Source: a virus
IMG/VR virus record: IMGVR_UViG_3300024520_000062
Location: 1 to 64,000 of that record
DNA length: 64,000 bases
Strand: one strand, 5' to 3'
Part shown: in pieces, positions 1 through 64,000 of the stretch
How the letters are laid out: each line of letters starts with the position of its first letter
Position numbering within the stretch: the stretch's first letter is position 1
The notes under the pieces: generated by a model
The model's input: only the letters and a program-made list of their open reading frames with translations
The model's database searches: none
Told to the model about the DNA's origin: nothing
Translations under genes and position numbers: made by a program

Positions 1-594
1 CCGGTTCGCGGGGGCTTTGCATTCGACTGGTTGATGAAGTATCACCAGTTCGAGACGGTGCTGGACGTTGGGAGTGGCGGGGAAGTGCATCAGAACGACG
101 TCGGCAGCTACTTCCAGCGGGCGGGGAAAGTATGGAAAACGCTGAACCTGTACCCGCCAGCCGACTATGTGTGTCGCTTCCCCGAGCAAGTGCCGGTGGG
201 GGAGTCGTTCGACGTGGTGTGGTGCTCGCATGTACTCGAGCACGCGACCGACGTCCAACGCTTTTTGCAGGCGGCGGTGAGTTTAGCCAAACCGGAGGGG
301 CTGTTGGTCATCGTCGTGCCGAACAACGAACGCGAGCGTGTGCTGGGTGGGCACCTCAATGCGTTCAACGAAGGACGGTTGCTTTACAACATGGCGGTGG
401 CAGGGATCGACTGTTCTCAGGCGCACGTAAAGAGACAGCAGTGGGAAACAGCGGTGATCACACCGCCCCTGAGATTCGACGTCGATGCGCTGCCGCTGAG
501 AATGGACAACGGGGACATTGAGTTACTCGCGCCGTACTTCCCGATGCCAGTCAAGCAAGGGATGAACGGCCAGATCGAAGGAGTGAACTGGTAA
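1..594 (+). CDS. class I SAM-dependent methyltransferase, 5' partial
   Basis: The frame is open to base 1, so the true start lies outside the window; TTG at 31 is only the first internal start. The visible protein has motif I DVGSG (residues 22-26) and an acidic-hydrophobic FDVVWCSHVLEH stretch (70-81), as in Methyltransf_11-type enzymes that move a methyl group from S-adenosylmethionine. No DPPY or PC motif of DNA methyltransferases is seen, so the substrate is unknown (glycan, protein or small molecule). It lies in the head module and its TAA overlaps the next ATG. Family fold is likely; the role is not known. Confidence 0.75.
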   Translation, partial: PVRGGFAFDWLMKYHQFETVLDVGSGGEVHQNDVGSYFQRAGKVWKTLNLYPPADYVCRFPEQVPVGESFDVVWCSHVLEHATDVQRFLQAAVSLAKPEGLLVIVVPNNERERVLGGHLNAFNEGRLLYNMAVAGIDCSQAHVKRQQWETAVITPPLRFDVDALPLRMDNGDIELLAPYFPMPVKQGMNGQIEGVNW

Positions 595-1112
595 TGGCAC
601 TCACACTTGATGAAACAGTCGGAGGCGCGAACGCCAACGCATACGTGACGGAAGCGATTGCGACGGCGTACATGGATGGCAAGCGTGGCGCCAGCGAGTG
701 GGGCAGTGCGACCATCGCTGACCACGAACAAGCCATCGTCGCTGCGACCACTCGCATTGACGAGGAGATGTTCATCGGCGTAGTGGCCGACTCCATCACT
801 CCGCAGCGGCTGAAGTTCCCTCGCGCCGGCATGGAAGACGAGGACGGCAACGCCATCGCCAACACCGTCATCCCAGAGCCAATCCAGCGGGCCACCATGG
901 AACTGGCTCTGGAGATGATCAAGGCGGGCGATGTGGATCTCTTCGGCCCCAGCGGACTCGAGGGCTTCGAGGAGATCAAGGTTGGGTCCATCGAGGTGAC
1001 GCCGAAGCGAGAGGACCGCGCCGGGGGTAAGAGTCTCCCGTCAGCTGTGGTCCGTCTCTTGTCGCACTTCCGCACGTCCAGCGGCAGTTCTGTGAGGCTC
1101 AGTCGGACCTAA
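594..1112 (+). CDS. head-tail adaptor, DnaT-like ssDNA-binding family
   Basis: The 172-residue protein begins with a GANANAYV segment, then YMDGKRGASEW and an ATTRIDEEMFIG helix, the pattern of phage proteins labelled putative DnaT-like ssDNA-binding protein. Despite that label they sit between capsid and neck genes and act as head completion or adaptor proteins under the portal. The start overlaps the upstream stop (TAATG) and the end overlaps the next start the same way, so it is translated within the connector operon. Function is inferred from family and position. Confidence 0.65.
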   Translation: MALTLDETVGGANANAYVTEAIATAYMDGKRGASEWGSATIADHEQAIVAATTRIDEEMFIGVVADSITPQRLKFPRAGMEDEDGNAIANTVIPEPIQRATMELALEMIKAGDVDLFGPSGLEGFEEIKVGSIEVTPKREDRAGGKSLPSAVVRLLSHFRTSSGSSVRLSRT

Positions 1113-1516
1113 TGACGATCCGCGACTCCCTCCGTACCGGACTGGGCCCCGCCCTCAAGTCACTGCTCGGTGAATTGGGTAGCAGTGGGTTCTTCCGTAT
1201 CCGTGAGAGCATCGCGGACACACCGGATGGGAGTCCGCAGTACAGTTGGATCACCCCGCTAGGTGGGTCCGACCACACGGTCTTACTGGAGGTGCTGACG
1301 AAGACCAAGGCGGAACGGGTCTTCGGGCACGATACCAAGATCATGGTACTGGGGACCATGAGCAACGTAAGTGGCTTCGAGCCGACTACCGACATGGGCC
1401 TGATCGTCACGGTTGGGTTCATGGCCGGCAAGAACTGGCGAGTGCGCGAGATCGTGCCGAACGATTTCGGCCAAGTGCTTGAGATGGGGTTGGAGTTCAC
1501 CGAGGAGACGTTCTAA
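1112..1516 (+). CDS. head-tail connector (stopper) candidate
   Basis: A 134-residue protein of mixed beta character (PQYSWITPLGG, VLEMGLEFTEE) with no signal peptide or membrane segment. Size, composition and its place second after the adaptor and before the HK97 gp10-like protein match head-closure or stopper proteins, which plug the connector after packaging. No diagnostic motif is visible, so the call rests mainly on gene order. It starts in TAATG overlap with the adaptor and ends directly before the next ATG. Confidence 0.5.
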   Translation: MTIRDSLRTGLGPALKSLLGELGSSGFFRIRESIADTPDGSPQYSWITPLGGSDHTVLLEVLTKTKAERVFGHDTKIMVLGTMSNVSGFEPTTDMGLIVTVGFMAGKNWRVREIVPNDFGQVLEMGLEFTEETF

Positions 1517-1987
1517 ATGCCTCCGTTTAAGATCAACCTTCTCGGTGGCTTCAGCGGCAGTGCTATTTGGCTCGCCGCTCGAAACGCGGTGGACGGTGAC
1601 ACCGCAACCGAGGCGATGGCCGAGAAGATGGCTGAGAGGGTTCGTGCTTCGCTCATTCAGCCGGGACAGGGGCAGAAGTGGCCGAGTCTTCCCAATCGTT
1701 CCAGCGCACCCGGTGATCCTCCCGCCCGGCAGTATGGGCAGCTTCTCGAGGACATCGAGGTCTGGAAGGAAGGGAATTCGTGGCGGGTTGGGATCACCAC
1801 TGACGCGGAGTCAGCTGTGTACGGCGTCGTGCTGGAGTACGGCAACAGTCACATCGCACCGCGTCCGTTCCTGCGGCCTGTGATGCAGGAGTCCGAGAGC
1901 GCCATGTTGCGAGCGGCCGCTTCGGCTGTGACGGAATTATTGGCCACCCGGCAGGCCCTCGGTCTGATACGAGGGAATGACAGATGA
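1517..1987 (+). CDS. HK97 gp10-like neck/tail completion protein
   Basis: A 156-residue protein with an N-terminal helical region and a GVVLEYGNSHIAPRPFLRPV segment (about residues 103-122). The glycine-containing strand followed by APRPFLRP is the hallmark of the HK97 gp10 / minor tail component family that joins the neck to the tail tube. The genes on each side fit. Its end overlaps the next start (ATGA), so translation is probably coupled. Confidence 0.75.
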   Translation: MPPFKINLLGGFSGSAIWLAARNAVDGDTATEAMAEKMAERVRASLIQPGQGQKWPSLPNRSSAPGDPPARQYGQLLEDIEVWKEGNSWRVGITTDAESAVYGVVLEYGNSHIAPRPFLRPVMQESESAMLRAAASAVTELLATRQALGLIRGNDR

Positions 1988-2406
1988 CCGACATCGTTCA
2001 AGACACGAACGAGGCCGTGGTGGCGATCCTGAACGCCGACGCTGGCATACAGGCGATCACCAATCGGACGACTGGGAATGTCAGGCCATGGAAGCATGTG
2101 GCCGACGAAGAATTGCCGATACTGTTGTACCATTTTGTTGTTGGGACAGAAGAGGGAGGTTCGGGGGACAATCGACTCTTCCAGTATCAAATCACGGCCT
2201 ATGCGAAAGGGCCTAACACTGGTAGTGTTGTGAACAACTTATTGGAGCGGGTCGAGTTGGGCTTGACGGAACCGCTACTGGCAGCGCAGGGATTGGACGC
2301 CGCGCCAATGCGTCGGACGCGAACGGCGGTGGTAATCGAACGCGATGGGACTCGGGAGCTAACCCGTGGCGACATCGACGTAGAAATCTGGGCCACTAAG
2401 CCATAG
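1984..2406 (+). CDS. tail terminator protein candidate
   Basis: The 140-residue protein follows the gp10-like gene by a 4-base ATGA overlap and immediately precedes the major tail protein, the canonical slot of the tail terminator (DUF3168/gpU-like) that caps the tail tube and docks it to the head. An ILLYHFVVGTEEG strand and an RGDIDVEIWA C-terminal strand agree with the small alpha/beta terminator fold. Sequence signature is weak; position is the main evidence. Confidence 0.6.
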   Translation: MTDIVQDTNEAVVAILNADAGIQAITNRTTGNVRPWKHVADEELPILLYHFVVGTEEGGSGDNRLFQYQITAYAKGPNTGSVVNNLLERVELGLTEPLLAAQGLDAAPMRRTRTAVVIERDGTRELTRGDIDVEIWATKP

Positions 2407-2415
2407 GGAGCCGCC

Positions 2416-3894
2416 ATGAGCGCGAAAGACAGAGTAATCAAGCAAATCTCGACGGTGCATCTGATTCGAGATCAGTTGACCTCGCCGGGAAACTCAGTGC
2501 TGCAGTCCGCGTTTCCGGTGAAGGGTGACACCTCCATCGACGTCGCCGCCATCACCAACTTCGCCGACAATGATGTAATCCGCGTCGGGTCCGGCGAGAC
2601 GCTGGAACTGGCGGAGATTAACGGTACACCGGCGGGCAACACGATCACGTTGCTGGAGCCGTTGAGCCGTGATCATCCCACCGCAGAGCCCGTGGTCGAG
2701 CAGTACGCCTCCGACCTCGGTGCCGTCAGCGACGGTGGGCTGACCCTCAGTTGGGCCGGAGAGTCGCAGGACATCTTCGTCGCCACCCAGCGACTGGTCT
2801 ACGCCACTCTCAACGGGTTCGTGAGCGCCACCATGGAGTTCGCGTTCCCCGGCGTCAGCGTCCACAACTTCGCGTGGGCCGTCGGCGCCTCACCGGCCGA
2901 CGTCAAGGGCTCCGGCACCAGCGCCGCGCCCTACGCTTTTACCACCGACGGCACTGAATTCGGCAACGAGTCGAATATGAGTCTCGTCGTTGTGGGCACC
3001 ACGATGGACGGCGCCGTCCTCGCCTCTGAGCTTTGGGGTGTGGACTTCGACTACACCGGGATCAGCGCGGCCTTCAGCCGTGGGGTTCACACCCAGTTGC
3101 CGATCAGGGCGACTGGCAACGGTGGGACCATCGACAACCTCATCCCGGCGTACCTCACTAACGCTGACGCCGACAGCACCCTCACCCCGACCAAGGGCAA
3201 GGTGTTCGATGCTGTCACTGAGTTTGGTATCATGACCATCGGCGCCGGCACTGGCGCCGTGGCGTCGGGTGGAGCCGCCGGCACTAACACCGTAACGCTC
3301 GGTGTTGGTGAGGGCGCTGGGTTCGCCGCTGACGAGTGGGTGCGCTTCGGCGCCGCCGGCTCGGGCACGGTGGAGTTCCACCAAGTGGAGTCGGTCGCCA
3401 CCGACACCCTGACCATGCGGTCGCAGTTCTACCGCAGTCAGATCGCCACCACGGCGGTGGCCGGGATGGTCGAGACAGCGTTCGCCGGAATTGGCACTGA
3501 TGGTGTCACCGTGGCGATCGGTGGATCGGTCGAGGAGATCCGGTCGGCCACGTCACGAATCGCCATCGGTACACGGCCCGGGCAGGCGCAGGTCAGTCTC
3601 GGCGCCGGGATCATCGAGGTCAACGAGGTCAACTTCGCTTACGCGCTGGGTATCGCCCAGAGCGAGATCACGGCGAACCGTCTCCCGATCACCGGAGACA
3701 ACATCGGCCTGACCGCCATCGATGGCGTGTACATGAAGGGGTTGCTGCTCGACAGCACCAACTTCAGGGTGAGTGGTTGGGGCAACAGCGTTGACATGGC
3801 CAACGTCGCGTCGATCCTGAACAACCAAGGCGCGATCACGGAAATTCCGATTCTGCTGAAGCCAGCGAGCGCCATACAGCTGTTGAACTGGTAA
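2416..3894 (+). CDS. major tail tube protein
   Basis: The 492-residue protein is beta-rich with many Gly/Thr/Ala strands. It sits between tail terminator and chaperone candidate, where the tube subunit is expected. It is longer than minimal tube proteins (about 150-250 residues), with extra Gly/Ala-rich segments (around residues 275-300) that could be surface Ig-like or decoration domains. ATG at 2416 follows GGGAGCC by a few bases. Assembled subunits would form the flexible tail tube around the tape measure. Confidence 0.75.
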   Translation: MSAKDRVIKQISTVHLIRDQLTSPGNSVLQSAFPVKGDTSIDVAAITNFADNDVIRVGSGETLELAEINGTPAGNTITLLEPLSRDHPTAEPVVEQYASDLGAVSDGGLTLSWAGESQDIFVATQRLVYATLNGFVSATMEFAFPGVSVHNFAWAVGASPADVKGSGTSAAPYAFTTDGTEFGNESNMSLVVVGTTMDGAVLASELWGVDFDYTGISAAFSRGVHTQLPIRATGNGGTIDNLIPAYLTNADADSTLTPTKGKVFDAVTEFGIMTIGAGTGAVASGGAAGTNTVTLGVGEGAGFAADEWVRFGAAGSGTVEFHQVESVATDTLTMRSQFYRSQIATTAVAGMVETAFAGIGTDGVTVAIGGSVEEIRSATSRIAIGTRPGQAQVSLGAGIIEVNEVNFAYALGIAQSEITANRLPITGDNIGLTAIDGVYMKGLLLDSTNFRVSGWGNSVDMANVASILNNQGAITEIPILLKPASAIQLLNW

Positions 3895-3901
3895 ATGGTC
3901 G

Positions 3902-4765
3902 GTGACCGACCAGTCAGGTACTATCTCCGTCGAGGAGCTACAGCGGGATTGTGGCACCTTGGAGACTGTGGTCCTCAAGCACGGTTGGGCAACTCCGACC
4001 GAGCTTGAGTCGGCGAAGCCGGGTGGGCCAGAGAACAAGGACTCTGGCCCTCGCGGCTGGCTTCGCTATTTCGGTACACTCCATCGGCATCACTCCAAAG
4101 GCGAGCGGCTGGGCTCCGCATCTTCGAGTCTGTCAGCTGACGCCGACGCCACCATTCTCAAGGTGCTTCGCAGTGAGTCGCACCCCGTCGAACGAATCTT
4201 GCCGGGCCCAGAAGGACGTCCGGCGTATCTTCACATCTACCCCAAGTCGTTCCGGTCGCTGATCGAGATCTCCAAGATCGATTACACGTTGGCGTGGCTG
4301 ACGTCGAAGCTGGGCGGCTGGACCGAGAGCGGTAAATCCGAGGACGTCGCGTTGATGAACCGCGCCCTCGATGAGATCCGCTACCAGTATGAGTTGCTGG
4401 CGTGGATCATGACCACCAAGGGCCGGGGGCTTCCCTACGACCCCGATGATGACCGTTCAGAGATCCCCGACGATATCGCCGCACTCGACGTGATGGACAT
4501 GTACCGTGTGGCGCAGGCCTACGCGATCGTTCACGTCACGCGATTGGAGGCCATCAAGCACTTGACGCATGACGTCGGTCACGACGGCAAGCGTACTCGC
4601 CCGTCGTGGTCGATCTTCCTCGATCTGGCCTCGACCAGCCTAGAGGTCGAACTACCTCGGTTGATGAACGATTGGGATTTGCCGATGGTGGTTGCCAAGG
4701 CGCAGTTGTCGGCATCGAATCGTGAAACAGCTAAACAGCAGGCCAAAGCGGAGAAGGTGAAATAG
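3902..4765 (+). CDS. tail assembly chaperone candidate
   Basis: A 287-residue soluble protein between tail tube and tape measure, the usual slot of tail assembly chaperones. It starts at GTG 3902, seven bases after the tube gene, and ends one base before the tape measure start. The body is helical with many charged residues, and the C-terminus is Lys/Gln-rich (ETAKQQAKAEKVK). I saw no clear slippery heptamer and no second overlapping frame, so the usual programmed frameshift product is not supported here. Confidence 0.5.
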   Translation: MTDQSGTISVEELQRDCGTLETVVLKHGWATPTELESAKPGGPENKDSGPRGWLRYFGTLHRHHSKGERLGSASSSLSADADATILKVLRSESHPVERILPGPEGRPAYLHIYPKSFRSLIEISKIDYTLAWLTSKLGGWTESGKSEDVALMNRALDEIRYQYELLAWIMTTKGRGLPYDPDDDRSEIPDDIAALDVMDMYRVAQAYAIVHVTRLEAIKHLTHDVGHDGKRTRPSWSIFLDLASTSLEVELPRLMNDWDLPMVVAKAQLSASNRETAKQQAKAEKVK

Positions 4766-7700
4766 ATGCCACCAATCCGTAAAGTAGGAACGCTGTTCGT
4801 TGATCTGGAGGCTCGGTCGAAGAAATTTGACGAGGCGATGCTGAAGGCGGGTGGTTCCGCCAAAAACCTCGCAGCCGTCATCCGTGCCCATCCGATCGCT
4901 GCTGCCGCTGCACTAGGCGCGGCATTCGCTTTGGTTGGAGCCAAGGCGGTCAAGATGGCGTCGGAGTTGGAGAACGCCTTTGGCGAGATCAGCACCCTCG
5001 TTAATACCGCTGAGGTGGACGTCGGTCAGCTGAAGAAAGAGATGCTGGAGTTGTTCGCAGCCATGCCGGTTGATGAACTCCAAGACATGAGTCGTGGTCT
5101 GTATCAGATCATCTCGGCTTCGATCCCGGCAGCGCAGTCCATCGACTTCCTCCGGGTGGCTACTGAGGCGGCGGTCGCCGGCCTGACCTCCGTCGAGGTG
5201 TCGGTGGACGGCCTGACCACGGTGGTTAATGCGTGGGCGCGCGACAACATCACGGCGACCGAGGTCGCCGATCAGATGTTTACGGCCGTGCGATTCGGTA
5301 AGACGACGTTCGATGAAATCGCCACCAGCGTTGGTCGTGTGGCCGGGCTCGCGGCGACGATGGGTATTTCGTTCAAAGACGTGTTGGCGAACGCCACGGC
5401 GTTGACACTTGGCGGTGTGGACATGGAACTGGCGATGCGCTCCATTCGCCAGACGTTGGCTAATGTCATTCGTCCGACGTCCGCACTCAAGACGCAGTTT
5501 CCTGAGATCGCCAAGACGTTCAATCGGACCAAGCTCGAGGCCGACGGCCTGACGAAGTTCATGGTCGATCTCGCCGAGGCGCTCAAGGATAACGAAGACG
5601 CGGCCGTGTTGATGTTCCAAGACGTCAATGCCCTGAACGCCGCACTCCAGTTGACGGGTCAGGACGGCAAGCGTGTGATTCGGCTGATGGGTGAGATGGA
5701 GAGATCCACTGGGGCGGCGGGCACTGCGTTCGCCAAGATGGAAGGCACGACCAAGAATCTGACTAAGCAGCTGAAGAATCAGTTTGGCGTCGTCATGATC
5801 TCTCTGGGTGAATCGATACTGCCGACCGTCAACAAGAGCCTGCAGGTGATGGTCAACCTGATGTCGCTTTTGAACGGCGAGGTCAGCCGGCTGCGGTTTG
5901 ACAACATCAACAATGAATTGCAGTTCATGACCAAGAACTTCGATTTGTTGAGCGAGGGCAAGCGGACAGGCGCCGTCAACGAGGCGATTGGGCGATCGAC
6001 CAACTTCGCACAGACGCGGCTTGAGTTCCTGCGTTCCATCAGCGAGATAGCGCGGCAGGGGTCCAAGGACGTCTTCGATCTCAACGACGTGCTGAAGAAC
6101 TTAGAGAATTCGGCCATCAAGGGCCAAGGTTTGTTCGATCCCGGGGGCGCGCTGTCTGGTACTATCGCGCGATCGCCGGGGCTGAAACTTCTGCCTTTCG
6201 GAATCGGAGAACGATTCCAGCGCGCCCCCGGGCAGAACATTCTGAACGAGATTCCCACCGAGCAATTGCTTGCGCTGGAGGCCGCGTTGGCCAAACTGGC
6301 GCAGACGGGTGAATTGACGGAAGACCAGATCCCGCGAGTCGCGGAAATACTCAAAGAGTTGGCGCTGGCTATCGGTGACGAGCGGCCTGAGGTGGAGGTG
6401 GAGGTCAAGATCAAGCCACTGGGTGATCAGGCGCGCATCGACTTCGGCCGGATCTTGTTGGGGCTACCGACCGATTCGGACATACAGAGAACCGTGAAGG
6501 CGTGGGAGGAGTTCACCACCACGGCAGGCATCAAGCTTCGTAGGAACATCGCCGAGAATCTTGGAGACTTTCAAGGCCTGCGCGACATCGCAGAAGAGAG
6601 TCTCACGAATGAGATGAACGCGGCTATCGCCGAGGCCCAAGCGAAGTTTGACGCTGGAGAGGACGGTGTCGGCGAAGGGTTTATGGAGGAAATCGAAAAA
6701 CTGTTCGAAGACCGTAGAATTTCACTGAAAATAAGATGGGCGGAAGAGGACGCCGCCAACTTGGCGCGTATCACCAAAGACATCAATACACAGATTGCTC
6801 GAAACATCGGTGACTTTGAGGGCCTGCGCGATATCGCGTTTGCCAGTATACGCACTGAACTGGAAGAGGCGTTTAAGAAACTGCCGCCGGAAATGCAGAA
6901 GTTCCTCGAGCCGATGATCGCCGCTGCCGAAGACGCGGAACTGTTCAAGAACCAGCGAGAGGACGCCGACAAATTGTTCCAACTTCAACGTGACTTGGCG
7001 GCATCGACCAAGACGTTGACTGACGATATGGAGTTGGACATCGAGGGTTTGGCTGAGACGTTCAGGCGCGACTTCGGCGAGGACATGCCGGACGATGCGC
7101 TAGAACTACTTGAGCGGATGCGCGAAATGCTGGAGATCCAGCACATCATTGAGGCGCTCGGTGAATCGTTTGAAGGGATGGGGGAAAAGGTAGAGGCGGC
7201 TCTACTGCGGCTGCAGTTCGGCTCCGCCGATCTCGCGATAGAGTTGTTGCCAGTGCTAGAGGCCATGCTTGTGAAGGCGCAGGCTAATCTGGAGGCGGCA
7301 GACGAGACGGTAGATAACTACGATGAACTGAAAACTATCGTTAACGACATCGTCACGTTGATAGGTAAACTTGGCACTGGTATCGCGACCGCCGGCGAGG
7401 AGGTCGGAGATACAACCAGCGATCTTGAAAAACAGCGCCGGTTGCTACAAGCCAATGCACGACAAATAGAGTCGATGGTGCGTGGTGCGTTGCAATTGGC
7501 TGAGGCGTTTGAGTTAGTCAGTGAAGCGGTGTCCGACATGGTGCAGGGATTCGCTCAAGCGTTCGCCAACGCTGGTGATCTGGCACTCCTGCTGGAGAAG
7601 GCCCGAGACGACGCAGGGAACCTGACGGGTGGACTGACTGGCAGCTTCACGCAAATACTGGGTGCGGCCTTGCCTGTGTTGGGTGGATTCGCACAGGCAC

Positions 7701-8842
7701 TTTCTGGACTGGAAGGGCTGTTGAGTGGTGGCCCCAGCCCCGAAGAGATCGCCCGTCTGGCGTTACTGCGTCAAAACAATGATGCGCTCGACAAGTTGTC
7801 GCGGGAAATCGGAGGCTTGGGGGTACTGGGTAACGTCCCAGCTTCGCGAATTAGCGCCGTGCGTGAAGCGGCGGCGGCGGGCCGCGTTGAGGATCTTGGC
7901 CCCGGTACTGTCGACCACCTCAGGGCGCTACGAGAGGCCGCCGAACGATACGACCAAACGCTGCGGCGACTTGGCCTCAGTACAGCGGAAGTGCGAGAAG
8001 TAGCTAATGGGTTAAACATCCATTTCAGGGATGGGATGTTACCCACGATGGAAGAATTGGCGCTGGTGGTTCGGGCTATCGACTTTGAAGAATTCACACA
8101 GTTCGCTGAAACGGTCCAAGGTCAAATGGATCGACTGCAGTTGGAGTTCGATTTACTGGACGTTGATAATCCCATCGACCAGTTGCGAGCGTTGCAGGAG
8201 GTCATCAACTCAGAAACCGACCTCGTCTTCGGTGGCAGTCGAGACGATTTCGATTTCGGCGTCCTTGAAGGATTGGGCGACCTAGACTTCGACACCGAGA
8301 GTGGACGCGAAGCCGCCGAGGCGATGATTCGTGAGATTGTAGCTGGTTTGCGTGACGGTTCGATCTCTCTGGACGATCTGGGCGACCTATCACTCGACCA
8401 ACTGATCGCCATCATGCGTCAGGTGGAAGGGGCGTTGGATGAGTTTGAGGCTGACGGTGGCGGTCAGGATCTTGAGAAGACGCAGGGGTTCAACGCCATC
8501 GCTCGGATCACCGAGAGTCAGGCGGGGATACTGATCGACTTGGGTGTCAGCCAACTACTGCGTCTGACACAGATCAAAGAATTACTGGAGGTGCCACCGC
8601 TACCCGGGTTCCTACCACCGATGGAGCCACCGCGCTTGCCTCCGTCGCCGGGACCGGACGGCGGTATCGACATTGAGAATATGACGGTGATAGTCGAGGG
8701 CTCGAATCTGACTGGTGAGGAGATCGGGATCGCCGTGGCTGACGGGTTCGTGGAGCGGCTGGCCGAAGAGACGGATGTGCGGATCGGTCACCGACTGGCC
8801 ACCGAAGAGCGAACGCAGGGCAACACGCGGAGGACGCGGTGA
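4766..8842 (+). CDS. tail tape measure protein
   Basis: The 1358-residue protein has the TP901-type N-terminal core: a basic start, a hydrophobic Ala-rich segment near residues 35-60, then long amphipathic helices (DLAEALK, QLTGQDGKRV). Tape measures set tail length; at about 1.5 angstrom per residue this predicts a tail near 200 nm. A helix-turn segment with NIxxNxGDFxGLRDIA occurs twice (near residues 595-612 and 678-694), suggesting internal duplication. The C-terminal part is Pro/Gly-rich before DGGIDIENMTVIVEG. It overlaps the next gene by GTGA. Confidence 0.92.
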   Translation: MPPIRKVGTLFVDLEARSKKFDEAMLKAGGSAKNLAAVIRAHPIAAAAALGAAFALVGAKAVKMASELENAFGEISTLVNTAEVDVGQLKKEMLELFAAMPVDELQDMSRGLYQIISASIPAAQSIDFLRVATEAAVAGLTSVEVSVDGLTTVVNAWARDNITATEVADQMFTAVRFGKTTFDEIATSVGRVAGLAATMGISFKDVLANATALTLGGVDMELAMRSIRQTLANVIRPTSALKTQFPEIAKTFNRTKLEADGLTKFMVDLAEALKDNEDAAVLMFQDVNALNAALQLTGQDGKRVIRLMGEMERSTGAAGTAFAKMEGTTKNLTKQLKNQFGVVMISLGESILPTVNKSLQVMVNLMSLLNGEVSRLRFDNINNELQFMTKNFDLLSEGKRTGAVNEAIGRSTNFAQTRLEFLRSISEIARQGSKDVFDLNDVLKNLENSAIKGQGLFDPGGALSGTIARSPGLKLLPFGIGERFQRAPGQNILNEIPTEQLLALEAALAKLAQTGELTEDQIPRVAEILKELALAIGDERPEVEVEVKIKPLGDQARIDFGRILLGLPTDSDIQRTVKAWEEFTTTAGIKLRRNIAENLGDFQGLRDIAEESLTNEMNAAIAEAQAKFDAGEDGVGEGFMEEIEKLFEDRRISLKIRWAEEDAANLARITKDINTQIARNIGDFEGLRDIAFASIRTELEEAFKKLPPEMQKFLEPMIAAAEDAELFKNQREDADKLFQLQRDLAASTKTLTDDMELDIEGLAETFRRDFGEDMPDDALELLERMREMLEIQHIIEALGESFEGMGEKVEAALLRLQFGSADLAIELLPVLEAMLVKAQANLEAADETVDNYDELKTIVNDIVTLIGKLGTGIATAGEEVGDTTSDLEKQRRLLQANARQIESMVRGALQLAEAFELVSEAVSDMVQGFAQAFANAGDLALLLEKARDDAGNLTGGLTGSFTQILGAALPVLGGFAQALSGLEGLLSGGPSPEEIARLALLRQNNDALDKLSREIGGLGVLGNVPASRISAVREAAAAGRVEDLGPGTVDHLRALREAAERYDQTLRRLGLSTAEVREVANGLNIHFRDGMLPTMEELALVVRAIDFEEFTQFAETVQGQMDRLQLEFDLLDVDNPIDQLRALQEVINSETDLVFGGSRDDFDFGVLEGLGDLDFDTESGREAAEAMIREIVAGLRDGSISLDDLGDLSLDQLIAIMRQVEGALDEFEADGGGQDLEKTQGFNAIARITESQAGILIDLGVSQLLRLTQIKELLEVPPLPGFLPPMEPPRLPPSPGPDGGIDIENMTVIVEGSNLTGEEIGIAVADGFVERLAEETDVRIGHRLATEERTQGNTRRTR

Positions 8843-9675
8843 TAGTTAACGGCACCGACCTGACGACGATCGGGTTCAAGGAGACGGACCCGCCCGACCA
8901 CTGGTCAACGGCGATACAAACACAGGTGAGCGCCACGATCCCGTCCCGGCCGGGCTCCATCGTTGCGGGTATCACTCCCGTGGTGGCTCAACGGCGCGTG
9001 GTCGTCAATGGCCTGATCGAGCGCACCACGGCGGCGCTTCTGCGAGACGCTCGAGACGAGTTAATCTGGCGGATGCACAGCCCCGGCACGGCCCTGACGT
9101 ACTTCAACGATCAGGGCGCCACGCAGGTCATCATGCCGGACATGGACCCCGGTGGCGGCGCAGAGCGTCACTTCTTGGTGCATACCGCCAGCGTGAGGAC
9201 GCGACTACCCAACCCCGCTTTCATCGGTGCGGGTTCGACGTTGGCGTTCCTGACCATCGAGATGAACCTGTTGTACCCGTTTGCGCTGTCCACGGCGGTG
9301 ACCAACGCCACGGGCATCGGCACTACTTACGTCGATGCCGACCAAGGCACCGCGCCGTCACTGGGAGTGTTCACGATTACAGGGGCTGCGACGACGCCGA
9401 TCCTGCGATATCGGAACCACGCGACCACCCTACTGGAGAGTATGACGTTCGCTACGTTGGGTGGCAGCGAGGTGTACACTATCGACATGAGCGCCGGGAC
9501 GGTCGTGGGCTCGGGCGGCGCTCCGGCCGATTCGATGACGGAGATCACGGCGGGGGACTTCTTCGCGATGGACCCGAACGACGGCGACGGCGTGTACCCG
9601 ATCACGACCAACCCGCCGGAGATCAGCGTGTCGGCGGGCACGGCAACGATGAACTACTACAAGGCGTGGAGATAG
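8839..9675 (+). CDS. distal tail (Dit-like) protein
   Basis: The 278-residue protein directly follows the tape measure (GTGA overlap, GTG start). Its N-terminus (MIVNGTDLTTIGF) and beta-sandwich composition match siphoviral distal tail proteins that form the hexameric hub at the tail tip. The C-terminal half (about residues 155-278) is Gly/Thr-rich and may be a carbohydrate-binding or galectin-like insertion. The role is inferred from position and overall pattern. Confidence 0.65.
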   Translation: MIVNGTDLTTIGFKETDPPDHWSTAIQTQVSATIPSRPGSIVAGITPVVAQRRVVVNGLIERTTAALLRDARDELIWRMHSPGTALTYFNDQGATQVIMPDMDPGGGAERHFLVHTASVRTRLPNPAFIGAGSTLAFLTIEMNLLYPFALSTAVTNATGIGTTYVDADQGTAPSLGVFTITGAATTPILRYRNHATTLLESMTFATLGGSEVYTIDMSAGTVVGSGGAPADSMTEITAGDFFAMDPNDGDGVYPITTNPPEISVSAGTATMNYYKAWR

Positions 9676-12600
9676 ATGCCAAAGTTTGTACGGCTGGAGG
9701 CGTGGGATGACTTTGAGGCTGCGAGCGGTACGCTCCAGTCCGTGTTCACTCAGATCATCAGCCTGACCGACACCATCGAGGTGATGGGCACCGACCGCCT
9801 GACGGCGACCGTGGCGTCCACTGACCCCGCTCTGGCGGCACTGCCGGCGCGAGGTGTCCTGCGTTTGGTGTACAACGATGGCGCGGAGCAGGTAACTGAG
9901 TGGCGGCTGGCTGTGCGTAACACCCAGCGCAAGGGCGACCAAGTGATCGTGCGGCTGGAGGCCGACCCGGTCCTCTTGGAGTTGGCTAACGAGACGATTG
10001 TCTTCGAGGAGACTGACAGCGCAGCGCGGCTCCACGACTTCCAGTTGATTGGCGTGGACACAGACGAACAGTTGGGGCAGATACTTAACGCGATCAACGA
10101 CGACGCTGCGATGACGTGGACGGCAGGCACCATTGATGTGACCCAAGAATTGGATGTGGTCTACGGCTGGGACACGCCGTTGTCGGCGCTGCGGAAACTG
10201 GCTGCTGCTAATGAAAGTGAAATTAGTATTAGGAAGAATGGTGCGACAGGGTACTTCATCGACCTCCTGACGACCATCGGGTCGGCTGCGGCACAGGTGG
10301 AGTTGCGGACCAGCGTCAACCTGCCGGAGATCGACCGCCGCGAACTGTTCCGCGAGCAGGCGACTATCGTGATTCCACGCGGTCAGCCAGTGAACGGGTT
10401 CCACGGCAGCATTCGTCGTGCGATATGGGGCACTCTCGGCGCTGTGACTAGCACGACGGTAGATGCGCGAGGTCAATTTACTGGCGATACGTCAGGGCAA
10501 ACTGGGCCGATTGCGTTCGATGACCAGTATGTCGGTGCGGCACAGGGCGGCTACGGGCCGTCGATGTACTTGAAATTCTACGACCCAGTGGACGACGCGA
10601 TGGAGTGGGTTGGACCGATCACGGCGACCACCGTCACCAATCAGCGAATCACGATGGCTTCGACGGGCGACCTAACCGCAGGTAGGCCGTTCGCTATTAC
10701 CCCTAGCAACACCGATGACCGTGAAGGGTTGCGCGAGATTATCAACCCCGCTGGCGTGACAACCTTTGGGCCGATTCGTAAAGTATTGGACTTACCTGAC
10801 ATTATCGGTGTTCAGAATTTGCTGGTGTATTCTTCGCTCAGTCGATGGGTTTCGGGGCTGTCTGCTGGAGGGAACGCTTTTGGCCCCACGCCATCCACAG
10901 TGACCGAGAACACCGATCAAGCGTTTATCAAGTTTGGCACTGGTAGCGCCAAGGTGGTTTGCACCGCTGATGGTGACGGATACCAGACGGGGTGGACACA
11001 ATTCCAAGGCTCGGGTGTTAACTCAGGGCTTGGTATAGAGCCGGGGACCACCCTCGATGATCTACTTTCAGGGTTTTTCGTGTTCTGGAACGACAACGCC
11101 GGGACGGGACGGGTGCGGATGGACATCGGCCTCGGCGGGGGGCTGACGCCGGGTGGAGTGTTGTCGGAGTTCTACTACTTCCCGTTAAGTACCAGCGACG
11201 ACACGAAGGCTTTTAGCACCAAGACGAAGCAATGGGTTACACTCGGTGTGTCGGGGATCGACCCCAAGAAAAATCTGTTCACCGACACGTCGCTTGCTGT
11301 CACGCATTACTCTATGCGGATCATGCAGGATGGGGCCACGGCAACGACGTTCTACGTTGATGCCATGCAGTTGACGCGGACAGCCGCCCATGTGCCTTAC
11401 GTTGAAGCGAACGGATCGAACATGATGGTGGTCGAGGCCAATAAGTATCTGACCACTCACGCTGCCGCCGACGTGGAGTACCGTCTGAAGGCAATCGACT
11501 TAGAGGGCATCGACGCTGGAACGTGGTCGATGTTTGAGTTTCTTCTAGGGCAGACGGCGCGGGTGATCGATGTGCCCAATGGTATTTCGGACACTGTACG
11601 TTTGGTGAGTCTGTCACGCGATTGGCTGCATCCCGGCAACACGGCACTCCAGTTGAGTACCAACGCGAGGACGTTGTCCAACGCGGTCGCGGTTGCTGGC
11701 AATCCTCAGTTGGGACGCACAGTAGACATCGACCCAGATGATTCCGTCGTAGCAGCGGTCAGTCCCGGCGGTGGCGGCTCGGGCGGCAGCGGTGGCAGCA
11801 CACTTGGTAGTTATGGGATTGATGGGTGGGAGTTGGGTAGCCAGCCAACGCAGAACACCGCCAAGACGGTCGCGATAGTCATTGGTAGACCGACTACCAA
11901 CGAATCCTACCTGACATCACATGATTTGGGTGTGACGAAGTTGGTGGTGCGGGTGCCGAGCAACGCTACGCTCACGGTGGGGACAGTCACCATCTCGGTG
12001 GTCAAAGAGGCCAACCTCGTCACTGCAACGACCGCCGACGCCACCGTGGACACGGTGCTTGAAATCGCTCTTAGCAGCGCGAACATCGCGCAGGCGGCGT
12101 CAACAGGTGGCCTTGAAGTGTCGGTGGATTCGACGGCGTTCACGTTGCCGAGTGGTCATGGTGTCTATGTGGCGTACAGCAGCACCGCCACTCTCACCCA
12201 AAGTAATATGGACATTCGGGCTGCGGTGGTGGTTGTCGGGGCAGCGGTCGTACCCGTTCCACTAGAAGGTGCGGGGCCGTCTGGTTTGTTCGACTCGTCG
12301 TTGGCTTCGGCTAATTCCGGCACGGGTCCACATATGAGCCCAACGGGCGACACCGATATCAGTGTAGCGGTCTGGTTCAAGCGCGATCAAGACAACGGTA
12401 CGGCGTTCAACTACATCTGGCTCGACGGTGCGACTGACAACATGTACCTGTCATGGGATGTGACGAACAACTACTACCGTCTCTATCATCGAGGCGTGAC
12501 AACGAATCACATCGAGAGCATCGACCTCGGTGAAGACGATGCGGGCACTTGGGTGGGTATCGCGATCAGTTGGTCACGGACGGGCACCAATCGACCAAAC

Positions 12601-12963
12601 ATCACCGTACTGTGGCCGTCGCGGAGCTTCGACGCCTACCCGGCGACCATCACTGAGGAGACGGCGATCTCGGGTGGCTTCTGGGGCCACGGTTTCAACG
12701 GCTACACTATCGGCGGCAACGAGAGCGATGCGACTACGGCGCGGTTCGATGGCAACATCCATCACTTCATCTGTGAGATGGGGGCTGTCTGGAGCGCGGC
12801 GGATCGGCTGGCCCAACTAAAGGTTCCCGGCTCAGTGGCAGGATACGATGTGTGGCAAGCTGGAGATGACGACTGGCTCGATGAATCAGCCAATAACAAC
12901 GACTGTGGTGTGCGGAATCCGACGAACTTCTCCAATATTGGCGCGCCCGTTCCAATCCCGTAG
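9676..12963 (+). CDS. tail tip / receptor-binding protein with LamG-like C-terminus
   Basis: The 1095-residue protein follows the Dit-like gene, where Tal/baseplate-hub proteins lie. The N-terminal 350 residues resemble siphovirus tail-associated hub proteins (LTDTIEVMGTDRLTATV). A GGGGSGGSGGS linker near residues 697-709 precedes a beta-rich part, and residues about 890-1075 look like a concanavalin A/LamG lectin domain (DTDISVAVWFKRDQD, then TWVGIAISWSR and FDGNIHHF). That suggests glycan binding during adsorption. No peptidase motif was recognised. The stop overlaps a downstream GTG. Confidence 0.7.
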   Translation: MPKFVRLEAWDDFEAASGTLQSVFTQIISLTDTIEVMGTDRLTATVASTDPALAALPARGVLRLVYNDGAEQVTEWRLAVRNTQRKGDQVIVRLEADPVLLELANETIVFEETDSAARLHDFQLIGVDTDEQLGQILNAINDDAAMTWTAGTIDVTQELDVVYGWDTPLSALRKLAAANESEISIRKNGATGYFIDLLTTIGSAAAQVELRTSVNLPEIDRRELFREQATIVIPRGQPVNGFHGSIRRAIWGTLGAVTSTTVDARGQFTGDTSGQTGPIAFDDQYVGAAQGGYGPSMYLKFYDPVDDAMEWVGPITATTVTNQRITMASTGDLTAGRPFAITPSNTDDREGLREIINPAGVTTFGPIRKVLDLPDIIGVQNLLVYSSLSRWVSGLSAGGNAFGPTPSTVTENTDQAFIKFGTGSAKVVCTADGDGYQTGWTQFQGSGVNSGLGIEPGTTLDDLLSGFFVFWNDNAGTGRVRMDIGLGGGLTPGGVLSEFYYFPLSTSDDTKAFSTKTKQWVTLGVSGIDPKKNLFTDTSLAVTHYSMRIMQDGATATTFYVDAMQLTRTAAHVPYVEANGSNMMVVEANKYLTTHAAADVEYRLKAIDLEGIDAGTWSMFEFLLGQTARVIDVPNGISDTVRLVSLSRDWLHPGNTALQLSTNARTLSNAVAVAGNPQLGRTVDIDPDDSVVAAVSPGGGGSGGSGGSTLGSYGIDGWELGSQPTQNTAKTVAIVIGRPTTNESYLTSHDLGVTKLVVRVPSNATLTVGTVTISVVKEANLVTATTADATVDTVLEIALSSANIAQAASTGGLEVSVDSTAFTLPSGHGVYVAYSSTATLTQSNMDIRAAVVVVGAAVVPVPLEGAGPSGLFDSSLASANSGTGPHMSPTGDTDISVAVWFKRDQDNGTAFNYIWLDGATDNMYLSWDVTNNYYRLYHRGVTTNHIESIDLGEDDAGTWVGIAISWSRTGTNRPNITVLWPSRSFDAYPATITEETAISGGFWGHGFNGYTIGGNESDATTARFDGNIHHFICEMGAVWSAADRLAQLKVPGSVAGYDVWQAGDDDWLDESANNNDCGVRNPTNFSNIGAPVPIP

Positions 12964-13011
12964 TGTTTGGACGAACTGACATGAATACTTACCTTAGACG
13001 CGGCGACACGA

Positions 13012-13206
13012 ATGACCTACCCGATGCTGCTCTGCGTGTCGTTGGCAACGAACGCCCTCTTCTTGGGAGCAATGACATGGATTCTACGCCGCCAGCGAAG
13101 AGTGGCGCGAGGCTGGGAGGCCAGCGCGCTCGCATGGAATGCAGTGGCCGTCGAGGCATCGCGCCGTTCCTTATCGTCGGGGGACTCACCCTCACAGGTG
13201 GCGTGA
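13012..13206 (+). CDS. small single-pass membrane protein, overlapped
   Basis: A 64-residue reading frame with an N-terminal hydrophobic helix (LLCVSLATNALFLGAMTWIL), then a basic stretch (RRQRRVARG). It overlaps the next gene in another frame for 130 bases. The ribosome site is weak (GCGGCGAC). Position between tail tip and lysis genes suits an accessory lysis or holin-like peptide. The overlap makes it uncertain which frame is translated, or whether both are. Confidence 0.4.
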   Translation: MTYPMLLCVSLATNALFLGAMTWILRRQRRVARGWEASALAWNAVAVEASRRSLSSGDSPSQVA

Positions 13207-13469
13207 TCGCTCTCTCTTTGGCGCTACTGGGACCACCTCAAGACGTCGGCGTGGCGCTGGCCGCAGACCCGTGGGCTCGGGTAGCGGTAGGTATCCAATT
13301 TGTGATGTCGGTCTTTATGGTAGGGATGGCGTGGGCGCAGGTTCGTGCCTCGATGAAGACGCAGGACGAACTAAAACGCACTCTCACGGCGATTCAAGAA
13401 CAGCAGCACAGGGACAACGAAACTCTTGCTCGGCATGACGAGCGCCTGAACCACTTGGAGGGGACATGA
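13077..13469 (+). CDS. membrane protein with cytoplasmic coiled coil
   Basis: ATG 13077 has a good GGGAG site 7 bases upstream, which decides this start over the GTG at 12963. The 130-residue protein has two hydrophobic helices (about residues 30-50 and 67-88) and a C-terminal coiled coil (MKTQDELKRTLTAIQEQQHR). The layout resembles small phage holin-associated or XhlA-like proteins, but no family is certain. It overlaps the next gene by ATGA. Confidence 0.6.
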   Translation: MDSTPPAKSGARLGGQRARMECSGRRGIAPFLIVGGLTLTGGVIALSLALLGPPQDVGVALAADPWARVAVGIQFVMSVFMVGMAWAQVRASMKTQDELKRTLTAIQEQQHRDNETLARHDERLNHLEGT

Positions 13470-13708
13470 TGTTTCTACAAGAAGTGGGTTTCATCGAGAA
13501 GGCGCAGAACGCCGGGCACCTCGTCGTTATGGGGTATCTCCTCGTCGTCACGGCCGTGGCGATTGTCGCTGTTCGGGCTTACCGGGAGAAGCCATTCACC
13601 GCGCAGTTTTGGAAGGTGATGGCCACCCTCATCGTACTCGGGCTGGCGGCGGCGGCTGGATTGGTGGATGAGGCGATCGACGCAGCGAAGGGTTGGATTG
13701 GTAAATGA
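13466..13708 (+). CDS. holin candidate
   Basis: An 80-residue protein with two predicted membrane helices (HLVVMGYLLVVTAVAIVAV and ATLIVLGLAAAAGLV) separated by a short charged loop and a basic C-terminus. It lies directly before the endolysin with ATGA overlap and a strong GGAGGGG ribosome site. Two-helix holins of this size make inner-membrane holes that release or activate endolysin. The call rests on topology and gene order. Confidence 0.6.
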   Translation: MMFLQEVGFIEKAQNAGHLVVMGYLLVVTAVAIVAVRAYREKPFTAQFWKVMATLIVLGLAAAAGLVDEAIDAAKGWIGK

Positions 13709-14163
13709 AACCACCTCTCGAGGTAACACCGTGGACGATGGCCATGCGCTTCCTCGGATTGACCGAGGTGGCCGGCAGCGTGGACAACCCCACGGTCATG
13801 GCGATGCTGACGCTCGACAACGAGTGGCCACAGAACGATGAGACGCCATGGTGCTCGGCGTTCGTCAACTACATCTGCTGGCTGCTCTACTTGCCGCGCA
13901 CGTCGAGCCTGATGGCGCGGAGTTGGCTGGAGCTACCCACCGAGGTGGCGCTGGCGGACGCGGAGAGCGGCTGGGACGTGGTGATCCTGAAGCGCGGCAC
14001 AGGGGATCAGCCGGGGCCGGAAGTTACGCGGGCGCCGGGACATGTCGGGTTCTACGGCGGGCTCGAGGGCGACAAGATCAAGGTGTTGGGCGGCAATCAG
14101 GGCAACGCGGTATCGGTGAGCGAGTACCCGGTAAGCAGGCTACTAGGCATTCGGAGGATCTGA
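13705..14163 (+). CDS. endolysin, NlpC/P60-CHAP type peptidase
   Basis: The 152-residue protein has the cysteine-peptidase arrangement ETPWCSAFVN (Cys50), GHVGFYGG (His113) and GGNQGN (Asn131). This is the triad layout of the TIGR02594/C40 phage endolysin family, which cleaves peptide bonds in peptidoglycan. No signal peptide is present, so export should depend on the neighbouring holin candidates. ATGA coupling upstream and a one-base TGATG overlap downstream place it firmly in the lysis cassette. Confidence 0.85.
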   Translation: MKPPLEVTPWTMAMRFLGLTEVAGSVDNPTVMAMLTLDNEWPQNDETPWCSAFVNYICWLLYLPRTSSLMARSWLELPTEVALADAESGWDVVILKRGTGDQPGPEVTRAPGHVGFYGGLEGDKIKVLGGNQGNAVSVSEYPVSRLLGIRRI

Positions 14164-15005
14164 TGGAGGATCGCCGTGAGGGTGAAGACGACCGACGGGG
14201 TGGTTTCCATCTCCGCCTACCACGTATCCGATTCCTGCGCCCGCTGGTGTATCTGGCGGTCGCAGCGGTCGTGGCAATGGTTGTTCTTGGATGGTGGAAT
14301 TACTGGAAACTGGGTGCGGAGATTGTAGAACGCGACAAGGTCATCGCCGTGTTCGAAGACTCCGTGGCGGCGCAGGCCGACACCATAGCGGGACTGAGGG
14401 TGATCGTCGTTGAGACGGACACCGCTCTGGTGCGCTCGAGACGAGAGACGGCGAGGGTCAACAAGAGGGTGTCGGTATTACTGACCACCCTCAGTGAGCG
14501 CCCAACGCAAGTGATTCGCGTCCCCGGTCAGCCTCCAGTGATCGTGATCGACGGCGAGCCAGCTACGCCGGAGCAGATCGCCACTAAGGTCGAACGGTGC
14601 AACACACTGGCGATTGCTTGCGCCGACCTACAGGTGCGGTACTCGCTGGATTCGATCGCCGCTGATTCGACCATCGCGGCACGGGACGACGTGATCGAGG
14701 GACATGTAGAGAAGGACCGGCTGCAGGCGCAGGTCGATAGCACGAAGGACGCGCAGATCGCGGCACTCAAGAGGCGGAGCGCGGGCCGACCGTTCACCGT
14801 GGTGTTGGGGCCGGGGTTGTTGTACGACCTTGGAGGGTGTCCCGAGACGACGGTGCAGACGGAATATTACGATGGGTTCACGGAGACGACGACTAGTAGT
14901 GGGTCGTGCGACAAAATCAAATACGGGGTCGGCATCACGGCTGGATTGGATCTGGTTTGGTTGACCGATAAGTTGGTTAAAGGGTTCAAACTCATCGGAG
15001 GGTGA
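14163..15005 (+). CDS. Rz-like inner-membrane spanin candidate
   Basis: The 280-residue protein has an N-terminal cytoplasmic basic tail, one membrane helix (LVYLAVAAVVAMVVLGWW, about residues 28-45) and a long periplasmic coiled coil (to about residue 215) with AQADTIAGLRV heptads. The C-terminal domain (GVGITAGLDLVW) looks beta-rich. Rz proteins have this topology but are usually about 150 residues, so this one is long. It follows the endolysin, which fits a role in outer-membrane disruption. Start ATG 14163 overlaps the endolysin stop. Confidence 0.55.
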   Translation: MEDRREGEDDRRGGFHLRLPRIRFLRPLVYLAVAAVVAMVVLGWWNYWKLGAEIVERDKVIAVFEDSVAAQADTIAGLRVIVVETDTALVRSRRETARVNKRVSVLLTTLSERPTQVIRVPGQPPVIVIDGEPATPEQIATKVERCNTLAIACADLQVRYSLDSIAADSTIAARDDVIEGHVEKDRLQAQVDSTKDAQIAALKRRSAGRPFTVVLGPGLLYDLGGCPETTVQTEYYDGFTETTTSSGSCDKIKYGVGITAGLDLVWLTDKLVKGFKLIGG

Positions 15006-15007
15006 CC

Positions 15008-16033
15008 ATGGAAGCGAACGTCAGCCCAGCCGGATTCCTGTGGGGCTTCGGCATCTGCGCGGTGTTGTACACGATCTTGATGTGGCGAGTGCCCAAGTTC
15101 CGTGAGAAGGTGCTGGGCTTCAAGGTGTTCGGCAAAGCGATGACGAAGATAGCACCGCTGGTTCTTCTAGGCGCGGTGCTGGTCGCTTGTACGCCAGTAG
15201 AGGCCGAGGATGGCAAGCCCACGTTTGTCCCCGAGGCGTCTGCCGTGGGGGTTAACGTCGCCGTGGTGATTACATGGCATCCCGGCACTACCGACTCCAT
15301 ACGATTCGTTGCCCTGTCCGGCGTTGATACAGCAGCGGTGGCACAGTTGGCACGACCGTTCACGGAACCTCAAGTTGACACAATGGTGTTGGGCGCTCGG
15401 CCAAACCCCGGCGAGACAAAGACGTGGGCAATCGGTGCAGCGTACTGGTGGGACGACCGTGGTACTAGTACTCCCGGGATCGGATCGCTCGGCAACGTCA
15501 GCTACACCGAGCCGCTTCCTGCTGGCACGCCGCCCGGCTTTGACCCGCTGCCGCCACCCGACACGACCGCTTCGGGGCCACTGCCGCCCGGCGGTTCGTT
15601 GACGATGGCGAGCATCACCGTACTGCCGCCTGATACGACCCTCAATACTGATTTATGGGAGTCGTTGAGATGGTGTGTGGTCTACGCCTACGACGATGGG
15701 GCGAAGGGAATCAAGACCGTTGAACAGGCGAACTGTCAGACGGCCTTTGATGGATTCCATCCGGTGCCCGGTGCTCGACTCGACGCCGGACAGCAAGCTC
15801 ACACCGACGCCGACTGCACCGACTGGATGGTGCAGGACTCGGTGGGCGCTGTGGTGCATGAAGAATTTTGCAGTGCGCGGGCTATGGCTGTAGTAACGGA
15901 CAGCGTTACCGGGATGGCGTTCTGGGGTTCTGACCAACTTGCTGTACGCCCCGGCGCGTTCGGCGCTCCACCGGACACTCGTCAAGCCTTGGTGATGCCA
16001 AGTCCGCGTGTCGTGTGGCTGGCGAGTCGATAA
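15008..16033 (+). CDS. membrane protein with internal lipobox; possible outer spanin or virion protein
   Basis: ATG 15008 is 5 bases after GGAGGG. The 341-residue protein has a first membrane helix (FLWGFGICAVLYTILMW) and a second hydrophobic segment ending in the lipobox LVAC (Cys61). An in-frame ATG at 15140 would turn that second segment into a classical lipoprotein signal, so a shorter outer-spanin-like product is possible. The rest is Pro/Thr-rich and beta-like (residues 70-341). Following the Rz-like gene, it is the natural o-spanin candidate, though unusually long. Confidence 0.45.
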   Translation: MEANVSPAGFLWGFGICAVLYTILMWRVPKFREKVLGFKVFGKAMTKIAPLVLLGAVLVACTPVEAEDGKPTFVPEASAVGVNVAVVITWHPGTTDSIRFVALSGVDTAAVAQLARPFTEPQVDTMVLGARPNPGETKTWAIGAAYWWDDRGTSTPGIGSLGNVSYTEPLPAGTPPGFDPLPPPDTTASGPLPPGGSLTMASITVLPPDTTLNTDLWESLRWCVVYAYDDGAKGIKTVEQANCQTAFDGFHPVPGARLDAGQQAHTDADCTDWMVQDSVGAVVHEEFCSARAMAVVTDSVTGMAFWGSDQLAVRPGAFGAPPDTRQALVMPSPRVVWLASR

Positions 16034-16036
16034 GGG

Positions 16037-16225
16037 ATGAACGGGCGTTCTTCGAATGGCTCCAAGCAGTCGGGGAAGAGCACCGGACTGGACGATTTTC
16101 GGGCTACCTCCCGACGACCCGCTCCACCCCCGGCGCGGGGTGTCGTCCCGGCTGGAAGACGCGGCGGCGCAAAGCGGCGCAAGTCGAGCGTCGTAAAGGG
16201 CCAGAATTTCTGGTGGCTTAGGTGA
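16037..16225 (+). CDS. small basic hypothetical protein
   Basis: A 62-residue frame rich in Ser, Arg, Lys and Pro with no recognised domain. ATG 16037 directly follows the upstream stop, and its TGA overlaps the next GTG start (GTGA), the joining pattern used across this genome. An alternative frame (16015-16221, 68 residues) covers the same bases, so the choice is tentative. Confidence 0.4.
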   Translation: MNGRSSNGSKQSGKSTGLDDFRATSRRPAPPPARGVVPAGRRGGAKRRKSSVVKGQNFWWLR

Positions 16226-16419
16226 AGTCGAGACGCGGCGGCGATCCACCATCATCTCGTAGCCCGGAGCGGTGGGACAAGATTGAGCACGAATACCAGC
16301 GGACTCTTGGGGAGATCGCTTTGGTTGACAAGTATGGCTACAATGAAGCCATGCATCGGATCGAAGCCGTTGAACGAATGAATCGAGAGAGTAAGCATGG
16401 CAAAGAACATCGAGGTTAA
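16222..16419 (+). CDS. small hypothetical protein
   Basis: A 65-residue charged, helical protein (DKIEHEYQRTLGEIALVDKY) starting at GTG 16222 in GTGA overlap. It overlaps the start of the next gene by 23 bases. No family is recognised. It opens a run of virion-accessory genes. Confidence 0.5.
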   Translation: MKSRRGGDPPSSRSPERWDKIEHEYQRTLGEIALVDKYGYNEAMHRIEAVERMNRESKHGKEHRG

Positions 16420-16843
16420 CGACTTCCTGCGGTTGGACGGCGGGTTGTATATTGTAGAAGGCGTGGATGTCCGCTATGACCCGAGGACGGGCAAAGGGCA
16501 ATACGTCGTATTCTTCAACAAGTGGCCGAAGGACGCCATCAAGGGTAGCCACACCCATCGGCGCGGCAAGATACTGATGTCGGACATCGTACAAGCGCCG
16601 AAGTACAAGTTCGAGGAAATCGTCGGGGACGAAGTCGAACGACTAGTGAGGTCGTTTCCAGACTTAGCGGACTGGGGTGAGTCGGAGAAGGTGCTGTTGC
16701 CGATCCACTTCACTAATTCGCCAGAGCTTGGGGATGACTTCTATTTCGCTCCCGGTCGCGTTCTGTCAGATCGCCCCGGTACGACGCCCACGGTGGCAGA
16801 CTACGGTCGCGATCCGTTGGCGCCGGATAATCCTTTCGACTAA
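16397..16843 (+). CDS. hypothetical protein
   Basis: A 148-residue soluble protein with an N-terminal small beta module (LRLDGGLYIVEGVDVRYD) resembling an SH3-like barrel start, and a Pro/Asp-rich C-terminus. No family is recognised. ATG 16397 follows CGAGAGAG. Its place between lysis genes and fibre genes suggests a virion or assembly role, which is inference only. Confidence 0.6.
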   Translation: MAKNIEVNDFLRLDGGLYIVEGVDVRYDPRTGKGQYVVFFNKWPKDAIKGSHTHRRGKILMSDIVQAPKYKFEEIVGDEVERLVRSFPDLADWGESEKVLLPIHFTNSPELGDDFYFAPGRVLSDRPGTTPTVADYGRDPLAPDNPFD

Positions 16844-16853
16844 GGGGAGAATC

Positions 16854-17327
16854 ATGGCAGCCTATCAGAACGGTATTGCCGAGTTCCTGAACGGGGACGT
16901 GGACTACCTCACCAACGCCAACATCAAGTGCATTTTGGTCGGCACAGCTACGGCGTACACCTATGCTGTGGACGACACGTTCGTTGACATGGCTGGCGCC
17001 AACGACGTGATCGACGCCGAGTTGACTGGTGTCGCGAACTACACTCGCGGCTTCGGCAACTCAGGGCGCAAGGCGCTGGGGACCAAGACGGTCACCATCG
17101 TTGATGCCTCCGACCGTGTGGAGATGCGGGCGGCTGCGTTGACGTGGACCGCTCTCGGTGCGGGAGACACGATTGACGCAGCGGTCATCGCCGTCGAACT
17201 GACGAACGACACGCTGTCGAACATGTTTAGTCACCACGACCTGACCAACACGCCAACGAACGGCGGGGACATCACGGTCAACTGGGCGGGTGGCGGCAAC
17301 AACGAGATTCTTTACTACACCTGCTAA
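16854..17327 (+). CDS. putative virion structural protein
   Basis: ATG 16854 follows GGGGAG by 6 bases and defines a 157-residue product. It has alternating beta strands with Asp/Thr/Ala-rich loops (YTYAVDDTFVDMAGAND, TRGFGNSGRKALG, ALTWTALGAGDTIDAAV). Such proteins occur repeatedly in phage fibre/accessory modules as small decoration or structural proteins; I recognise the style, not a named family. Ends in a Cys and is followed by a 23-base gap with GGGGAGGAGG before the next gene. Confidence 0.6.
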   Translation: MAAYQNGIAEFLNGDVDYLTNANIKCILVGTATAYTYAVDDTFVDMAGANDVIDAELTGVANYTRGFGNSGRKALGTKTVTIVDASDRVEMRAAALTWTALGAGDTIDAAVIAVELTNDTLSNMFSHHDLTNTPTNGGDITVNWAGGGNNEILYYTC

Positions 17328-17350
17328 CCCAGTAGGGGAGGAGGCCTGTT

Positions 17351-17800
17351 ATGGCTATCGACCCTGCTGCATTCAAGACGGAGTGCGAGACTGACCCCTC
17401 GGGGCTCGGTCTTGCCGCTCCGTTTGCTGCGGGCCAGAACCAAAGCGTGGTGGACATACTGAATCTCCCCCGCGCCAGCATCCAGTTGCCGCCGCCGTTT
17501 GTCAAACGGTCGGACGTAATTGGGGCTGTCCTACATACCGATCTTCCTGCGGCCGTGGGGACACCGACCGAGAAGGAAATCAACGAGCAGCGGTGGTTTG
17601 AGAACGGCGTGTTGGCCGATGAGGTCATCCCCAACACAGTCGAACTGCGAGCCTTCATCACGGCGGCAATCGGCAACACCGGGAACACTCGGACACGCCT
17701 CGCCGCTCTGGTCGCTGATGTGGATACCAGCCGTGCGCAGGAATTGTGGACCGAGGACGCCACTTTAGATGTGGCGCGGAAAGCGCAGGTGCTCCCATGA
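17351..17800 (+). CDS. hypothetical virion-associated protein
   Basis: A 149-residue acidic protein with a strong purine-rich ribosome site (GGGGAGGAGG). Segments such as RWFENGVLADEVIPNTVELRA look alpha/beta. No motif is recognised. Its end overlaps the next start by ATGA, tying it to the following fibre-type genes. Confidence 0.6.
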   Translation: MAIDPAAFKTECETDPSGLGLAAPFAAGQNQSVVDILNLPRASIQLPPPFVKRSDVIGAVLHTDLPAAVGTPTEKEINEQRWFENGVLADEVIPNTVELRAFITAAIGNTGNTRTRLAALVADVDTSRAQELWTEDATLDVARKAQVLP

Positions 17801-18243
17801 GTGTTGTTTATGCGACGAAGGCCGCTATTACGATCACGCTGACTTCGATTGCCGACGACAGTGCGCGTGAGAGTACCGTCATCGACAACACCAGCAATCT
17901 CTACGACGACGTGTTGGTCCGTATTCGGATGAACGGGCAGAGCGGCGGCACGGGCCTCTGTGAGTTCTATGTCTACGCGGCGTTGGATGACACTGAATAC
18001 TCAGATGGTGCAACTGGCACTGATGCTGCTTTCACTGCTGCCAATCGGCGTAACAGCCCTCACCTTGTCAGTATCCAGATGAATGCAGCAACAGGTGTGG
18101 AGGCCGCCCCTGTTTCCGTTGCTTCGGTATTCGGTGGCGTAGTGCCGCCCAAGTGGGGATTGATCTGCATTAACAGGAGCGGTGCCACCCTCAGCGCCAC
18201 AGGTGGGGACACCGACATCGACTATCAAGGCGTAACCTACTAA
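17797..18243 (+). CDS. putative virion structural protein
   Basis: A 148-residue beta-rich protein (ITITLTSIADDSARES, LCEFYVYAALDD). Strong alternation of hydrophobic and polar residues is typical of small virion beta-sandwich proteins. Start ATG 17797 overlaps the preceding stop. No named family; role inferred from composition and position. Confidence 0.6.
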   Translation: MSVVYATKAAITITLTSIADDSARESTVIDNTSNLYDDVLVRIRMNGQSGGTGLCEFYVYAALDDTEYSDGATGTDAAFTAANRRNSPHLVSIQMNAATGVEAAPVSVASVFGGVVPPKWGLICINRSGATLSATGGDTDIDYQGVTY

Positions 18244-18253
18244 GGGGGCGCAG

Positions 18254-19264
18254 TTGTCTTACCGATACCGCGCTCTCCCCCGTCGCCTGTACGGCATGGA
18301 CTACGAAGGTGTGGGGGCCACTGGCTCACGCATGTCAAGTGCTTGGACTTCCGCTGACACATTGACAGTGGCGGTCCTTTTGCGTTTCCCTGAATTGTCG
18401 GATGGCACCGGGGTTGGAATCATACAGCCCACGGGTGGTGGCCCTACGGGCACGGAAATGTTTTCCGACAACTATTCCGCGTTCAGTATCGTTGATTCCA
18501 TTGGGATGATTCGCAACCGCGCCACCACTGACACCGCCATGACGACGGGCAACGGCTGGATGACTGCATACCGTGGTCGTTTGATGTGGTGGTTCTTCAT
18601 GGATTACGGTGATACCGTACTTAACCCTGACATCTGGTGGGCAGAGCCAAACCCATTAGGCAAGGGTGTGAACAAGCTGAACTATGTGACCAGTTATGCT
18701 GACCGCGTTATGGGAGTGGGCGCGTTGTCCACGCCGGACTCCACTCTTTCGGTCGGCATGAAAGCAAACGAGGGTGGCCCGTTTCCGGCCAGCGGCCTTT
18801 ACGGGCTGTTCGCGTGGCCCAAAGTAATGAGCGACACGGAAATGATACAAATAGCCAACTTCGACATCATCGGTGGGGCGTCTTGCGCTCATTGGTTGGG
18901 GCTGCATGGTGGCCTGATCTCACCAGACCTGAGTGGGAATAATCAGCCCATCACTTGGAACGACACTCCGATGGGGGATGTTAGCGAGGACTTCGGCCCG
19001 GTCATCCTGCCAGCCACCAACTACAGGGTGCGTCGTCGGTCGCGTGTCAAGAAGTTGCGGCCCAACGCGACGGTGGCGGCGGGCAGTTGGACGGCGAAAC
19101 CGAGTGGCACACTGCATGGCGTTACCAGCGACGAGGATGATGCGACCTACGCCGAGAGCACAGCCACGCCCGACACCAGTGAGATCGCCAAGCTCGGTAT
19201 GGATAACCCGGCCACAGGGGTAGGGGAGCCCGTGACCGTGCGCGCCAAGTGGCGGCAGGACTAG
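18254..19264 (+). CDS. putative tail fibre or lectin-like protein
   Basis: The 336-residue protein starts at TTG 18254, 6 bases after GGGGG. It contains repeated aromatic/Gly strands, including DTLTVAVLLRFPEL and GLYGLFAWPKVMSDTEM. The latter is a pattern seen near the end of LamG/concanavalin-like domains (a similar VWSAADR motif occurs in the tail-tip protein). The C-terminus is Arg-rich, then Thr-rich. Likely a glycan-interacting fibre component; confidence is moderate. Confidence 0.55.
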   Translation: MSYRYRALPRRLYGMDYEGVGATGSRMSSAWTSADTLTVAVLLRFPELSDGTGVGIIQPTGGGPTGTEMFSDNYSAFSIVDSIGMIRNRATTDTAMTTGNGWMTAYRGRLMWWFFMDYGDTVLNPDIWWAEPNPLGKGVNKLNYVTSYADRVMGVGALSTPDSTLSVGMKANEGGPFPASGLYGLFAWPKVMSDTEMIQIANFDIIGGASCAHWLGLHGGLISPDLSGNNQPITWNDTPMGDVSEDFGPVILPATNYRVRRRSRVKKLRPNATVAAGSWTAKPSGTLHGVTSDEDDATYAESTATPDTSEIAKLGMDNPATGVGEPVTVRAKWRQD

Positions 19265-22200
19265 ATGGCGGTCGGCTCACTCTACACCCGCCTTGCCCAC
19301 GCCAGCACGGGCCTCGTCACGAACCTCGGTGCGTCCGAGACAATTCTGACATGGGACCAAGCTGGCGACACCTCCGCTGACGTAACAGTTCAGTCGGGCA
19401 ACACCGCCCATCGCATCCAGAACAGCGGTCGGTACTTGATCTTTTCCAAGGTCGGCATGAACTACGTCGATATTGGGAACAACAACCGTCATGTCGTGCG
19501 GTCGGTGGTGAAGATCGGCGGCACGGCGCTCCCCGGTATCACAGGGATGGCGTCGGGGTACGGGCGCGACTCAGGCAGCGCCGACGAGTCTCATGTTGTC
19601 ACGATGTCCTATGTGGATCACACCGTCGTTGGCAGTTCCGCCGATGACGTTGAGATTTACATCCAAAATTTCGGTGACACCTCCGTCTCACTCTGCGACC
19701 AGATGGCATCGCAGTCCAGCATCCAGATCATTCGGCTGGATGATGACGCCGATTGGTTGCAGGTAACTCGTACCGCCAGCACCACGGTCACGCCGGGCGG
19801 CTTCACCACCACGCGCCCAGTGGACGGTGACTACCAGACGGTGACGTGGGCGAATCAGATAGTCGAGACGGATTCGGCGGTCATCGAGTGGACGAGCGGG
19901 ACGGACGTAACCTGTAAGGTGGCCGGACGCTACATGGTCTTTGTCCATGTCGAATGCCTGAGTACATCGTTGCGAACGGGCGTCGTGTCGAAGCTCATGG
20001 TGAACGACGGCAACATCAACGGTCAGAGCCATGTGGTGAACTTCGGTCGAGCTTCTGACGGCGCGAATGAATCGTGGACGGCAATGGGCATTGCCCTCGA
20101 TCTCGCCGCCAACGATGTGCTGACCGTCGATCAAGTGAACGACTCCGAGACGACGACCGATCCGACCTGCGAAGAAGTCGCGTTGACCGTCATCAAGATT
20201 CCCGATGGCGTCACGGTGGTCAGCACTTACCACGATGCGGCGAGGGCGGGTGAGACGACGGGCGCGTACCCGATGGACGCGGAGAACCGAGACGTTGACG
20301 GCCAGCACTCGGTCGCCACCAACACCAGCCGGATCAATGGCACCGCCGCCGACGATGCGTGGTTGTTCTTCGCGGGTTACCTCGCGGAAACGAACAGCGC
20401 CACCGACAGCACCCGCGTCAGCGAACACTTCCGTTTCGAGCACTCGACGGGCGGCGTTCAGGCAATCGGTTCGTTCCTTGGTTATCACCGGGGCGACCAG
20501 TCAACGACGGGTGTGTTTGTTGCTGGTCGGCACGGCGCATTCGCGGAACCCGGCATTGACGAAACTGAGTGGATTCAAATCAACCTGACCCAAGAGTCGG
20601 GGACGGGTGACCAGAACAGGGACTTCCTCGCCAACCGCGTCGGCCTGCAAGCGATCAACCTTACGGAGTTCGGTGGTGGCGGTCCTGCTACCCTGACCGC
20701 CACGGCCTCCACGGTCGCCGTCAGCAGTGGCGCGGCCACAATCTCAGTTGGTGACCCGCCCGCCCTGTCGGCTCCAGCCAGCACCGTGGCCGTCACCTCG
20801 GGTGTCGCTACCCTCATAGCGTACTCGACTCTTCAGTTGGAGATCCGCGAGGGCGCGACACTGAGGGCCACCAGCCCGGTGTTTGTGAACGTCACACAGA
20901 CGGAGGCGTGGGCTGAGTTCACGATGTCCACGGCGGAAGTGGCGAGCGTCGGTGACTGGGACAACGTCGAGGTGTGGGTCATCGGCAACGGTGGCACACG
21001 GGTCCGCGCCAACGAAGTCGAGATTTGCTACAAGTCAGCCGCTGCCGCCGGAGGAGCCACCCTGACGGCCACGGCATCGACCGTTGCGGTGACTAGTGGT
21101 GCGGCGTCGATCTCGGCGGGTGCGTCCAGTCAAACTGCTACGGCATCGACCGTCGCCGTCAGCACCCCTGCCACGGCGATTGCAGCGGGTGCGGTCAGTC
21201 AAACTGCCGGGGCCTCGACCGTAGCGGTGACGACACCAGCGGCAGCGATCTCCGCCGCCGCCGTGTCGCTCTCCGCTCCGGCCAGCACAGTACCAGTCAC
21301 CACCCCAGCGGCTACCGTTGCAGCGGGTGCCGTGTCACTGCCAGCGACGGCAAACACGGTGGTGGTGACTACCCCGGCAGCGACTATCGCACCGTCAGCC
21401 AGCCTGACGGCACCTTCCAGCACGGTCGCGGTGACGTCCGGTGCGGCGACTGTGGCGGTGGGGAACCCGCCCGCCCTGACGGCGCCGTCGAGCAACGTGC
21501 TGGTGACTGCCGGGGTAGCGGCGCTGGTGGCTGGCGCGAGTGTTTTGAGTGCCACGGCATCAACCGTCGTGGTCAGCACCCCAGCGGCGGACATCGATCA
21601 GGACATTGTCCTCGCCGCCCCCGCTGCGACGGTTGTAGTCACCAGCGGTGCTGCCACCATCGCGCAGGGAGCGGTCAGTCTCTCCGCGCCCGCTGGAACC
21701 GTGGTGGTCACCAGCGGTGCGGCCACGATCCTCGCGCCTCAGATCCTGACTGCCTCAGCCTCAACCGTTGTCGTCACGTCCGGCGCGGCCACCCTAGCGG
21801 CTGGTGTCTCCGCCCAAACGGCGCCGGCTTCGACCGTAGCGGTCACCACCCCGGCCACGGCCATAGCCGTAGGCAATCCGCCCGCCCTGACGGCCACGGC
21901 CTCCACGGTGGTGGTCACCAGCGGAGCGGCAACGCCGGTGGCTGGCGACCCAGCACTCAGCGCCACGGCCTCGACCGTGGTGGTCACCACCCCGGCCACG
22001 GGGATCTCCTCCGGCCTCGCCCTGACGGCCACCGCCAGCACCGTGGCGGTCACCAGCGGAACGGCGACACTAGCTGTCGGGAATCCTCCGGCTCTGGCGG
22101 CGCCGGCCGGAACCGTAGCTATCAGCACCCCCGCCGCCGCCATAGCGGCTGGCGCGGTCACCCTGACGGCCCCAGTCAGCACCGTGGTAGTCACCACGGG

Positions 22201-23536
22201 CGTTGCGGACATAGATCAGGCCCAAGTAATCGCAGCCCCAGCCAGCACCGTGGCGGTGACCTCAGGGGCAGCGACCATCTCAGCGGGCGGATCGGCGATC
22301 GGCGCTCCTGCGGCATCTGTGGCCGTTTCTACCCCAGCAGCCACTCTAGCGGCTGCGACCACCCTGACGGCCCCCGCTGGGACCGTAGCGGTCAGCACCC
22401 CTGCGGCGGCGCTGGTAGCTGGTGTATCCGCCCAGACGGCCCCAGCGGCGACCGTAGCGGTCACCACCCCGGCGGCGACGATAGCCGCTGGCGGAGCCAC
22501 TCTGAGCGCCCCTGTCTCTACGGTGGTGGTCACCACGGGTGTGGCCGACATAGACTTCGGGCAGGTGCTGACGGCTCCGGCCTCCACAGTGGTGGTCACC
22601 TCGGGCGCCGCCACGATCGCCGCCGGCGCGGTCAGTCAAACTGCTGCGGCCTCCACGGTGGCTGTCACCACCCCGGCCACGGCGGTGGCGGCTGGCGCGC
22701 TGACGTTGACGGCGTCGGCAGGCACGGTGGTGGTCACCACACCAGCCGCCAGTATCGTCGCGAGTGGGGCGCCCCAGACCCTGACTGCCCCGGCCTCGAC
22801 GGTGGTGGTCACCAGCGGAGCGGCGGCGACCGCCTCCGGTGCGGCGACGGTAAGCGCCACGGCGTCCACGGTGGTGGTCACGACACCAGCGGCGTCGATC
22901 ACTCAGGCCAGTCAGCTGACGGCACCGGCGGCGACGGTGGTGGTGACGAGCGGAGCGGCGACGATAACGGTGGGCGTGTCAGCGGTGACCGCCCCCGCTG
23001 CGTCGGTCGTCGTCACCACACCGGCCTCGAGTGTCGCTGTCGGCAACCCGGCGCCGCTCACGGCACCGGCGGCGTCGGTGGTGGTGAGCACACCGTCGTC
23101 CACACTGCAGGCGACGGTCGCTCTGGCGGCGCCGGCGTCCACCGTGGTTGTGACCACCCCGGGCGCGAGTCCGTCAGCTGGCGCGGTGACCCTCAACGCC
23201 CCGGTGGTGATCGTTCCTGTCACCACACCGGCTGTGTCGGTCGCCAGCGGAGCGATCACACTCGGAGCCTCGGCCAACACGGTGGTGGTGACCAGTGGTG
23301 TGGCCAGTCTGTTCTCGGGACGACTACTGGCGCTGTACCTCGACTGTCGGTCGGCACCGCACCTGTTGCTCTCGGTGCTGTCTGGCCCGACATTATCCCT
23401 AGAGTGTTTGTCGTCGGCGCATCGCATCACGATGCTCTCGGGACCGACGCTGGAGGTGGAGAGTAAGTCGGGTCCGTCAGTGATCGTGGACCGACGAAGT
23501 GACACTGATTTCTTCCCGGGAGGGAACGATGGCTGA
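19265..23536 (+). CDS. giant repetitive fibre/adhesin-like protein
   Basis: The 1423-residue protein starts one base after the previous stop. Residues 1-475 hold two related beta-rich modules (SGRYLIFSKVGMNYVD and VAGRYMVFVHVECLS), resembling C1q/TNF-like head domains. Most of the rest is about 35 tandem repeats of 22-25 residues with the core TVxVTxxxATIxAG. One beta domain (about 525-600) interrupts them after repeat 2. The last 65 residues (ALYLDCRSAPHLLLSVLSG) are different and could be an assembly tip. Likely a long fibre or stalk at the virion surface. Confidence 0.7.
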   Translation: MAVGSLYTRLAHASTGLVTNLGASETILTWDQAGDTSADVTVQSGNTAHRIQNSGRYLIFSKVGMNYVDIGNNNRHVVRSVVKIGGTALPGITGMASGYGRDSGSADESHVVTMSYVDHTVVGSSADDVEIYIQNFGDTSVSLCDQMASQSSIQIIRLDDDADWLQVTRTASTTVTPGGFTTTRPVDGDYQTVTWANQIVETDSAVIEWTSGTDVTCKVAGRYMVFVHVECLSTSLRTGVVSKLMVNDGNINGQSHVVNFGRASDGANESWTAMGIALDLAANDVLTVDQVNDSETTTDPTCEEVALTVIKIPDGVTVVSTYHDAARAGETTGAYPMDAENRDVDGQHSVATNTSRINGTAADDAWLFFAGYLAETNSATDSTRVSEHFRFEHSTGGVQAIGSFLGYHRGDQSTTGVFVAGRHGAFAEPGIDETEWIQINLTQESGTGDQNRDFLANRVGLQAINLTEFGGGGPATLTATASTVAVSSGAATISVGDPPALSAPASTVAVTSGVATLIAYSTLQLEIREGATLRATSPVFVNVTQTEAWAEFTMSTAEVASVGDWDNVEVWVIGNGGTRVRANEVEICYKSAAAAGGATLTATASTVAVTSGAASISAGASSQTATASTVAVSTPATAIAAGAVSQTAGASTVAVTTPAAAISAAAVSLSAPASTVPVTTPAATVAAGAVSLPATANTVVVTTPAATIAPSASLTAPSSTVAVTSGAATVAVGNPPALTAPSSNVLVTAGVAALVAGASVLSATASTVVVSTPAADIDQDIVLAAPAATVVVTSGAATIAQGAVSLSAPAGTVVVTSGAATILAPQILTASASTVVVTSGAATLAAGVSAQTAPASTVAVTTPATAIAVGNPPALTATASTVVVTSGAATPVAGDPALSATASTVVVTTPATGISSGLALTATASTVAVTSGTATLAVGNPPALAAPAGTVAISTPAAAIAAGAVTLTAPVSTVVVTTGVADIDQAQVIAAPASTVAVTSGAATISAGGSAIGAPAASVAVSTPAATLAAATTLTAPAGTVAVSTPAAALVAGVSAQTAPAATVAVTTPAATIAAGGATLSAPVSTVVVTTGVADIDFGQVLTAPASTVVVTSGAATIAAGAVSQTAAASTVAVTTPATAVAAGALTLTASAGTVVVTTPAASIVASGAPQTLTAPASTVVVTSGAAATASGAATVSATASTVVVTTPAASITQASQLTAPAATVVVTSGAATITVGVSAVTAPAASVVVTTPASSVAVGNPAPLTAPAASVVVSTPSSTLQATVALAAPASTVVVTTPGASPSAGAVTLNAPVVIVPVTTPAVSVASGAITLGASANTVVVTSGVASLFSGRLLALYLDCRSAPHLLLSVLSGPTLSLECLSSAHRITMLSGPTLEVESKSGPSVIVDRRSDTDFFPGGNDG
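20686..23320 (+). repeat. tandem protein-coding repeat array, ~69 bp unit, ~35 copies
   Basis: Within the long fibre gene the coding sequence repeats with a period near 69 bases (22-25 codons). Each unit encodes a strand pattern A-S-T-V-V-V-T-x-x-A-A-T-I-x-A-G. Two alternating subtypes are visible, one with VTSGAAT and one with VTTPAAT. DNA identity between units is high enough to allow recombination, so copy number may vary between isolates. Confidence 0.9.
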
Positions 23537-23879
23537 TCTAGTACGTGAGGTGCCACTCGGCACCGACTGGGATGTGTTCTACGAAATGAAGAGACGGAAC
23601 GCCTCGACCGGATTACTCGAGGCGGCGGCTGGTGTCGGCCCGTTCACCGGGTACTTCAGTCTCACTCGAGGTGGCGGTGCCATCGACGCCGCCGTGTCGG
23701 TGACGGTGAGTGAGTTGGCCGGCGCACCCGGTTCGTACCTTGGCCTGATCCAAGCGGCGGGCATCGACACCCACCTCGGCCCTCTGGAGAACCAGTTGAT
23801 CTACGAGGTGATCACCAAGGCGGGTGACGTGATGCGTTCTACTCCGGTTCGTCCGGTGAAGTGGACGTCGTCGGAGTGA
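23529..23879 (+). CDS. hypothetical protein downstream of fibre gene
   Basis: ATG 23529 has a strong GGGAGGG site and sits inside the last codons of the fibre gene. The 116-residue protein is beta-rich (GTDWDVFYEMKRRN, GYFSLTRGGGAID, LIYEVITKAGDVM), resembling small BppU-like or fibre-associated proteins. It ends in the start of the convergent HTH gene, with a 41-base overlap. Confidence 0.6.
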   Translation: MADLVREVPLGTDWDVFYEMKRRNASTGLLEAAAGVGPFTGYFSLTRGGGAIDAAVSVTVSELAGAPGSYLGLIQAAGIDTHLGPLENQLIYEVITKAGDVMRSTPVRPVKWTSSE

Positions 23880-24189
23880 GTTCGATCTCTGCGGCTGGTC
23901 CCGATGTGGTTGAGTTGGGACCAGACGGTAACGGCAAACCCTTGTCGTGGGCGTACCCCAGAATACGCAACTCGGCTGACGCCGACTGGAACAGACAACC
24001 CATCTTCTGAAGCTCCTCGGCTAGGCTGTAGGCCTCAGCCGGCCTCATCCCCGATCGGTTCAGCTGCTGCCACAGGCGGTTGTATGGTATCTCCATGCGA
24101 TCGGCGATTCGTTGGATTGTAAGTTCTCCCCGTTTCAACAGGGCCAAGCCTTTGATTTGGTCGAGTCGATTTCGGTGGATTCTTGGCAT
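23839..24189 (-). CDS. HTH DNA-binding regulator
   Basis: A 116-residue leftward protein with an N-terminal helix-turn-helix: LTIQRIADRMEIPYNRLWQQLNRS (about residues 22-45). The recognition helix would be NRLWQQLN. A Pro/Ser/Thr-rich tail follows residue 85. It is one of only three leftward genes in the window and is divergent from the non-coding RNA locus, with a giant hairpin between them. An AT-rich TTATTATAT lies just upstream but no good -35 was found. Likely a small repressor or activator. Confidence 0.6.
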   Translation of the reverse strand: MPRIHRNRLDQIKGLALLKRGELTIQRIADRMEIPYNRLWQQLNRSGMRPAEAYSLAEELQKMGCLFQSASAELRILGYAHDKGLPLPSGPNSTTSGPAAEIELTPTTSTSPDEPE

Positions 24190-24263
24190 GATCAGACACC
24201 CATATAATAAGGAAAGGGTTGGGTTGTTTCTCAGTACAGTATGAAGATAGAATAAAGGCAGAA

Positions 24264-24396
24264 AAAATACAACTCGCCCGACAAAAATAAAAAGCTAGGC
24301 CCCCAGCTGCGGCCACGCTGAACACTTTGGAAGAAAATTCTGGCACGGCCCGGCCGGGAGCCTAGCTTTTTTATTGTGTCGGGCGAGTTGTATTTT
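24264..24396. repeat. giant imperfect hairpin, copy A
   Basis: Two 37-base arms (24264-24300 and 24360-24396) are inverted complements at 34 of 37 positions. The arms contain CTCGCCCGACA and an A-tract before GCTAGGC. The 59-base loop read on the minus strand contains CGGCCGGGCC, AGAATTTT and AAAGTGTTCA in that order, shared with the hairpin at 40294-40422. It lies between divergent transcription units. It could act as RNA, terminator or DNA structure; function unknown. Confidence 0.85.
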
Positions 24397-24402
24397 GGGG
24401 GG

Positions 24403-24431
24403 TTGACGCCGGCATGTCCTGTGGGTACTTT
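24403..24431 (+). promoter_or_regulatory. sigma-70-type promoter of the giant ncRNA
   Basis: TTGACG (24403-24408), exactly 17 bases, then TACTTT (24426-24431). Geometry and sequence match the other promoters of this phage (TTGACA-N17-TACCTT). It starts seven bases after giant hairpin A and points into the structured non-coding region; no gene of the right size follows. Confidence 0.7.
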
Positions 24432-24891
24432 CTTCCCTCGCAAGTATGCAGCGAATACGTCGGGGTGACCCGGCGAAAGGGGACTGGGTGTCTCAACTCA
24501 CTCCCGCCTGACTTCGGTCGGGTTATCGCATACAAGTCTCGTCCGGCGGGAGCGATCTCGCGCCTCTACTCACAAGGTGGGGACTACAACGGAAAGACGG
24601 TGAAGGGTAGGAATGGAGTCGGGCTGGGAAACTCTGGGCCTGACGAGCGGTGTCGAAACCGCACCCCTCGCATGAAGCGTCTGACGTGAGACGGATAAGG
24701 GATGTGATGTTAGTCCGAACCGCGAGGTTAGGGCGGCATTGAGTTCGAACGGTGGTCGCTGACCGAAAGGGAGCGACAGTCGCGAAGAACGGTGGAGTAG
24801 CCGCGAGGTGAAACACAGACGAAGAGTGGCATTCTGTGCCCCAAAAAGGCATGGAACCACGGACCCGCTCTCCGTCTTGGGACACGCCAAT

Positions 24892-24965
24892 TGCTTTGTA
24901 GTTCAGTCTGGTTAGAACAACTGACTATAGATCAGTGGGTCGCGGGTTCGAATCCCGCCAAAGCG
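24892..24965 (+). tRNA. tRNA embedded in the giant ncRNA, anticodon reads AUA (Tyr?)
   Basis: The 74-base cloverleaf has acceptor TGCTTTG/CAAAGCG, D-arm GTTC/GAAC, anticodon stem ACTGA/TCAGT with loop CTATAGA, and T-arm GCGGG-TTCGAAT-CCCGC. Position 33 is T and 34-36 read ATA, formally tyrosine UAU, an unusual anticodon because A34 is normally replaced by G. The first pair is a T-G wobble and CCA is not encoded. It sits between the two halves of the ncRNA. Confidence 0.75.
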
Positions 24966-25289
24966 CCGACAGGCTAAAAACGGAAAGCCGGGTCCACCGT
25001 TCGCACGAAAATGGCTTAATGCTCTGGCCCCTCGGGGTAACAGAGCGACAATCACTCTCCCAAGGAGTGGATGTCTCAACGGCGAGTTGCACGGTTGGCT
25101 GCAACCATTCACTGTCCGATAGGGTAGACGGAATACGAATCGTTGAGTAGCGCGGACGGGATAGAGGCTCCGCCACCTCTCTAAAAAAGGCAGTCATGCG
25201 GTTGTACGTCATCGCTTTTAAGGGTGGCGTGGACAAAGGGGCAAGGCCGGTGGGGACATCGCGCCGTAATCCCAGCAAAGCAGTCGCGC

Positions 25290-25319
25290 AAACCGGGTGT
25301 AGTCTCAGCCCGGTTTTTT
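25290..25319 (+). terminator. rho-independent terminator
   Basis: Stem AACCGGG (25291-25297) with CCCGGTT (25309-25315), an 11-base loop, then a T-run (25314-25319). It closes the ncRNA locus just before the promoter of the next gene. Confidence 0.85.
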
Positions 25320-25327
25320 CACGCCCA

Positions 25328-25356
25328 TTGCCCATGTGGCATGGATATGCTATATT
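25328..25356 (+). promoter_or_regulatory. sigma-70-type promoter with leader box
   Basis: TTGCCC (25328-25333), 17 bases, TATATT (25351-25356). The leader then carries GGTTACTGTT (25368-25377), a variant of the GGTTACTGAC box found upstream of many genes here, and an AGGAG site before ATG 25401. Confidence 0.65.
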
Positions 25357-25400
25357 GATACCACGAAGGTTACTGTTCACATCTAGCAGGAGAGTTTTGT

Positions 25401-25865
25401 ATGGCGGTAGCACTACTAGTAGACGTGCCCGGCGGCGTCCTCTTCATCAAAGAGGCGGCGAATTTGAAACAGAACGAAGTCGCCGTGGCTGACCCACAGG
25501 CGATGCTCCGGTTGGCAGGACTGATCACCGGGAAGAACGGCCAGCCAACGTCGAAGGCGGTTGCTCCCAAAAAGGGAAAGCGGAAGTATCGCAGGCGGTT
25601 GCCCTCGGCGCGGAAGAAGGGCCCCGGGAAGACCATGGTCGGTTACTGGGGTGACGTGGCCGTGAACCAGAAGAAGGTTCTCGACGCCACCAACCTGACC
25701 TCCGACGAGCAGATCGTCATGAACATGACGTTCGGCGTTGGCAAGGTTGGTCCCCTGTCGGCTGTGGCGATCGCCAAGCGGCTGGAGGGTGTGTCCGCCA
25801 TCAAGGTGTCGGAGATTCGCAAGTCGGCGTTCACCAAGCTCGACATCCACCGCCTCGGCCGGTGA
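25401..25865 (+). CDS. sigma-70 region-4-like DNA-binding protein
   Basis: The 154-residue protein has a very basic middle (KKGKRKYRRRLP, 57-68). Residues 98-147 read like sigma-70 region 4: LTSDEQIVMNMTFG, then GPLSAVAIAKRLEGVS and KVSEIRKSAFTKL. In sigma factors this helix-turn-helix contacts the -35 box. No region 2 is present, so it is not a complete sigma factor; it could instead redirect polymerase or compete with host sigma. It heads the early operon, behind its own promoter, and ends in GTGA overlap. Confidence 0.65.
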   Translation: MAVALLVDVPGGVLFIKEAANLKQNEVAVADPQAMLRLAGLITGKNGQPTSKAVAPKKGKRKYRRRLPSARKKGPGKTMVGYWGDVAVNQKKVLDATNLTSDEQIVMNMTFGVGKVGPLSAVAIAKRLEGVSAIKVSEIRKSAFTKLDIHRLGR

Positions 25866-26062
25866 CCGATCGGACGCTGGCGGTTCGACACAAGGTTCAG
25901 GCGCTGGACAAACTGATCGCCGATGTGGAGCGATGGCATGGCCGGCGCCACGACCTGAACACGGACCCCGTTCGCACTGGGCGACGGCTTCGCATGGACA
26001 CCCTAGCGAAGGTCACCATGGCCCTGCGGGACTACCGTGCGCTGTTGAGGAAACAGCCATGA
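25862..26062 (+). CDS. small basic hypothetical protein
   Basis: A 66-residue helical, Arg/Lys-rich protein (RHKVQALDKLIADVERWHGRR) starting at GTG 25862 in GTGA overlap with the region-4-like gene. It probably forms a short coiled coil. No family recognised. Confidence 0.6.
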   Translation: MTDRTLAVRHKVQALDKLIADVERWHGRRHDLNTDPVRTGRRLRMDTLAKVTMALRDYRALLRKQP

Positions 26063-26241
26063 AAAAGTATGAGTACGTCAAGATGGGGTGGAATAATCAG
26101 AACCAGTTCTCCAGCGACGATCCCAACTGGAATGGTATGGGGAAGCTGGGCTGGGAGTTGGTGTCGGTCGTGATAGAATCCAGCCGCACCATGATGGGCA
26201 ATGCATTCATCACTGGATTCTTCAAGCGAGAGCTTCCATGA
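26059..26241 (+). CDS. DUF4177-like small protein
   Basis: A 60-residue protein starting MKKYEYVKMGW and containing MGKLGWELVSVV and GFFKRELP. That strand-helix-strand order with GWELVSV is the signature of the DUF4177 family, of unknown function, common in phages and bacteria. Coupled on both sides by ATGA overlaps. Confidence 0.7.
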   Translation: MKKYEYVKMGWNNQNQFSSDDPNWNGMGKLGWELVSVVIESSRTMMGNAFITGFFKRELP

Positions 26242-26453
26242 AATACCGCGTGGTGGTGACGATCACCAAGGTACACCGAGGAACGATCGAGATAGCAAAC
26301 ATCGATCCAATGACAGGGAAGCCTTACAAAGAGCATGAGATCAAGAGCAAGATCTTCAGGGTGGTCGCAGGGCACGACAATATGGCGTGGGACACGCCGG
26401 AAGCCGTACCGCTCGAAAATATCGGCCTCGACGTGAAGAGGGTAGACGAATGA
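26238..26453 (+). CDS. small hypothetical protein
   Basis: A 71-residue protein with N-terminal beta strands (KYRVVVTITKVHRGTIEIA) and a charged C-terminus. No family recognised. ATGA overlaps upstream and downstream place it in the early operon. Confidence 0.6.
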   Translation: MKYRVVVTITKVHRGTIEIANIDPMTGKPYKEHEIKSKIFRVVAGHDNMAWDTPEAVPLENIGLDVKRVDE

Positions 26454-26731
26454 GAGAAACCGAGAAGTACCAAGTCGAGCACAGTCGAGTGCTACGGTGG
26501 CTCTGCGATCTCTGTGGTAAAGAGTTCAAAGAGGAAGAAATTATCGGAGGCGGCGTCGAGAGGCACACCAACGAAGTGCGGATCGAAGCCAATGAGTTCA
26601 AGGGCTGTCATGTTGACGGGTGCTGGGGCGGCGGCGTTGTCACCAGAGTAGACGTGTTGCCGTTCCTCCAGAAGCGAGCGCGACAGGTAGCGGGGAAAGA
26701 ACTTCCCAAGGGTGCGGAGTGGGATATATGA
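26450..26731 (+). CDS. small zinc-binding-type protein
   Basis: A 93-residue protein with LCDLCGKEF (CxxC at about 22-25) and a second pair CHVDGC (about 57-62), a likely zinc ribbon. A basic segment (QKRARQVAGKEL) follows. Function unknown; nucleic-acid or protein binding is plausible. ATGA overlaps on both sides. Confidence 0.6.
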   Translation: MRETEKYQVEHSRVLRWLCDLCGKEFKEEEIIGGGVERHTNEVRIEANEFKGCHVDGCWGGGVVTRVDVLPFLQKRARQVAGKELPKGAEWDI

Positions 26732-26814
26732 ACCGCCGCTCGATCTGGACGACGCGCACCGGCCGGATGGTGCGGGTGGGCGACATGGAGGATTCCTCGT
26801 ACATCGCACCATAA
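26728..26814 (+). CDS. truncated WTTR-type small phage protein
   Basis: A 28-residue peptide with the IWTTRTGRMVRVGDMEDS pattern. Many phages carry a longer protein that opens with WTTRDGR and MxDxH and then continues for 40 or more residues; here the frame stops soon after MEDS. It starts by ATGA overlap, so translation is likely. Probably a truncated relic of that family. Confidence 0.5.
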   Translation: MNRRSIWTTRTGRMVRVGDMEDSSYIAP

Positions 26815-27032
26815 ATCGGCGTGGTGTGCTCGGGGTCCGTCGCAGCCAGCGCAGCCATCTCGTCCTCCCACGCCCATCTCGCCATCTCACCAGTCGGTCC
26901 CGGCCTCTGCACCTCTGCGAAGATCATGGCTTCGTGGTGCCTCTGGAGGAAGTGGATCGCGTTGACCAGATGGTCGTAGCGGCACGACGGAAGTTGAAAT
27001 TCAAATCACATTACTATGAAGGGGTGGTGTAA
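26815..27032. other. degraded or rearranged gap
   Basis: 218 bases lie between the truncated WTTR-type gene and the XRE regulator. The last codons of a plus-strand frame (ending 27032, VAARRKLKFKSHYYEGVV) and a minus-strand frame (26640-26927, with EDEMAALAATDPEHTTP) both look protein-like, but neither has a convincing start. The stretch may hold a decayed or inverted piece of the WTTR-type gene. Confidence 0.35.
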
Positions 27033-27362
27033 ATGGTAGCACCGAAGAAGTTCAAGAAGAAGAGTCAGGTCCAAGTGGCTCGAGAAAAGATCGGCTGGAA
27101 TCAGACCCAGTTGGCCGAGTGGCTGGGCTGGAGTCAGACGATGGTGTCGTACCTCGAGACGGGACGCGCGCCGTCGCCACTGCAGCGCCGGCGCCTGCGT
27201 GCGTTCGAGACGTTGGTGCAGGCGGACATCCGGCTGGGCAAGAACAAACGTCAGCCGTGCCCGTGGTGGAATAAACACCTCAACCGTTCGGCGTTCGACG
27301 TGTTCGCACACCTCGAGAGTTGCCCGGCCTGCACGGCCTTCGTCGTGAAACTGACGCGATGA
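27033..27362 (+). CDS. XRE-family HTH regulator with zinc knuckle
   Basis: The 109-residue protein has a Cro/C1-type helix-turn-helix: QVAREKIGWNQTQLAEWLGW then SQTMVSYLETGRAPS (residues 12-46). The C-terminal segment HLESCPACTAFV (about 91-102) with an upstream PCPWW could bind zinc. Likely a transcriptional regulator or antirepressor of early genes. ATG 27033 follows GGGGTGGTGTAA; the end overlaps the next ATG. Confidence 0.75.
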   Translation: MVAPKKFKKKSQVQVAREKIGWNQTQLAEWLGWSQTMVSYLETGRAPSPLQRRRLRAFETLVQADIRLGKNKRQPCPWWNKHLNRSAFDVFAHLESCPACTAFVVKLTR

Positions 27363-27532
27363 AGGAGTATCTCGGAGACGCGGTGTACGCGGAAGTTGAC
27401 CGATGGGGTGGTATCGTTCTCACGACAGAGAACGGCTATAGCACGTCCAACACCATCGTCATGGAACCGCAGGTGATCACAGCGATGGAAGCCTTCATCA
27501 AACAAGCGCGAGAGAAGGGTGTGCTCCGATGA
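27359..27532 (+). CDS. conserved small phage protein
   Basis: A 57-residue protein of the style MKEYLGDAVYAEVD then IVLTTENGYSTSNTIVMEP and a C-terminal helix. Very similar small proteins recur across unrelated phages with no known function. ATGA overlaps on both sides. Confidence 0.7.
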   Translation: MKEYLGDAVYAEVDRWGGIVLTTENGYSTSNTIVMEPQVITAMEAFIKQAREKGVLR

Positions 27533-27807
27533 AGATCAACCGCATCGAATTACGTGGCGGTGGGCACCTTTGGCCCGAGTCCATTGAGAACGTCACTTCC
27601 GGCTGCACCATCAACATTGAGGGCGTGATCGAAGCGCACGTTCATGTGAGTGGCGTTGATGCTCACATGGATGACATCAAACTCAGTCGCCGCCTCACTC
27701 TCACCGTCGAAGGTAAGACGCTGGTGGTGACACTAGGGCCAACACGGGGTGTTGCCAACATGCTGCGGTTGGCGGCAGAAGTGTTGGAAGCGAGGGAGAA
27801 CGAATGA
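27529..27807 (+). CDS. hypothetical protein
   Basis: A 92-residue beta-rich protein (TINIEGVIEAHVHVSGVD, LTLTVEGKTLVVTLG) with a C-terminal helix. No family recognised. Joined to neighbours by ATGA overlaps. Confidence 0.6.
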   Translation: MKINRIELRGGGHLWPESIENVTSGCTINIEGVIEAHVHVSGVDAHMDDIKLSRRLTLTVEGKTLVVTLGPTRGVANMLRLAAEVLEARENE

Positions 27808-27971
27808 AGGCACACGCCGAGCAGGTTGCAGAATTGAAGACCGCCGTATGGAAAGCGGTCAAGGAACAACGCGCCGAGGGGAACATCGGTCGTGGCGACA
27901 GCCGCATCTTCGTCATGCAGGCGTTCGATGATGCGTGGCCTTACATCAGGGAGGAGAAAGATGGCAAGTGA
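27804..27971 (+). CDS. small hypothetical protein
   Basis: A 55-residue helical protein (MKAHAEQVAELKTAVWKAVK) starting in ATGA overlap. It overlaps the next gene by 11 bases in another frame. No domain recognised. Confidence 0.55.
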   Translation: MKAHAEQVAELKTAVWKAVKEQRAEGNIGRGDSRIFVMQAFDDAWPYIREEKDGK

Positions 27972-28326
27972 GTTCTACGACGACGTGGACCGTGCCAGTC
28001 GTCAACCACTATCGAAGCGCGGCATTGATCTTGATGCCATCGAGGCACGATGCGCCAAACGACTTGCGCCCGCGCCGTGGGTAGTGTCGGAGAGCGGGGA
28101 AGAGCGACCAGACCCACATGGCCCTCCGATACCCTACGCCTTTTTCGCTTGTGGTCCGACAGGTTCAGGCTCGATGTCGATGGAGGGGCGTGAGTTTGAA
28201 GACGCCGAGTTCATCGCCCATGCCCGCGAAGACCTCCCAGCATTGGTGGCCGAGGTCCGGCGACTGCGTGACCAGCGAGACACCCTGATGGATAAACTGG
28301 ATGCCGCGACAGGAGGGGAAGGGTGA
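27961..28326 (+). CDS. Ea22-like phage protein
   Basis: ATG 27961 follows GGGAGGAGAAAG, which decides the start. The 121-residue protein has DLDAIEARCAKRLAPAPW near the N-terminus and DAEFIAHAREDLPALVAEVR followed by RRLRDQR at the C-terminus. This APW ... AEFIAxAREDxPALxAEVRRLR layout is shared by many phage ead/Ea22-type proteins of unknown function. Confidence 0.7.
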   Translation: MASEFYDDVDRASRQPLSKRGIDLDAIEARCAKRLAPAPWVVSESGEERPDPHGPPIPYAFFACGPTGSGSMSMEGREFEDAEFIAHAREDLPALVAEVRRLRDQRDTLMDKLDAATGGEG

Positions 28327-28514
28327 TCGGACTCTGGTTGATCTGGCGTCACCGTTGGTTCGGGTGGCACTGGTGGTACGAACATCGTCTCGACGGGAAG
28401 GATGTGCGGCTGTGCCACCTGTGTCCCATCATTCAGGAACGCGAGCGCAACTACGATCCGCGTACCGGGCACTACTACACATGGACCACGATCACGGAGA
28501 TTCCAAATGAGTGA
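28323..28514 (+). CDS. small Trp/His-rich hypothetical protein
   Basis: A 63-residue protein starting at GTG in GTGA overlap. It is rich in Trp and His (WLIWRHRWFGWHWWYEH) and has LCHLCP, a possible metal site. No family recognised. Confidence 0.55.
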   Translation: MIGLWLIWRHRWFGWHWWYEHRLDGKDVRLCHLCPIIQERERNYDPRTGHYYTWTTITEIPNE

Positions 28515-29871
28515 CCCGAAACGGTGCCCAACGTGCCGACAGGCTATGCCGGGGTTTGATGGATTTGACCCCGACACAGGTAAGCCACGCCCTTGTCTCG
28601 ACGCCTTCCACGGCACCCCGGCCAGCGAGCCGATAGACGACACGGGTATGGCACAACCAGAGAGCAACCTAGTCCTCTGCGATTTTCGGAGCGTTGGCTT
28701 CCGATGCACCGAACCGGAGGGGCACACGCCACCACACCGTCAGAATGAGGAGCCGTGGCCCCGGTGCGCTAGTCACAACCCGACACAAGAGATGATGCAG
28801 TGCCAGCTATACCAGCACCATCCACCTCCTCACGAGTACGACGGGATTACTTGGACCGACGCTATCGCTCAGTGGGCTCGTAATTGGTGGACGGGACTTA
28901 GGGGCGCGGGCCAACAGGCCAGCCTCGACTATGCGAAAAGAAAAAACCTCAAGATAGACTATGGCACTCCACAGGAGGAACGGGAGCGATACGCCGTGTG
29001 GTATGAGGCGTCTGATGGTTGGTGGGACGCCGTTATGCCAGTGCTTGTACAGTACATCAGGGAAAACGGTGGACTAAAAAGCATCGACACCACACCGAAA
29101 GGACCGACAACGTGGACACTAGGGACTTCCGTGGTGACGAAACGGTGCCCCGTGTGCGACAGCGCAGACCCCGAGGAGTACGGCAGGAAGGACATAGATG
29201 GAATCATTTCATGGTGTACGCCATCTCACCATGACGTCTTCCACGACACCCCGAGGGCCGAGGAATCACAGATTCCTGACCCGGCCAGCGAGCCGGACGA
29301 GAAAGCCGCAACCACTGGGGCCAAGACCGGGCAGCCGACCTACTACGAGGTAACGAAATACCCCGGCGTCCGGTTTGTGCTTGCGTCCGAGGCTGACCGC
29401 ATGGTGCGGGAGGAACGGGAGGCCGGGAAGGTTGAGGGTGCCGACCTTGCACTCGACGGGTTCGGTGGGGCTCCGGTAAGTGAGGGCGAGGGCTGGTACG
29501 TCTGCATCAACGAAGATGGGGATGTGCGGGAGTACGACACCGCGAAGGATGCCGTCCGTGGCGTGTTCGACTACGGAATGGAGCTTGGTAAGCAGGAGGC
29601 TGACAAGATGGTGCGGGAGGCACACGCACAAGGATGGACTGACTGTATGCTGTCCGATCCATGTGGAGATGCGGTGCGGGAGGCGATGGATCAAGCCCTA
29701 CAGAACAGCTTGGAAGCGGTAAAGAACGCCAAGGCAGGGGCGGCGATGGAGGAACGGGAGGCTTGTGCGAGGGTGGCCGATGGATACGATCAGGGTGGTC
29801 TTATTGGTGCCATCCCGCAAGTGATCGCCGCTGCCATCCGAGCGAGGAGGAACGATGGCTCGACTGATTGA
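28507..29871 (+). CDS. mosaic zinc-knuckle protein with duplicated module
   Basis: The 454-residue protein starts at ATG 28507, 8 bases inside the previous gene. A module with CPxC and a downstream CxxxHHDVFHDTP or CLDAFHGTPASE occurs twice (about 7-40 and 215-265). The centre has WWDAVMPVLVQYI; the C-terminal third is helical with repeated ADxMVREE-type segments (VLASEADRMVREER, KQEADKMVREAHAQG). It ends like Ea22-family proteins (IAAAIRARR). It looks assembled from several short phage cassettes; function unknown. Confidence 0.6.
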   Translation: MSDPKRCPTCRQAMPGFDGFDPDTGKPRPCLDAFHGTPASEPIDDTGMAQPESNLVLCDFRSVGFRCTEPEGHTPPHRQNEEPWPRCASHNPTQEMMQCQLYQHHPPPHEYDGITWTDAIAQWARNWWTGLRGAGQQASLDYAKRKNLKIDYGTPQEERERYAVWYEASDGWWDAVMPVLVQYIRENGGLKSIDTTPKGPTTWTLGTSVVTKRCPVCDSADPEEYGRKDIDGIISWCTPSHHDVFHDTPRAEESQIPDPASEPDEKAATTGAKTGQPTYYEVTKYPGVRFVLASEADRMVREEREAGKVEGADLALDGFGGAPVSEGEGWYVCINEDGDVREYDTAKDAVRGVFDYGMELGKQEADKMVREAHAQGWTDCMLSDPCGDAVREAMDQALQNSLEAVKNAKAGAAMEEREACARVADGYDQGGLIGAIPQVIAAAIRARRNDGSTD

Positions 29872-30061
29872 CAACAAGGGTTACTTGCGCGAGCTAACTG
29901 CGGTGAAAGAAATCGTTCAGGAAGAAGTGGAAGAGTTTGCCGAGTTGTATGGCAAAGCGCAGGGTGACGACGGCCTGTGTTTGGCCGCTGCGAAACGGTG
30001 GGGGAAGCAACGAGATCTGGCCACCACAGAACGATGGGGGAACGATGATCAACCTGCGTGA
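29855..30061 (+). CDS. small hypothetical protein
   Basis: A 68-residue acidic helical protein (EIVQEEVEEFAELYGKAQ) starting in the 3' end of the mosaic gene with GAGGAGG upstream. It overlaps the next gene by 17 bases. No family recognised. Confidence 0.55.
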   Translation: MARLIDNKGYLRELTAVKEIVQEEVEEFAELYGKAQGDDGLCLAAAKRWGKQRDLATTERWGNDDQPA

Positions 30062-30254
30062 CTACGACACCGTCGCTCCAGAGCGAGTGCAGGTCGCTTC
30101 CAATATGCAAAACCCCGTGAAGATCGCGGAGTGGTGGTCGGACACCCGGCTCTACATCGACAGCATGAGGGGTTTGGATCGGGTAGTGACCATCTCGCAC
30201 GATCCAGACGAGAACGTATTCTACCTGTCTTCCCTGCCCGAGGAGTTGCCATGA
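30045..30254 (+). CDS. small hypothetical protein
   Basis: A 69-residue protein beginning MINLRDYDTVAPERVQVA with a strong GGGGGAA site. A C-terminal strand (VVTISHDPDENVFYLSSLP) is visible. No family recognised; ends in ATGA overlap. Confidence 0.55.
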   Translation: MINLRDYDTVAPERVQVASNMQNPVKIAEWWSDTRLYIDSMRGLDRVVTISHDPDENVFYLSSLPEELP

Positions 30255-30463
30255 CCGTGGCCGAGTTAATCACCGCGCTACAGAGCATTAACCCACAAGA
30301 GGAATTGGTTGTTCTGTGGGATAATGAGACGAACAGCGACGACTTCCGGTTCACTGTGGTGGACGGGTGTAGGGCGGGCTCGGCCCACGAAGAGGGGGCC
30401 GACTACGAAGGCGAGGACGTGGACGAAAAACCCGTAATCATTCTTTCAGGAGACTTGGTATGA
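30251..30463 (+). CDS. conserved small phage protein (MTVxELI type)
   Basis: A 70-residue protein that begins MTVAELITALQSINPQEELV, then has an acidic loop and a terminal strand (EKPVIILSGDLV). Proteins with this LIxxLxxxxQxxxVxV start are frequent in phages and have no known role. ATGA overlaps at both ends. Confidence 0.65.
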   Translation: MTVAELITALQSINPQEELVVLWDNETNSDDFRFTVVDGCRAGSAHEEGADYEGEDVDEKPVIILSGDLV

Positions 30464-30699
30464 TCGCTGGATACCTGCCGTGCGAACGGCCAGACTGTAG
30501 CAACGTCATGCCATTGTGTCTTGATGAGCAGAACACTAGCATGATGGACGTAATGTGCGGTCAATGCGGGCAGCTACACTATGTGTATCCCAACTCATTG
30601 GCGTCGAACGCTTGGGTGGGCAACACCCAAACAGCAGACTCCACGCCTTCGCGGCTCTTCGGTTTCTTGGAGATGGTTCAGGCGTTTTTCCAACGATGA
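30460..30699 (+). CDS. small zinc-ribbon protein
   Basis: A 79-residue protein with PCERPDCS and MCGQCGQLHYVYP, a four-cysteine zinc ribbon (about residues 8-40), then a short hydrophobic C-terminus. Coupled to the SNF2 helicase gene by ATGA overlap. Confidence 0.6.
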   Translation: MIAGYLPCERPDCSNVMPLCLDEQNTSMMDVMCGQCGQLHYVYPNSLASNAWVGNTQTADSTPSRLFGFLEMVQAFFQR

Positions 30700-32411
30700 G
30701 GACACCCGTCGTCAAGATCGCCGTGGCCTACGGCCGGCTCTACGTGTCCGGCCCCGACAAGCAGCGCGTCCAGCACCTACCCGGCGCCGTCTACAACAGG
30801 CGGCGGGACTGGTACGAGATATCGCTGACCATCCCCACCCTCAATCGTATTCGCAAAGCGTTAGGCGTTGACAAGGCCACCCTGCGCTCCATGTGCGCCG
30901 ACACCGTCGTTAATTGGGTGGAAGCAGCGAACCAGAGCAACGCGCTGGTGACCTCCGTACACAGCCAGCTGGAGGCCGGAGGATACCGAGAACTTCCGTG
31001 GGACGACGCCGCCGAGGGTAAGCCGCCATACGAGCACCAGCTAGTGATGGGGACGGTCGCCACCACCCTCGACGGGACGATGTTCACCGGAGAGATGGGT
31101 ACGGGTAAGACCCGGCCGGCCATCGAGGCGATGCGGTATCAATTAGACAACGGGCTCGACATCATTGTGGTGCTGTGCCCCAAGGGGGTGATGCCTACAT
31201 GGCGCGCCCAGCTGAATCGCTGGGCGCCCAGTCTCAAGTACTTCATACTGTCTGACATGGCGATGGCGAAGCGCCGGCAGGTGCTGCGGCTGGCCCCAAA
31301 GGGTTCGATCGTCGTCATTAACTACGACGTGATCGAGAAGATGAGCGGGGTGATCCTCGAGCGGTTCGACAAGGAGTCGGGTGGACTGGCGATGGATGAG
31401 ATCCACCGCATCCGCAACCCACAAGCGAAGTGGTCGAAAGCCACTATGAAGATCGCCGCGCACGCCGACTGGCGGCTGGGGATGACGGGGAGTCCGATCC
31501 TCAACGGCGCCGAGAACGTGTGGTCGCAGTGGTACTGCATGGACTTCGGTGTGACGTTCGGCGCCAACTACGTGCAGTTCAAACAGGAGTTCTTCGAGAC
31601 GTCCTTCGACGGGTTCAAGTTGTTACCCAAACAGGGAACACTCGAGGAGATCGGCCATCGGATGCGTCGGCGTGGGCTGCGGTACACCACCGACGAGTGT
31701 CTGGATCTACCACCCAAAATCTACGAGTCAGAGGAGGTCGAGCTTGGAAAGGAACAGGGGCGAATTTACGAAGAGATGCGTGAAGAACTCGTCGCTCGGA
31801 TTAGAGCGGCGGAAGCCGGGGACGAGGAAGAAGAGGGTTTGGCAACAGCGGCAACTCAACTTGTCGCGATACTGCGGCTCGCGCAAATCACCAGCGGTCA
31901 TGTTCCCGACATCGAAGGACGCATTGTCGCGTTGTCGCCAAATCCTAAACTCGATGCCTTGGACCGAATCGTTCGCGAGAACATTCGAGATCGCCAGATC
32001 ATCGTCTGGTGTTGTTACCGTGAAAATTACCGGGCCATCTCTGTGCGACTGGCCGATCTTGCCCCCGAGTTAATCGTAGGCGGGATGACAACGGAGGAAC
32101 GGAGTGACGTGGAGCAACGGTTCAACGCCGGCAAAACACGGCTGCTGATCAGCAACCCCGCCGTCGGTGGCCTCGGCCTGAACCTACAAGCGGCGTCACT
32201 GGCGATCTACTACTCGATGAATTACAACCTCGAGCACCGACTGCAGTCGGAAGCGCGGTGCCATCGAGCGGGAAGCGAGATCCACAAGAGCGTGACGTAT
32301 GTTGACCTACTGGCCAAAGGGACCATCGATCGAGTGATCATGGGTGCGATCAGCGACAAGAAAAACGTGGCCGACGCGGTGGTCGATCTCAAGGGAGCGA
32401 TAGGCGTATGA
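30696..32411 (+). CDS. SNF2/superfamily 2 DNA helicase
   Basis: The 571-residue protein has Walker A GEMGTGKT (132-139), DEIH box (234-237), motif III GMTGSP (about 257-262) and a C-terminal helicase half with NPAVGGLGLNLQAA and a motif VI RCHRAGS. This is the compact SNF2-like ATPase found next to primase genes in many phages, thought to translocate on DNA during replication, recombination or repair. ATGA overlaps upstream and downstream. Residues 1-110 form a HARP-like N-terminal region. Confidence 0.88.
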   Translation: MRTPVVKIAVAYGRLYVSGPDKQRVQHLPGAVYNRRRDWYEISLTIPTLNRIRKALGVDKATLRSMCADTVVNWVEAANQSNALVTSVHSQLEAGGYRELPWDDAAEGKPPYEHQLVMGTVATTLDGTMFTGEMGTGKTRPAIEAMRYQLDNGLDIIVVLCPKGVMPTWRAQLNRWAPSLKYFILSDMAMAKRRQVLRLAPKGSIVVINYDVIEKMSGVILERFDKESGGLAMDEIHRIRNPQAKWSKATMKIAAHADWRLGMTGSPILNGAENVWSQWYCMDFGVTFGANYVQFKQEFFETSFDGFKLLPKQGTLEEIGHRMRRRGLRYTTDECLDLPPKIYESEEVELGKEQGRIYEEMREELVARIRAAEAGDEEEEGLATAATQLVAILRLAQITSGHVPDIEGRIVALSPNPKLDALDRIVRENIRDRQIIVWCCYRENYRAISVRLADLAPELIVGGMTTEERSDVEQRFNAGKTRLLISNPAVGGLGLNLQAASLAIYYSMNYNLEHRLQSEARCHRAGSEIHKSVTYVDLLAKGTIDRVIMGAISDKKNVADAVVDLKGAIGV

Positions 32412-32554
32412 AAAACAAACGCTACATGACATGGGAAGAGAAACTAGACGACGGGGACAGTTCTTATCTGGTGCTAGACGCGACAAAGGGCGACAAACGA
32501 CGGCACGTTCACTGGTCTGGCTACATGTGGAAGTTCGTAATACCGAGCGGGTAA
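32408..32554 (+). CDS. small hypothetical protein
   Basis: A 48-residue charged protein (MKNKRYMTWEEKLDDGDSS) starting in ATGA overlap with the helicase. No family recognised. Confidence 0.5.
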   Translation: MKNKRYMTWEEKLDDGDSSYLVLDATKGDKRRHVHWSGYMWKFVIPSG

Positions 32555-32618
32555 TTGTGCCCGCATCATTCAAGGGAGGTAGAGTATGAGGTATGGAGGG
32601 TTGCGTGGCGTTTGAGGG

Positions 32619-32665
32619 TTGACGCCACCCCCGAAGTCCATAGATTTGTACCCTCGGATACTGAC
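32619..32665 (+). promoter_or_regulatory. promoter and leader box for the replication genes
   Basis: TTGACG (32619-32624), 16 bases, TAGATT (32641-32646), then GGATACTGAC (32656-32665), a variant of the recurring leader box. It lies in the only sizeable gap (138 bases) of the replication block, upstream of the SSB-like gene. Confidence 0.55.
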
Positions 32666-32692
32666 AAACCCACCTACATCAAGGACTGGACA

Positions 32693-33469
32693 ATGCCCAA
32701 GAAAGAGACTGAGCCCTCCAAGAATCTGCCCGTCAGCATCAGGGAAGACCTCCTCGCCGCACAGGCCGAGTCGATCGAGAATGTCACCCTTCCACGGGTG
32801 AAAATTATGGGGGCAGCCGCCTGTCTCTACGAATTCGGAGACACCAACGACACCGAGCGGTCGTTCACCGGAGTTATCCTCAACTACCACCCACGGAACG
32901 TGATGTGGGACAAGCCATACGGAGAGGAACGCGCCGAGGGAGAGGACTCTTCCCCGGCCTGCTCCAGTGTGAACAACGTGGTGGGTCACCCACGGCGTGG
33001 GTTCGAGCACAAGATGTTGGAGGAAACCGCCAACGGCACCGAATCCATCAACTGCAAAGAGTGCAAGTACGCGCAGTGGGGATCGAAGCGATTGATCTCC
33101 GAGAAGGGGAACGCCAAGGGTAAGGCGTGTACCAACCAGCGCAGTTTGTACATCATGATGGACGACCGCGCCACACCCGTCGAGTTGACGTTGCCGCCGA
33201 CCAGTCTCGCCGGCTACGACGAGTACCTGATGTCGCTCGTCAACAAGACGCTGCCCGTCCAGTCAGTTGTCACCAAGTTCAGTCAGGAGAAAAAAGAGAA
33301 GAAGGGTTTGGAGTGGGCGCAGGCGACGTTTGAAATGGTGGCGGAGTTGGACGGCGAGCAGTTCACCAAGATCATGGAACTACGGGAGCAGTTCTCCGCT
33401 GTGATCGCGCCTGAGGATGTAGTGCCCGTACTCAGCGAAGAAGGCAAAGATTCTGACCTGCCCTTCTGA
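32693..33469 (+). CDS. SSB-like single-stranded DNA-binding protein candidate
   Basis: The 258-residue protein has a zinc-type cluster (INCKECKYAQWGS to KACTNQ, about 120-150), then VELTLPPTSLAGY and a beta-rich domain. Its extreme C-terminus is acidic and ends DSDLPF, like the DDIPF tip of bacterial SSB that recruits replication partners. It lies one base before the primase-helicase gene. Role as SSB is inferred from that tail and its neighbours, not from a full OB-fold match. Confidence 0.6.
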   Translation: MPKKETEPSKNLPVSIREDLLAAQAESIENVTLPRVKIMGAAACLYEFGDTNDTERSFTGVILNYHPRNVMWDKPYGEERAEGEDSSPACSSVNNVVGHPRRGFEHKMLEETANGTESINCKECKYAQWGSKRLISEKGNAKGKACTNQRSLYIMMDDRATPVELTLPPTSLAGYDEYLMSLVNKTLPVQSVVTKFSQEKKEKKGLEWAQATFEMVAELDGEQFTKIMELREQFSAVIAPEDVVPVLSEEGKDSDLPF

Positions 33470-36462
33470 TGCCATCAGAAGCGGTCATCCATGAAATAAG
33501 ACAGCGGCTGGACTACGCTGGTGTGTTCGGTGATCTGCTTCCCTCAATGAGGGGGAGCGGCACCGAGCGCACGGCGCGGTGCATCTTCCACAACGACAAG
33601 TCTCCGAGCATGTCGATCAACGTGGAGGAGGGATTCTTCATATGTCACAACCCCGAGTGCGCTGCCAAGGGCGATGTGTTCACGTTCGTCATGCGGGTGC
33701 GGTCGCTCACCTTCCCCGAGGCGGTGCGCGAACTCGGCCGGCGAGTGGGCATCGATATCGACGCCCCGGAGCACCGCCCCGACTCTGACGCGATCGCTCG
33801 GCAACAGGAAGAACTATTGGCACGCTATCAGGCCCGGGCGCAGAAAGAGCCCGAGCCCGAGCGATACGTAGACGAGGCGCTCGTACTGGCGCACCACACC
33901 AAACTGATGAAGACCAAGTCAGTGGTCGAGGCGTTAACCGAGAAGCGGGGCCTGACTAGCGAGACGATGGAGGCGTACACCATTGGTTGGGACGGGGCCC
34001 GGTACTACATCCCGATCAGGGACGTCGAGGGCCGGTGCGTCAACATCCGGCGCTACCGACTGAGCAAGGGCCGGCCGCAGGACAAGATGATCAGCTGGCG
34101 TCAGGGCTTCGGGCAGGCGCGGCTGTGGCCGATGGAGGCGCTCGACCCCGACGTGGTGTGGTTGGTCGAGGGAGAGATGGACTGCCTGTTGGCGCTGCAG
34201 TACGGGATCAACGCGGTCACGACCACCGGGGGCGCCGGGACGTGGAAGGAGGCGTGGAACGAACTGTTCAAAGGCAAGACGGTTCACATCTGCTACGACC
34301 GGGACGAGGCCGGGCGCGTGGGTTCGCATCACATCGCCCACCAGCTACTGCCCTACGCCGAGGAGATTCGGATCATCCAGATTCCGATCACCGAACCGGC
34401 CGGGGCCGACCTCACTGACTACCTCCACGGTCACGGTCACGGCGTAGATGATCTACACCAGTTAGGAGAGGACGCTCCGGTTTTTACGGTCGAGGTGAAT
34501 CGGGAAGAGATTGAAGAACCACCAGTCGAGATTCATCTCAGTGAGGCCAGCGAGGCGCAGTACTACAACAAGAAGATCAGAACTGAGACGATCGTAATCG
34601 GCAAAACCATGAGCCCGTACTACATCCCGAAGCGGGTGGAGATGCGGTGTTCGCTGCCGGGAGTCAAGATGTGCGAGCGGTGCCCCATGGCGGGAGAGGG
34701 GTACATAGAAAAAATTTTTGACTTAAAGGACGAGGAGGTCGCACAGTTCATCAAGATCACCGACGTTAAACGTGACCAGCAGGTGCGCCGTCATTTCGGT
34801 GTCCCGGCCAAATGCACTTACGTCAAACAGAACATCAAACAGGCTGAGAACCTCGAGGAATGCTCGGTGATCCCTGAGGTGCGCCGGACAACTGAGAAAC
34901 ACGAACACGTCACACGGCTGGGGTACTTCATCGGTCACGGCCTGCAGGCGAACCGTTCGTACATCATGACGGGGAAGATGGTGGCTGACCCGCAGACACA
35001 GCAGGCCACGCTGGTGATCCGGTCGGCCGACGAGAGTCAGTCAAACATCGACGTGTATCAGCTGTCCACCGAGGGCAAGGAAGAACTACGGAAGTTCCAA
35101 CCCGATCGCCCTGACAGCGTCCACGCTCTGTGGCAGAAGGTCGATGAGATCTACGCCGACCTCGAGTGGGCCACTCGCATCTACCAGCGGCGCGATCTGA
35201 TGCTGGCGGTGGATCTGGGCTACCACTCTCAGTTGGCGTTCGTGTTTCAGGGGGCGATGGTGGAGCGCGGTTGGATTGAGACACTGGTGATCGGCGACAC
35301 GCGGACGGGTAAGAGCGAGACGGTCAAGCAGATGATGCGACACTACGGCGCCGGGGAGGCCACCAGCGGAGAGAACTCCTCACTGGCCGGGCTGATCGGT
35401 GGACTCCACCAAGTGGGCACGACGTGGCAGCTGCGCTGGGGGCGCATCCCACTCAACGATCGGCGGCTGCTGGTGATCGATGAGGCCGGCAACCTCCGCA
35501 CTGAGCACATCGGGGCGATGTCCTCGATGCGCTCGAGCGGCGTGGCTGAGGTGACCAAGGTACACACCGAGCGCACCAACGCCCGCACGCGCACGATCTG
35601 GATCGCGAACCCCCGGTCCAACCAGCCGCTGTCCACATTTCCACAGGGGGTGTTGGCGGTCAAGGAACTGATCGGCGCACCGGAGGACATCGCCCGGTTC
35701 GACATCGTGGTTCCCACGGCAAGCTCCGACGTCGGCGCGGCGGTGGTGAACCAACCCAAAGAGGTCGGCCTACCCAAGGTGTTCACACCGGAGCTTTGCT
35801 ACCAGCGAGTGATGTGGGCGTGGTCCCGACAGCGTGACCCGACCGACATGGCGGTGGACTGGGTAGGCAACGCGGAGAGGCTGATCCTCAAAAGGGCGAT
35901 GGAACAGGGGGCCGAGTACCAGTACGCCATGGAGATCCCGCTGGTCGAGCCAAACGAGCAACGAATCAAACTCGCTCGGCTGGCCGTGAGCGCGGCGGCG
36001 ATGTTCTTCTCGACCGACGAGGCGTGCCAGCGGGTGTTGGTGCGGGAAGAACACGTCGAGTTCGCGTTCCAGTATCTGGAGCGAATGTACAAACGTCGAA
36101 CGATGGGATTCTCTGACTACGCCCGATCGAAGACTCGGTTGTACGTACTGCGGAGTCCCGAGAAGATCGACTTGATCGTCAGCCGGAAACACGGTGCCGA
36201 CGAGCAGCTGTACGAGGGACGGCAGTTCACGCAGCGCGACCTGCAGGAGATTCTCGACTACGACGACAGAGACGAACTGCGTGACGCGATGACGACGTTC
36301 AGGGACTGTGGGTTCTTTTCCCGACAGGGGTCATCGTTCTATATCAAGACGCCAGCGGCGAACCGCTGGTTGCAGGACAGACTCAACGGGCCGGATGTGA
36401 TCGACACGTTGACGGGCGCCATGTCAAATGGCGATGTGGCACCGGAAAAACCACCCTTCTAG
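33469..36462 (+). CDS. DnaG-type primase fused to MCM-like AAA+ helicase
   Basis: The 997-residue protein opens with a CHC2 zinc finger (Cys38, His41, Cys59, Cys64), then a TOPRIM domain with EGEMD (234-238) and DRDEAG (277-282): the bacterial-type primase. A linker with ERCPMAGEG follows. The second half has Walker A GDTRTGKS (near 608-615), an MCM-like TSGENSSLAGLIGG, and Walker B LLVIDEAG (near 667). It would unwind DNA and lay primers. Its tip EKPPF resembles an SSB-type tail. Primase-MCM fusions of this type are rare. Confidence 0.85.
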   Translation: MPSEAVIHEIRQRLDYAGVFGDLLPSMRGSGTERTARCIFHNDKSPSMSINVEEGFFICHNPECAAKGDVFTFVMRVRSLTFPEAVRELGRRVGIDIDAPEHRPDSDAIARQQEELLARYQARAQKEPEPERYVDEALVLAHHTKLMKTKSVVEALTEKRGLTSETMEAYTIGWDGARYYIPIRDVEGRCVNIRRYRLSKGRPQDKMISWRQGFGQARLWPMEALDPDVVWLVEGEMDCLLALQYGINAVTTTGGAGTWKEAWNELFKGKTVHICYDRDEAGRVGSHHIAHQLLPYAEEIRIIQIPITEPAGADLTDYLHGHGHGVDDLHQLGEDAPVFTVEVNREEIEEPPVEIHLSEASEAQYYNKKIRTETIVIGKTMSPYYIPKRVEMRCSLPGVKMCERCPMAGEGYIEKIFDLKDEEVAQFIKITDVKRDQQVRRHFGVPAKCTYVKQNIKQAENLEECSVIPEVRRTTEKHEHVTRLGYFIGHGLQANRSYIMTGKMVADPQTQQATLVIRSADESQSNIDVYQLSTEGKEELRKFQPDRPDSVHALWQKVDEIYADLEWATRIYQRRDLMLAVDLGYHSQLAFVFQGAMVERGWIETLVIGDTRTGKSETVKQMMRHYGAGEATSGENSSLAGLIGGLHQVGTTWQLRWGRIPLNDRRLLVIDEAGNLRTEHIGAMSSMRSSGVAEVTKVHTERTNARTRTIWIANPRSNQPLSTFPQGVLAVKELIGAPEDIARFDIVVPTASSDVGAAVVNQPKEVGLPKVFTPELCYQRVMWAWSRQRDPTDMAVDWVGNAERLILKRAMEQGAEYQYAMEIPLVEPNEQRIKLARLAVSAAAMFFSTDEACQRVLVREEHVEFAFQYLERMYKRRTMGFSDYARSKTRLYVLRSPEKIDLIVSRKHGADEQLYEGRQFTQRDLQEILDYDDRDELRDAMTTFRDCGFFSRQGSSFYIKTPAANRWLQDRLNGPDVIDTLTGAMSNGDVAPEKPPF

Positions 36463-36465
36463 AAA

Positions 36466-36475
36466 GGTTACTGAC
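36466..36475 (+). promoter_or_regulatory. leader box GGTTACTGAC
   Basis: The box lies immediately before ATG 36477, with AGAAAGG partly inside it possibly acting as ribosome site. No promoter of the usual type is seen in the 15-base gap, so here the box acts without its own promoter. Confidence 0.55.
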
Positions 36476-36476
36476 A

Positions 36477-36686
36477 ATGGAGGCAATCGCAGTGGCGTAT
36501 GGAGTAATGGTCGCGTTGACGTTGGCATTCAATTTTGGAGCGGCGGCGTTCCTTGATGAGCGTGACGACAACGAAGAAGGCTTGGCGGACCTGCTGGTTG
36601 AAGACGATGGGAAGTCTAAGCGGTTCGTTGAGGTGTTGGAGATCGACAACCCTGCTTGGCAGCGTCGGCTGATGGCGGGAACATGA
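36477..36686 (+). CDS. small membrane protein
   Basis: A 69-residue protein with one N-terminal hydrophobic helix (VAYGVMVALTLAFNFGAAAF) and an acidic cytoplasmic tail. No family recognised. It overlaps the next gene by ATGA. Confidence 0.6.
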   Translation: MEAIAVAYGVMVALTLAFNFGAAAFLDERDDNEEGLADLLVEDDGKSKRFVEVLEIDNPAWQRRLMAGT

Positions 36687-37027
36687 GAACCAACGACGAG
36701 TTGTCCGCGTTGGTACTGCCGTGGGCCTACGAAGAACATCGCGACTGGTACGATGCTACGCTGGCTGTCGCGTCGAACGCCAAGTCGTTCCGTGTCTACC
36801 TACTGCGACTGGTCGAACGTCGCGTCGAGGAAGAGTCGGGGTTCATTCGCACGGTGCCGCTATCTGTGTTGGACGAGACGACCATCACGCGAACGGTTAA
36901 GTTCCACGGCAAGGAAATAGTGGTAGGTGGCATCAACCCGGTATCGTGGATGCAGTTAAATCAAGACAGCGATGCACTCGAGGCGTGGCTCGAGACGATA
37001 GACCTGTTTGATTTGGAGAAGATGTGA
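36683..37027 (+). CDS. hypothetical protein
   Basis: A 114-residue alpha/beta protein (AYEEHRDWYDATLAVASNAK, LLRLVERRVEEESG). No motif recognised. Its C-terminus is acidic and its TGA overlaps the start of the next gene. Confidence 0.6.
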   Translation: MRTNDELSALVLPWAYEEHRDWYDATLAVASNAKSFRVYLLRLVERRVEEESGFIRTVPLSVLDETTITRTVKFHGKEIVVGGINPVSWMQLNQDSDALEAWLETIDLFDLEKM

Positions 37028-37356
37028 TGTACACAGCGAGCTTTCCTCACGCGAACTACCTGCAGGTGGGTGAACTGGAGGAGACGGCAGTCACGGTGAC
37101 CACGACGGGGCCACGGTTCGCCCGGGTGCAGTGTATGCGGTGCGGAATGCTCTGGGTTCCGGCGATCCACACGGTCACGGTGCCGGCCAGCTTCAAACTG
37201 AAAAACCTCCCTGCCGGAGCGGAGCTATCGACCATGAACATGGAATTGTCTCACGGGATCGATGGCTGGGACGCGATAGGAAGTGCGACCGGCAAACGTA
37301 TAGGAATCACAGAACCTGAAACGTGGCGTTGCTGCCACCGTGGAGAACGACATTGA
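37027..37356 (+). CDS. small Cys-containing hypothetical protein
   Basis: A 109-residue protein with QCMRCGMLW (CxxC, about residues 37-40) and a terminal CCHRGERH that could complete a zinc site. ATG 37027 is 7 bases after GGAG; a GTG at 37024 is an alternative. The middle is beta-rich (VTVTTTGPRFARVQ). Confidence 0.55.
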   Translation: MYTASFPHANYLQVGELEETAVTVTTTGPRFARVQCMRCGMLWVPAIHTVTVPASFKLKNLPAGAELSTMNMELSHGIDGWDAIGSATGKRIGITEPETWRCCHRGERH

Positions 37357-37649
37357 TCACACAACCGTTGACGAGGGACGTGCGGGAACTAGTGGATGCG
37401 CTGGCGATAGTCGAGGCGGAACTCGGATTCCAAGTCTCGAGACTGCGTGTGCAGAACAGCGGCGACTCCGATCAGGAACGCGACCACCTGTTAGATCTGA
37501 TGGGTGGCTACCTCGTCAGTTATCGATACATCGGCATCCTTAAGCGGTATCATGGCGGTCGCGTCGATCGACGCGAGTCGTCGGTGCCGCAAGCGGACGG
37601 TGACGGGCTCCGGCCCGCCGCCGTCGTTACTGACGAGGTGGAAGAATGA
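37353..37649 (+). CDS. hypothetical helical protein
   Basis: TTG 37353 overlaps the previous stop (TTGA) and has GGAG 8 bases upstream, giving a 98-residue product. It is helical (RELVDALAIVEAELGF, DHLLDLMGGYLVSYRY). No family recognised. Coupled to the exonuclease by ATGA. Confidence 0.5.
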   Translation: MITQPLTRDVRELVDALAIVEAELGFQVSRLRVQNSGDSDQERDHLLDLMGGYLVSYRYIGILKRYHGGRVDRRESSVPQADGDGLRPAAVVTDEVEE

Positions 37650-38599
37650 ATACAGAAGTCACAACGAACGCGCCACTAGCCATGACCGACGAGGGTTACG
37701 CCGAGTGGCTCGCCACGCTGGGCAACGCCAGTATCGGTGGTAACGACGTCGCCGCTATCTGTGGACTGAACCCGTGGGCCAAGCCGGCCGACACATACGA
37801 CCGGATCATGCGAACGGAGACGCGCCGGGTGAACCCCGCCATGCGACGGGGCATCATGCTGGAGCCGATCGTCGCGCACCTGTACGAGGAGCAGACCGGC
37901 CGGATGCTGCGAACGGCGGAGCATCGGATCAAGACAACCGACTCGGGTGTCCACCTGAGGGCCAACATTGATCGTGAGATCATCGCCCCCGGCAAACACC
38001 GTCCGCTGGAGATCAAAGCACAGGGCATGTCGGCGTACTCCAAACTGGAGGTCGATGGCATCCCGGTCTACTACTGGCTCCAAGGGCAGCATTACTCCTA
38101 CGTCTGGGGCTCAAGTTCGTGGGCGTTCTGTTCACTCAACGCCGAGCGGTGGGAGTTGTGGTACAAAGATGTGGAGTTCGACGCCAGCCAGTACATGGCG
38201 GCGTTGGTCAAGGTGGAGGAGTTCTGGCACGAACACGTCGTCCCCCGCAAGAGGCCCGGTGCGTACCTGAAGCTGAGTGTCCAGATGCCGGTGACGGGCG
38301 ACCAAACCATCGTCCAGCGAGAAGACCCCGACTGGGTAGCGGCGGTCAGTCACCTGAAGTACGCTCGCAAGGAAGCCGACGAAGCGGCCGGCCTCAAGAA
38401 AGAGGCGGAGCGGGACGTCAAGGAACTGATGGGTGACGACGAGACGGTCGTCGGCGGCGGAGCACGGATCACATGGAAACCGGCGCGGCGCCGGAAACTG
38501 GACGAGAAGCGCCTGCGGGCGGCGCACCCTGAGATCGAGTTGGATGAGTTCTTCGATGTCACGGAGAGTCGGACGTTCCGCCCGACGTTTGACGAATGA
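37646..38599 (+). CDS. YqaJ-like (lambda exonuclease family) nuclease
   Basis: The 317-residue protein shows the YqaJ fold signatures: GGNDVAAICGLNPW (31-44), RRGIMLEPIVAHLYE (68-81; Glu73), ANIDREI (Asp109), the LEIKA catalytic strand (121-125) and a YYWLQGQHYSY helix. Such enzymes digest one strand from DNA ends to feed strand annealing during phage recombination. Two C-terminal helices (KEADEAAGLKKEAERDVKEL) match the usual length. No annealase gene was recognised next to it. Confidence 0.85.
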   Translation: MNTEVTTNAPLAMTDEGYAEWLATLGNASIGGNDVAAICGLNPWAKPADTYDRIMRTETRRVNPAMRRGIMLEPIVAHLYEEQTGRMLRTAEHRIKTTDSGVHLRANIDREIIAPGKHRPLEIKAQGMSAYSKLEVDGIPVYYWLQGQHYSYVWGSSSWAFCSLNAERWELWYKDVEFDASQYMAALVKVEEFWHEHVVPRKRPGAYLKLSVQMPVTGDQTIVQREDPDWVAAVSHLKYARKEADEAAGLKKEAERDVKELMGDDETVVGGGARITWKPARRRKLDEKRLRAAHPEIELDEFFDVTESRTFRPTFDE

Positions 38600-38742
38600 T
38601 CGCCAAACTGCGGGACATGTGGGCGCGGAGTGAGCCAGAGGATCGTGAGGTAGCGCGGCTGGGTATTATGATGATCCTAGTCATGTGGTTCGGAATGATA
38701 ATCCCTCTGGCGCTCATGGCAGCCTTCGGGCTGATCAAGTGA
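38596..38742 (+). CDS. small single-pass membrane protein
   Basis: A 48-residue peptide with a charged start (MIAKLRDMWARSEPEDREVA) and one hydrophobic helix (IMMILVMWFGMIIPLALMAA). ATGA overlap upstream and TGATG overlap downstream suggest real translation. No family recognised. Confidence 0.6.
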   Translation: MIAKLRDMWARSEPEDREVARLGIMMILVMWFGMIIPLALMAAFGLIK

Positions 38743-39554
38743 TGGGGTGCCTCAATAGTGGTGAGGCGTCTTACTGGTTCGGGAACATCCACCTCAGTGG
38801 CCCGTGCAATCGGTCGTGCTACTTCTGCATCGGCCAGCACATGATGGCGCTCGACAAACTCAACGTCCTCGACACATGGCCGCTGCCGGGCCTCGATGAT
38901 TTCGTGGAGCGGTGTCACCATCACGACGTTAAGCAGGTCAATCTGACCGGGACCAACACGGACCCGCTGTTGTACCGCCACCTGACAGATTACGCTTTGT
39001 GGATGCGACTGAAGATGCCGGGTGTGTCGCTGGGCCTCCGCACCAACGGGGTGGCAAACAAAAAAGCCATCGGCCTGTTCGACCGGGTCAGCCTGACGAT
39101 CTGTAGTCTCAACCCGGCCACGTACCGTGAGATGATGGGGCAGGGTGACCCGCCCGACCTCGCAGCCTACGTGGCACACACCGACTTAAAGGTGAACGTC
39201 GTGATGGGACCGGAGAACTGGCAGGAGTTGCCGGGCTTAGTCGCGCAGTGCGAAGCCGCTGGAGTTCGGCGCATGAACCTGCGAGAGCCCTACGGTCAAC
39301 CGCACGTCGGCAACCCGATGGAATACTGCCCGGTCGTCGGTGAGGTGTACGGGATGCCGACGTACCAGATCGGCAATCTACTGGTGACGTACTGGGACGT
39401 TCACTGGTGCGAAGTGGAGTCGGTCAACTTGTACGCCGATGGTCGGATCAGCGAAGAGTACGGGATCACCAAGGGGTGTTCGCCTGAGGGGATCGTCATG
39501 GATCAGACGCACTTCATTCACGGACGCCAGAGAGAGCAGTGGGTGACCACATGA
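38742..39554 (+). CDS. radical SAM enzyme
   Basis: The 270-residue protein has the iron-sulfur motif CNRSCYFC (Cys22, Cys26, Cys29; CxxxCxxC), followed by VKQVNLTGTNTDPLL in place of the usual GGE strand, then SLGLRTNG and LTICSLNPATY, which fit the half-barrel. It would cleave S-adenosylmethionine to a radical; the substrate is unknown. Position among replication genes suggests nucleotide, DNA or tRNA chemistry, but no QueE or NrdG features are clear. Confidence 0.8.
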   Translation: MGCLNSGEASYWFGNIHLSGPCNRSCYFCIGQHMMALDKLNVLDTWPLPGLDDFVERCHHHDVKQVNLTGTNTDPLLYRHLTDYALWMRLKMPGVSLGLRTNGVANKKAIGLFDRVSLTICSLNPATYREMMGQGDPPDLAAYVAHTDLKVNVVMGPENWQELPGLVAQCEAAGVRRMNLREPYGQPHVGNPMEYCPVVGEVYGMPTYQIGNLLVTYWDVHWCEVESVNLYADGRISEEYGITKGCSPEGIVMDQTHFIHGRQREQWVTT

Positions 39555-39748
39555 ATTGCGACATCTGCGGCGACGGCGCGAACACCTACATTTGTGGGAG
39601 GTGCGGCAACCACATCATCGGTGAGCCCGCCTCTTGCAAGAGTTTCGTCGGGACCAACGCGCGGACAGGGGCGGAGGAAGAGGCCGACGAGGAATTGTGC
39701 CCGCACTGCGTCAGGGAGATCACACCGAACAAGGGCCGCCCAGCATGA
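39551..39748 (+). CDS. small zinc-ribbon protein
   Basis: A 65-residue protein with three CxxC pairs (MNCDICGDG, ICGRCG, LCPHC), able to bind one or two zinc ions. ATGA overlaps at both ends. No family recognised. Confidence 0.65.
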   Translation: MNCDICGDGANTYICGRCGNHIIGEPASCKSFVGTNARTGAEEEADEELCPHCVREITPNKGRPA

Positions 39749-40011
39749 TCGTCATCACGGTCGAGCACCTGCCCGGCGGTGACGCTCGCCGGAAGACCGT
39801 TATCGGTCGCGCCACTATCTCCAACGACGAGACTGGCAGCGAGGAACTGGGCAACTACCACGCCCATTTCTGGGAGTGGCGCAAGCCCGGCATGGGGCTG
39901 GTCAGACGGTCGCACGTTCTACAATTCGAGCGTATGGTTTACGGTGTCTGGGATCTGGTCAGAGTGGCCCTCTCAGACGCCAAAAAAGCGGGGGAAGAAA
40001 TACAATTCTGA
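39745..40011 (+). CDS. hypothetical protein
   Basis: An 88-residue alpha/beta protein (IVITVEHLPGGDARRK, HAHFWEWRKPGMGLV). No domain recognised. ATGA overlap upstream; its TGA overlaps the likely CTG start of the nuclease gene. Confidence 0.55.
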   Translation: MIVITVEHLPGGDARRKTVIGRATISNDETGSEELGNYHAHFWEWRKPGMGLVRRSHVLQFERMVYGVWDLVRVALSDAKKAGEEIQF

Positions 40012-40343
40012 CCGAGCACGCCCTCACCAACAAGGTGAAGAAATGGCTCGATGCGGAGCCTGACCTGTGGTTCGTCAAGATCGCCGGCGGCAAATTCCAG
40101 CGTCCCGGCATCCCAGATCTCCTGCTCTGCGTCCGTGGAGTGTTCGTTGCACTGGAATTGAAGGCGCCCAGCGGCAAGGGGAAATTGTCCGAATTGCAGA
40201 AATTGGAATTGGTGAAGATCCAACGAGCGCATGGCATGACCTATGTTTGCAACAGCTTAGAGGCGGTGAAGGCGGCGGTGCAGGACGTGAGAGATACAAA
40301 AATGGCGACAGAAAATAAAAACTGGGGGCACGGCCGGGCCTAA
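40008..40343 (+). CDS. VRR-NUC domain nuclease, non-ATG start
   Basis: The 111-residue protein has the PD-(D/E)xK VRR-NUC core: FVKIAGGKFQRPGIPDLLL (Asp37), VALELKAP (Glu50, Lys52) and AHGMTYVCNSLEAVK. Such small nucleases resolve branched DNA. No ATG or GTG is available upstream; CTG 40008 overlaps the previous stop (CTGA) after GGGGAAG, and ATT 40005 is the alternative. The last 14 codons are built from the left arm of giant hairpin B. Confidence 0.78.
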   Translation: MTEHALTNKVKKWLDAEPDLWFVKIAGGKFQRPGIPDLLLCVRGVFVALELKAPSGKGKLSELQKLELVKIQRAHGMTYVCNSLEAVKAAVQDVRDTKMATENKNWGHGRA

Positions 40344-40422
40344 CGAGAATTTTTTTTTGAAAAGTTCACAGCATCTGGAGACACCCCCCTCCAGTTTTTA
40401 TTTTCTGTCGCCATTTTTGTAT
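40294..40422. repeat. giant perfect hairpin, copy B
   Basis: A perfect 32-base inverted repeat (40294-40325 and 40391-40422) with core TGGCGACAGAAAATAAAAAC. Its 65-base loop holds CGGCCGGGCC, AGAATTTT, a T-run, and AAAAGTTCA, in the same order as the minus-strand loop of copy A. The left arm is inside the nuclease gene. The arms of A and B differ in sequence (CTCGCC versus AATGGC) yet stay self-complementary, which indicates selection for structure. Confidence 0.9.
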
Positions 40423-40495
40423 TCGGTGCAACGGATGGCAGGGTGGCGAAGATCGGTACATTGGCGTACTTTGAAATACAATTGAGGTTACTGGC

Positions 40496-40756
40496 ATGAA
40501 TGAGTTAAAGAACCCTGACTTCCACGCTCAAGCTGCGTGGGTTGGCTGGTGGTGCGGGGCCCGAAACCCGCCTGACATGATGGCGCACATGTCCGTGGCG
40601 GTCTGGGGGCAGCTGCGGAAGTTCTACCACATTTTCCCGACTCCATTCGCTGACAAACAGCAGCGAATGCATGAAAAAATGATGGCGAAGCAGACGCCGT
40701 CGCCGGTTAACAAGCCAAAGCGAGTCAAACGCCAACGGAGTGAGCACATCAAATAA
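40496..40756 (+). CDS. hypothetical protein
   Basis: An 86-residue protein, Trp/His-rich at the N-terminus (AAWVGWWCGARNPPDMMAHM) and very basic at the C-terminus (KPKRVKRQRSEHIK), perhaps binding nucleic acid. A leader box variant (GGTTACTGGC, 40486-40495) touches ATG 40496. Confidence 0.6.
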   Translation: MNELKNPDFHAQAAWVGWWCGARNPPDMMAHMSVAVWGQLRKFYHIFPTPFADKQQRMHEKMMAKQTPSPVNKPKRVKRQRSEHIK

Positions 40757-40767
40757 AGGAGGAAGAC

Positions 40768-41124
40768 GTGAGCTTGTGTGAACGTGCATTCTGTGTGAAT
40801 GAGGCCATCGAGGGGACGGAGACGTGTGAGTGGCACACCGAGGGTTCGCTGAAGAGTCGGGCCCCTGAGTTGGAGGAAGAGCATCGTGGCTCGCGCCGGG
40901 TAGGCGCGGAGGACGTCGCGCTCGACGCGCCGCCGTCGAGGGTTGAGGTGTCGGCTGCTGCTGCCAAGGTGCTGGGCTTCGAAGACGCCGAGTTACTCCG
41001 ACGTCAGGTCAAGGCAGAGGTGGAGGCGGAGATCGGCAACGCCAAATTGCTAATCCAGCGCGACATCGACAACGTCCGCTACTACCTCAAAGAGATCGAA
41101 CGGGATTTGGAGCGGTTGCCATGA
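40768..41124 (+). CDS. hypothetical protein with N-terminal metal site
   Basis: The 118-residue protein starts at GTG 40768 after GGAGGAAG. A CERAFCVNE...CEWH arrangement (about 4-23) is common in small phage zinc fingers. The C-terminal half is a coiled coil (LLRRQVKAEVEAEIG, KEIERDLERL). Overlaps the next gene by ATGA. Confidence 0.6.
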   Translation: MSLCERAFCVNEAIEGTETCEWHTEGSLKSRAPELEEEHRGSRRVGAEDVALDAPPSRVEVSAAAAKVLGFEDAELLRRQVKAEVEAEIGNAKLLIQRDIDNVRYYLKEIERDLERLP

Positions 41125-41303
41125 CCCCCGAAGACCACGCCGATAAGATCGGAATCAAGGCCGACGAATTAAACAAGCTGATCGCGGAGGCCTGTGTGGA
41201 TCACCCACACCTCAAGGTTGAGTTGTTCACGACCGATGTTCGCTCTGCCGTCTCTCGTTACCCCCGCCCGGCAGTACGGGTAGAAATATCGGTGGTCTTA
41301 TGA
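41121..41303 (+). CDS. small hypothetical protein
   Basis: A 60-residue alpha/beta protein (DKIGIKADELNKLIAEAC, then VRVEISVVL). No family recognised. ATGA overlaps on both sides. Confidence 0.55.
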   Translation: MTPEDHADKIGIKADELNKLIAEACVDHPHLKVELFTTDVRSAVSRYPRPAVRVEISVVL

Positions 41304-41635
41304 TCCGCAATATTTTCTACGGCAGTCTCATCGTTCTCGCGATCCTACTTGGCATCCAAGGCACGATGATGTTCCTCAAGGTCAACCGTCAGGTGATCGC
41401 CGCCTGTCAGTTGATCGACTCGACCGTCACCACGATGGCCGAGTGCGAGGTGCAGCGTGACTCGCTCAAGGTCGAGGCGAAGCGACGGCTGGCCGAGGTC
41501 CGCGTGATGGTCGGCGCCGAGTTAGACACCCTTGCGGCCAGCTTCGACTCGGTTACCTCACGGGCGGGCTCGACGGCGGTGCGGATCGAAGGGCTAGTGC
41601 GAAGGTGGGCCGATACGACGAAGGCAAAACCATGA
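41300..41635 (+). CDS. membrane-anchored coiled-coil protein
   Basis: The 111-residue protein has one N-terminal membrane helix (YGSLIVLAILLGIQGTMMFL) and a long helical exterior (VEAKRRLAEVRVMVGAELD). The topology resembles spanin-like or Sie-type proteins, but the lysis cassette is elsewhere. Function unknown. Confidence 0.6.
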   Translation: MIRNIFYGSLIVLAILLGIQGTMMFLKVNRQVIAACQLIDSTVTTMAECEVQRDSLKVEAKRRLAEVRVMVGAELDTLAASFDSVTSRAGSTAVRIEGLVRRWADTTKAKP

Positions 41636-41895
41636 GCCCGAAGCTCCGGTTGCGTCTAATCCAGTGCGACGATGGCTCCCGCCGGGTAGAGAAGGCTGGC
41701 GATAAAGAGCGCCACCAAGCCAAAGCGGGCGCGGCCTTCTATGCGACTTGTATGGTGTGCCAGCAGAACATTGGCCACGAGCCGTTCGATGAAGTGAAGC
41801 CGCGCTCGGCGACGAGTAGTCAGATGGCTCACCGGGACTGCGCCCTCAACCCAGCTACCCACACCAAGAAAATTCAAGACGGGAGGACGATGTGA
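41632..41895 (+). CDS. small Cys/His protein
   Basis: An 87-residue protein with CMVCQQNIGHEPF and AHRDC near the C-terminus, a pattern of small phage zinc-binding proteins. The N-terminus is basic. Coupled to the next gene by overlap (GTGA). Confidence 0.6.
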   Translation: MSPKLRLRLIQCDDGSRRVEKAGDKERHQAKAGAAFYATCMVCQQNIGHEPFDEVKPRSATSSQMAHRDCALNPATHTKKIQDGRTM

Positions 41896-42431
41896 GGAAG
41901 GTTCTCTCTTACGACGTTCTCTCCAATCTCTCGTTCGCTCTCATCGGTGGCGCGGTGCTGTGGCAGGCGCATCCGATACGGGGTTGGATCGAGACTGGCG
42001 TCTACGATTTCACGCCGCTGTTCTTCATGCTGTTCATGGTGGCGGTGGCGCTCAGTAGTGGTGAGTACCACACCGATGATTCGCGCCCGGCGCACTACGA
42101 CGTGATGTCGATGTACGCCATCGGTATGTACCTGTTCCTGTACGCGATCCTTGGGCCGGGTTGGTGGCCGCTGGTGGCTGCGCCGATCATCGTTGTCGCC
42201 TCACGGTGGCTCCGTATGAAGCAACTCGACGTCCCGATGGAGAACAAAATTGGTGGGATGTTCCTCGCTGTGTACGGTATTGCGTTTCTGTTTCACTGGC
42301 AGGAGTGGCAGCTACTCCTCCTTAGTGTGGCTACGTTTTTCATAGGGTTGCAAGTCAGACCTAAACATCACGCCGAATGGCACTTCTTCGCCGCTGCAGG
42401 ACTGGGGGCCTTATGGACCGGATTAAGCTGA
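41892..42431 (+). CDS. multi-pass membrane protein
   Basis: The 179-residue protein has about six hydrophobic helices (FALIGGAVLWQ, FFMLFMVAVALSS, YAIGMYLFLYAILG, LVAAPIIVVAS and others). It starts at GTG 41892 in GTGA overlap. No family recognised; a superinfection or membrane-modifying role is conceivable but unsupported. Confidence 0.6.
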   Translation: MRKVLSYDVLSNLSFALIGGAVLWQAHPIRGWIETGVYDFTPLFFMLFMVAVALSSGEYHTDDSRPAHYDVMSMYAIGMYLFLYAILGPGWWPLVAAPIIVVASRWLRMKQLDVPMENKIGGMFLAVYGIAFLFHWQEWQLLLLSVATFFIGLQVRPKHHAEWHFFAAAGLGALWTGLS

Positions 42432-42700
42432 AACTTCTTCTCTTCTACGGGGGCGCTGGCGCCGTGGGTTACCTCGTCGGTGGCCCGTGGTGGAAGTCGA
42501 TACTAGCCGGGGCTCTCTGGGCCGTCATGTTTCTGGCGGCGGAGGCCCTCTTCTCCAAACCCAAGGCCAAGATCGTGGTGATGCACGGCACCGACATCGA
42601 GCCGGGCGACACCATCTGTATCCGCGACCGGGAGTACACGGTGCTCGCCTCCGAGGGCGACATCATCACCATCGACAGGCCGCTTGAACCTGAGGCTTGA
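42413..42700 (+). CDS. membrane protein with soluble C-terminal beta domain
   Basis: The 95-residue protein has two hydrophobic helices (LLLFYGGAGAVGYLVGG, ILAGALWAVMFLAAEALF), then a small beta domain (GDTICIRDREYTVLASEG), a NfeD-like layout. It overlaps the preceding membrane gene by 19 bases. Its last codons overlap the next promoter. Confidence 0.6.
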   Translation: MDRIKLKLLLFYGGAGAVGYLVGGPWWKSILAGALWAVMFLAAEALFSKPKAKIVVMHGTDIEPGDTICIRDREYTVLASEGDIITIDRPLEPEA

Positions 42701-42746
42701 CAGAATATGTACCTTTGATTAGGTTGCTTGGTAGATGGTTACTGGC
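42697..42746 (+). promoter_or_regulatory. promoter plus leader box
   Basis: TTGACA (42697-42702), 17 bases, TAGGTT (42720-42725), then the leader box variant GGTTACTGGC (42737-42746). The spacer holds ATATG and ends TTGAT, as in the other family members. Drives the following zinc-ribbon gene. Confidence 0.8.
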
Positions 42747-42763
42747 TTAGAGAGGAGCAGGGA

Positions 42764-43126
42764 ATGAGCGTAGAGATCATGAAGGACGAGCGGAGTGGGC
42801 AGCAGATCATGTTCTGCAACACCAGCGACTGGGCCTTCGGCCCCGTCTTCTCCGACGACGAGAGTGCCGAGGGGTTCATCGCATGGCTGCACGTTGACCC
42901 GCGCTCTCTAGATGAGGCCGAGTTGTCGCGCAAGGTGGCCGATTGGCGGGCGGCGAAGCCCCGGTGGAAGTGCGAAGACTGCGACACCAAGTTCAAGTCT
43001 CCCTTGGACGAGTGCCCCGAGTGCGGCGGGTCCGACATTTTCCCAATCGTTCCCAAGGAAGTATCGGACGACGTCTCTCGTAACATGACTGGCGTCATGC
43101 TGGGCCAGCGGGGGCCACGCCGATGA
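42764..43126 (+). CDS. zinc-ribbon protein
   Basis: The 120-residue protein starts at ATG 42764 after GAGGAGCAGGG. An N-terminal alpha/beta part (VEIMKDERSGQQIMFCN) is followed by a rubredoxin-like ribbon CEDCDTKFKSPLDECPECGG (about 77-96). Likely binds zinc; partner unknown. Coupled to the next gene by ATGA. Confidence 0.65.
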   Translation: MSVEIMKDERSGQQIMFCNTSDWAFGPVFSDDESAEGFIAWLHVDPRSLDEAELSRKVADWRAAKPRWKCEDCDTKFKSPLDECPECGGSDIFPIVPKEVSDDVSRNMTGVMLGQRGPRR

Positions 43127-43494
43127 TCATCCAAGTCTCACGTCTGATTCTGCGAGCGAACACCGACCGCCTCATGGCCGACGTCGAGCAACACATCGTT
43201 TCGAACGCCGAGGATTCGGCTGAGTTCTACAACGTGAACTGGGACAAGGTGTCCGACTACATCAGCAACGTGACCGACGCCATCGGTGGCCTGCCGATAG
43301 ACGAGCGAGGCAACACCGTGCTGTGGTCCGACCACCCGGTCGCCAAGCTCATGGAGATGGACGAGCCCTGCTACGATTGGTCCGACGTTCTGGACGAGTA
43401 TCGCAACCGGGCCCGAAAAGAATTTTTGGATTTTCGAACCGAGTTTCTCCGTATGGTATCAGACAACGGACGTGAATTTGCGAGGTCTGTATGA
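43123..43494 (+). CDS. hypothetical protein
   Basis: A 123-residue acidic helical protein (MADVEQHIVSNAEDSAEFY, VLDEYRNRARKEFLDF). No motif recognised. ATGA overlaps on both sides. Confidence 0.6.
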   Translation: MIIQVSRLILRANTDRLMADVEQHIVSNAEDSAEFYNVNWDKVSDYISNVTDAIGGLPIDERGNTVLWSDHPVAKLMEMDEPCYDWSDVLDEYRNRARKEFLDFRTEFLRMVSDNGREFARSV

Positions 43495-43889
43495 ACAAAG
43501 ATGCTCAGAGTCTTCTCTTTGAGGCGGCGAGCGAGTTAAAGGCCGCAAGCCCTGCTGGTCCGTTCGAGATCGGCATGGCGATCACCAGCGCCGTCACCGC
43601 GCTCTGCCTCGCGCTCGAAGACATCCGAGCGCAGCTGGCTGTATCGGACAAGAAGATCGAAGTAACCAACCGGGATGGGAACAAGATTCTTCTTTCGTCT
43701 GACACTATTCAATCTGTCAAGCCGAGCATCATGGTCGTTGACACCGACGTGGTGCCTGACTGCAAGAAATCTTTTCCAGAGGCGGACGCCGGGGTGCATG
43801 ACGGTTCGGTGATTTCGTTCAAGCGAGACGTAGATAACGTCTTGGCTCTTGAGACGGTCGAGGAGATCAAGGGGTTGATCAATGGGTGA
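43491..43889 (+). CDS. hypothetical protein
   Basis: A 132-residue protein with an N-terminal helix pair (LLFEAASELKAASPAG, SAVTALCLALEDIRAQLAV) and a C-terminal alpha/beta part. No family recognised. It overlaps the next gene by 8 bases. Confidence 0.6.
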   Translation: MNKDAQSLLFEAASELKAASPAGPFEIGMAITSAVTALCLALEDIRAQLAVSDKKIEVTNRDGNKILLSSDTIQSVKPSIMVVDTDVVPDCKKSFPEADAGVHDGSVISFKRDVDNVLALETVEEIKGLING

Positions 43890-44115
43890 ACAGTACATGA
43901 TTTGGTCGCACGAACATCGCATGTGGTGGCGACCGAACCACCAAGGGTACACGAAGAACGTCAAAGAGGCTGGCCTCTACGACGACGTGGCCGCATTGAG
44001 GATTCACGTCAACGCTGTGCCGCACGGCATCGAGGTCGCCGTGCCGGAAGTGACGGCCCGTCGTCATGGCACGAACGTCGTGTTCAACGCTGACCCATGG
44101 CCGTCCAATGGGTGA
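43882..44115 (+). CDS. conserved small phage protein
   Basis: A 77-residue protein opening MGEQYMIWSHEHRMWWRPN and continuing GYTKNVKEAGLY. Proteins with IWS/HxxMWWRPNxxGYT are common in phage small-gene regions and have no known function. Overlaps the next gene by 8 bases. Confidence 0.7.
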   Translation: MGEQYMIWSHEHRMWWRPNHQGYTKNVKEAGLYDDVAALRIHVNAVPHGIEVAVPEVTARRHGTNVVFNADPWPSNG

Positions 44116-44284
44116 GGTCGCTAACGATATGCTCGATGGCCTGATGTGTTCGTGGTGCGGTACGTACTTCGAGAAGGCCCATGGCTTCCCCGTCCTGTGT
44201 GTGGCGTGCGACGACACACGCCGGGCCGACGTCCCCGAGTTATCGCCCGAGGTACAGCGGGCGACCGTGAGGGAGATCCGATGA
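44108..44284 (+). CDS. conserved small phage zinc finger
   Basis: A 58-residue protein with MCSWCGTYFEKAHGFPVLCVACD, i.e. CxxC-x(16)-CxxC. This DGxxCxxCGxYF...GxPxLCxxC type is widespread in phages; function unknown. ATGA overlap downstream. Confidence 0.7.
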   Translation: MGEVANDMLDGLMCSWCGTYFEKAHGFPVLCVACDDTRRADVPELSPEVQRATVREIR

Positions 44285-44580
44285 TCCGAGTCAAACTAGT
44301 GCCTGAAACGAAGGTGGGTGGTGGAGACTTCGAGGGCGAGACTCCCGCTGTCTTCCGGCCGGCGCACACAATCATCACGGTGGACGCCGCCGGGCACGCC
44401 GATTTCGTCGCCATCCTGCGCGAGGCTCGGTACGGTACGATGCGGAAGCGAGTCGGCAAGCAGACATTCGACGCCGAGGCGATCACCGAGTTAAAGAGAG
44501 TTGAGGAGGCGAGCGCGTCCATCATGGGGTTGCTGGCTTCCCTCGCCCTGACTGACGAGGAAGAGGGGACGGCATCATGA
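44281..44580 (+). CDS. hypothetical protein
   Basis: A 99-residue protein with strands (MIRVKLVPETKVGG, IITVDAAGHADFVAIL) and a C-terminal helix ending in an acidic tail. No family recognised. ATGA overlaps at both ends. Confidence 0.55.
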   Translation: MIRVKLVPETKVGGGDFEGETPAVFRPAHTIITVDAAGHADFVAILREARYGTMRKRVGKQTFDAEAITELKRVEEASASIMGLLASLALTDEEEGTAS

Positions 44581-44744
44581 CAGCATGGCGCGTGACGTAC
44601 TATCATGCAAACGGGAGGCACATGGGGCCCGATACCGACATGTTTTACACGGACAAGGAACGGGCGTTCAAGTGCGGCCTGATCTGCACCAAGGACGTCG
44701 AAGGCACTACCTTCAAGGTGGACGAGATCTCGATCGCGAGTTAA
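44577..44744 (+). CDS. small hypothetical protein
   Basis: A 55-residue protein (MTAWRVTYYHANGRHMGPDT) starting by ATGA overlap, with a strand-helix-strand look. Its stop lies inside a GAGTTAAA element (44738-44745) that recurs in two later gaps. Confidence 0.55.
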   Translation: MTAWRVTYYHANGRHMGPDTDMFYTDKERAFKCGLICTKDVEGTTFKVDEISIAS

Positions 44745-44854
44745 AGACCTAAGCCAAGTCTCTAAACTGGCCACTCGAGGGGCGCCGGAGTCGGGCGTTC
44801 ATCCATAAAATTCGACCTGTGCTGGGCATCACATCCTCTGCCCACTTTCCCCTC

Positions 44855-44966
44855 TTGACAGAATATGTGCCATTGATTACCTTGTGCCTAGCGTGAGGGG
44901 CGGGCCTTTGATTGGACTGCAAAGCCTTGACGGGGTTCGTCACTCATCGCACTGATGGTTACTGAC
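44855..44966 (+). promoter_or_regulatory. promoter with long leader and leader box
   Basis: TTGACA (44855-44860), 17 bases, TACCTT (44878-44883). Unlike its relatives the leader box GGTTACTGAC follows only at 44957-44966, after about 70 extra bases that include a second TTGACG. The extra leader could fold or be a second, weaker start region. Confidence 0.7.
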
Positions 44967-44989
44967 TTACTTAACAGCAAGGGGGCACG

Positions 44990-45493
44990 ATGTTTTCACT
45001 CGAGCAGGTACACGGCAACGGCGCGATCGTCCTGAAGGTGGAGCCGGGCACGATCCTCCGGCTGGCCGACGGGATGCGGTTGCGGCGCGGCACCAGCGGC
45101 TATCAGGTCACCTCAAACGGTGACGGCAAAGCCGTGATCTTCGCACTGGCTGGCGTCATCTGCACCGGACCACATCCTGACGCGAACAAGGCGTTCATCA
45201 GGGTAGAGTACAAGCAGCAGGTGATTGACCTCGACGGGACCGTCAGTGAGATCGTCCCCGACCACAACCGCAACGTGAAAGTGGCCCCGGTGAGACAGTT
45301 CGTCCGGTACGGCGAGGACACGACGCCTGCGGTGATGTTGTTCGACTACAGCGACATCGGTATGCCGAATCAGTGGAAGGTGTCACCACACGGACCCGAC
45401 CGGCCGGACGAGGACATGGATTGGTATGACAGCGAGGAAGAGGCGCAGGGCGCGGCGAATTTCTACGTCGCACAGATGGGAGGTACGTCGTGA
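44990..45493 (+). CDS. hypothetical protein
   Basis: The 167-residue protein starts at ATG 44990 after AAGGGGG. It is beta-rich at the N-terminus (GAIVLKVEPGTILRLADG) and acidic at the C-terminus with a DSEEEAQGAANFYVAQ helix. No family recognised. Coupled by GTGA to the next gene. Confidence 0.6.
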   Translation: MFSLEQVHGNGAIVLKVEPGTILRLADGMRLRRGTSGYQVTSNGDGKAVIFALAGVICTGPHPDANKAFIRVEYKQQVIDLDGTVSEIVPDHNRNVKVAPVRQFVRYGEDTTPAVMLFDYSDIGMPNQWKVSPHGPDRPDEDMDWYDSEEEAQGAANFYVAQMGGTS

Positions 45494-45846
45494 CCGAGAT
45501 CACCACTGGCCAGCTGGAGCAGCAAACTGTCCAGCACTATGGCAAGAACGAGAATGTCACTCAGCACATCGGGTTCCGTGTCCATTCGGACCACACGGTG
45601 TCATTCAGCGCCGTCGAATCGATCAAGCCATACGGCGAAGAGAGAGAGACTAAGCGTGTCAACACGTTTGCCGAGGTCAACGGGATGGAGGCACACTATG
45701 CTGTGGAGTTCGCGACTAAACTCCTCAAGGCTGCGATCATTGCCGAGGCCAAGGCGGACGAGGCCCGTAAGAACAAGGGCTGGGAGGACACGATCACGGA
45801 AACGTCCGAGGTCGCTCGCTACGGCCGGGCGCACAAAACGAGTTAA
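45490..45846 (+). CDS. hypothetical protein
   Basis: A 118-residue protein (GTG start, GTGA overlap) with strands and a C-terminal helix rich in Ala/Lys (FATKLLKAAIIAEAKADEAR). No motif recognised. The stop is inside a GAGTTAAA element. Confidence 0.55.
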   Translation: MTEITTGQLEQQTVQHYGKNENVTQHIGFRVHSDHTVSFSAVESIKPYGEERETKRVNTFAEVNGMEAHYAVEFATKLLKAAIIAEAKADEARKNKGWEDTITETSEVARYGRAHKTS

Positions 45847-45878
45847 AGGTTCGAGTCAAAGTCCTGAGAGGTTGGGGG

Positions 45879-45927
45879 GCCAGAGCAAGCGCACTGGGAA
45901 TGGGTGGGTTCGATTCCCCCCTCTGGT
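45879..45927 (+). ncRNA. tRNA minihelix-like element 1
   Basis: GCCAGAG (45879-45885) pairs with CTCTGGT (45921-45927), a 7-bp acceptor-like stem that can extend to 10 bp. It encloses a T-arm-like GGG-TTCGATT-CCC. D and anticodon arms are missing and replaced by a short segment with ACTGGGAA. It reads as a tRNA top half only. Confidence 0.55.
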
Positions 45928-45945
45928 TCCTCAACTTCTCCTCCC

Positions 45946-45994
45946 GGGCCGGTACACGCGACTGGGAAGGCGGGTTCGATTCCCGTCCGGTCCA
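45946..45994 (+). ncRNA. tRNA minihelix-like element 2
   Basis: GGGCCGG (45946-45952) pairs with CCGGTCC (45987-45993), followed by A like a discriminator base. Inside is a full T-arm GCGGG-TTCGATT-CCCGT. Only 17 bases (TACACGCGACTGGGAAG) replace the D and anticodon arms. It shares ACTGGGAA with element 1, 19 bases upstream. Confidence 0.6.
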
Positions 45995-46011
45995 CTCGAG
46001 GAAATTGGGGG

Positions 46012-46062
46012 TTGCGCTGGTATGCACCATTGATTACCTTGTGTGTAGCAACGGTTACTGAC
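46012..46062 (+). promoter_or_regulatory. promoter plus leader box
   Basis: TTGCGC (46012-46017), 17 bases, TACCTT (46035-46040), then GGTTACTGAC (46053-46062). The -35 is weaker than in the relatives; spacer and -10 are conserved. Confidence 0.75.
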
Positions 46063-46083
46063 TCAACACTCGAGGGGGACACG

Positions 46084-46302
46084 ATGGCACTGGTACAATT
46101 GGACTACGAACGGTTGCAGGCCGAGGACGTCAGGGGCGTTACGGTGAACACGCTGAATCACCTCTGGAGAAGTTGTCACAATCGGATCTTCCATGTCAGC
46201 GGAACCTCCGAATCGATTCGACAGGCAAGGCAGGACATCGACGTGGTCAACGCCGAGTTCAGCCGGCGGTACGCAGCAGGGATGAGCACCGTAGTAGTGT
46301 AA
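46084..46302 (+). CDS. small hypothetical protein
   Basis: A 72-residue protein starting at ATG 46084 after GAGGGGG. Mixed helix and strand (VNTLNHLWRSCHNRIFHVSG, RQARQDIDVVNAEF). No family recognised. It is the only gene between two promoters of the family. Confidence 0.55.
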   Translation: MALVQLDYERLQAEDVRGVTVNTLNHLWRSCHNRIFHVSGTSESIRQARQDIDVVNAEFSRRYAAGMSTVVV

Positions 46303-46309
46303 GTAAGGA

Positions 46310-46380
46310 GGGGGCGAAGGTGACTGACCGCGCGACTGAGTAGTCCTCGCCCGGTGTGGGTTCGATTCCCACCGCTTCCA
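46310..46380 (+). ncRNA. tRNA-like element 3
   Basis: GGGGGCG (46310-46316) pairs with CGCTTCC (46373-46379), followed by A. The T-arm is canonical (GTGGG-TTCGATT-CCCAC). The middle 39 bases hold two small hairpins (GGT-GACTG-ACC and GACT-GAGT-AGTC) but no normal anticodon loop. Length is tRNA-like (71 bases). Possibly a degenerate tRNA or a dedicated tRNA mimic. Confidence 0.5.
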
Positions 46381-46388
46381 TTAGCAGC

Positions 46389-46498
46389 AGGTGGTTCATT
46401 GTTGGTGGCTAGGGGACTTTCCATCAGGGCTCCCATACGGGAGATTCCGGTGCCTCGTAGACTGAGAAAGCAGTCGTGTCACCAGCAGTCAACCACCT
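46389..46498 (+). ncRNA. small structured RNA candidate
   Basis: A closing stem AGGTGGTT (46389-46396) with AACCACCT (46491-46498) surrounds a GGTG/CACC helix and two further hairpins, CTCCC-ATAC-GGGAG and GACTG-AGAAAG-CAGTC. This multibranch fold of 110 bases fills the gap before the next promoter. No known RNA family is recognised. Confidence 0.55.
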
Positions 46499-46511
46499 CC
46501 AAAATTGGCCC

Positions 46512-46560
46512 TTGACAAGATATGCACTATTGATTAGGTTGGTTGCAGATGGTTACTGAC
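46512..46560 (+). promoter_or_regulatory. promoter plus leader box
   Basis: TTGACA (46512-46517), 17 bases, TAGGTT (46535-46540), then GGTTACTGAC (46551-46560). Nearly identical over about 50 bases to the promoter at 47299. Confidence 0.85.
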
Positions 46561-46583
46561 TCACTGTAGCAAAGGGGAACACA

Positions 46584-46823
46584 ATGAAGATCAAGATCCA
46601 CTGGCTGTTCACGGGCGAGCCCGGTGATGCGACAGAGGGCGGTTACTGGGAGAGCATGGAAGGTCGCTTCACGATTTCACCGAATTTCCGTAGCACGGTG
46701 TACCCCGATTCGTATTCGGTACGGGACAACCTGAAGGATCAGGATTATCGGTATCAGGACACGGTGCGGGAGTGCAAGGAATGGGCAACCAGTTTGATCG
46801 AGCGGGAACAGCAGGGCAGGTAG
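46584..46823 (+). CDS. small hypothetical protein
   Basis: A 79-residue protein (MKIKIHWLFTGEPGDATEGG) with a C-terminal charged helix. ATG 46584 follows AAAGGGGAACACA, a ribosome site repeated in neighbouring leaders. No family recognised. Confidence 0.6.
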   Translation: MKIKIHWLFTGEPGDATEGGYWESMEGRFTISPNFRSTVYPDSYSVRDNLKDQDYRYQDTVRECKEWATSLIEREQQGR

Positions 46824-46828
46824 ACGAA

Positions 46829-46838
46829 GGTTACTGAC
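46829..46838 (+). promoter_or_regulatory. leader box without promoter
   Basis: GGTTACTGAC in a 38-base gap between two genes of the same operon, followed by AAAGGGGAACAAA and GTG 46862. No -35/-10 pair lies in the gap, so the box works with translation or RNA rather than with promoter placement. Confidence 0.6.
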
Positions 46839-46861
46839 TCACTGTGGCAAAGGGGAACAAA

Positions 46862-47062
46862 GTGGACAAGCTAGACGAACTCAGGGCCGAAGTGCTGCGG
46901 ACGAAAGCCATTTACCGGGCAGCGAAAGCGCGCCACGCCGAAGCCTTCAGCCTCGGCCAAGGCAAGCTGGCGGCGAGGGCTGCACTGAGTGTCGCGACTA
47001 GGAATTGCAACAACGCCATCACGGCGAGAGATGAGTACAAACGGTCACTCGAAGGTTACTGA
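46862..47062 (+). CDS. small coiled-coil hypothetical protein
   Basis: GTG 46862 is chosen because it has the same spacing to AAAGGGGAACA as the neighbouring genes; a longer frame begins at 46844. The 66-residue protein is helical (MDKLDELRAEVLRTKAIYRA). Its last two residues and stop (GY-stop) are encoded by the next leader box. Confidence 0.55.
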   Translation: MDKLDELRAEVLRTKAIYRAAKARHAEAFSLGQGKLAARAALSVATRNCNNAITARDEYKRSLEGY

Positions 47063-47063
47063 C
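47054..47063 (+). promoter_or_regulatory. leader box overlapping a stop codon
   Basis: GGTTACTGAC overlaps the end of the upstream gene and is followed by AAGGGGAACACGAC and ATG 47089. No promoter is present in the 26-base gap. Confidence 0.6.
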
Positions 47064-47088
47064 TCACCACAGCGAAGGGGAACACGAC

Positions 47089-47289
47089 ATGCCGATCCAC
47101 CTCACCGCCTTCATCAACGAGGCCAAGACCTTCGACAGCATCGACGCCGTCCAAGGCTATCGCATCCGGCACCGCATCAGCTACGCCTTCGATGCCGCAC
47201 TAGGGACCGACGACCTGTACCGCCTGTTCCGCCCGGCGACCAACCCGGTAGACAATTACCCCGGTCACTACATCGTCAAAGGTGGCTGA
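47089..47289 (+). CDS. small hypothetical protein
   Basis: A 66-residue alpha/beta protein (HLTAFINEAKTFDSIDAVQG, ISYAFDAALGTDDLYRLF). No family recognised. Third gene of the transcript from the 46512 promoter. Confidence 0.55.
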   Translation: MPIHLTAFINEAKTFDSIDAVQGYRIRHRISYAFDAALGTDDLYRLFRPATNPVDNYPGHYIVKGG

Positions 47290-47298
47290 AGAGAACAC

Positions 47299-47347
47299 TT
47301 GACAAGATATGCACTATTGATTAGGTTGGTTGCAGATGGTTACTGAC
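47299..47347 (+). promoter_or_regulatory. promoter plus leader box
   Basis: TTGACA (47299-47304), 17 bases, TAGGTT (47322-47327), then GGTTACTGAC (47338-47347). Confidence 0.85.
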
Positions 47348-47372
47348 TCACAACAAAGTAAAGGGGGCAAGA

Positions 47373-47576
47373 ATGGTACTGATGGAGATCGTGGTGCGGC
47401 TCGAGGTTCCCTCTGGGCTGATCACCGATGAGCAGGCCAACGAGGCCGATGACGCGCTCACTGAACTCAACCTGAGTGATGTGGTGTATCAGACGGTGCG
47501 GTCGGCGGTGAACACACGACGTGGCCTCGAGAACGTGCTGGTCAACGTGTCCAGCGTGGACGAGGGGGGCTTCTAA
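47373..47576 (+). CDS. small hypothetical protein
   Basis: A 67-residue alpha/beta protein (MEIVVRLEVPSGLITDEQAN) with ATG after AAAGGGGG. No family recognised. Its TAA overlaps the next ATG by one base. Confidence 0.55.
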   Translation: MVLMEIVVRLEVPSGLITDEQANEADDALTELNLSDVVYQTVRSAVNTRRGLENVLVNVSSVDEGGF

Positions 47577-47989
47577 TGAGCGTACTCCAACTTGGCCTCA
47601 GCGATCAGGCGTGGGCCGTGGCGCACTTGGTCGTCCCTCGCATCGAGGAAGCGATGACGGAGTGGGACGAGCCGGGTCTGGCGATCACGGAGTTCCTAAT
47701 CCGGCCGTGGTCTAACGGCAGGGAGAAGGGGCTGACCTTCATGCGGCGCCGGCCCGGCTACACTCAGGCACTGGCGGTGTTCCAGCATCGGATCAGCGAC
47801 AGCATCATCGTTTGGGAATTCAAACTGCCGAGCCACTTCTGGGAGGACGTGGTGCGGCCGGAAGATCTCGAGGAAGGCGTGGCGGACCAGCAGTACCGCA
47901 ACCCGGCCCTCGAGGCAACGTGGGGCAACATCGGACAAGCGGCGGAGTACATCATGCGGACGCTGGCGCCGGGAGAGATCTATATCTGA
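47576..47989 (+). CDS. hypothetical protein
   Basis: A 137-residue alpha/beta protein (WAVAHLVVPRIEEAMTEWDE, LAVFQHRISDSIIVWEFKL). No motif recognised. Translated in TAATG overlap with the preceding gene. Confidence 0.6.
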   Translation: MSVLQLGLSDQAWAVAHLVVPRIEEAMTEWDEPGLAITEFLIRPWSNGREKGLTFMRRRPGYTQALAVFQHRISDSIIVWEFKLPSHFWEDVVRPEDLEEGVADQQYRNPALEATWGNIGQAAEYIMRTLAPGEIYI

Positions 47990-47993
47990 GGGG

Positions 47994-48044
47994 TTGACAG
48001 GATATCAACCATTGATTACCTTGTATCCAGCAACGGTTACTGAC
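47994..48044 (+). promoter_or_regulatory. promoter plus leader box
   Basis: TTGACA (47994-47999), 17 bases, TACCTT (48017-48022), then GGTTACTGAC (48035-48044), only five bases after the previous stop. Confidence 0.85.
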
Positions 48045-48068
48045 TTACTACGAAGCAAGGGGGACACA

Positions 48069-48539
48069 ATGGGCATGGCACAACAGATACGGCTCGAGGC
48101 GGAGATGGACATCATCGAGGCACTGACCCCGCCGGCCGACTGGGACAACCAGAGCGAGACGGCCTTCAACAAGCAGGCCCGGTTCATGGGCGCCGTTGTC
48201 GGTCGCATGGCGACTAGGTCAGACGCTCGAGAACGGAAGAACGCGCTGGCGCGGTTGATGAAGCGGGGCGAGGTGGTGTCGTGGCGCAACTACGGCAAGC
48301 GTAGTAACTACGCACTGGCCGAAGAGAACGCCCGCGCTCGTCAGGTGATCAGGCGGCGCGTCCGGCGAGAGTACGAAGAGTCGCGCGATCAACAGGTCGA
48401 GGCGCTGGCACTGGCGACGAACCTCAACGATAGAGCGGGCGAGATCGTCAAGGCGCTCCATAAGGCCGGCTACGCCATCGTGCCGCGCGACAACATCCGG
48501 CACACGCAGTACTACCTCCCGAGGAGGGATGAGGCGTAA
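48069..48539 (+). CDS. basic helical hypothetical protein
   Basis: The 156-residue protein is helical and basic (RARQVIRRRVRREYEESRDQ), suggesting nucleic-acid binding. ATG 48069 follows AAGGGGGACACA; an ATG two codons later is possible. No family recognised. Confidence 0.55.
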   Translation: MGMAQQIRLEAEMDIIEALTPPADWDNQSETAFNKQARFMGAVVGRMATRSDARERKNALARLMKRGEVVSWRNYGKRSNYALAEENARARQVIRRRVRREYEESRDQQVEALALATNLNDRAGEIVKALHKAGYAIVPRDNIRHTQYYLPRRDEA

Positions 48540-48546
48540 GGCACAC

Positions 48547-48632
48547 GACGGTCGGCCTGAGTCACCGATCGTCTCCCCCGGGGCCAGTGGCGGAACATGG
48601 CGCTGGTCCCAAGGCGCCTCAGCTGGGGCGCC
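48547..48632 (+). ncRNA. three adjacent hairpins in an intergenic region
   Basis: Hairpins: GACGGTCGG/CCGATCGTC (48547-48573), GGGGCCAG/CTGGTCCC (48580-48610) and GGCGCC/GGCGCC (48613-48632). They occupy most of the gap before the next promoter, like the structured elements at 45879 and 46389. No T-run follows, so they are not obvious terminators. Confidence 0.45.
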
Positions 48633-48654
48633 AGACTCGAGCAGGATTGGAGGC

Positions 48655-48703
48655 TTGACAGGATATGTGTAGTTGATTAGGTTAGTCGTAGATGGTTACT
48701 GAC
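48655..48703 (+). promoter_or_regulatory. promoter plus leader box
   Basis: TTGACA (48655-48660), 17 bases, TAGGTT (48678-48683), then GGTTACTGAC (48694-48703). Confidence 0.85.
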
Positions 48704-48724
48704 TCAACACTCGAGGGGGACAAA

Positions 48725-48946
48725 ATGAGATACTACATGACGGTCAACAACGACGCGATCGAAGTGTCCGACATCGACACCAACAAAGTGCTGGCGCGGA
48801 TCACCACGGTCGAAGAGTACAACGCATTCATCGTCTTCCGCCGGCCGGACTACTTCATGTGCTCGAGTTCGCTCGACTTCCCCGAGGACAGCACGAACGA
48901 TCAAGACATCATCGCGCTGTGCCGGTCGCTGAGAGAGAGGGGTTGA
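48725..48946 (+). CDS. small hypothetical protein
   Basis: A 73-residue protein (MRYYMTVNNDAIEVSDIDTN) with ATG after GAGGGGGACAAA. Alpha/beta in look; no family recognised. It ends three bases before the next gene. Confidence 0.55.
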   Translation: MRYYMTVNNDAIEVSDIDTNKVLARITTVEEYNAFIVFRRPDYFMCSSSLDFPEDSTNDQDIIALCRSLRERG

Positions 48947-48949
48947 CCA

Positions 48950-49246
48950 ATGAGATACGCTGAATGGACACGCCACAAGGCGCTGGCCCGAGGTTTCCCC
49001 AGTCATGAGGACGCGATCAAGTACGGCCGGGGGCTGGGTAACATCATCGGCCACAGCTGGCGCGTGGAGCCACGGCGCAACGTGGACGTCCAGACCGGCA
49101 TCGGCCGGCAGACGTTCATCATTCATAACTACGGCACGCCGGTGTCGCTGTACCTCGAGTGCGTCACCACCGAGCCGGCCGAGGTCGAGCCCGACGAGCC
49201 CGAGTGGGCCGACGTCGAGGCCGACCAGCTGGCGCCGGGGGACTGA
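48950..49246 (+). CDS. hypothetical protein with acidic tail
   Basis: A 98-residue protein with a basic N-terminus (MRYAEWTRHKALARGFPSHE), a beta centre (RQTFIIHNYGTPVSLYLE) and a very acidic C-terminus. No family recognised. TGATG overlap downstream. Confidence 0.6.
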   Translation: MRYAEWTRHKALARGFPSHEDAIKYGRGLGNIIGHSWRVEPRRNVDVQTGIGRQTFIIHNYGTPVSLYLECVTTEPAEVEPDEPEWADVEADQLAPGD

Positions 49247-49464
49247 TGACCACGCAAACCAAGCCGGCACGCGACAAGACTCGAGTGTACCTCGAGTACT
49301 GGGGCAAGCAGATGCGCGCCGGCGTGCGGTGGTGGAGCATCACGGTAGAGTGGTGGGGCGAGAATCACCACACGGGCCCGCAGTGGTGCGGCCAGTGCTT
49401 CTGTGTGACGAGTGAAGAGATCGCCCGGCGGTGGCCGGACGCGATCGAAACGTGGGAGGCTTGA
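49246..49464 (+). CDS. small Trp-rich hypothetical protein
   Basis: A 72-residue protein (VYLEYWGKQMRAGVRWWSIT) with WCGQCFC, a possible metal site, and a C-terminal helix. One-base overlaps with both neighbours. Confidence 0.55.
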   Translation: MTTQTKPARDKTRVYLEYWGKQMRAGVRWWSITVEWWGENHHTGPQWCGQCFCVTSEEIARRWPDAIETWEA

Positions 49465-49631
49465 TGGCAGCGGATCAAGTGGCGATCACCTGTCCCGACT
49501 GCGCGACGAGCTACGCCATCGAGCGGTGGATATACGACAACATCACGTCCGTCTACTGCCCGACCTGTGGCAGGGACATCCTGCTGCCACTGGGCAAGCG
49601 GATCGAGGAATCGAGGAAGTCTGATGGCTGA
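49464..49631 (+). CDS. small zinc-ribbon protein
   Basis: A 55-residue protein with TCPDCATSY and YCPTCGRDI, a classic four-cysteine ribbon. No partner known. Overlaps the next gene by 8 bases. Confidence 0.6.
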   Translation: MAADQVAITCPDCATSYAIERWIYDNITSVYCPTCGRDILLPLGKRIEESRKSDG

Positions 49632-49851
49632 TCGAGAAATGACCGAGGCGGAGTTCGAGGCACTGAAACGCAAGTGCTTCAATCTGGGGATGCAGGTCGG
49701 CGAGAGTGAGGGCCTACTGCAGGCGAGCATGATTGTCAGTGAGGTGCTGACTGAGCAGGTCGGCGGGCTGGGCGGCGGACGCCTCGCCACTGAGGTGGCC
49801 CGCCGGATACAGGAGCGGAGTCAGGCGGTGCAGACGCTGACGATGCTCTGA
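49624..49851 (+). CDS. small helical hypothetical protein
   Basis: A 75-residue protein (MADREMTEAEFEALKRKCFN) with two amphipathic helices. No family recognised. Last gene before the long regulatory gap. Confidence 0.55.
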   Translation: MADREMTEAEFEALKRKCFNLGMQVGESEGLLQASMIVSEVLTEQVGGLGGGRLATEVARRIQERSQAVQTLTML

Positions 49852-49868
49852 GGATCGCGTGTAACGAA

Positions 49869-49977
49869 CGATCGCGCGATCGCGCGACTCGATGGTTGCC
49901 GGCGTTGTTCGTGTCGAGTTAAAGGCGACCTCGAGTTAAAGGCGAGTTAAACCCATCCGAGTTAAACCCGAGTCAAA
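49869..49977. repeat. CG-palindrome and GAGTYAAA repeat cluster
   Basis: A 14-base palindrome CGATCGCGCGATCG (49869-49882) is followed by five GAGTTAAA/GAGTCAAA elements at 49916, 49933, 49944, 49959 and 49970. The same pair (GAGTTAAA then GAGTCAAAGTCCTG) occurs in the gap at 45840-45866. Confidence 0.6.
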
Positions 49978-49981
49978 GTCC

Positions 49982-50249
49982 TGTGGCGTTCCCACCACAC
50001 TTTTATGTTGCGCCGACGCCACGGCAAAACGCGAGGGTGTCGCGCCGCCGCCACGGTATTTTGCGAAGTTGTTGCGTGAGCACCACATATGGCGTCGATG
50101 CAACATTGTCGCATTCTGCCGTGGCGCTCGAGCCACACTTTCGCATTTCGCCGTGGGATCGACGCCACACCGATGTTGCGTCGGCGCTACGTTGCGTCTC
50201 CGCCACATAGCCCTGTGGTTTCGACGCTACATGTGGTGCCGGCGCGGCA
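49982..50249. promoter_or_regulatory. array of twelve 18-bp dyads (TGTNGC-N6-GCNACA)
   Basis: Copies start at 49982, 50006, 50038, 50070, 50088, 50107 (weak), 50120, 50152, 50174, 50190, 50214 and 50232. TGTGGTTTCGACGCTACA is the cleanest. Centre spacing is 32 bases for several consecutive copies, about three helical turns, so bound dimers would face the same side. The layout matches tandem operator or enhancer sites for a dimeric protein; an iteron origin is the alternative. Confidence 0.8.
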
Positions 50250-50280
50250 CTTTCCCTGCACAAGATTCGTGCCACATCTA

Positions 50281-50295
50281 TGGCACATACCTTGC
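50281..50295 (+). promoter_or_regulatory. sigma-54-type promoter 1
   Basis: TGGCACATACCTTGC matches the TGGCAC-N5-TTGC consensus of RpoN promoters, with GG and GC ten bases apart. It lies 32 bases downstream of the last dyad. A weaker candidate CGGCACTTTCCCTGC is at 50245-50259. Confidence 0.65.
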
Positions 50296-50339
50296 AATAG
50301 CCAGAGCAAGTTCTATGCCATAGTTAAGATATGCATAGT

Positions 50340-50354
50340 TGGCACGCCTCTTGC
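50340..50354 (+). promoter_or_regulatory. sigma-54-type promoter 2
   Basis: TGGCACGCCTCTTGC is a full match to the -24/-12 consensus, preceded by T and followed by T as preferred. It points toward the ArdC-like island. Confidence 0.7.
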
Positions 50355-50375
50355 TTCGCGCGTTCATTATATACA

Positions 50376-50410
50376 GCAGGCGCCAGCCGGCGCCAGCAGG
50401 CGCCAGCCGG
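50376..50410. repeat. short GC direct repeat
   Basis: A 20-base unit (GCAGGCGCCAGCCGGCGCCA) is followed by 15 bases of a second copy. It sits just after the second sigma-54-type promoter and marks the start of GGCGCC-rich DNA. Confidence 0.7.
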
Positions 50411-50838
50411 AAACCGCCTAGGCAATGGCTTTGCGGCTGGTATACCCCTAGAACGCCCGAGGTTGCCGTCTAACGGATGTTTATGTCCTACCCATACTAG
50501 TACACCAACCTCCTGCCGTTCGGACAAGTCGTTACAGGGCAATGACTTACAAGGCCGTATTTTCGGGACATAGTATATTTGTGACCCATAACCCGAAATA
50601 GCCTATACCTAGGCCTTGAAACTCAGGTATTGCGTTATCAGCCATGGATAGTTAACTTATTCCCTCACAGAATAGGCCCGGTCCCATGGTGGTGAAACAC
50701 CGACAGCCGCGCCGCTTGAAACGCCCCCCGACTCTCCGCCTCACTCGAGGCAATGTTTCATCCTTCGTTCATTATATGCCGGCGCCGCTTGCCGGCTGTG
50801 CCCTAGCGTTAGCCGCTAAGGCGAAAGGCTACTGACCT
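50411..50838. other. leader region without genes
   Basis: About 430 bases with no credible frame. It contains an inverted repeat TTTCGGG (50561) / CCCGAAA (50592), a second copy of CGTTCATTATAT at 50766-50777 (first at 50361-50372), and the leader box variant GGCTACTGAC (50827-50836) just before ATG 50839. Likely an untranslated leader or additional promoter region. Confidence 0.5.
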
Positions 50839-51102
50839 ATGACTGACTACGACAGCAACGGCGCTCCCGAGTATTGCTACCCTGACGGTACCGGCGCGCC
50901 GCTCGATTACTTCGGCCAGCGAAACGACTTCACGCTGATGCCGGCAGAACGGGACCACCCATGCTACGCGCTGACGGTTGGACCGCGCGGTACCATAGAA
51001 ACAATGGATTGGGAAACGCGCGGCACTGGCTCGCAAGCAATGCTTTCTCTTATCGGCTCCCTGATGCGCAACGGCACTATCCCAAACGGCTGGGACTTCT
51101 AA
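50839..51102 (+). CDS. small hypothetical protein
   Basis: An 87-residue acidic protein (MTDYDSNGAPEYCYPDGTGA) with TLMPAERDHPCYALTVGPRG. No family recognised. Start ATG 50839 lies two bases after the leader box. First gene of the sigma-54-linked island. Confidence 0.55.
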   Translation: MTDYDSNGAPEYCYPDGTGAPLDYFGQRNDFTLMPAERDHPCYALTVGPRGTIETMDWETRGTGSQAMLSLIGSLMRNGTIPNGWDF

Positions 51103-51128
51103 ACTCACTACACTCGAGGGCGCCTATC

Positions 51129-52013
51129 ATGGCTACTGTTTACGAGATCATCACCGACAGAATTATTGCAGCAATCGAGACTGACGGCACGCTACCATGG
51201 CACAAGCCATGGCGCGCCGGCACAGCGGCGCCGGCCAACTTGAAAAGCGGCAAGGCGTACCGAGGGATAAACGTCTTCCTGCTGGGAATGCTTGGCTACT
51301 CCTCGCCTTACTTCGTTTCCTACAAGCAAGCGAAGACGTTAGGCGGTCAGGTTCGGAAAGGCGAGAAAGGTTCGCCCGTTGTCTTCTGGCTGTGGCCCGA
51401 TGAAAAGAAAAAGGCCGCAGCAGCCGCAAAGGGAAAGCAGGCCTTCCCCATTATGCGCTACTACACAGTGTTCAATGTCAGCCAGTGCGACGGCATAAGC
51501 CACAAGCGGCTGACGGAATGGCAAGCGGCTGAAGATGCTGCAGCCGGTCAGACCCATGATGCCATCGAATCAGCAGCCGCAATAGCAGCCGGCTGGGAAG
51601 ACGGCTGCAAAGTAGAACATGGCAAGAGTCAGGCGTATTACTCGCCATCGGCTGACGCTATCGGAATGCCGAACCTTGACGCATTCGAAACGGCGCCGGC
51701 GTACTATTGCACGCTCTTCCATGAGATGGTACACGCTACCGGCCACAGCAGCCGGCTTGACAGGTTCCCAGCCGACAGCGGCGCACAGCCGTTCGGGTCG
51801 GAATCATATTCGCAGGAAGAATTGACTGCAGAGATGGGCGCCAGTTTCCTAGCAGCAGAAGGCGGCTTGCCGCTTGATAGCTTCATCGATCAGTCAGCCG
51901 CCTACGTAGCCAACTGGCTGCAACGGTTGAAAGGCGACAGCAAGTTGGTAGTAACAGCAGCGGCGCGCGCACAGAAGGCCGCTGATCTCGTACTGGGTCG
52001 CACGTTTGAATAA
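51129..52013 (+). CDS. ArdC-like antirestriction protein
   Basis: The 294-residue protein has the ArdC two-part layout: an N-terminal ssDNA-binding domain (YEIITDRIIAAIETDGTLPW, then PWRAGTAAP and YRGINVFLLGM) and a metallopeptidase domain with HEMVH (198-202), a nearby His206 and a glutamate helix QEELTAEMGASF. ArdC proteins travel on plasmids and phages and protect incoming DNA from restriction. ATG 51129 is preceded by GAGGGCG. It is the only island gene with a confident function. Confidence 0.85.
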   Translation: MATVYEIITDRIIAAIETDGTLPWHKPWRAGTAAPANLKSGKAYRGINVFLLGMLGYSSPYFVSYKQAKTLGGQVRKGEKGSPVVFWLWPDEKKKAAAAAKGKQAFPIMRYYTVFNVSQCDGISHKRLTEWQAAEDAAAGQTHDAIESAAAIAAGWEDGCKVEHGKSQAYYSPSADAIGMPNLDAFETAPAYYCTLFHEMVHATGHSSRLDRFPADSGAQPFGSESYSQEELTAEMGASFLAAEGGLPLDSFIDQSAAYVANWLQRLKGDSKLVVTAAARAQKAADLVLGRTFE

Positions 52014-52059
52014 TCTTCACCATGGGCGCGCCGGCAACGGCGCGCCGGGAGTTCCTACC

Positions 52060-52143
52060 GTGTCTGTTCCTGTCTTCGCGCTGTTCATTGTTCTACTGGT
52101 ATGTTTTGCCGCTTGCGTTATCGCCTTAGCTATTCGCGACTGA
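52060..52143 (+). CDS. 27-residue membrane peptide
   Basis: GTG 52060 after GGGAG encodes a peptide that is almost entirely one hydrophobic helix (FALFIVLLVCFAACVIALAI) with a short IRD tail. The ribosome site is good and the length suits single-helix phage membrane peptides. Function unknown. Confidence 0.5.
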   Translation: MSVPVFALFIVLLVCFAACVIALAIRD

Positions 52144-52196
52144 CTCACTCAAGAAAACGGCGCGCCATGATGCGCGCCGGAAAGGTTACTTGACTC

Positions 52197-52433
52197 ATGT
52201 TTTCAATCGCCCTGACTCTCGCTGCTGCTGCTTTCTTCCACATGCTTCGGACTGTCATCGTGCTGGCTGATGACCGGCGCATCGCGCGAGCCGCGCGCCC
52301 TGCTGGCCGTTGCCTGACTCGCGCCGTCCGTCCCGCTGGCAGGATTAGCCGGCGCGCCGTTTCTAGCCTGACCGGTACCTTTCATACGGTCGAGCCGTTC
52401 AAGCCATTCGCACGACCGCTGCAGTCGTTCTAA
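52197..52433 (+). CDS. small membrane-associated basic protein
   Basis: A 78-residue protein with an N-terminal hydrophobic segment (FSIALTLAAAAFFHMLRTVI) and an Arg/Pro-rich remainder with two RAVRPAGR-type repeats. A leader box variant (GGTTACTTGAC, 52184-52194) precedes ATG 52197. No family recognised. Confidence 0.5.
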   Translation: MFSIALTLAAAAFFHMLRTVIVLADDRRIARAARPAGRCLTRAVRPAGRISRRAVSSLTGTFHTVEPFKPFARPLQSF

Positions 52434-53134
52434 TGTCAAACGACAACAGCGTGATTGCATACGAGGGCGTCAGCCGGATTAACGGCGCGCCCATTGTCGT
52501 CATCATATCCGGCATACTCGAGCCATCGAGCAACGGCAAAACTGGCGACATGCTACAGGCGTATATCCTACGGTCCGATATACCGCCCCTCGAGGCGCTC
52601 GAGACTGGGAAAGATTCCGCCATTTGTGGTGGCTGTCCCTTTCGCAAGGCGCTGCGTGGTGGTTGTTATGTGAACGTAGGACAGGCGCCGCGCGGCATTT
52701 GGGAATGCTACAAGAACGGCGCCGGCTACGAGTATTGCACTGACCCGGCTTCTCTCTTCCGGCGTACTGATCGCATCAGGCTAGGCGCCTACGGTGACCC
52801 GGTAGCGGCGCCGCTCGAGATGTGGCAATCTCTCGTCAGTCATTCCGCTGGCTGGACTGGGTACACACATCAGTGGCGCGCGAAGATGGCGCGCGGCTTC
52901 TCTTCCATCCTGCAGGCATCGTGTGACAGTATAGCCGATCAGGAAGAGGCAACCGCGCGCGGCTGGGGAACCTTTCGAGTCTCCGCCTTAGGCGATCGCG
53001 ACACAGTGCCCGGGGAATTCTACTGCCCAGCGCCGGCCATCGATTGCCGGGATTGCCTCCGTTGCGACGGCGCCAGCGGCGCGGCCGTACTGATAGAGGC
53101 ACATGGCAGCGGCGCCGGCAAGGTGGCGCCATGA
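52433..53134 (+). CDS. Cys-rich phage protein, DUF7227-like
   Basis: The 233-residue protein has SAICGGCPFRKALRGGCYVN, then GQAPRGIWECY, RLGAYGDPVAAP, WTGYTHQW and a C-terminal CPAPAIDCRDCLRCDG cluster. This order of Cys motifs with GAYGDP and WTGYTHQW recurs in a phage protein family of unknown function that I associate with DUF7227. An iron-sulfur or zinc protein is likely. One-base overlap with the previous gene; ATGA overlap downstream. Confidence 0.65.
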   Translation: MSNDNSVIAYEGVSRINGAPIVVIISGILEPSSNGKTGDMLQAYILRSDIPPLEALETGKDSAICGGCPFRKALRGGCYVNVGQAPRGIWECYKNGAGYEYCTDPASLFRRTDRIRLGAYGDPVAAPLEMWQSLVSHSAGWTGYTHQWRAKMARGFSSILQASCDSIADQEEATARGWGTFRVSALGDRDTVPGEFYCPAPAIDCRDCLRCDGASGAAVLIEAHGSGAGKVAP

Positions 53135-53373
53135 CTCCCTACTATAGCCGCTGGCTCGGCATCCCTTACCCCGCTGCGCGACACATAGAACGGCGCGCGG
53201 CCCACACCACCACTACGGCGCCGGTGGAGGACCGGCGCCCAATACGCCCCCGTAACGCGCGACCCGCGCGCCGGGTCACAATCCTACCGGCGCCGCCACT
53301 ACCGGCGCCGTGTGGCCAGCAAGGCGTCGAGCGGCGCGGGCTCGACCGACTGGCTATGTACTATGGGCCTTGA
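53131..53373 (+). CDS. small Arg/Pro-rich hypothetical protein
   Basis: An 80-residue protein (MTPYYSRWLGIPYPAARHIE) followed by a disordered Arg/Pro/Thr-rich region. Starts in ATGA overlap. No family recognised. Last gene of the island. Confidence 0.5.
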   Translation: MTPYYSRWLGIPYPAARHIERRAAHTTTTAPVEDRRPIRPRNARPARRVTILPAPPLPAPCGQQGVERRGLDRLAMYYGP

Positions 53374-53464
53374 TTAGTCGCGCGAGATGCGGCGCCGGAA
53401 TGGACCCGGCGCCGCCCGTGCGTCTCCACCTTTTTCGCGGCGCCGCTCGAGGACCGGCGCCGTC

Positions 53465-53502
53465 TGGCACGCCCCTTGCATGCTACAGCAAGGGGCGTGC
53501 CA
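53465..53502. promoter_or_regulatory. palindrome of two opposed sigma-54-type sites
   Basis: TGGCACGCCCCTTGC (53465-53479) is followed after 8 bases by its exact inverted complement (53488-53502). Each arm is a full -24/-12 consensus, one for each strand. Read as RNA it is a 15-bp hairpin, but no T-run follows directly. Confidence 0.7.
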
Positions 53503-53993
53503 CAGGCTCGAGATTGGACAAAGTCCAATCCCAGCATTTTTTTTGCGCGGAGCGGGGGGCCCAGCTGGGCGCAAAAATAGTGGAATTCTTGGATTGGGGG
53601 TTGCGAAAAATTTGAGTTTTTATGAGTCTTATGTATCTGGGATGACTCTCTCTTCTCTTCTTCTATTGGATATGTATAGTATATAAGGGTAGTGAGTAAG
53701 TTGTCTTTCCTTATATAGAGCGAAAAAGTTGCACCCCTAGATCATTTAGGGCAGCGCCTAGTTGCGAACCGGGTTGAGGCAAGGAATGTGCACCCCGTGG
53801 AAACCGCCCGGCCAGCAACGAAGAGGTGTGAGGGAAGGGCTGAGATAGCATACCTTACACGGAGGCGATTCGGCGGGATGGATGCCAGAAGTAGATCCCC
53901 TCGCCGGACGTAGTGCTGGCCCACTTGGAGGGCTCGGTTGGAGTGCCGGGTTACCGTGTACGACCAGCTAGGGAACGGGGAACAGCCGTGGAT
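53503..53993. other. intergenic region with hairpins and AT-rich inverted repeat
   Basis: About 490 bases with no credible gene. Visible: ATTGGAC-AAA-GTCCAAT (53513-53529); a stem TTTTTGCGC (53540-53548) / GCGCAAAAA (53569-53577); and in an AT-rich stretch TATATAAGG (53680-53688) / CCTTATATA (53709-53717). The last 270 bases are GC-rich without a clear frame. Origin, promoter or structured RNA are possible. Confidence 0.5.
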
Positions 53994-54188
53994 ATGACCC
54001 GAGGGCGGTGGCGTGTGGACGAGAAGAAGACGGAGGAGGTGGCACTGGCGACCGATCAGCCCCGAGCGTGGGAGGGGGCGGATGGGAGTTGCTTCAAGGG
54101 TGTGCCACGGACGGTGATGTCGTGGGACGAACGGTTACTGATGAACCTGTGGGCGATAGCGGAGGAGTTTGACGATGATGACGACTAA
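53994..54188 (+). CDS. small hypothetical protein
   Basis: A 64-residue protein from ATG 53994 with a basic start (MTRGRWRVDEKKTEEVALAT) and a pure Asp tail (EEFDDDDD). Longer in-frame starts exist but lack a ribosome site. No family recognised. Confidence 0.5.
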   Translation: MTRGRWRVDEKKTEEVALATDQPRAWEGADGSCFKGVPRTVMSWDERLLMNLWAIAEEFDDDDD

Positions 54189-54291
54189 GCAGTTGGCTGA
54201 GATCGAACTACGAACGAACTCGGCCAAGCCGGGCCCATCGTCAAGCCGACTCAGAGACACGAGATCACGAGTCGGTACGGCCCGGAGATAG
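54175..54291 (+). CDS. very small protein, truncated Ea22-like N-terminus
   Basis: GGAGGAG precedes ATGATG at 54175. The 38-residue product reads MMTTKQLAEIELRTNSAKPG, resembling the LAEIEARxNAATPGPW opening of Ea22-type proteins, and then turns into an Arg/Ser tail. Likely a decayed copy of the family represented at 27961. Confidence 0.4.
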   Translation: MMTTKQLAEIELRTNSAKPGPSSSRLRDTRSRVGTARR

Positions 54292-54301
54292 GAGACGGAT
54301 G

Positions 54302-54613
54302 ATGTCAGAGGAGTTCGTAAGAATCGGAATGCACGGCACATGGTATCCCGAACACGGGACGCTGTACGTGGAAGGTGGCAAGGTGTCCTTGCCTCGAACG
54401 AAGCACCGGGACGCTGCCGTGTCTTTGGTGAAGCAGTACGAGGATAACGGGTTGCTACCTTGCTGTGACTGTGGGATCGTGATGACGAAGACGGATGTGG
54501 CCGGGAGTCGATTCGCAGGACGGTACTGCCCGATCTGTTGGGCGAAGTACCAGAAGGCGAACAGTCAGAAGTGCCTGATTTGCTCGGCCCCGAGATGGCG
54601 TTGTTGCTGCTGA
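54302..54613 (+). CDS. zinc-binding hypothetical protein
   Basis: The 103-residue protein has CCDCG, YCPICWAKY and KCLICS plus a terminal Cys cluster, enough for one or two zinc sites. ATG 54302 is 7 bases after GGAG; ATG 54299 is the alternative. N-terminus is beta-like (GMHGTWYPEHGTLYVEGG). Confidence 0.6.
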   Translation: MSEEFVRIGMHGTWYPEHGTLYVEGGKVSLPRTKHRDAAVSLVKQYEDNGLLPCCDCGIVMTKTDVAGSRFAGRYCPICWAKYQKANSQKCLICSAPRWRCCC

Positions 54614-54628
54614 ACAGGAGGAAAGCCG

Positions 54629-54742
54629 ATGTGGAGCAGAGGAGACGTAGCATACGTGACGCTGCCGGATGGAACGGTGTGCGAGGGAGTGATCTCCTGC
54701 ATCTCCGACGCCCACCTGCCACAGGACAGGGTGACACGATGA
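54629..54742 (+). CDS. very small hypothetical protein
   Basis: A 37-residue protein (MWSRGDVAYVTLPDGTVCEG) with a strong AGGAGGAAA site. Strand-rich; resembles a small SH3-like fragment. ATGA overlap with the next gene supports translation. Confidence 0.5.
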   Translation: MWSRGDVAYVTLPDGTVCEGVISCISDAHLPQDRVTR

Positions 54743-54933
54743 TGCCGGACTTCACATCGATGCCGCTGGGAGCCGTCACCGTGACGAAGCCGATGAGGCA
54801 AGCGATCCTGAGTCACTCAGATTTCGAGTGGGCGGTCAGGTCGCTGGCGCTCAGACTGACAACGTGGCTCCCGCCGCACAACGCGGGGCCGGAGTGGGTC
54901 ACTCCCCCGAGGAAGATGGGGCAGAACCAATGA
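54739..54933 (+). CDS. small hypothetical protein
   Basis: A 64-residue protein (MMPDFTSMPLGAVTVTKPMR) with one amphipathic helix. No family recognised. ATGA overlaps on both sides. Confidence 0.5.
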   Translation: MMPDFTSMPLGAVTVTKPMRQAILSHSDFEWAVRSLALRLTTWLPPHNAGPEWVTPPRKMGQNQ

Positions 54934-55205
54934 CAACAATCCACGATGAGCTTTTCGGGTTGAATTTCTGCCCGGCGTGTGGCAAAGAGGCGAAGAAGGC
55001 GGTGGCGCACTGTGTGTCATGTGGCGTGGACTTCAGTTCGGTCCTGCGGGTGCTGGACGACTCGACGCCGGACCCGGTTGAGACAGGGATACTGCGACTG
55101 CGGGAAGCGGAATACAAAATGTTGGAGGAGCGAGTGGAGACACTGGAAACGCGAATGCTGGGGCTACTAGCGAAACTTATCGAAATGGGAGTGGACATCC
55201 GATGA
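54930..55205 (+). CDS. zinc-ribbon coiled-coil protein
   Basis: The 91-residue protein has FCPACGKEAKKAVAHCVSCG (about 13-32), a four-Cys zinc ribbon, and then a coiled coil (EERVETLETRMLGLLAKL). Likely a small dimeric DNA- or protein-binding factor. ATGA overlaps at both ends. Confidence 0.65.
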   Translation: MTTIHDELFGLNFCPACGKEAKKAVAHCVSCGVDFSSVLRVLDDSTPDPVETGILRLREAEYKMLEERVETLETRMLGLLAKLIEMGVDIR

Positions 55206-55663
55206 GTCAGAACGCGAAGGTGTTTCTTGGGTTGATGGCTATCGGGCTCCCGTTGTTGCTCATGGTGTTCTTCATGTTCTGGATAGAGTGGCGTCGATGG
55301 GAAGGTGGGACGCGGAGAAATCCGATGACCGATAAACCACGTCCGCCAAGGGTCGAATGCCCCGACTGCCATCTGAAATATGCCAACGACAAAGTGTTGG
55401 CTATGCACCGGGAGCATTGTGACGGGCTTGACCGATCACTGAGAGAGTCCGCGGTGATCATCCCGCTCGGTGAGGAGGCCCACGTTCCGCTGTCGGTTGC
55501 TCGCAAGGCGCTGGAACGCGAACGACGGCTCGACTGCGAGGCGATGTGCGTGTTCTGCGCCGATGGCGACGTGCCGGAGCGGCATAAGCGCGGCTTCTGG
55601 ATACACGGTGGGTACAGCATGGTCTGTCGCGCCAGCCCTATCCGTGAGAGGAAGACCGGATGA
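55202..55663 (+). CDS. membrane protein with cytoplasmic zinc motifs
   Basis: The 153-residue protein has an N-terminal membrane helix (GLMAIGLPLLLMVFFMFWI), then a C2H2-like CPDCHLKYAN...HREHC segment (about 53-72) and a second CVFC region. A membrane-tethered zinc protein; function unknown. Confidence 0.55.
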   Translation: MSQNAKVFLGLMAIGLPLLLMVFFMFWIEWRRWEGGTRRNPMTDKPRPPRVECPDCHLKYANDKVLAMHREHCDGLDRSLRESAVIIPLGEEAHVPLSVARKALERERRLDCEAMCVFCADGDVPERHKRGFWIHGGYSMVCRASPIRERKTG

Positions 55664-55830
55664 CCGCCGCCACAGACAGGACTCTCCGCACCGCCTATGT
55701 GCGCTACGACCGCCTGACAGCGTGGGGCTGTACCCAGCGTGGGCGCCCGTTCGATGCGGGCCAGATGAACATGGCGTGGGAGATCTACCAGTGGGAACTC
55801 GAGGAGGCGGGGTATGGACGGATCGCCTGA
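55660..55830 (+). CDS. small hypothetical protein
   Basis: A 56-residue protein (MTAATDRTLRTAYVRYDRLT) with helical C-terminus. ATGA overlap upstream; it overlaps the terminase small subunit start by 17 bases. No family recognised. Confidence 0.55.
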   Translation: MTAATDRTLRTAYVRYDRLTAWGCTQRGRPFDAGQMNMAWEIYQWELEEAGYGRIA

Positions 55831-62046: not shown

Positions 62047-63477
62047 ATGGCAGGAAACGACACCCCAGACTACGAGAGTCAAGCATACATCGACCAGACG
62101 CCGGACTGGATCGTATTGGACGATGTTTCCCGTGGAACAAGGTGGATGCGTAAGCGCAGCACCACTTACCTACCGAAGAACCCCTCCGAAACAGATGATG
62201 AGTACGATCGCCGGATAGCGGCCAGCGAGTTCTTCAATGGGCTCAACCGCACTATCAAGGGTTTGGTCGGGATGGTCTTCCGCCGGAATCCCGTGATGGA
62301 AGAGGACGTCTCGGAGGGCTTCAAGCTTCACTGGGAAAACATCGACAACGCCGGCACCCACGGCGACGTGTTCTCTCGTCAGGTATTCGAGGAGGGCTGG
62401 AGACTAGGGCACTCCTGTATTCTGGTGGACTACCCCGAGGTGCCGACCAACACCAACGGCGCTCCGCTCTCGATAGCCGAGGAACGCGAGACGGGGGTCC
62501 GGCCATACTGGCTCCACATCTCCCCACTGGACATCATCAACTGGCGCGTCGAGGTCATCAACGGCCAGAAGGTATTGACTCAGGTGACCATTCGGTTTGT
62601 CGAAATGGTGCCGGACGGGGAGTTCGGAGAAGAGAACATCACCACCTACCGGGTGTACAAGAAGGTTGACGACGAGATCACTTGGGATCGCTGGGCCCCC
62701 GACGCCAAGAGCAATCTGACGATCACCGACTCAGGTGTTCTGACCAACCAAACGTCGATCCCGCTGGCCGTCATCTACACGGGTCGGAAGATCGATGAAC
62801 TGGTCAGCGCCCCGTCGTTGCTCGATCTGTCTTACACCAACATCGCTCACTGGAACGTCCAGTCAGACCACCGCCACTCCCTTCACATCGCCAGCGTGCC
62901 CATCCCGATCTTCAAGGGTCGCGACACCACCGAGGGCGAGCAGGAGATGGGGCCAAACATCGGGATCGACATCGACGTCGATGGCGATGTGTTCTACTTA
63001 GAGCACACGGGCGCGGCGCTGGGCCAAACCCGTGACGAGCAGAAAGATCTCGAGCAGCGCATGGCGATTCAGGGCCTCGCTATGCTGCAGCGGGAGACGC
63101 GATCGGCAGAAACGGCGGAGGCCAAGAAGATCGACAAGAGTGAGCAGGATTCCAGCCTCGCCGCGTCCGCTCGATCGCTACAGGACGGCCTCGAGTTGGC
63201 TTTAGTCTTCCATGAACGGTATCTGGGCAACGACACAGCGGGCTCGATCACGATCAATCAGGAATTCGAGCGGCTGACCATGAGCCCCGAGGACATCAAC
63301 GCCTACAACAACTTGGTGGCGTCCGGCAATATCAGCCGTGAGACGTTCTGGAATGTCATGGTACAGGGCAACTCCATGCCCAATGGGTTCGATCCGACCA
63401 AGGAGTTGGCGCGACTGGAGGCCACGACGCTGCCGATGCCAGATGAGGGCGACGACGACGATCCGCTGGGTGAGTGA
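62047..63477 (+). CDS. portal protein, DUF4055 type
   Basis: The 476-residue protein has the portal profile of the DUF4055 family: RRIAASEFFNGLNRTIKGLV near the start, VGMVFRRNPV, RPYWLHISPLDIINWRVE, IPLAVIYTG and a helical clip/crown part (QSDHRHSLHIASVPIPIF). The C-terminal tail is acidic. Twelve copies form the ring through which DNA is packaged. It follows the large terminase and precedes the MuF-like protein. Confidence 0.88.
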   Translation: MAGNDTPDYESQAYIDQTPDWIVLDDVSRGTRWMRKRSTTYLPKNPSETDDEYDRRIAASEFFNGLNRTIKGLVGMVFRRNPVMEEDVSEGFKLHWENIDNAGTHGDVFSRQVFEEGWRLGHSCILVDYPEVPTNTNGAPLSIAEERETGVRPYWLHISPLDIINWRVEVINGQKVLTQVTIRFVEMVPDGEFGEENITTYRVYKKVDDEITWDRWAPDAKSNLTITDSGVLTNQTSIPLAVIYTGRKIDELVSAPSLLDLSYTNIAHWNVQSDHRHSLHIASVPIPIFKGRDTTEGEQEMGPNIGIDIDVDGDVFYLEHTGAALGQTRDEQKDLEQRMAIQGLAMLQRETRSAETAEAKKIDKSEQDSSLAASARSLQDGLELALVFHERYLGNDTAGSITINQEFERLTMSPEDINAYNNLVASGNISRETFWNVMVQGNSMPNGFDPTKELARLEATTLPMPDEGDDDDPLGE

Positions 63478-64000
63478 TGCCCGCCGATCCCATCAAGCGT
63501 ACCCTGCGCCGCGTAGCACAGCGCAGGAAGATCGAGGAAGCCACCAAGGTCAGGGTCCGACGTCGAATGGCGAAGACCCAGAAAGACTTGGCTGAACTGA
63601 TACGCGACAACCCCATAGCCGACATCTCTCCCGGCCGGCGACAGCAGCGCGTTAATTCCGTGGTGCGGCGCGGTCAAACCATGATCGCCAACATGTACAG
63701 CGATCTCCGGGCCGTTACCAATAGAAGCCTCCGCTCCCTGTCCATGGGAGAGGCCCGTGAAGTGCGAGCGGCGATCGCCGCCATGGTGGAAGTCCAGATC
63801 GCACGGGTCCGTATCCCCAGCGACAACCAATTGCGAGCCATTGTGTCGTCCGATCTGGTGCAGGGGGCGCCGCTGGGTAAGTGGTGGGGCCGGCACAACG
63901 CGGGCGCCCAGTTGGCGTATCAGGCTCAGATCCAGCAGGGAATGATCCAAGGGGAAGGGGTCGATGCTCTGGTGACCCGCATCAGAGGGGTGCGAGGCCC
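63477..64000 (+). CDS. MuF-like minor head protein, 3' partial
   Basis: The visible 174 residues from ATG 63477 (TGATG overlap with portal) are basic and helical, with RQQRVNSVVRRGQTMIANMY, KWWGRHNAGAQ and a final VDALVTRIRGVRG, as in Mu gpF-type head morphogenesis proteins. The window ends before the stop. These proteins help prohead assembly and may be ejected with DNA. Confidence 0.7.
   Translation, partial: MPADPIKRTLRRVAQRRKIEEATKVRVRRRMAKTQKDLAELIRDNPIADISPGRRQQRVNSVVRRGQTMIANMYSDLRAVTNRSLRSLSMGEAREVRAAIAAMVEVQIARVRIPSDNQLRAIVSSDLVQGAPLGKWWGRHNAGAQLAYQAQIQQGMIQGEGVDALVTRIRGVRG

What the first reader, a model, noticed from the sequence alone, without database searches (positions are those of the whole stretch)
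49982..50354. Dyad array upstream of sigma-54-type promoters in a phage
Twelve 18-bp dyads TGTNGC-N6-GCNACA, several exactly 32 bases apart (three helical turns), lie upstream of TGGCAC-N5-TTGC sites at 50281 and 50340. Sigma-54 promoters need upstream enhancer sites for an activator ATPase. That the array represents such enhancers is inference; no activator gene is visible, so a host activator would be captured. This could couple the ArdC island to host physiology.
Basis: partly seen in the sequence, partly recalled or inferred. Interest (0 to 1): 0.9.

Follow-up and report, generated by a model that had tools for sequence, protein, structure and literature searches.

The report
Phage promoters wired to host activators
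This bacterial virus carries a dense cluster of DNA sites that look like landing sites for one of its host's own gene activators, next to the special kind of promoter that cannot work without such an activator, and at least four other unrelated or distantly related viruses carry the same arrangement, which suggests that some viruses let a host signal decide when certain genes switch on.

Summary
Eleven (not twelve) 18-bp dyads, consensus YGTBGC-N6-GCVACR, fill 49982-50249; nine score at least 11/12 within 270 bp, against at most 2 in simulated sequence. Four intervals are exactly 32 bp. TGGCAC-N5-TTGC occurs exactly four times in the 67-kb genome, all in the same island (50281+, 50340+, 53465+, 53488-). 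New evidence supports the sigma-54/enhancer reading. (1) A dyad-only scan of viral contigs found two other phage groups with dense dyad arrays (16-bp period), and both carry clustered TGGCACG-N4-TTGC sites close by. (2) A dyad-plus-sigma-54 scan found two more phages, one with a textbook layout: dyads, promoter, ribosome site, gene. (3) The same layout occurs in 13 bacterial contigs, at least six of them next to sigma-54 activator genes. (4) Published activator sites include TGT-N10-12-ACA dyads (PMC6615313). No array phage encodes an activator, so a host activator is the likely driver. The replication-origin and phage-repressor readings are weaker but not excluded. Host, activator and transcription start remain unknown; the inverted repeat at 53465-53502 is unexplained.

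The parts
49982..50249 (.). Array of eleven 18-bp dyads YGTBGC-N6-GCVACR at 49982, 50006, 50038, 50070, 50088, 50120, 50152, 50174, 50190, 50214, 50232: proposed upstream activating sites for a host sigma-54 activator
   Evidence: related arrays in L107/L109/L113, L108, L129, L130
50281..50295 (+). TGGCACATACCTTGC, sigma-54-type -24/-12 element, 31 bp after the last dyad
50340..50354 (+). TGGCACGCCTCTTGC followed by T, match to the sigma-54 consensus TGGCACG-N4-TTGCW; 90 bp after the last dyad; proposed main promoter of the ArdC island
   Evidence: no sigma-70-like promoter found between the array and ArdC
50260..50274 (-). TGGCACGAATCTTGT, weak sigma-54-like site pointing into the array; 14 of 15 identical to the site at L109:1831-1845 (-)
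50306..50320 (-). TGGCATAGAACTTGC, sigma-54-like site facing the 50281 site (inverted pair, 10 bp between the -12 ends)
50839..51102 (+). 87-aa ORF of unknown function, first ORF of the island
   Evidence: (no family match)
51129..52013 (+). ArdC-type antirestriction protein (ArdcN + MPTase-PolyVal)
   Evidence: phrog_7245
52197..52433 (+). 78-aa ORF, no family match
52433..53134 (+). 233-aa protein of phrog_2554 (unknown function)
53465..53502 (.). Perfect 15-bp inverted repeat of two TGGCACGCCCCTTGC sites with an 8-bp spacer, at the right edge of the island; role unexplained (very stable hairpin if transcribed)
   Evidence: found in no other viral contig than the near-identical one

Best explanation
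The dyads are upstream activating sites (enhancers) for a sigma-54 activator ATPase of the host, and the TGGCAC-N5-TTGC elements at 50281 and 50340 are sigma-54 promoters that transcribe the ArdC island. The host activator would bind the array, loop to the closed host RNA polymerase-sigma-54 complex and open it using ATP, so the island would be expressed only when the host activator is active. Shown here: the sequence layout, its statistical reality, its recurrence in other phages, its occurrence in bacteria beside activator genes, and the absence of an activator gene in the phages. Inferred: promoter activity, presence of rpoN in the host, identity and signal of the activator, and biological benefit.
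For: Array far beyond chance. Exact sigma-54 sites confined to the array island. Two further phage groups found by dyads alone have sigma-54 sites clustered near the array; in L108 one lies about 60 bp before a gene with a good ribosome site. Two more phages found with a combined pattern, L130 with dyads-promoter-dyad-promoter-GGAG-ATG. Thirteen bacterial contigs with two dyads 42-72 bp upstream of a sigma-54 site; in L116, L121, L122, L126, L127 and L128 the gene just upstream encodes a sigma-54 activator (Pfam Sigma54_activat plus HTH_8 confirmed for five; L116 by its C-terminal helix). PMC6615313 reports 15 activator groups with TGT/ACA inverted repeats 10-12 bp apart. No PF00158 domain in any array phage. 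No sigma-70-like promoter before the island.
Against: The host and its rpoN status are unknown. The window dyads all deviate somewhat from the best bacterial consensus. Spacing is irregular and 11 dyads is more than the 2-3 usual for activators. The first ORF starts about 470 bp after the 50340 site. The perfect inverted repeat at 53465 is not explained by a promoter role. Four further scan hits with 16-bp CCACGTGG repeats (L110, L111, L114, L115) are simple tandem repeats without promoter sites and were set aside; L112 has dyads but no sigma-54 site. In Polyangia genomes a single-dyad pattern gave 19 genomes against 7 control matches, and several of the 19 look like one conserved locus, so that test is weak.
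Confidence: 0.75

Rival explanations
1. The array is an iteron-type replication origin bound by a phage initiator, and the nearby TGGCAC-N5-TTGC sites belong to the origin or are coincidental.
For: Lambda-type origins also consist of tandem 18-19-bp dyads (general knowledge); the array has a large imperfect inverted repeat and next to it four to five GAGTTAAA-like direct repeats.
Against: Does not predict sigma-54 sites beside the arrays of other phages, nor the same dyads upstream of metabolic operons in bacteria. No initiator gene recognised among the phage proteins scanned; no DnaA box or IHF consensus match in 49850-50850; L129 and L130 show only three consensus dyads each.
Confidence: 0.1
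2. The dyads are operators of a phage repressor, for example the XRE-type protein encoded at 27033-27362, that silences the island promoters.
For: One XRE-type protein is present; repressors bind dyads of this size.
Against: No homologue of it in the other array phages (several records are fragments); it lies 23 kb away with no dyad cluster near it; the bacterial dyads lie beside activator genes, not repressors.
Confidence: 0.07
3. The array is mainly a decoy that soaks up a host activator, changing host gene expression, with the phage promoters secondary.
For: Eleven sites here and about nine in L108 are more than activators normally need; no activator gene in the phages.
Against: Promoter sites lie beside the array in every phage accepted here; L129 and L130 have only about three dyads, too few for a useful sponge.
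Confidence: 0.06

Closest known systems
Sigma-54 promoters with activator (bEBP) upstream activating sites, TGT-N10-12-ACA class (Clostridiales regulons, PMC6615313; AdhR with three sites, PMC7017808)
   Same: Same promoter element, same TGT...ACA dyad form, several dyads upstream of the promoter
   Different: Located in phages without the activator gene; 11 dyads rather than 2-3; drives phage genes instead of host metabolism
E. coli glnA NtrC enhancer (from general knowledge)
   Same: Dyads 32 bp apart upstream of a sigma-54 promoter
   Different: Different dyad sequence, two strong sites, chromosomal
Phage lambda ori iterons (from general knowledge)
   Same: Cluster of roughly 18-bp dyads
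   Different: Lambda iterons lie inside the initiator gene; here no initiator was recognised, and sigma-54-type promoter sites recur beside the arrays

Membership tests
Sigma-54-dependent promoter | -24 TGGCAC and -12 TTGC with invariant spacing | tested here: met
   Four exact sites, all in the island; flanks match TGGCACG-N4-TTGCW at 50340 and 53465
Sigma-54-dependent promoter | Activator sites upstream | tested here: met
   Dyad array ends 31 and 90 bp before the two + strand sites; same dyads precede sigma-54 sites beside bacterial activator genes. Met at the level of sequence only
Sigma-54-dependent promoter | Cognate activator ATPase available (may be supplied in trans by the host) | tested here: inconclusive
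   No PF00158 in the phage genome or other array phages; it would have to come from the host, which is unknown
Sigma-54-dependent promoter | Host has rpoN | not testable with these tools
   Host unknown
Sigma-54-dependent promoter | Transcription start about 12 bases after -12 | not testable with these tools
   No RNA data
Iteron-type replication origin | Cognate initiator gene, usually next to the iterons | tested here: not met
   None recognised in family scans; unknown initiators cannot be excluded
Iteron-type replication origin | Host initiation or bending sites (DnaA, IHF) | tested here: not met
   No consensus match in 49850-50850
XRE repressor operators | Cognate repressor conserved with the sites | tested here: not met
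   The window's XRE protein has no homologue in the other array phages

The most novel reading that the evidence does not exclude
A recurrent class of phage control region in which an enhancer array for a host sigma-54 activator, without any phage-encoded activator, gates early or accessory phage genes (including an antirestriction island) by a host physiological signal, acquired independently by several phage groups.
Probability: 0.55. Interest if true: 0.85.

Novelty: new variant of a known kind. Interest (0 to 1): 0.72.

Why it matters
Phage promoters are normally served by the housekeeping sigma factor, phage sigma factors or phage polymerases. A set of phages with enhancer arrays for host activators would mean that infection programmes can read host nutritional or stress state through the sigma-54 system. 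It is directly testable with reporters and rpoN deletions, and the dyad-plus-promoter signature can be used to find such phages and to predict that their hosts carry rpoN. Literature searches here found no described phage of this type, within the limits of an open-access library.

Tried and rejected
DNA similarity of the region to known phages and plasmids: no match. Primase query against viral contigs: nothing. Terminase relatives are at most about 53% identical, so no close relative shows the array's history. phrog_2554 relatives do not carry ArdC nearby and are poor in sigma-54 sites, so they served as background. Recombination-site reading of the 53465 inverted repeat (loxP-like 8-bp spacer): no integrase or recombinase of that kind found in the scanned proteins, no second identical site; not pursued. 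Myxococcus phages Mx8 and Mx9 (50 kb of 53.5 kb read), relatives of L108 by portal protein, have no such sites. Phages related to L113 by terminase (L145, L146, partial records) have no sigma-54 sites. Exact dyad sequences were not found in the text of papers on sigma-54 regulons.

Full report
What is there. The region 49852-50838 is a 987-bp gap between genes in a phage genome whose genes are almost all on the + strand. The record is 67,188 bp with a 148-bp end overlap (98%), and a near-identical contig (G001) spans the junction, so the genome is circular or circularly permuted and essentially complete at about 67,040 bp. The array occupies 49982-50249: eleven 18-bp dyads, symmetrised half-site consensus T-G-T-G-G-C-G. 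Nine score at least 11 of 12 within 270 bp; 25 simulated 64-kb sequences gave at most 2. Four of ten intervals are exactly 32 bp; the rest are 16-24 bp. The dyads occur as a cluster nowhere else in the genome.

Promoter-like sites. TGGCAC-N5-TTGC occurs four times exactly in the whole genome, all in the island: 50281+, 50340+, 53465+ and 53488-. The last two are the arms of a perfect inverted repeat with an 8-bp spacer. Two one-mismatch copies on the minus strand lie at 50260 and 50306. No sigma-70-like promoter was found on the + strand between the array and the ArdC gene, though that scan is crude.

The island. Between 50380 and 53460 the sequence is rich in GGCGCC (6.8 per kb against 0.8 to the left) and poor in GATC (1.95 against 7.0 per kb), and the 233-aa gene is missed by a codon model trained on the phage. 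This suggests a recent acquisition (inference). It encodes an 87-aa protein, an ArdC-type antirestriction protein, a 78-aa ORF and a phrog_2554 protein.

Independent arrays. A scan of viral contigs for three dyads at 32-bp spacing, with no promoter motif in the query, found the near-identical contig of this phage plus L107, L109 and L108. These carry arrays with an exact 16-bp period, half of 32. A second scan with a 16-bp pattern added L113, of the same group as L107/L109, and also L112 and simple tandem repeats L110, L111, L114, L115 that have no promoter sites. L108 has five exact TGGCAC-N5-TTGC sites at 6777-7497 on the minus strand and one at 4792; L109 and L113 have two each within about 650 bp of the array; no others occur in those records. 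With the rate of 6 sites in 765,112 bases of unrelated phage loci, the Poisson probabilities are 1.1e-11 and 1.4e-4; the L108 copies may be tandem duplications, so its value overstates independence. L108 and L113 share a protein downstream of the promoters (50% identical over 106 residues), so they are distantly related to each other; the window phage does not share it clearly. The L108 portal is closest to Myxococcus phages Mx8 and Mx9 at about 40-42%, a hint of a sigma-54-rich host group for L108 only.

More phages. A scan for a sigma-54 site with two dyads 30-60 bp upstream found L129 and L130. L130 is a tailed phage by terminase and portal and shows dyad, dyad, TGGCACGTTTCTTGC, dyad, TGGCACGGGACTTGC, GGAG and ATG in order. 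Each of these records has its exact sites only there.

Bacteria. By my own uniform-base estimate fewer than one was expected; base composition could raise this several-fold. Most sit between genes, and L116, L121, L122, L126, L127 and L128 follow directly after an activator gene; five of these were confirmed to have the sigma-54 interaction domain and a Fis-type HTH. L123 and L124 look like chance hits in coding sequence. Downstream genes are metabolic: 3-hydroxyacyl-CoA dehydrogenase, CoA transferase, iron-molybdenum cofactor proteins, and what looks like tricarboxylate transport. PMC6615313 describes fifteen activator groups with TGT and ACA inverted repeats 10-12 bp apart, and lists AhcR controlling atoE-hbd-cotX, a possible counterpart of L121 and L126. 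A broader single-dyad count in 193 Polyangia genomes was only weakly above its control, 19 genomes against 7 control matches; in 291 Clostridia genomes it gave 2 against 0.

Activator. None of the array phages encodes a PF00158 domain (some records are fragments). If the promoters are used, a host activator must act.

Rivals. An origin or a repressor array would not explain the repeated company of sigma-54 sites or the bacterial loci. No initiator was recognised, no DnaA or IHF consensus was found nearby, and the XRE protein is not shared by the other array phages. A decoy role can coexist with the promoter role. I put the enhancer reading at 0.75, limited by the unknown host and the lack of any transcription data.

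Noticed in passing
53465-53502: Perfect 15-bp inverted repeat of two sigma-54-like sites with 8-bp spacer; strong hairpin if transcribed (z -4.6); followed by a second hairpin and a T run. Possible terminator, paired promoters or recombination site.
   Followed up: partly
40502-49977: GAGTTAAA occurs 9 times on the + strand and never on the minus strand, with 4 more GAGTCAAA on +; five copies lie just before the dyad array (49916-49977).
   Followed up: partly
50362-50374 and 50767-50779: Direct repeat GTTCATTATAT(A/G)C, once just after the 50340 promoter-like site and once before the first island gene.
   Followed up: no
50380-53460: Island with alien composition: GGCGCC and GCGCGC strongly enriched, GATC depleted.
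   Followed up: partly
24892-24967: tRNA-Tyr with anticodon ATA, unusual, in a 1.2-kb gap between gene blocks; five further tRNAs at 58413-59553.
   Followed up: no
L108:6093-6716 (-), L113:7033-7563 (-): Alanine/lysine-rich proteins with a conserved GQQSMNLRN motif, first gene after the sigma-54-like sites in both phage groups, no family match.
   Followed up: partly
46511-46564 and 47298-47351: Exact 54-bp direct repeat.
   Followed up: no
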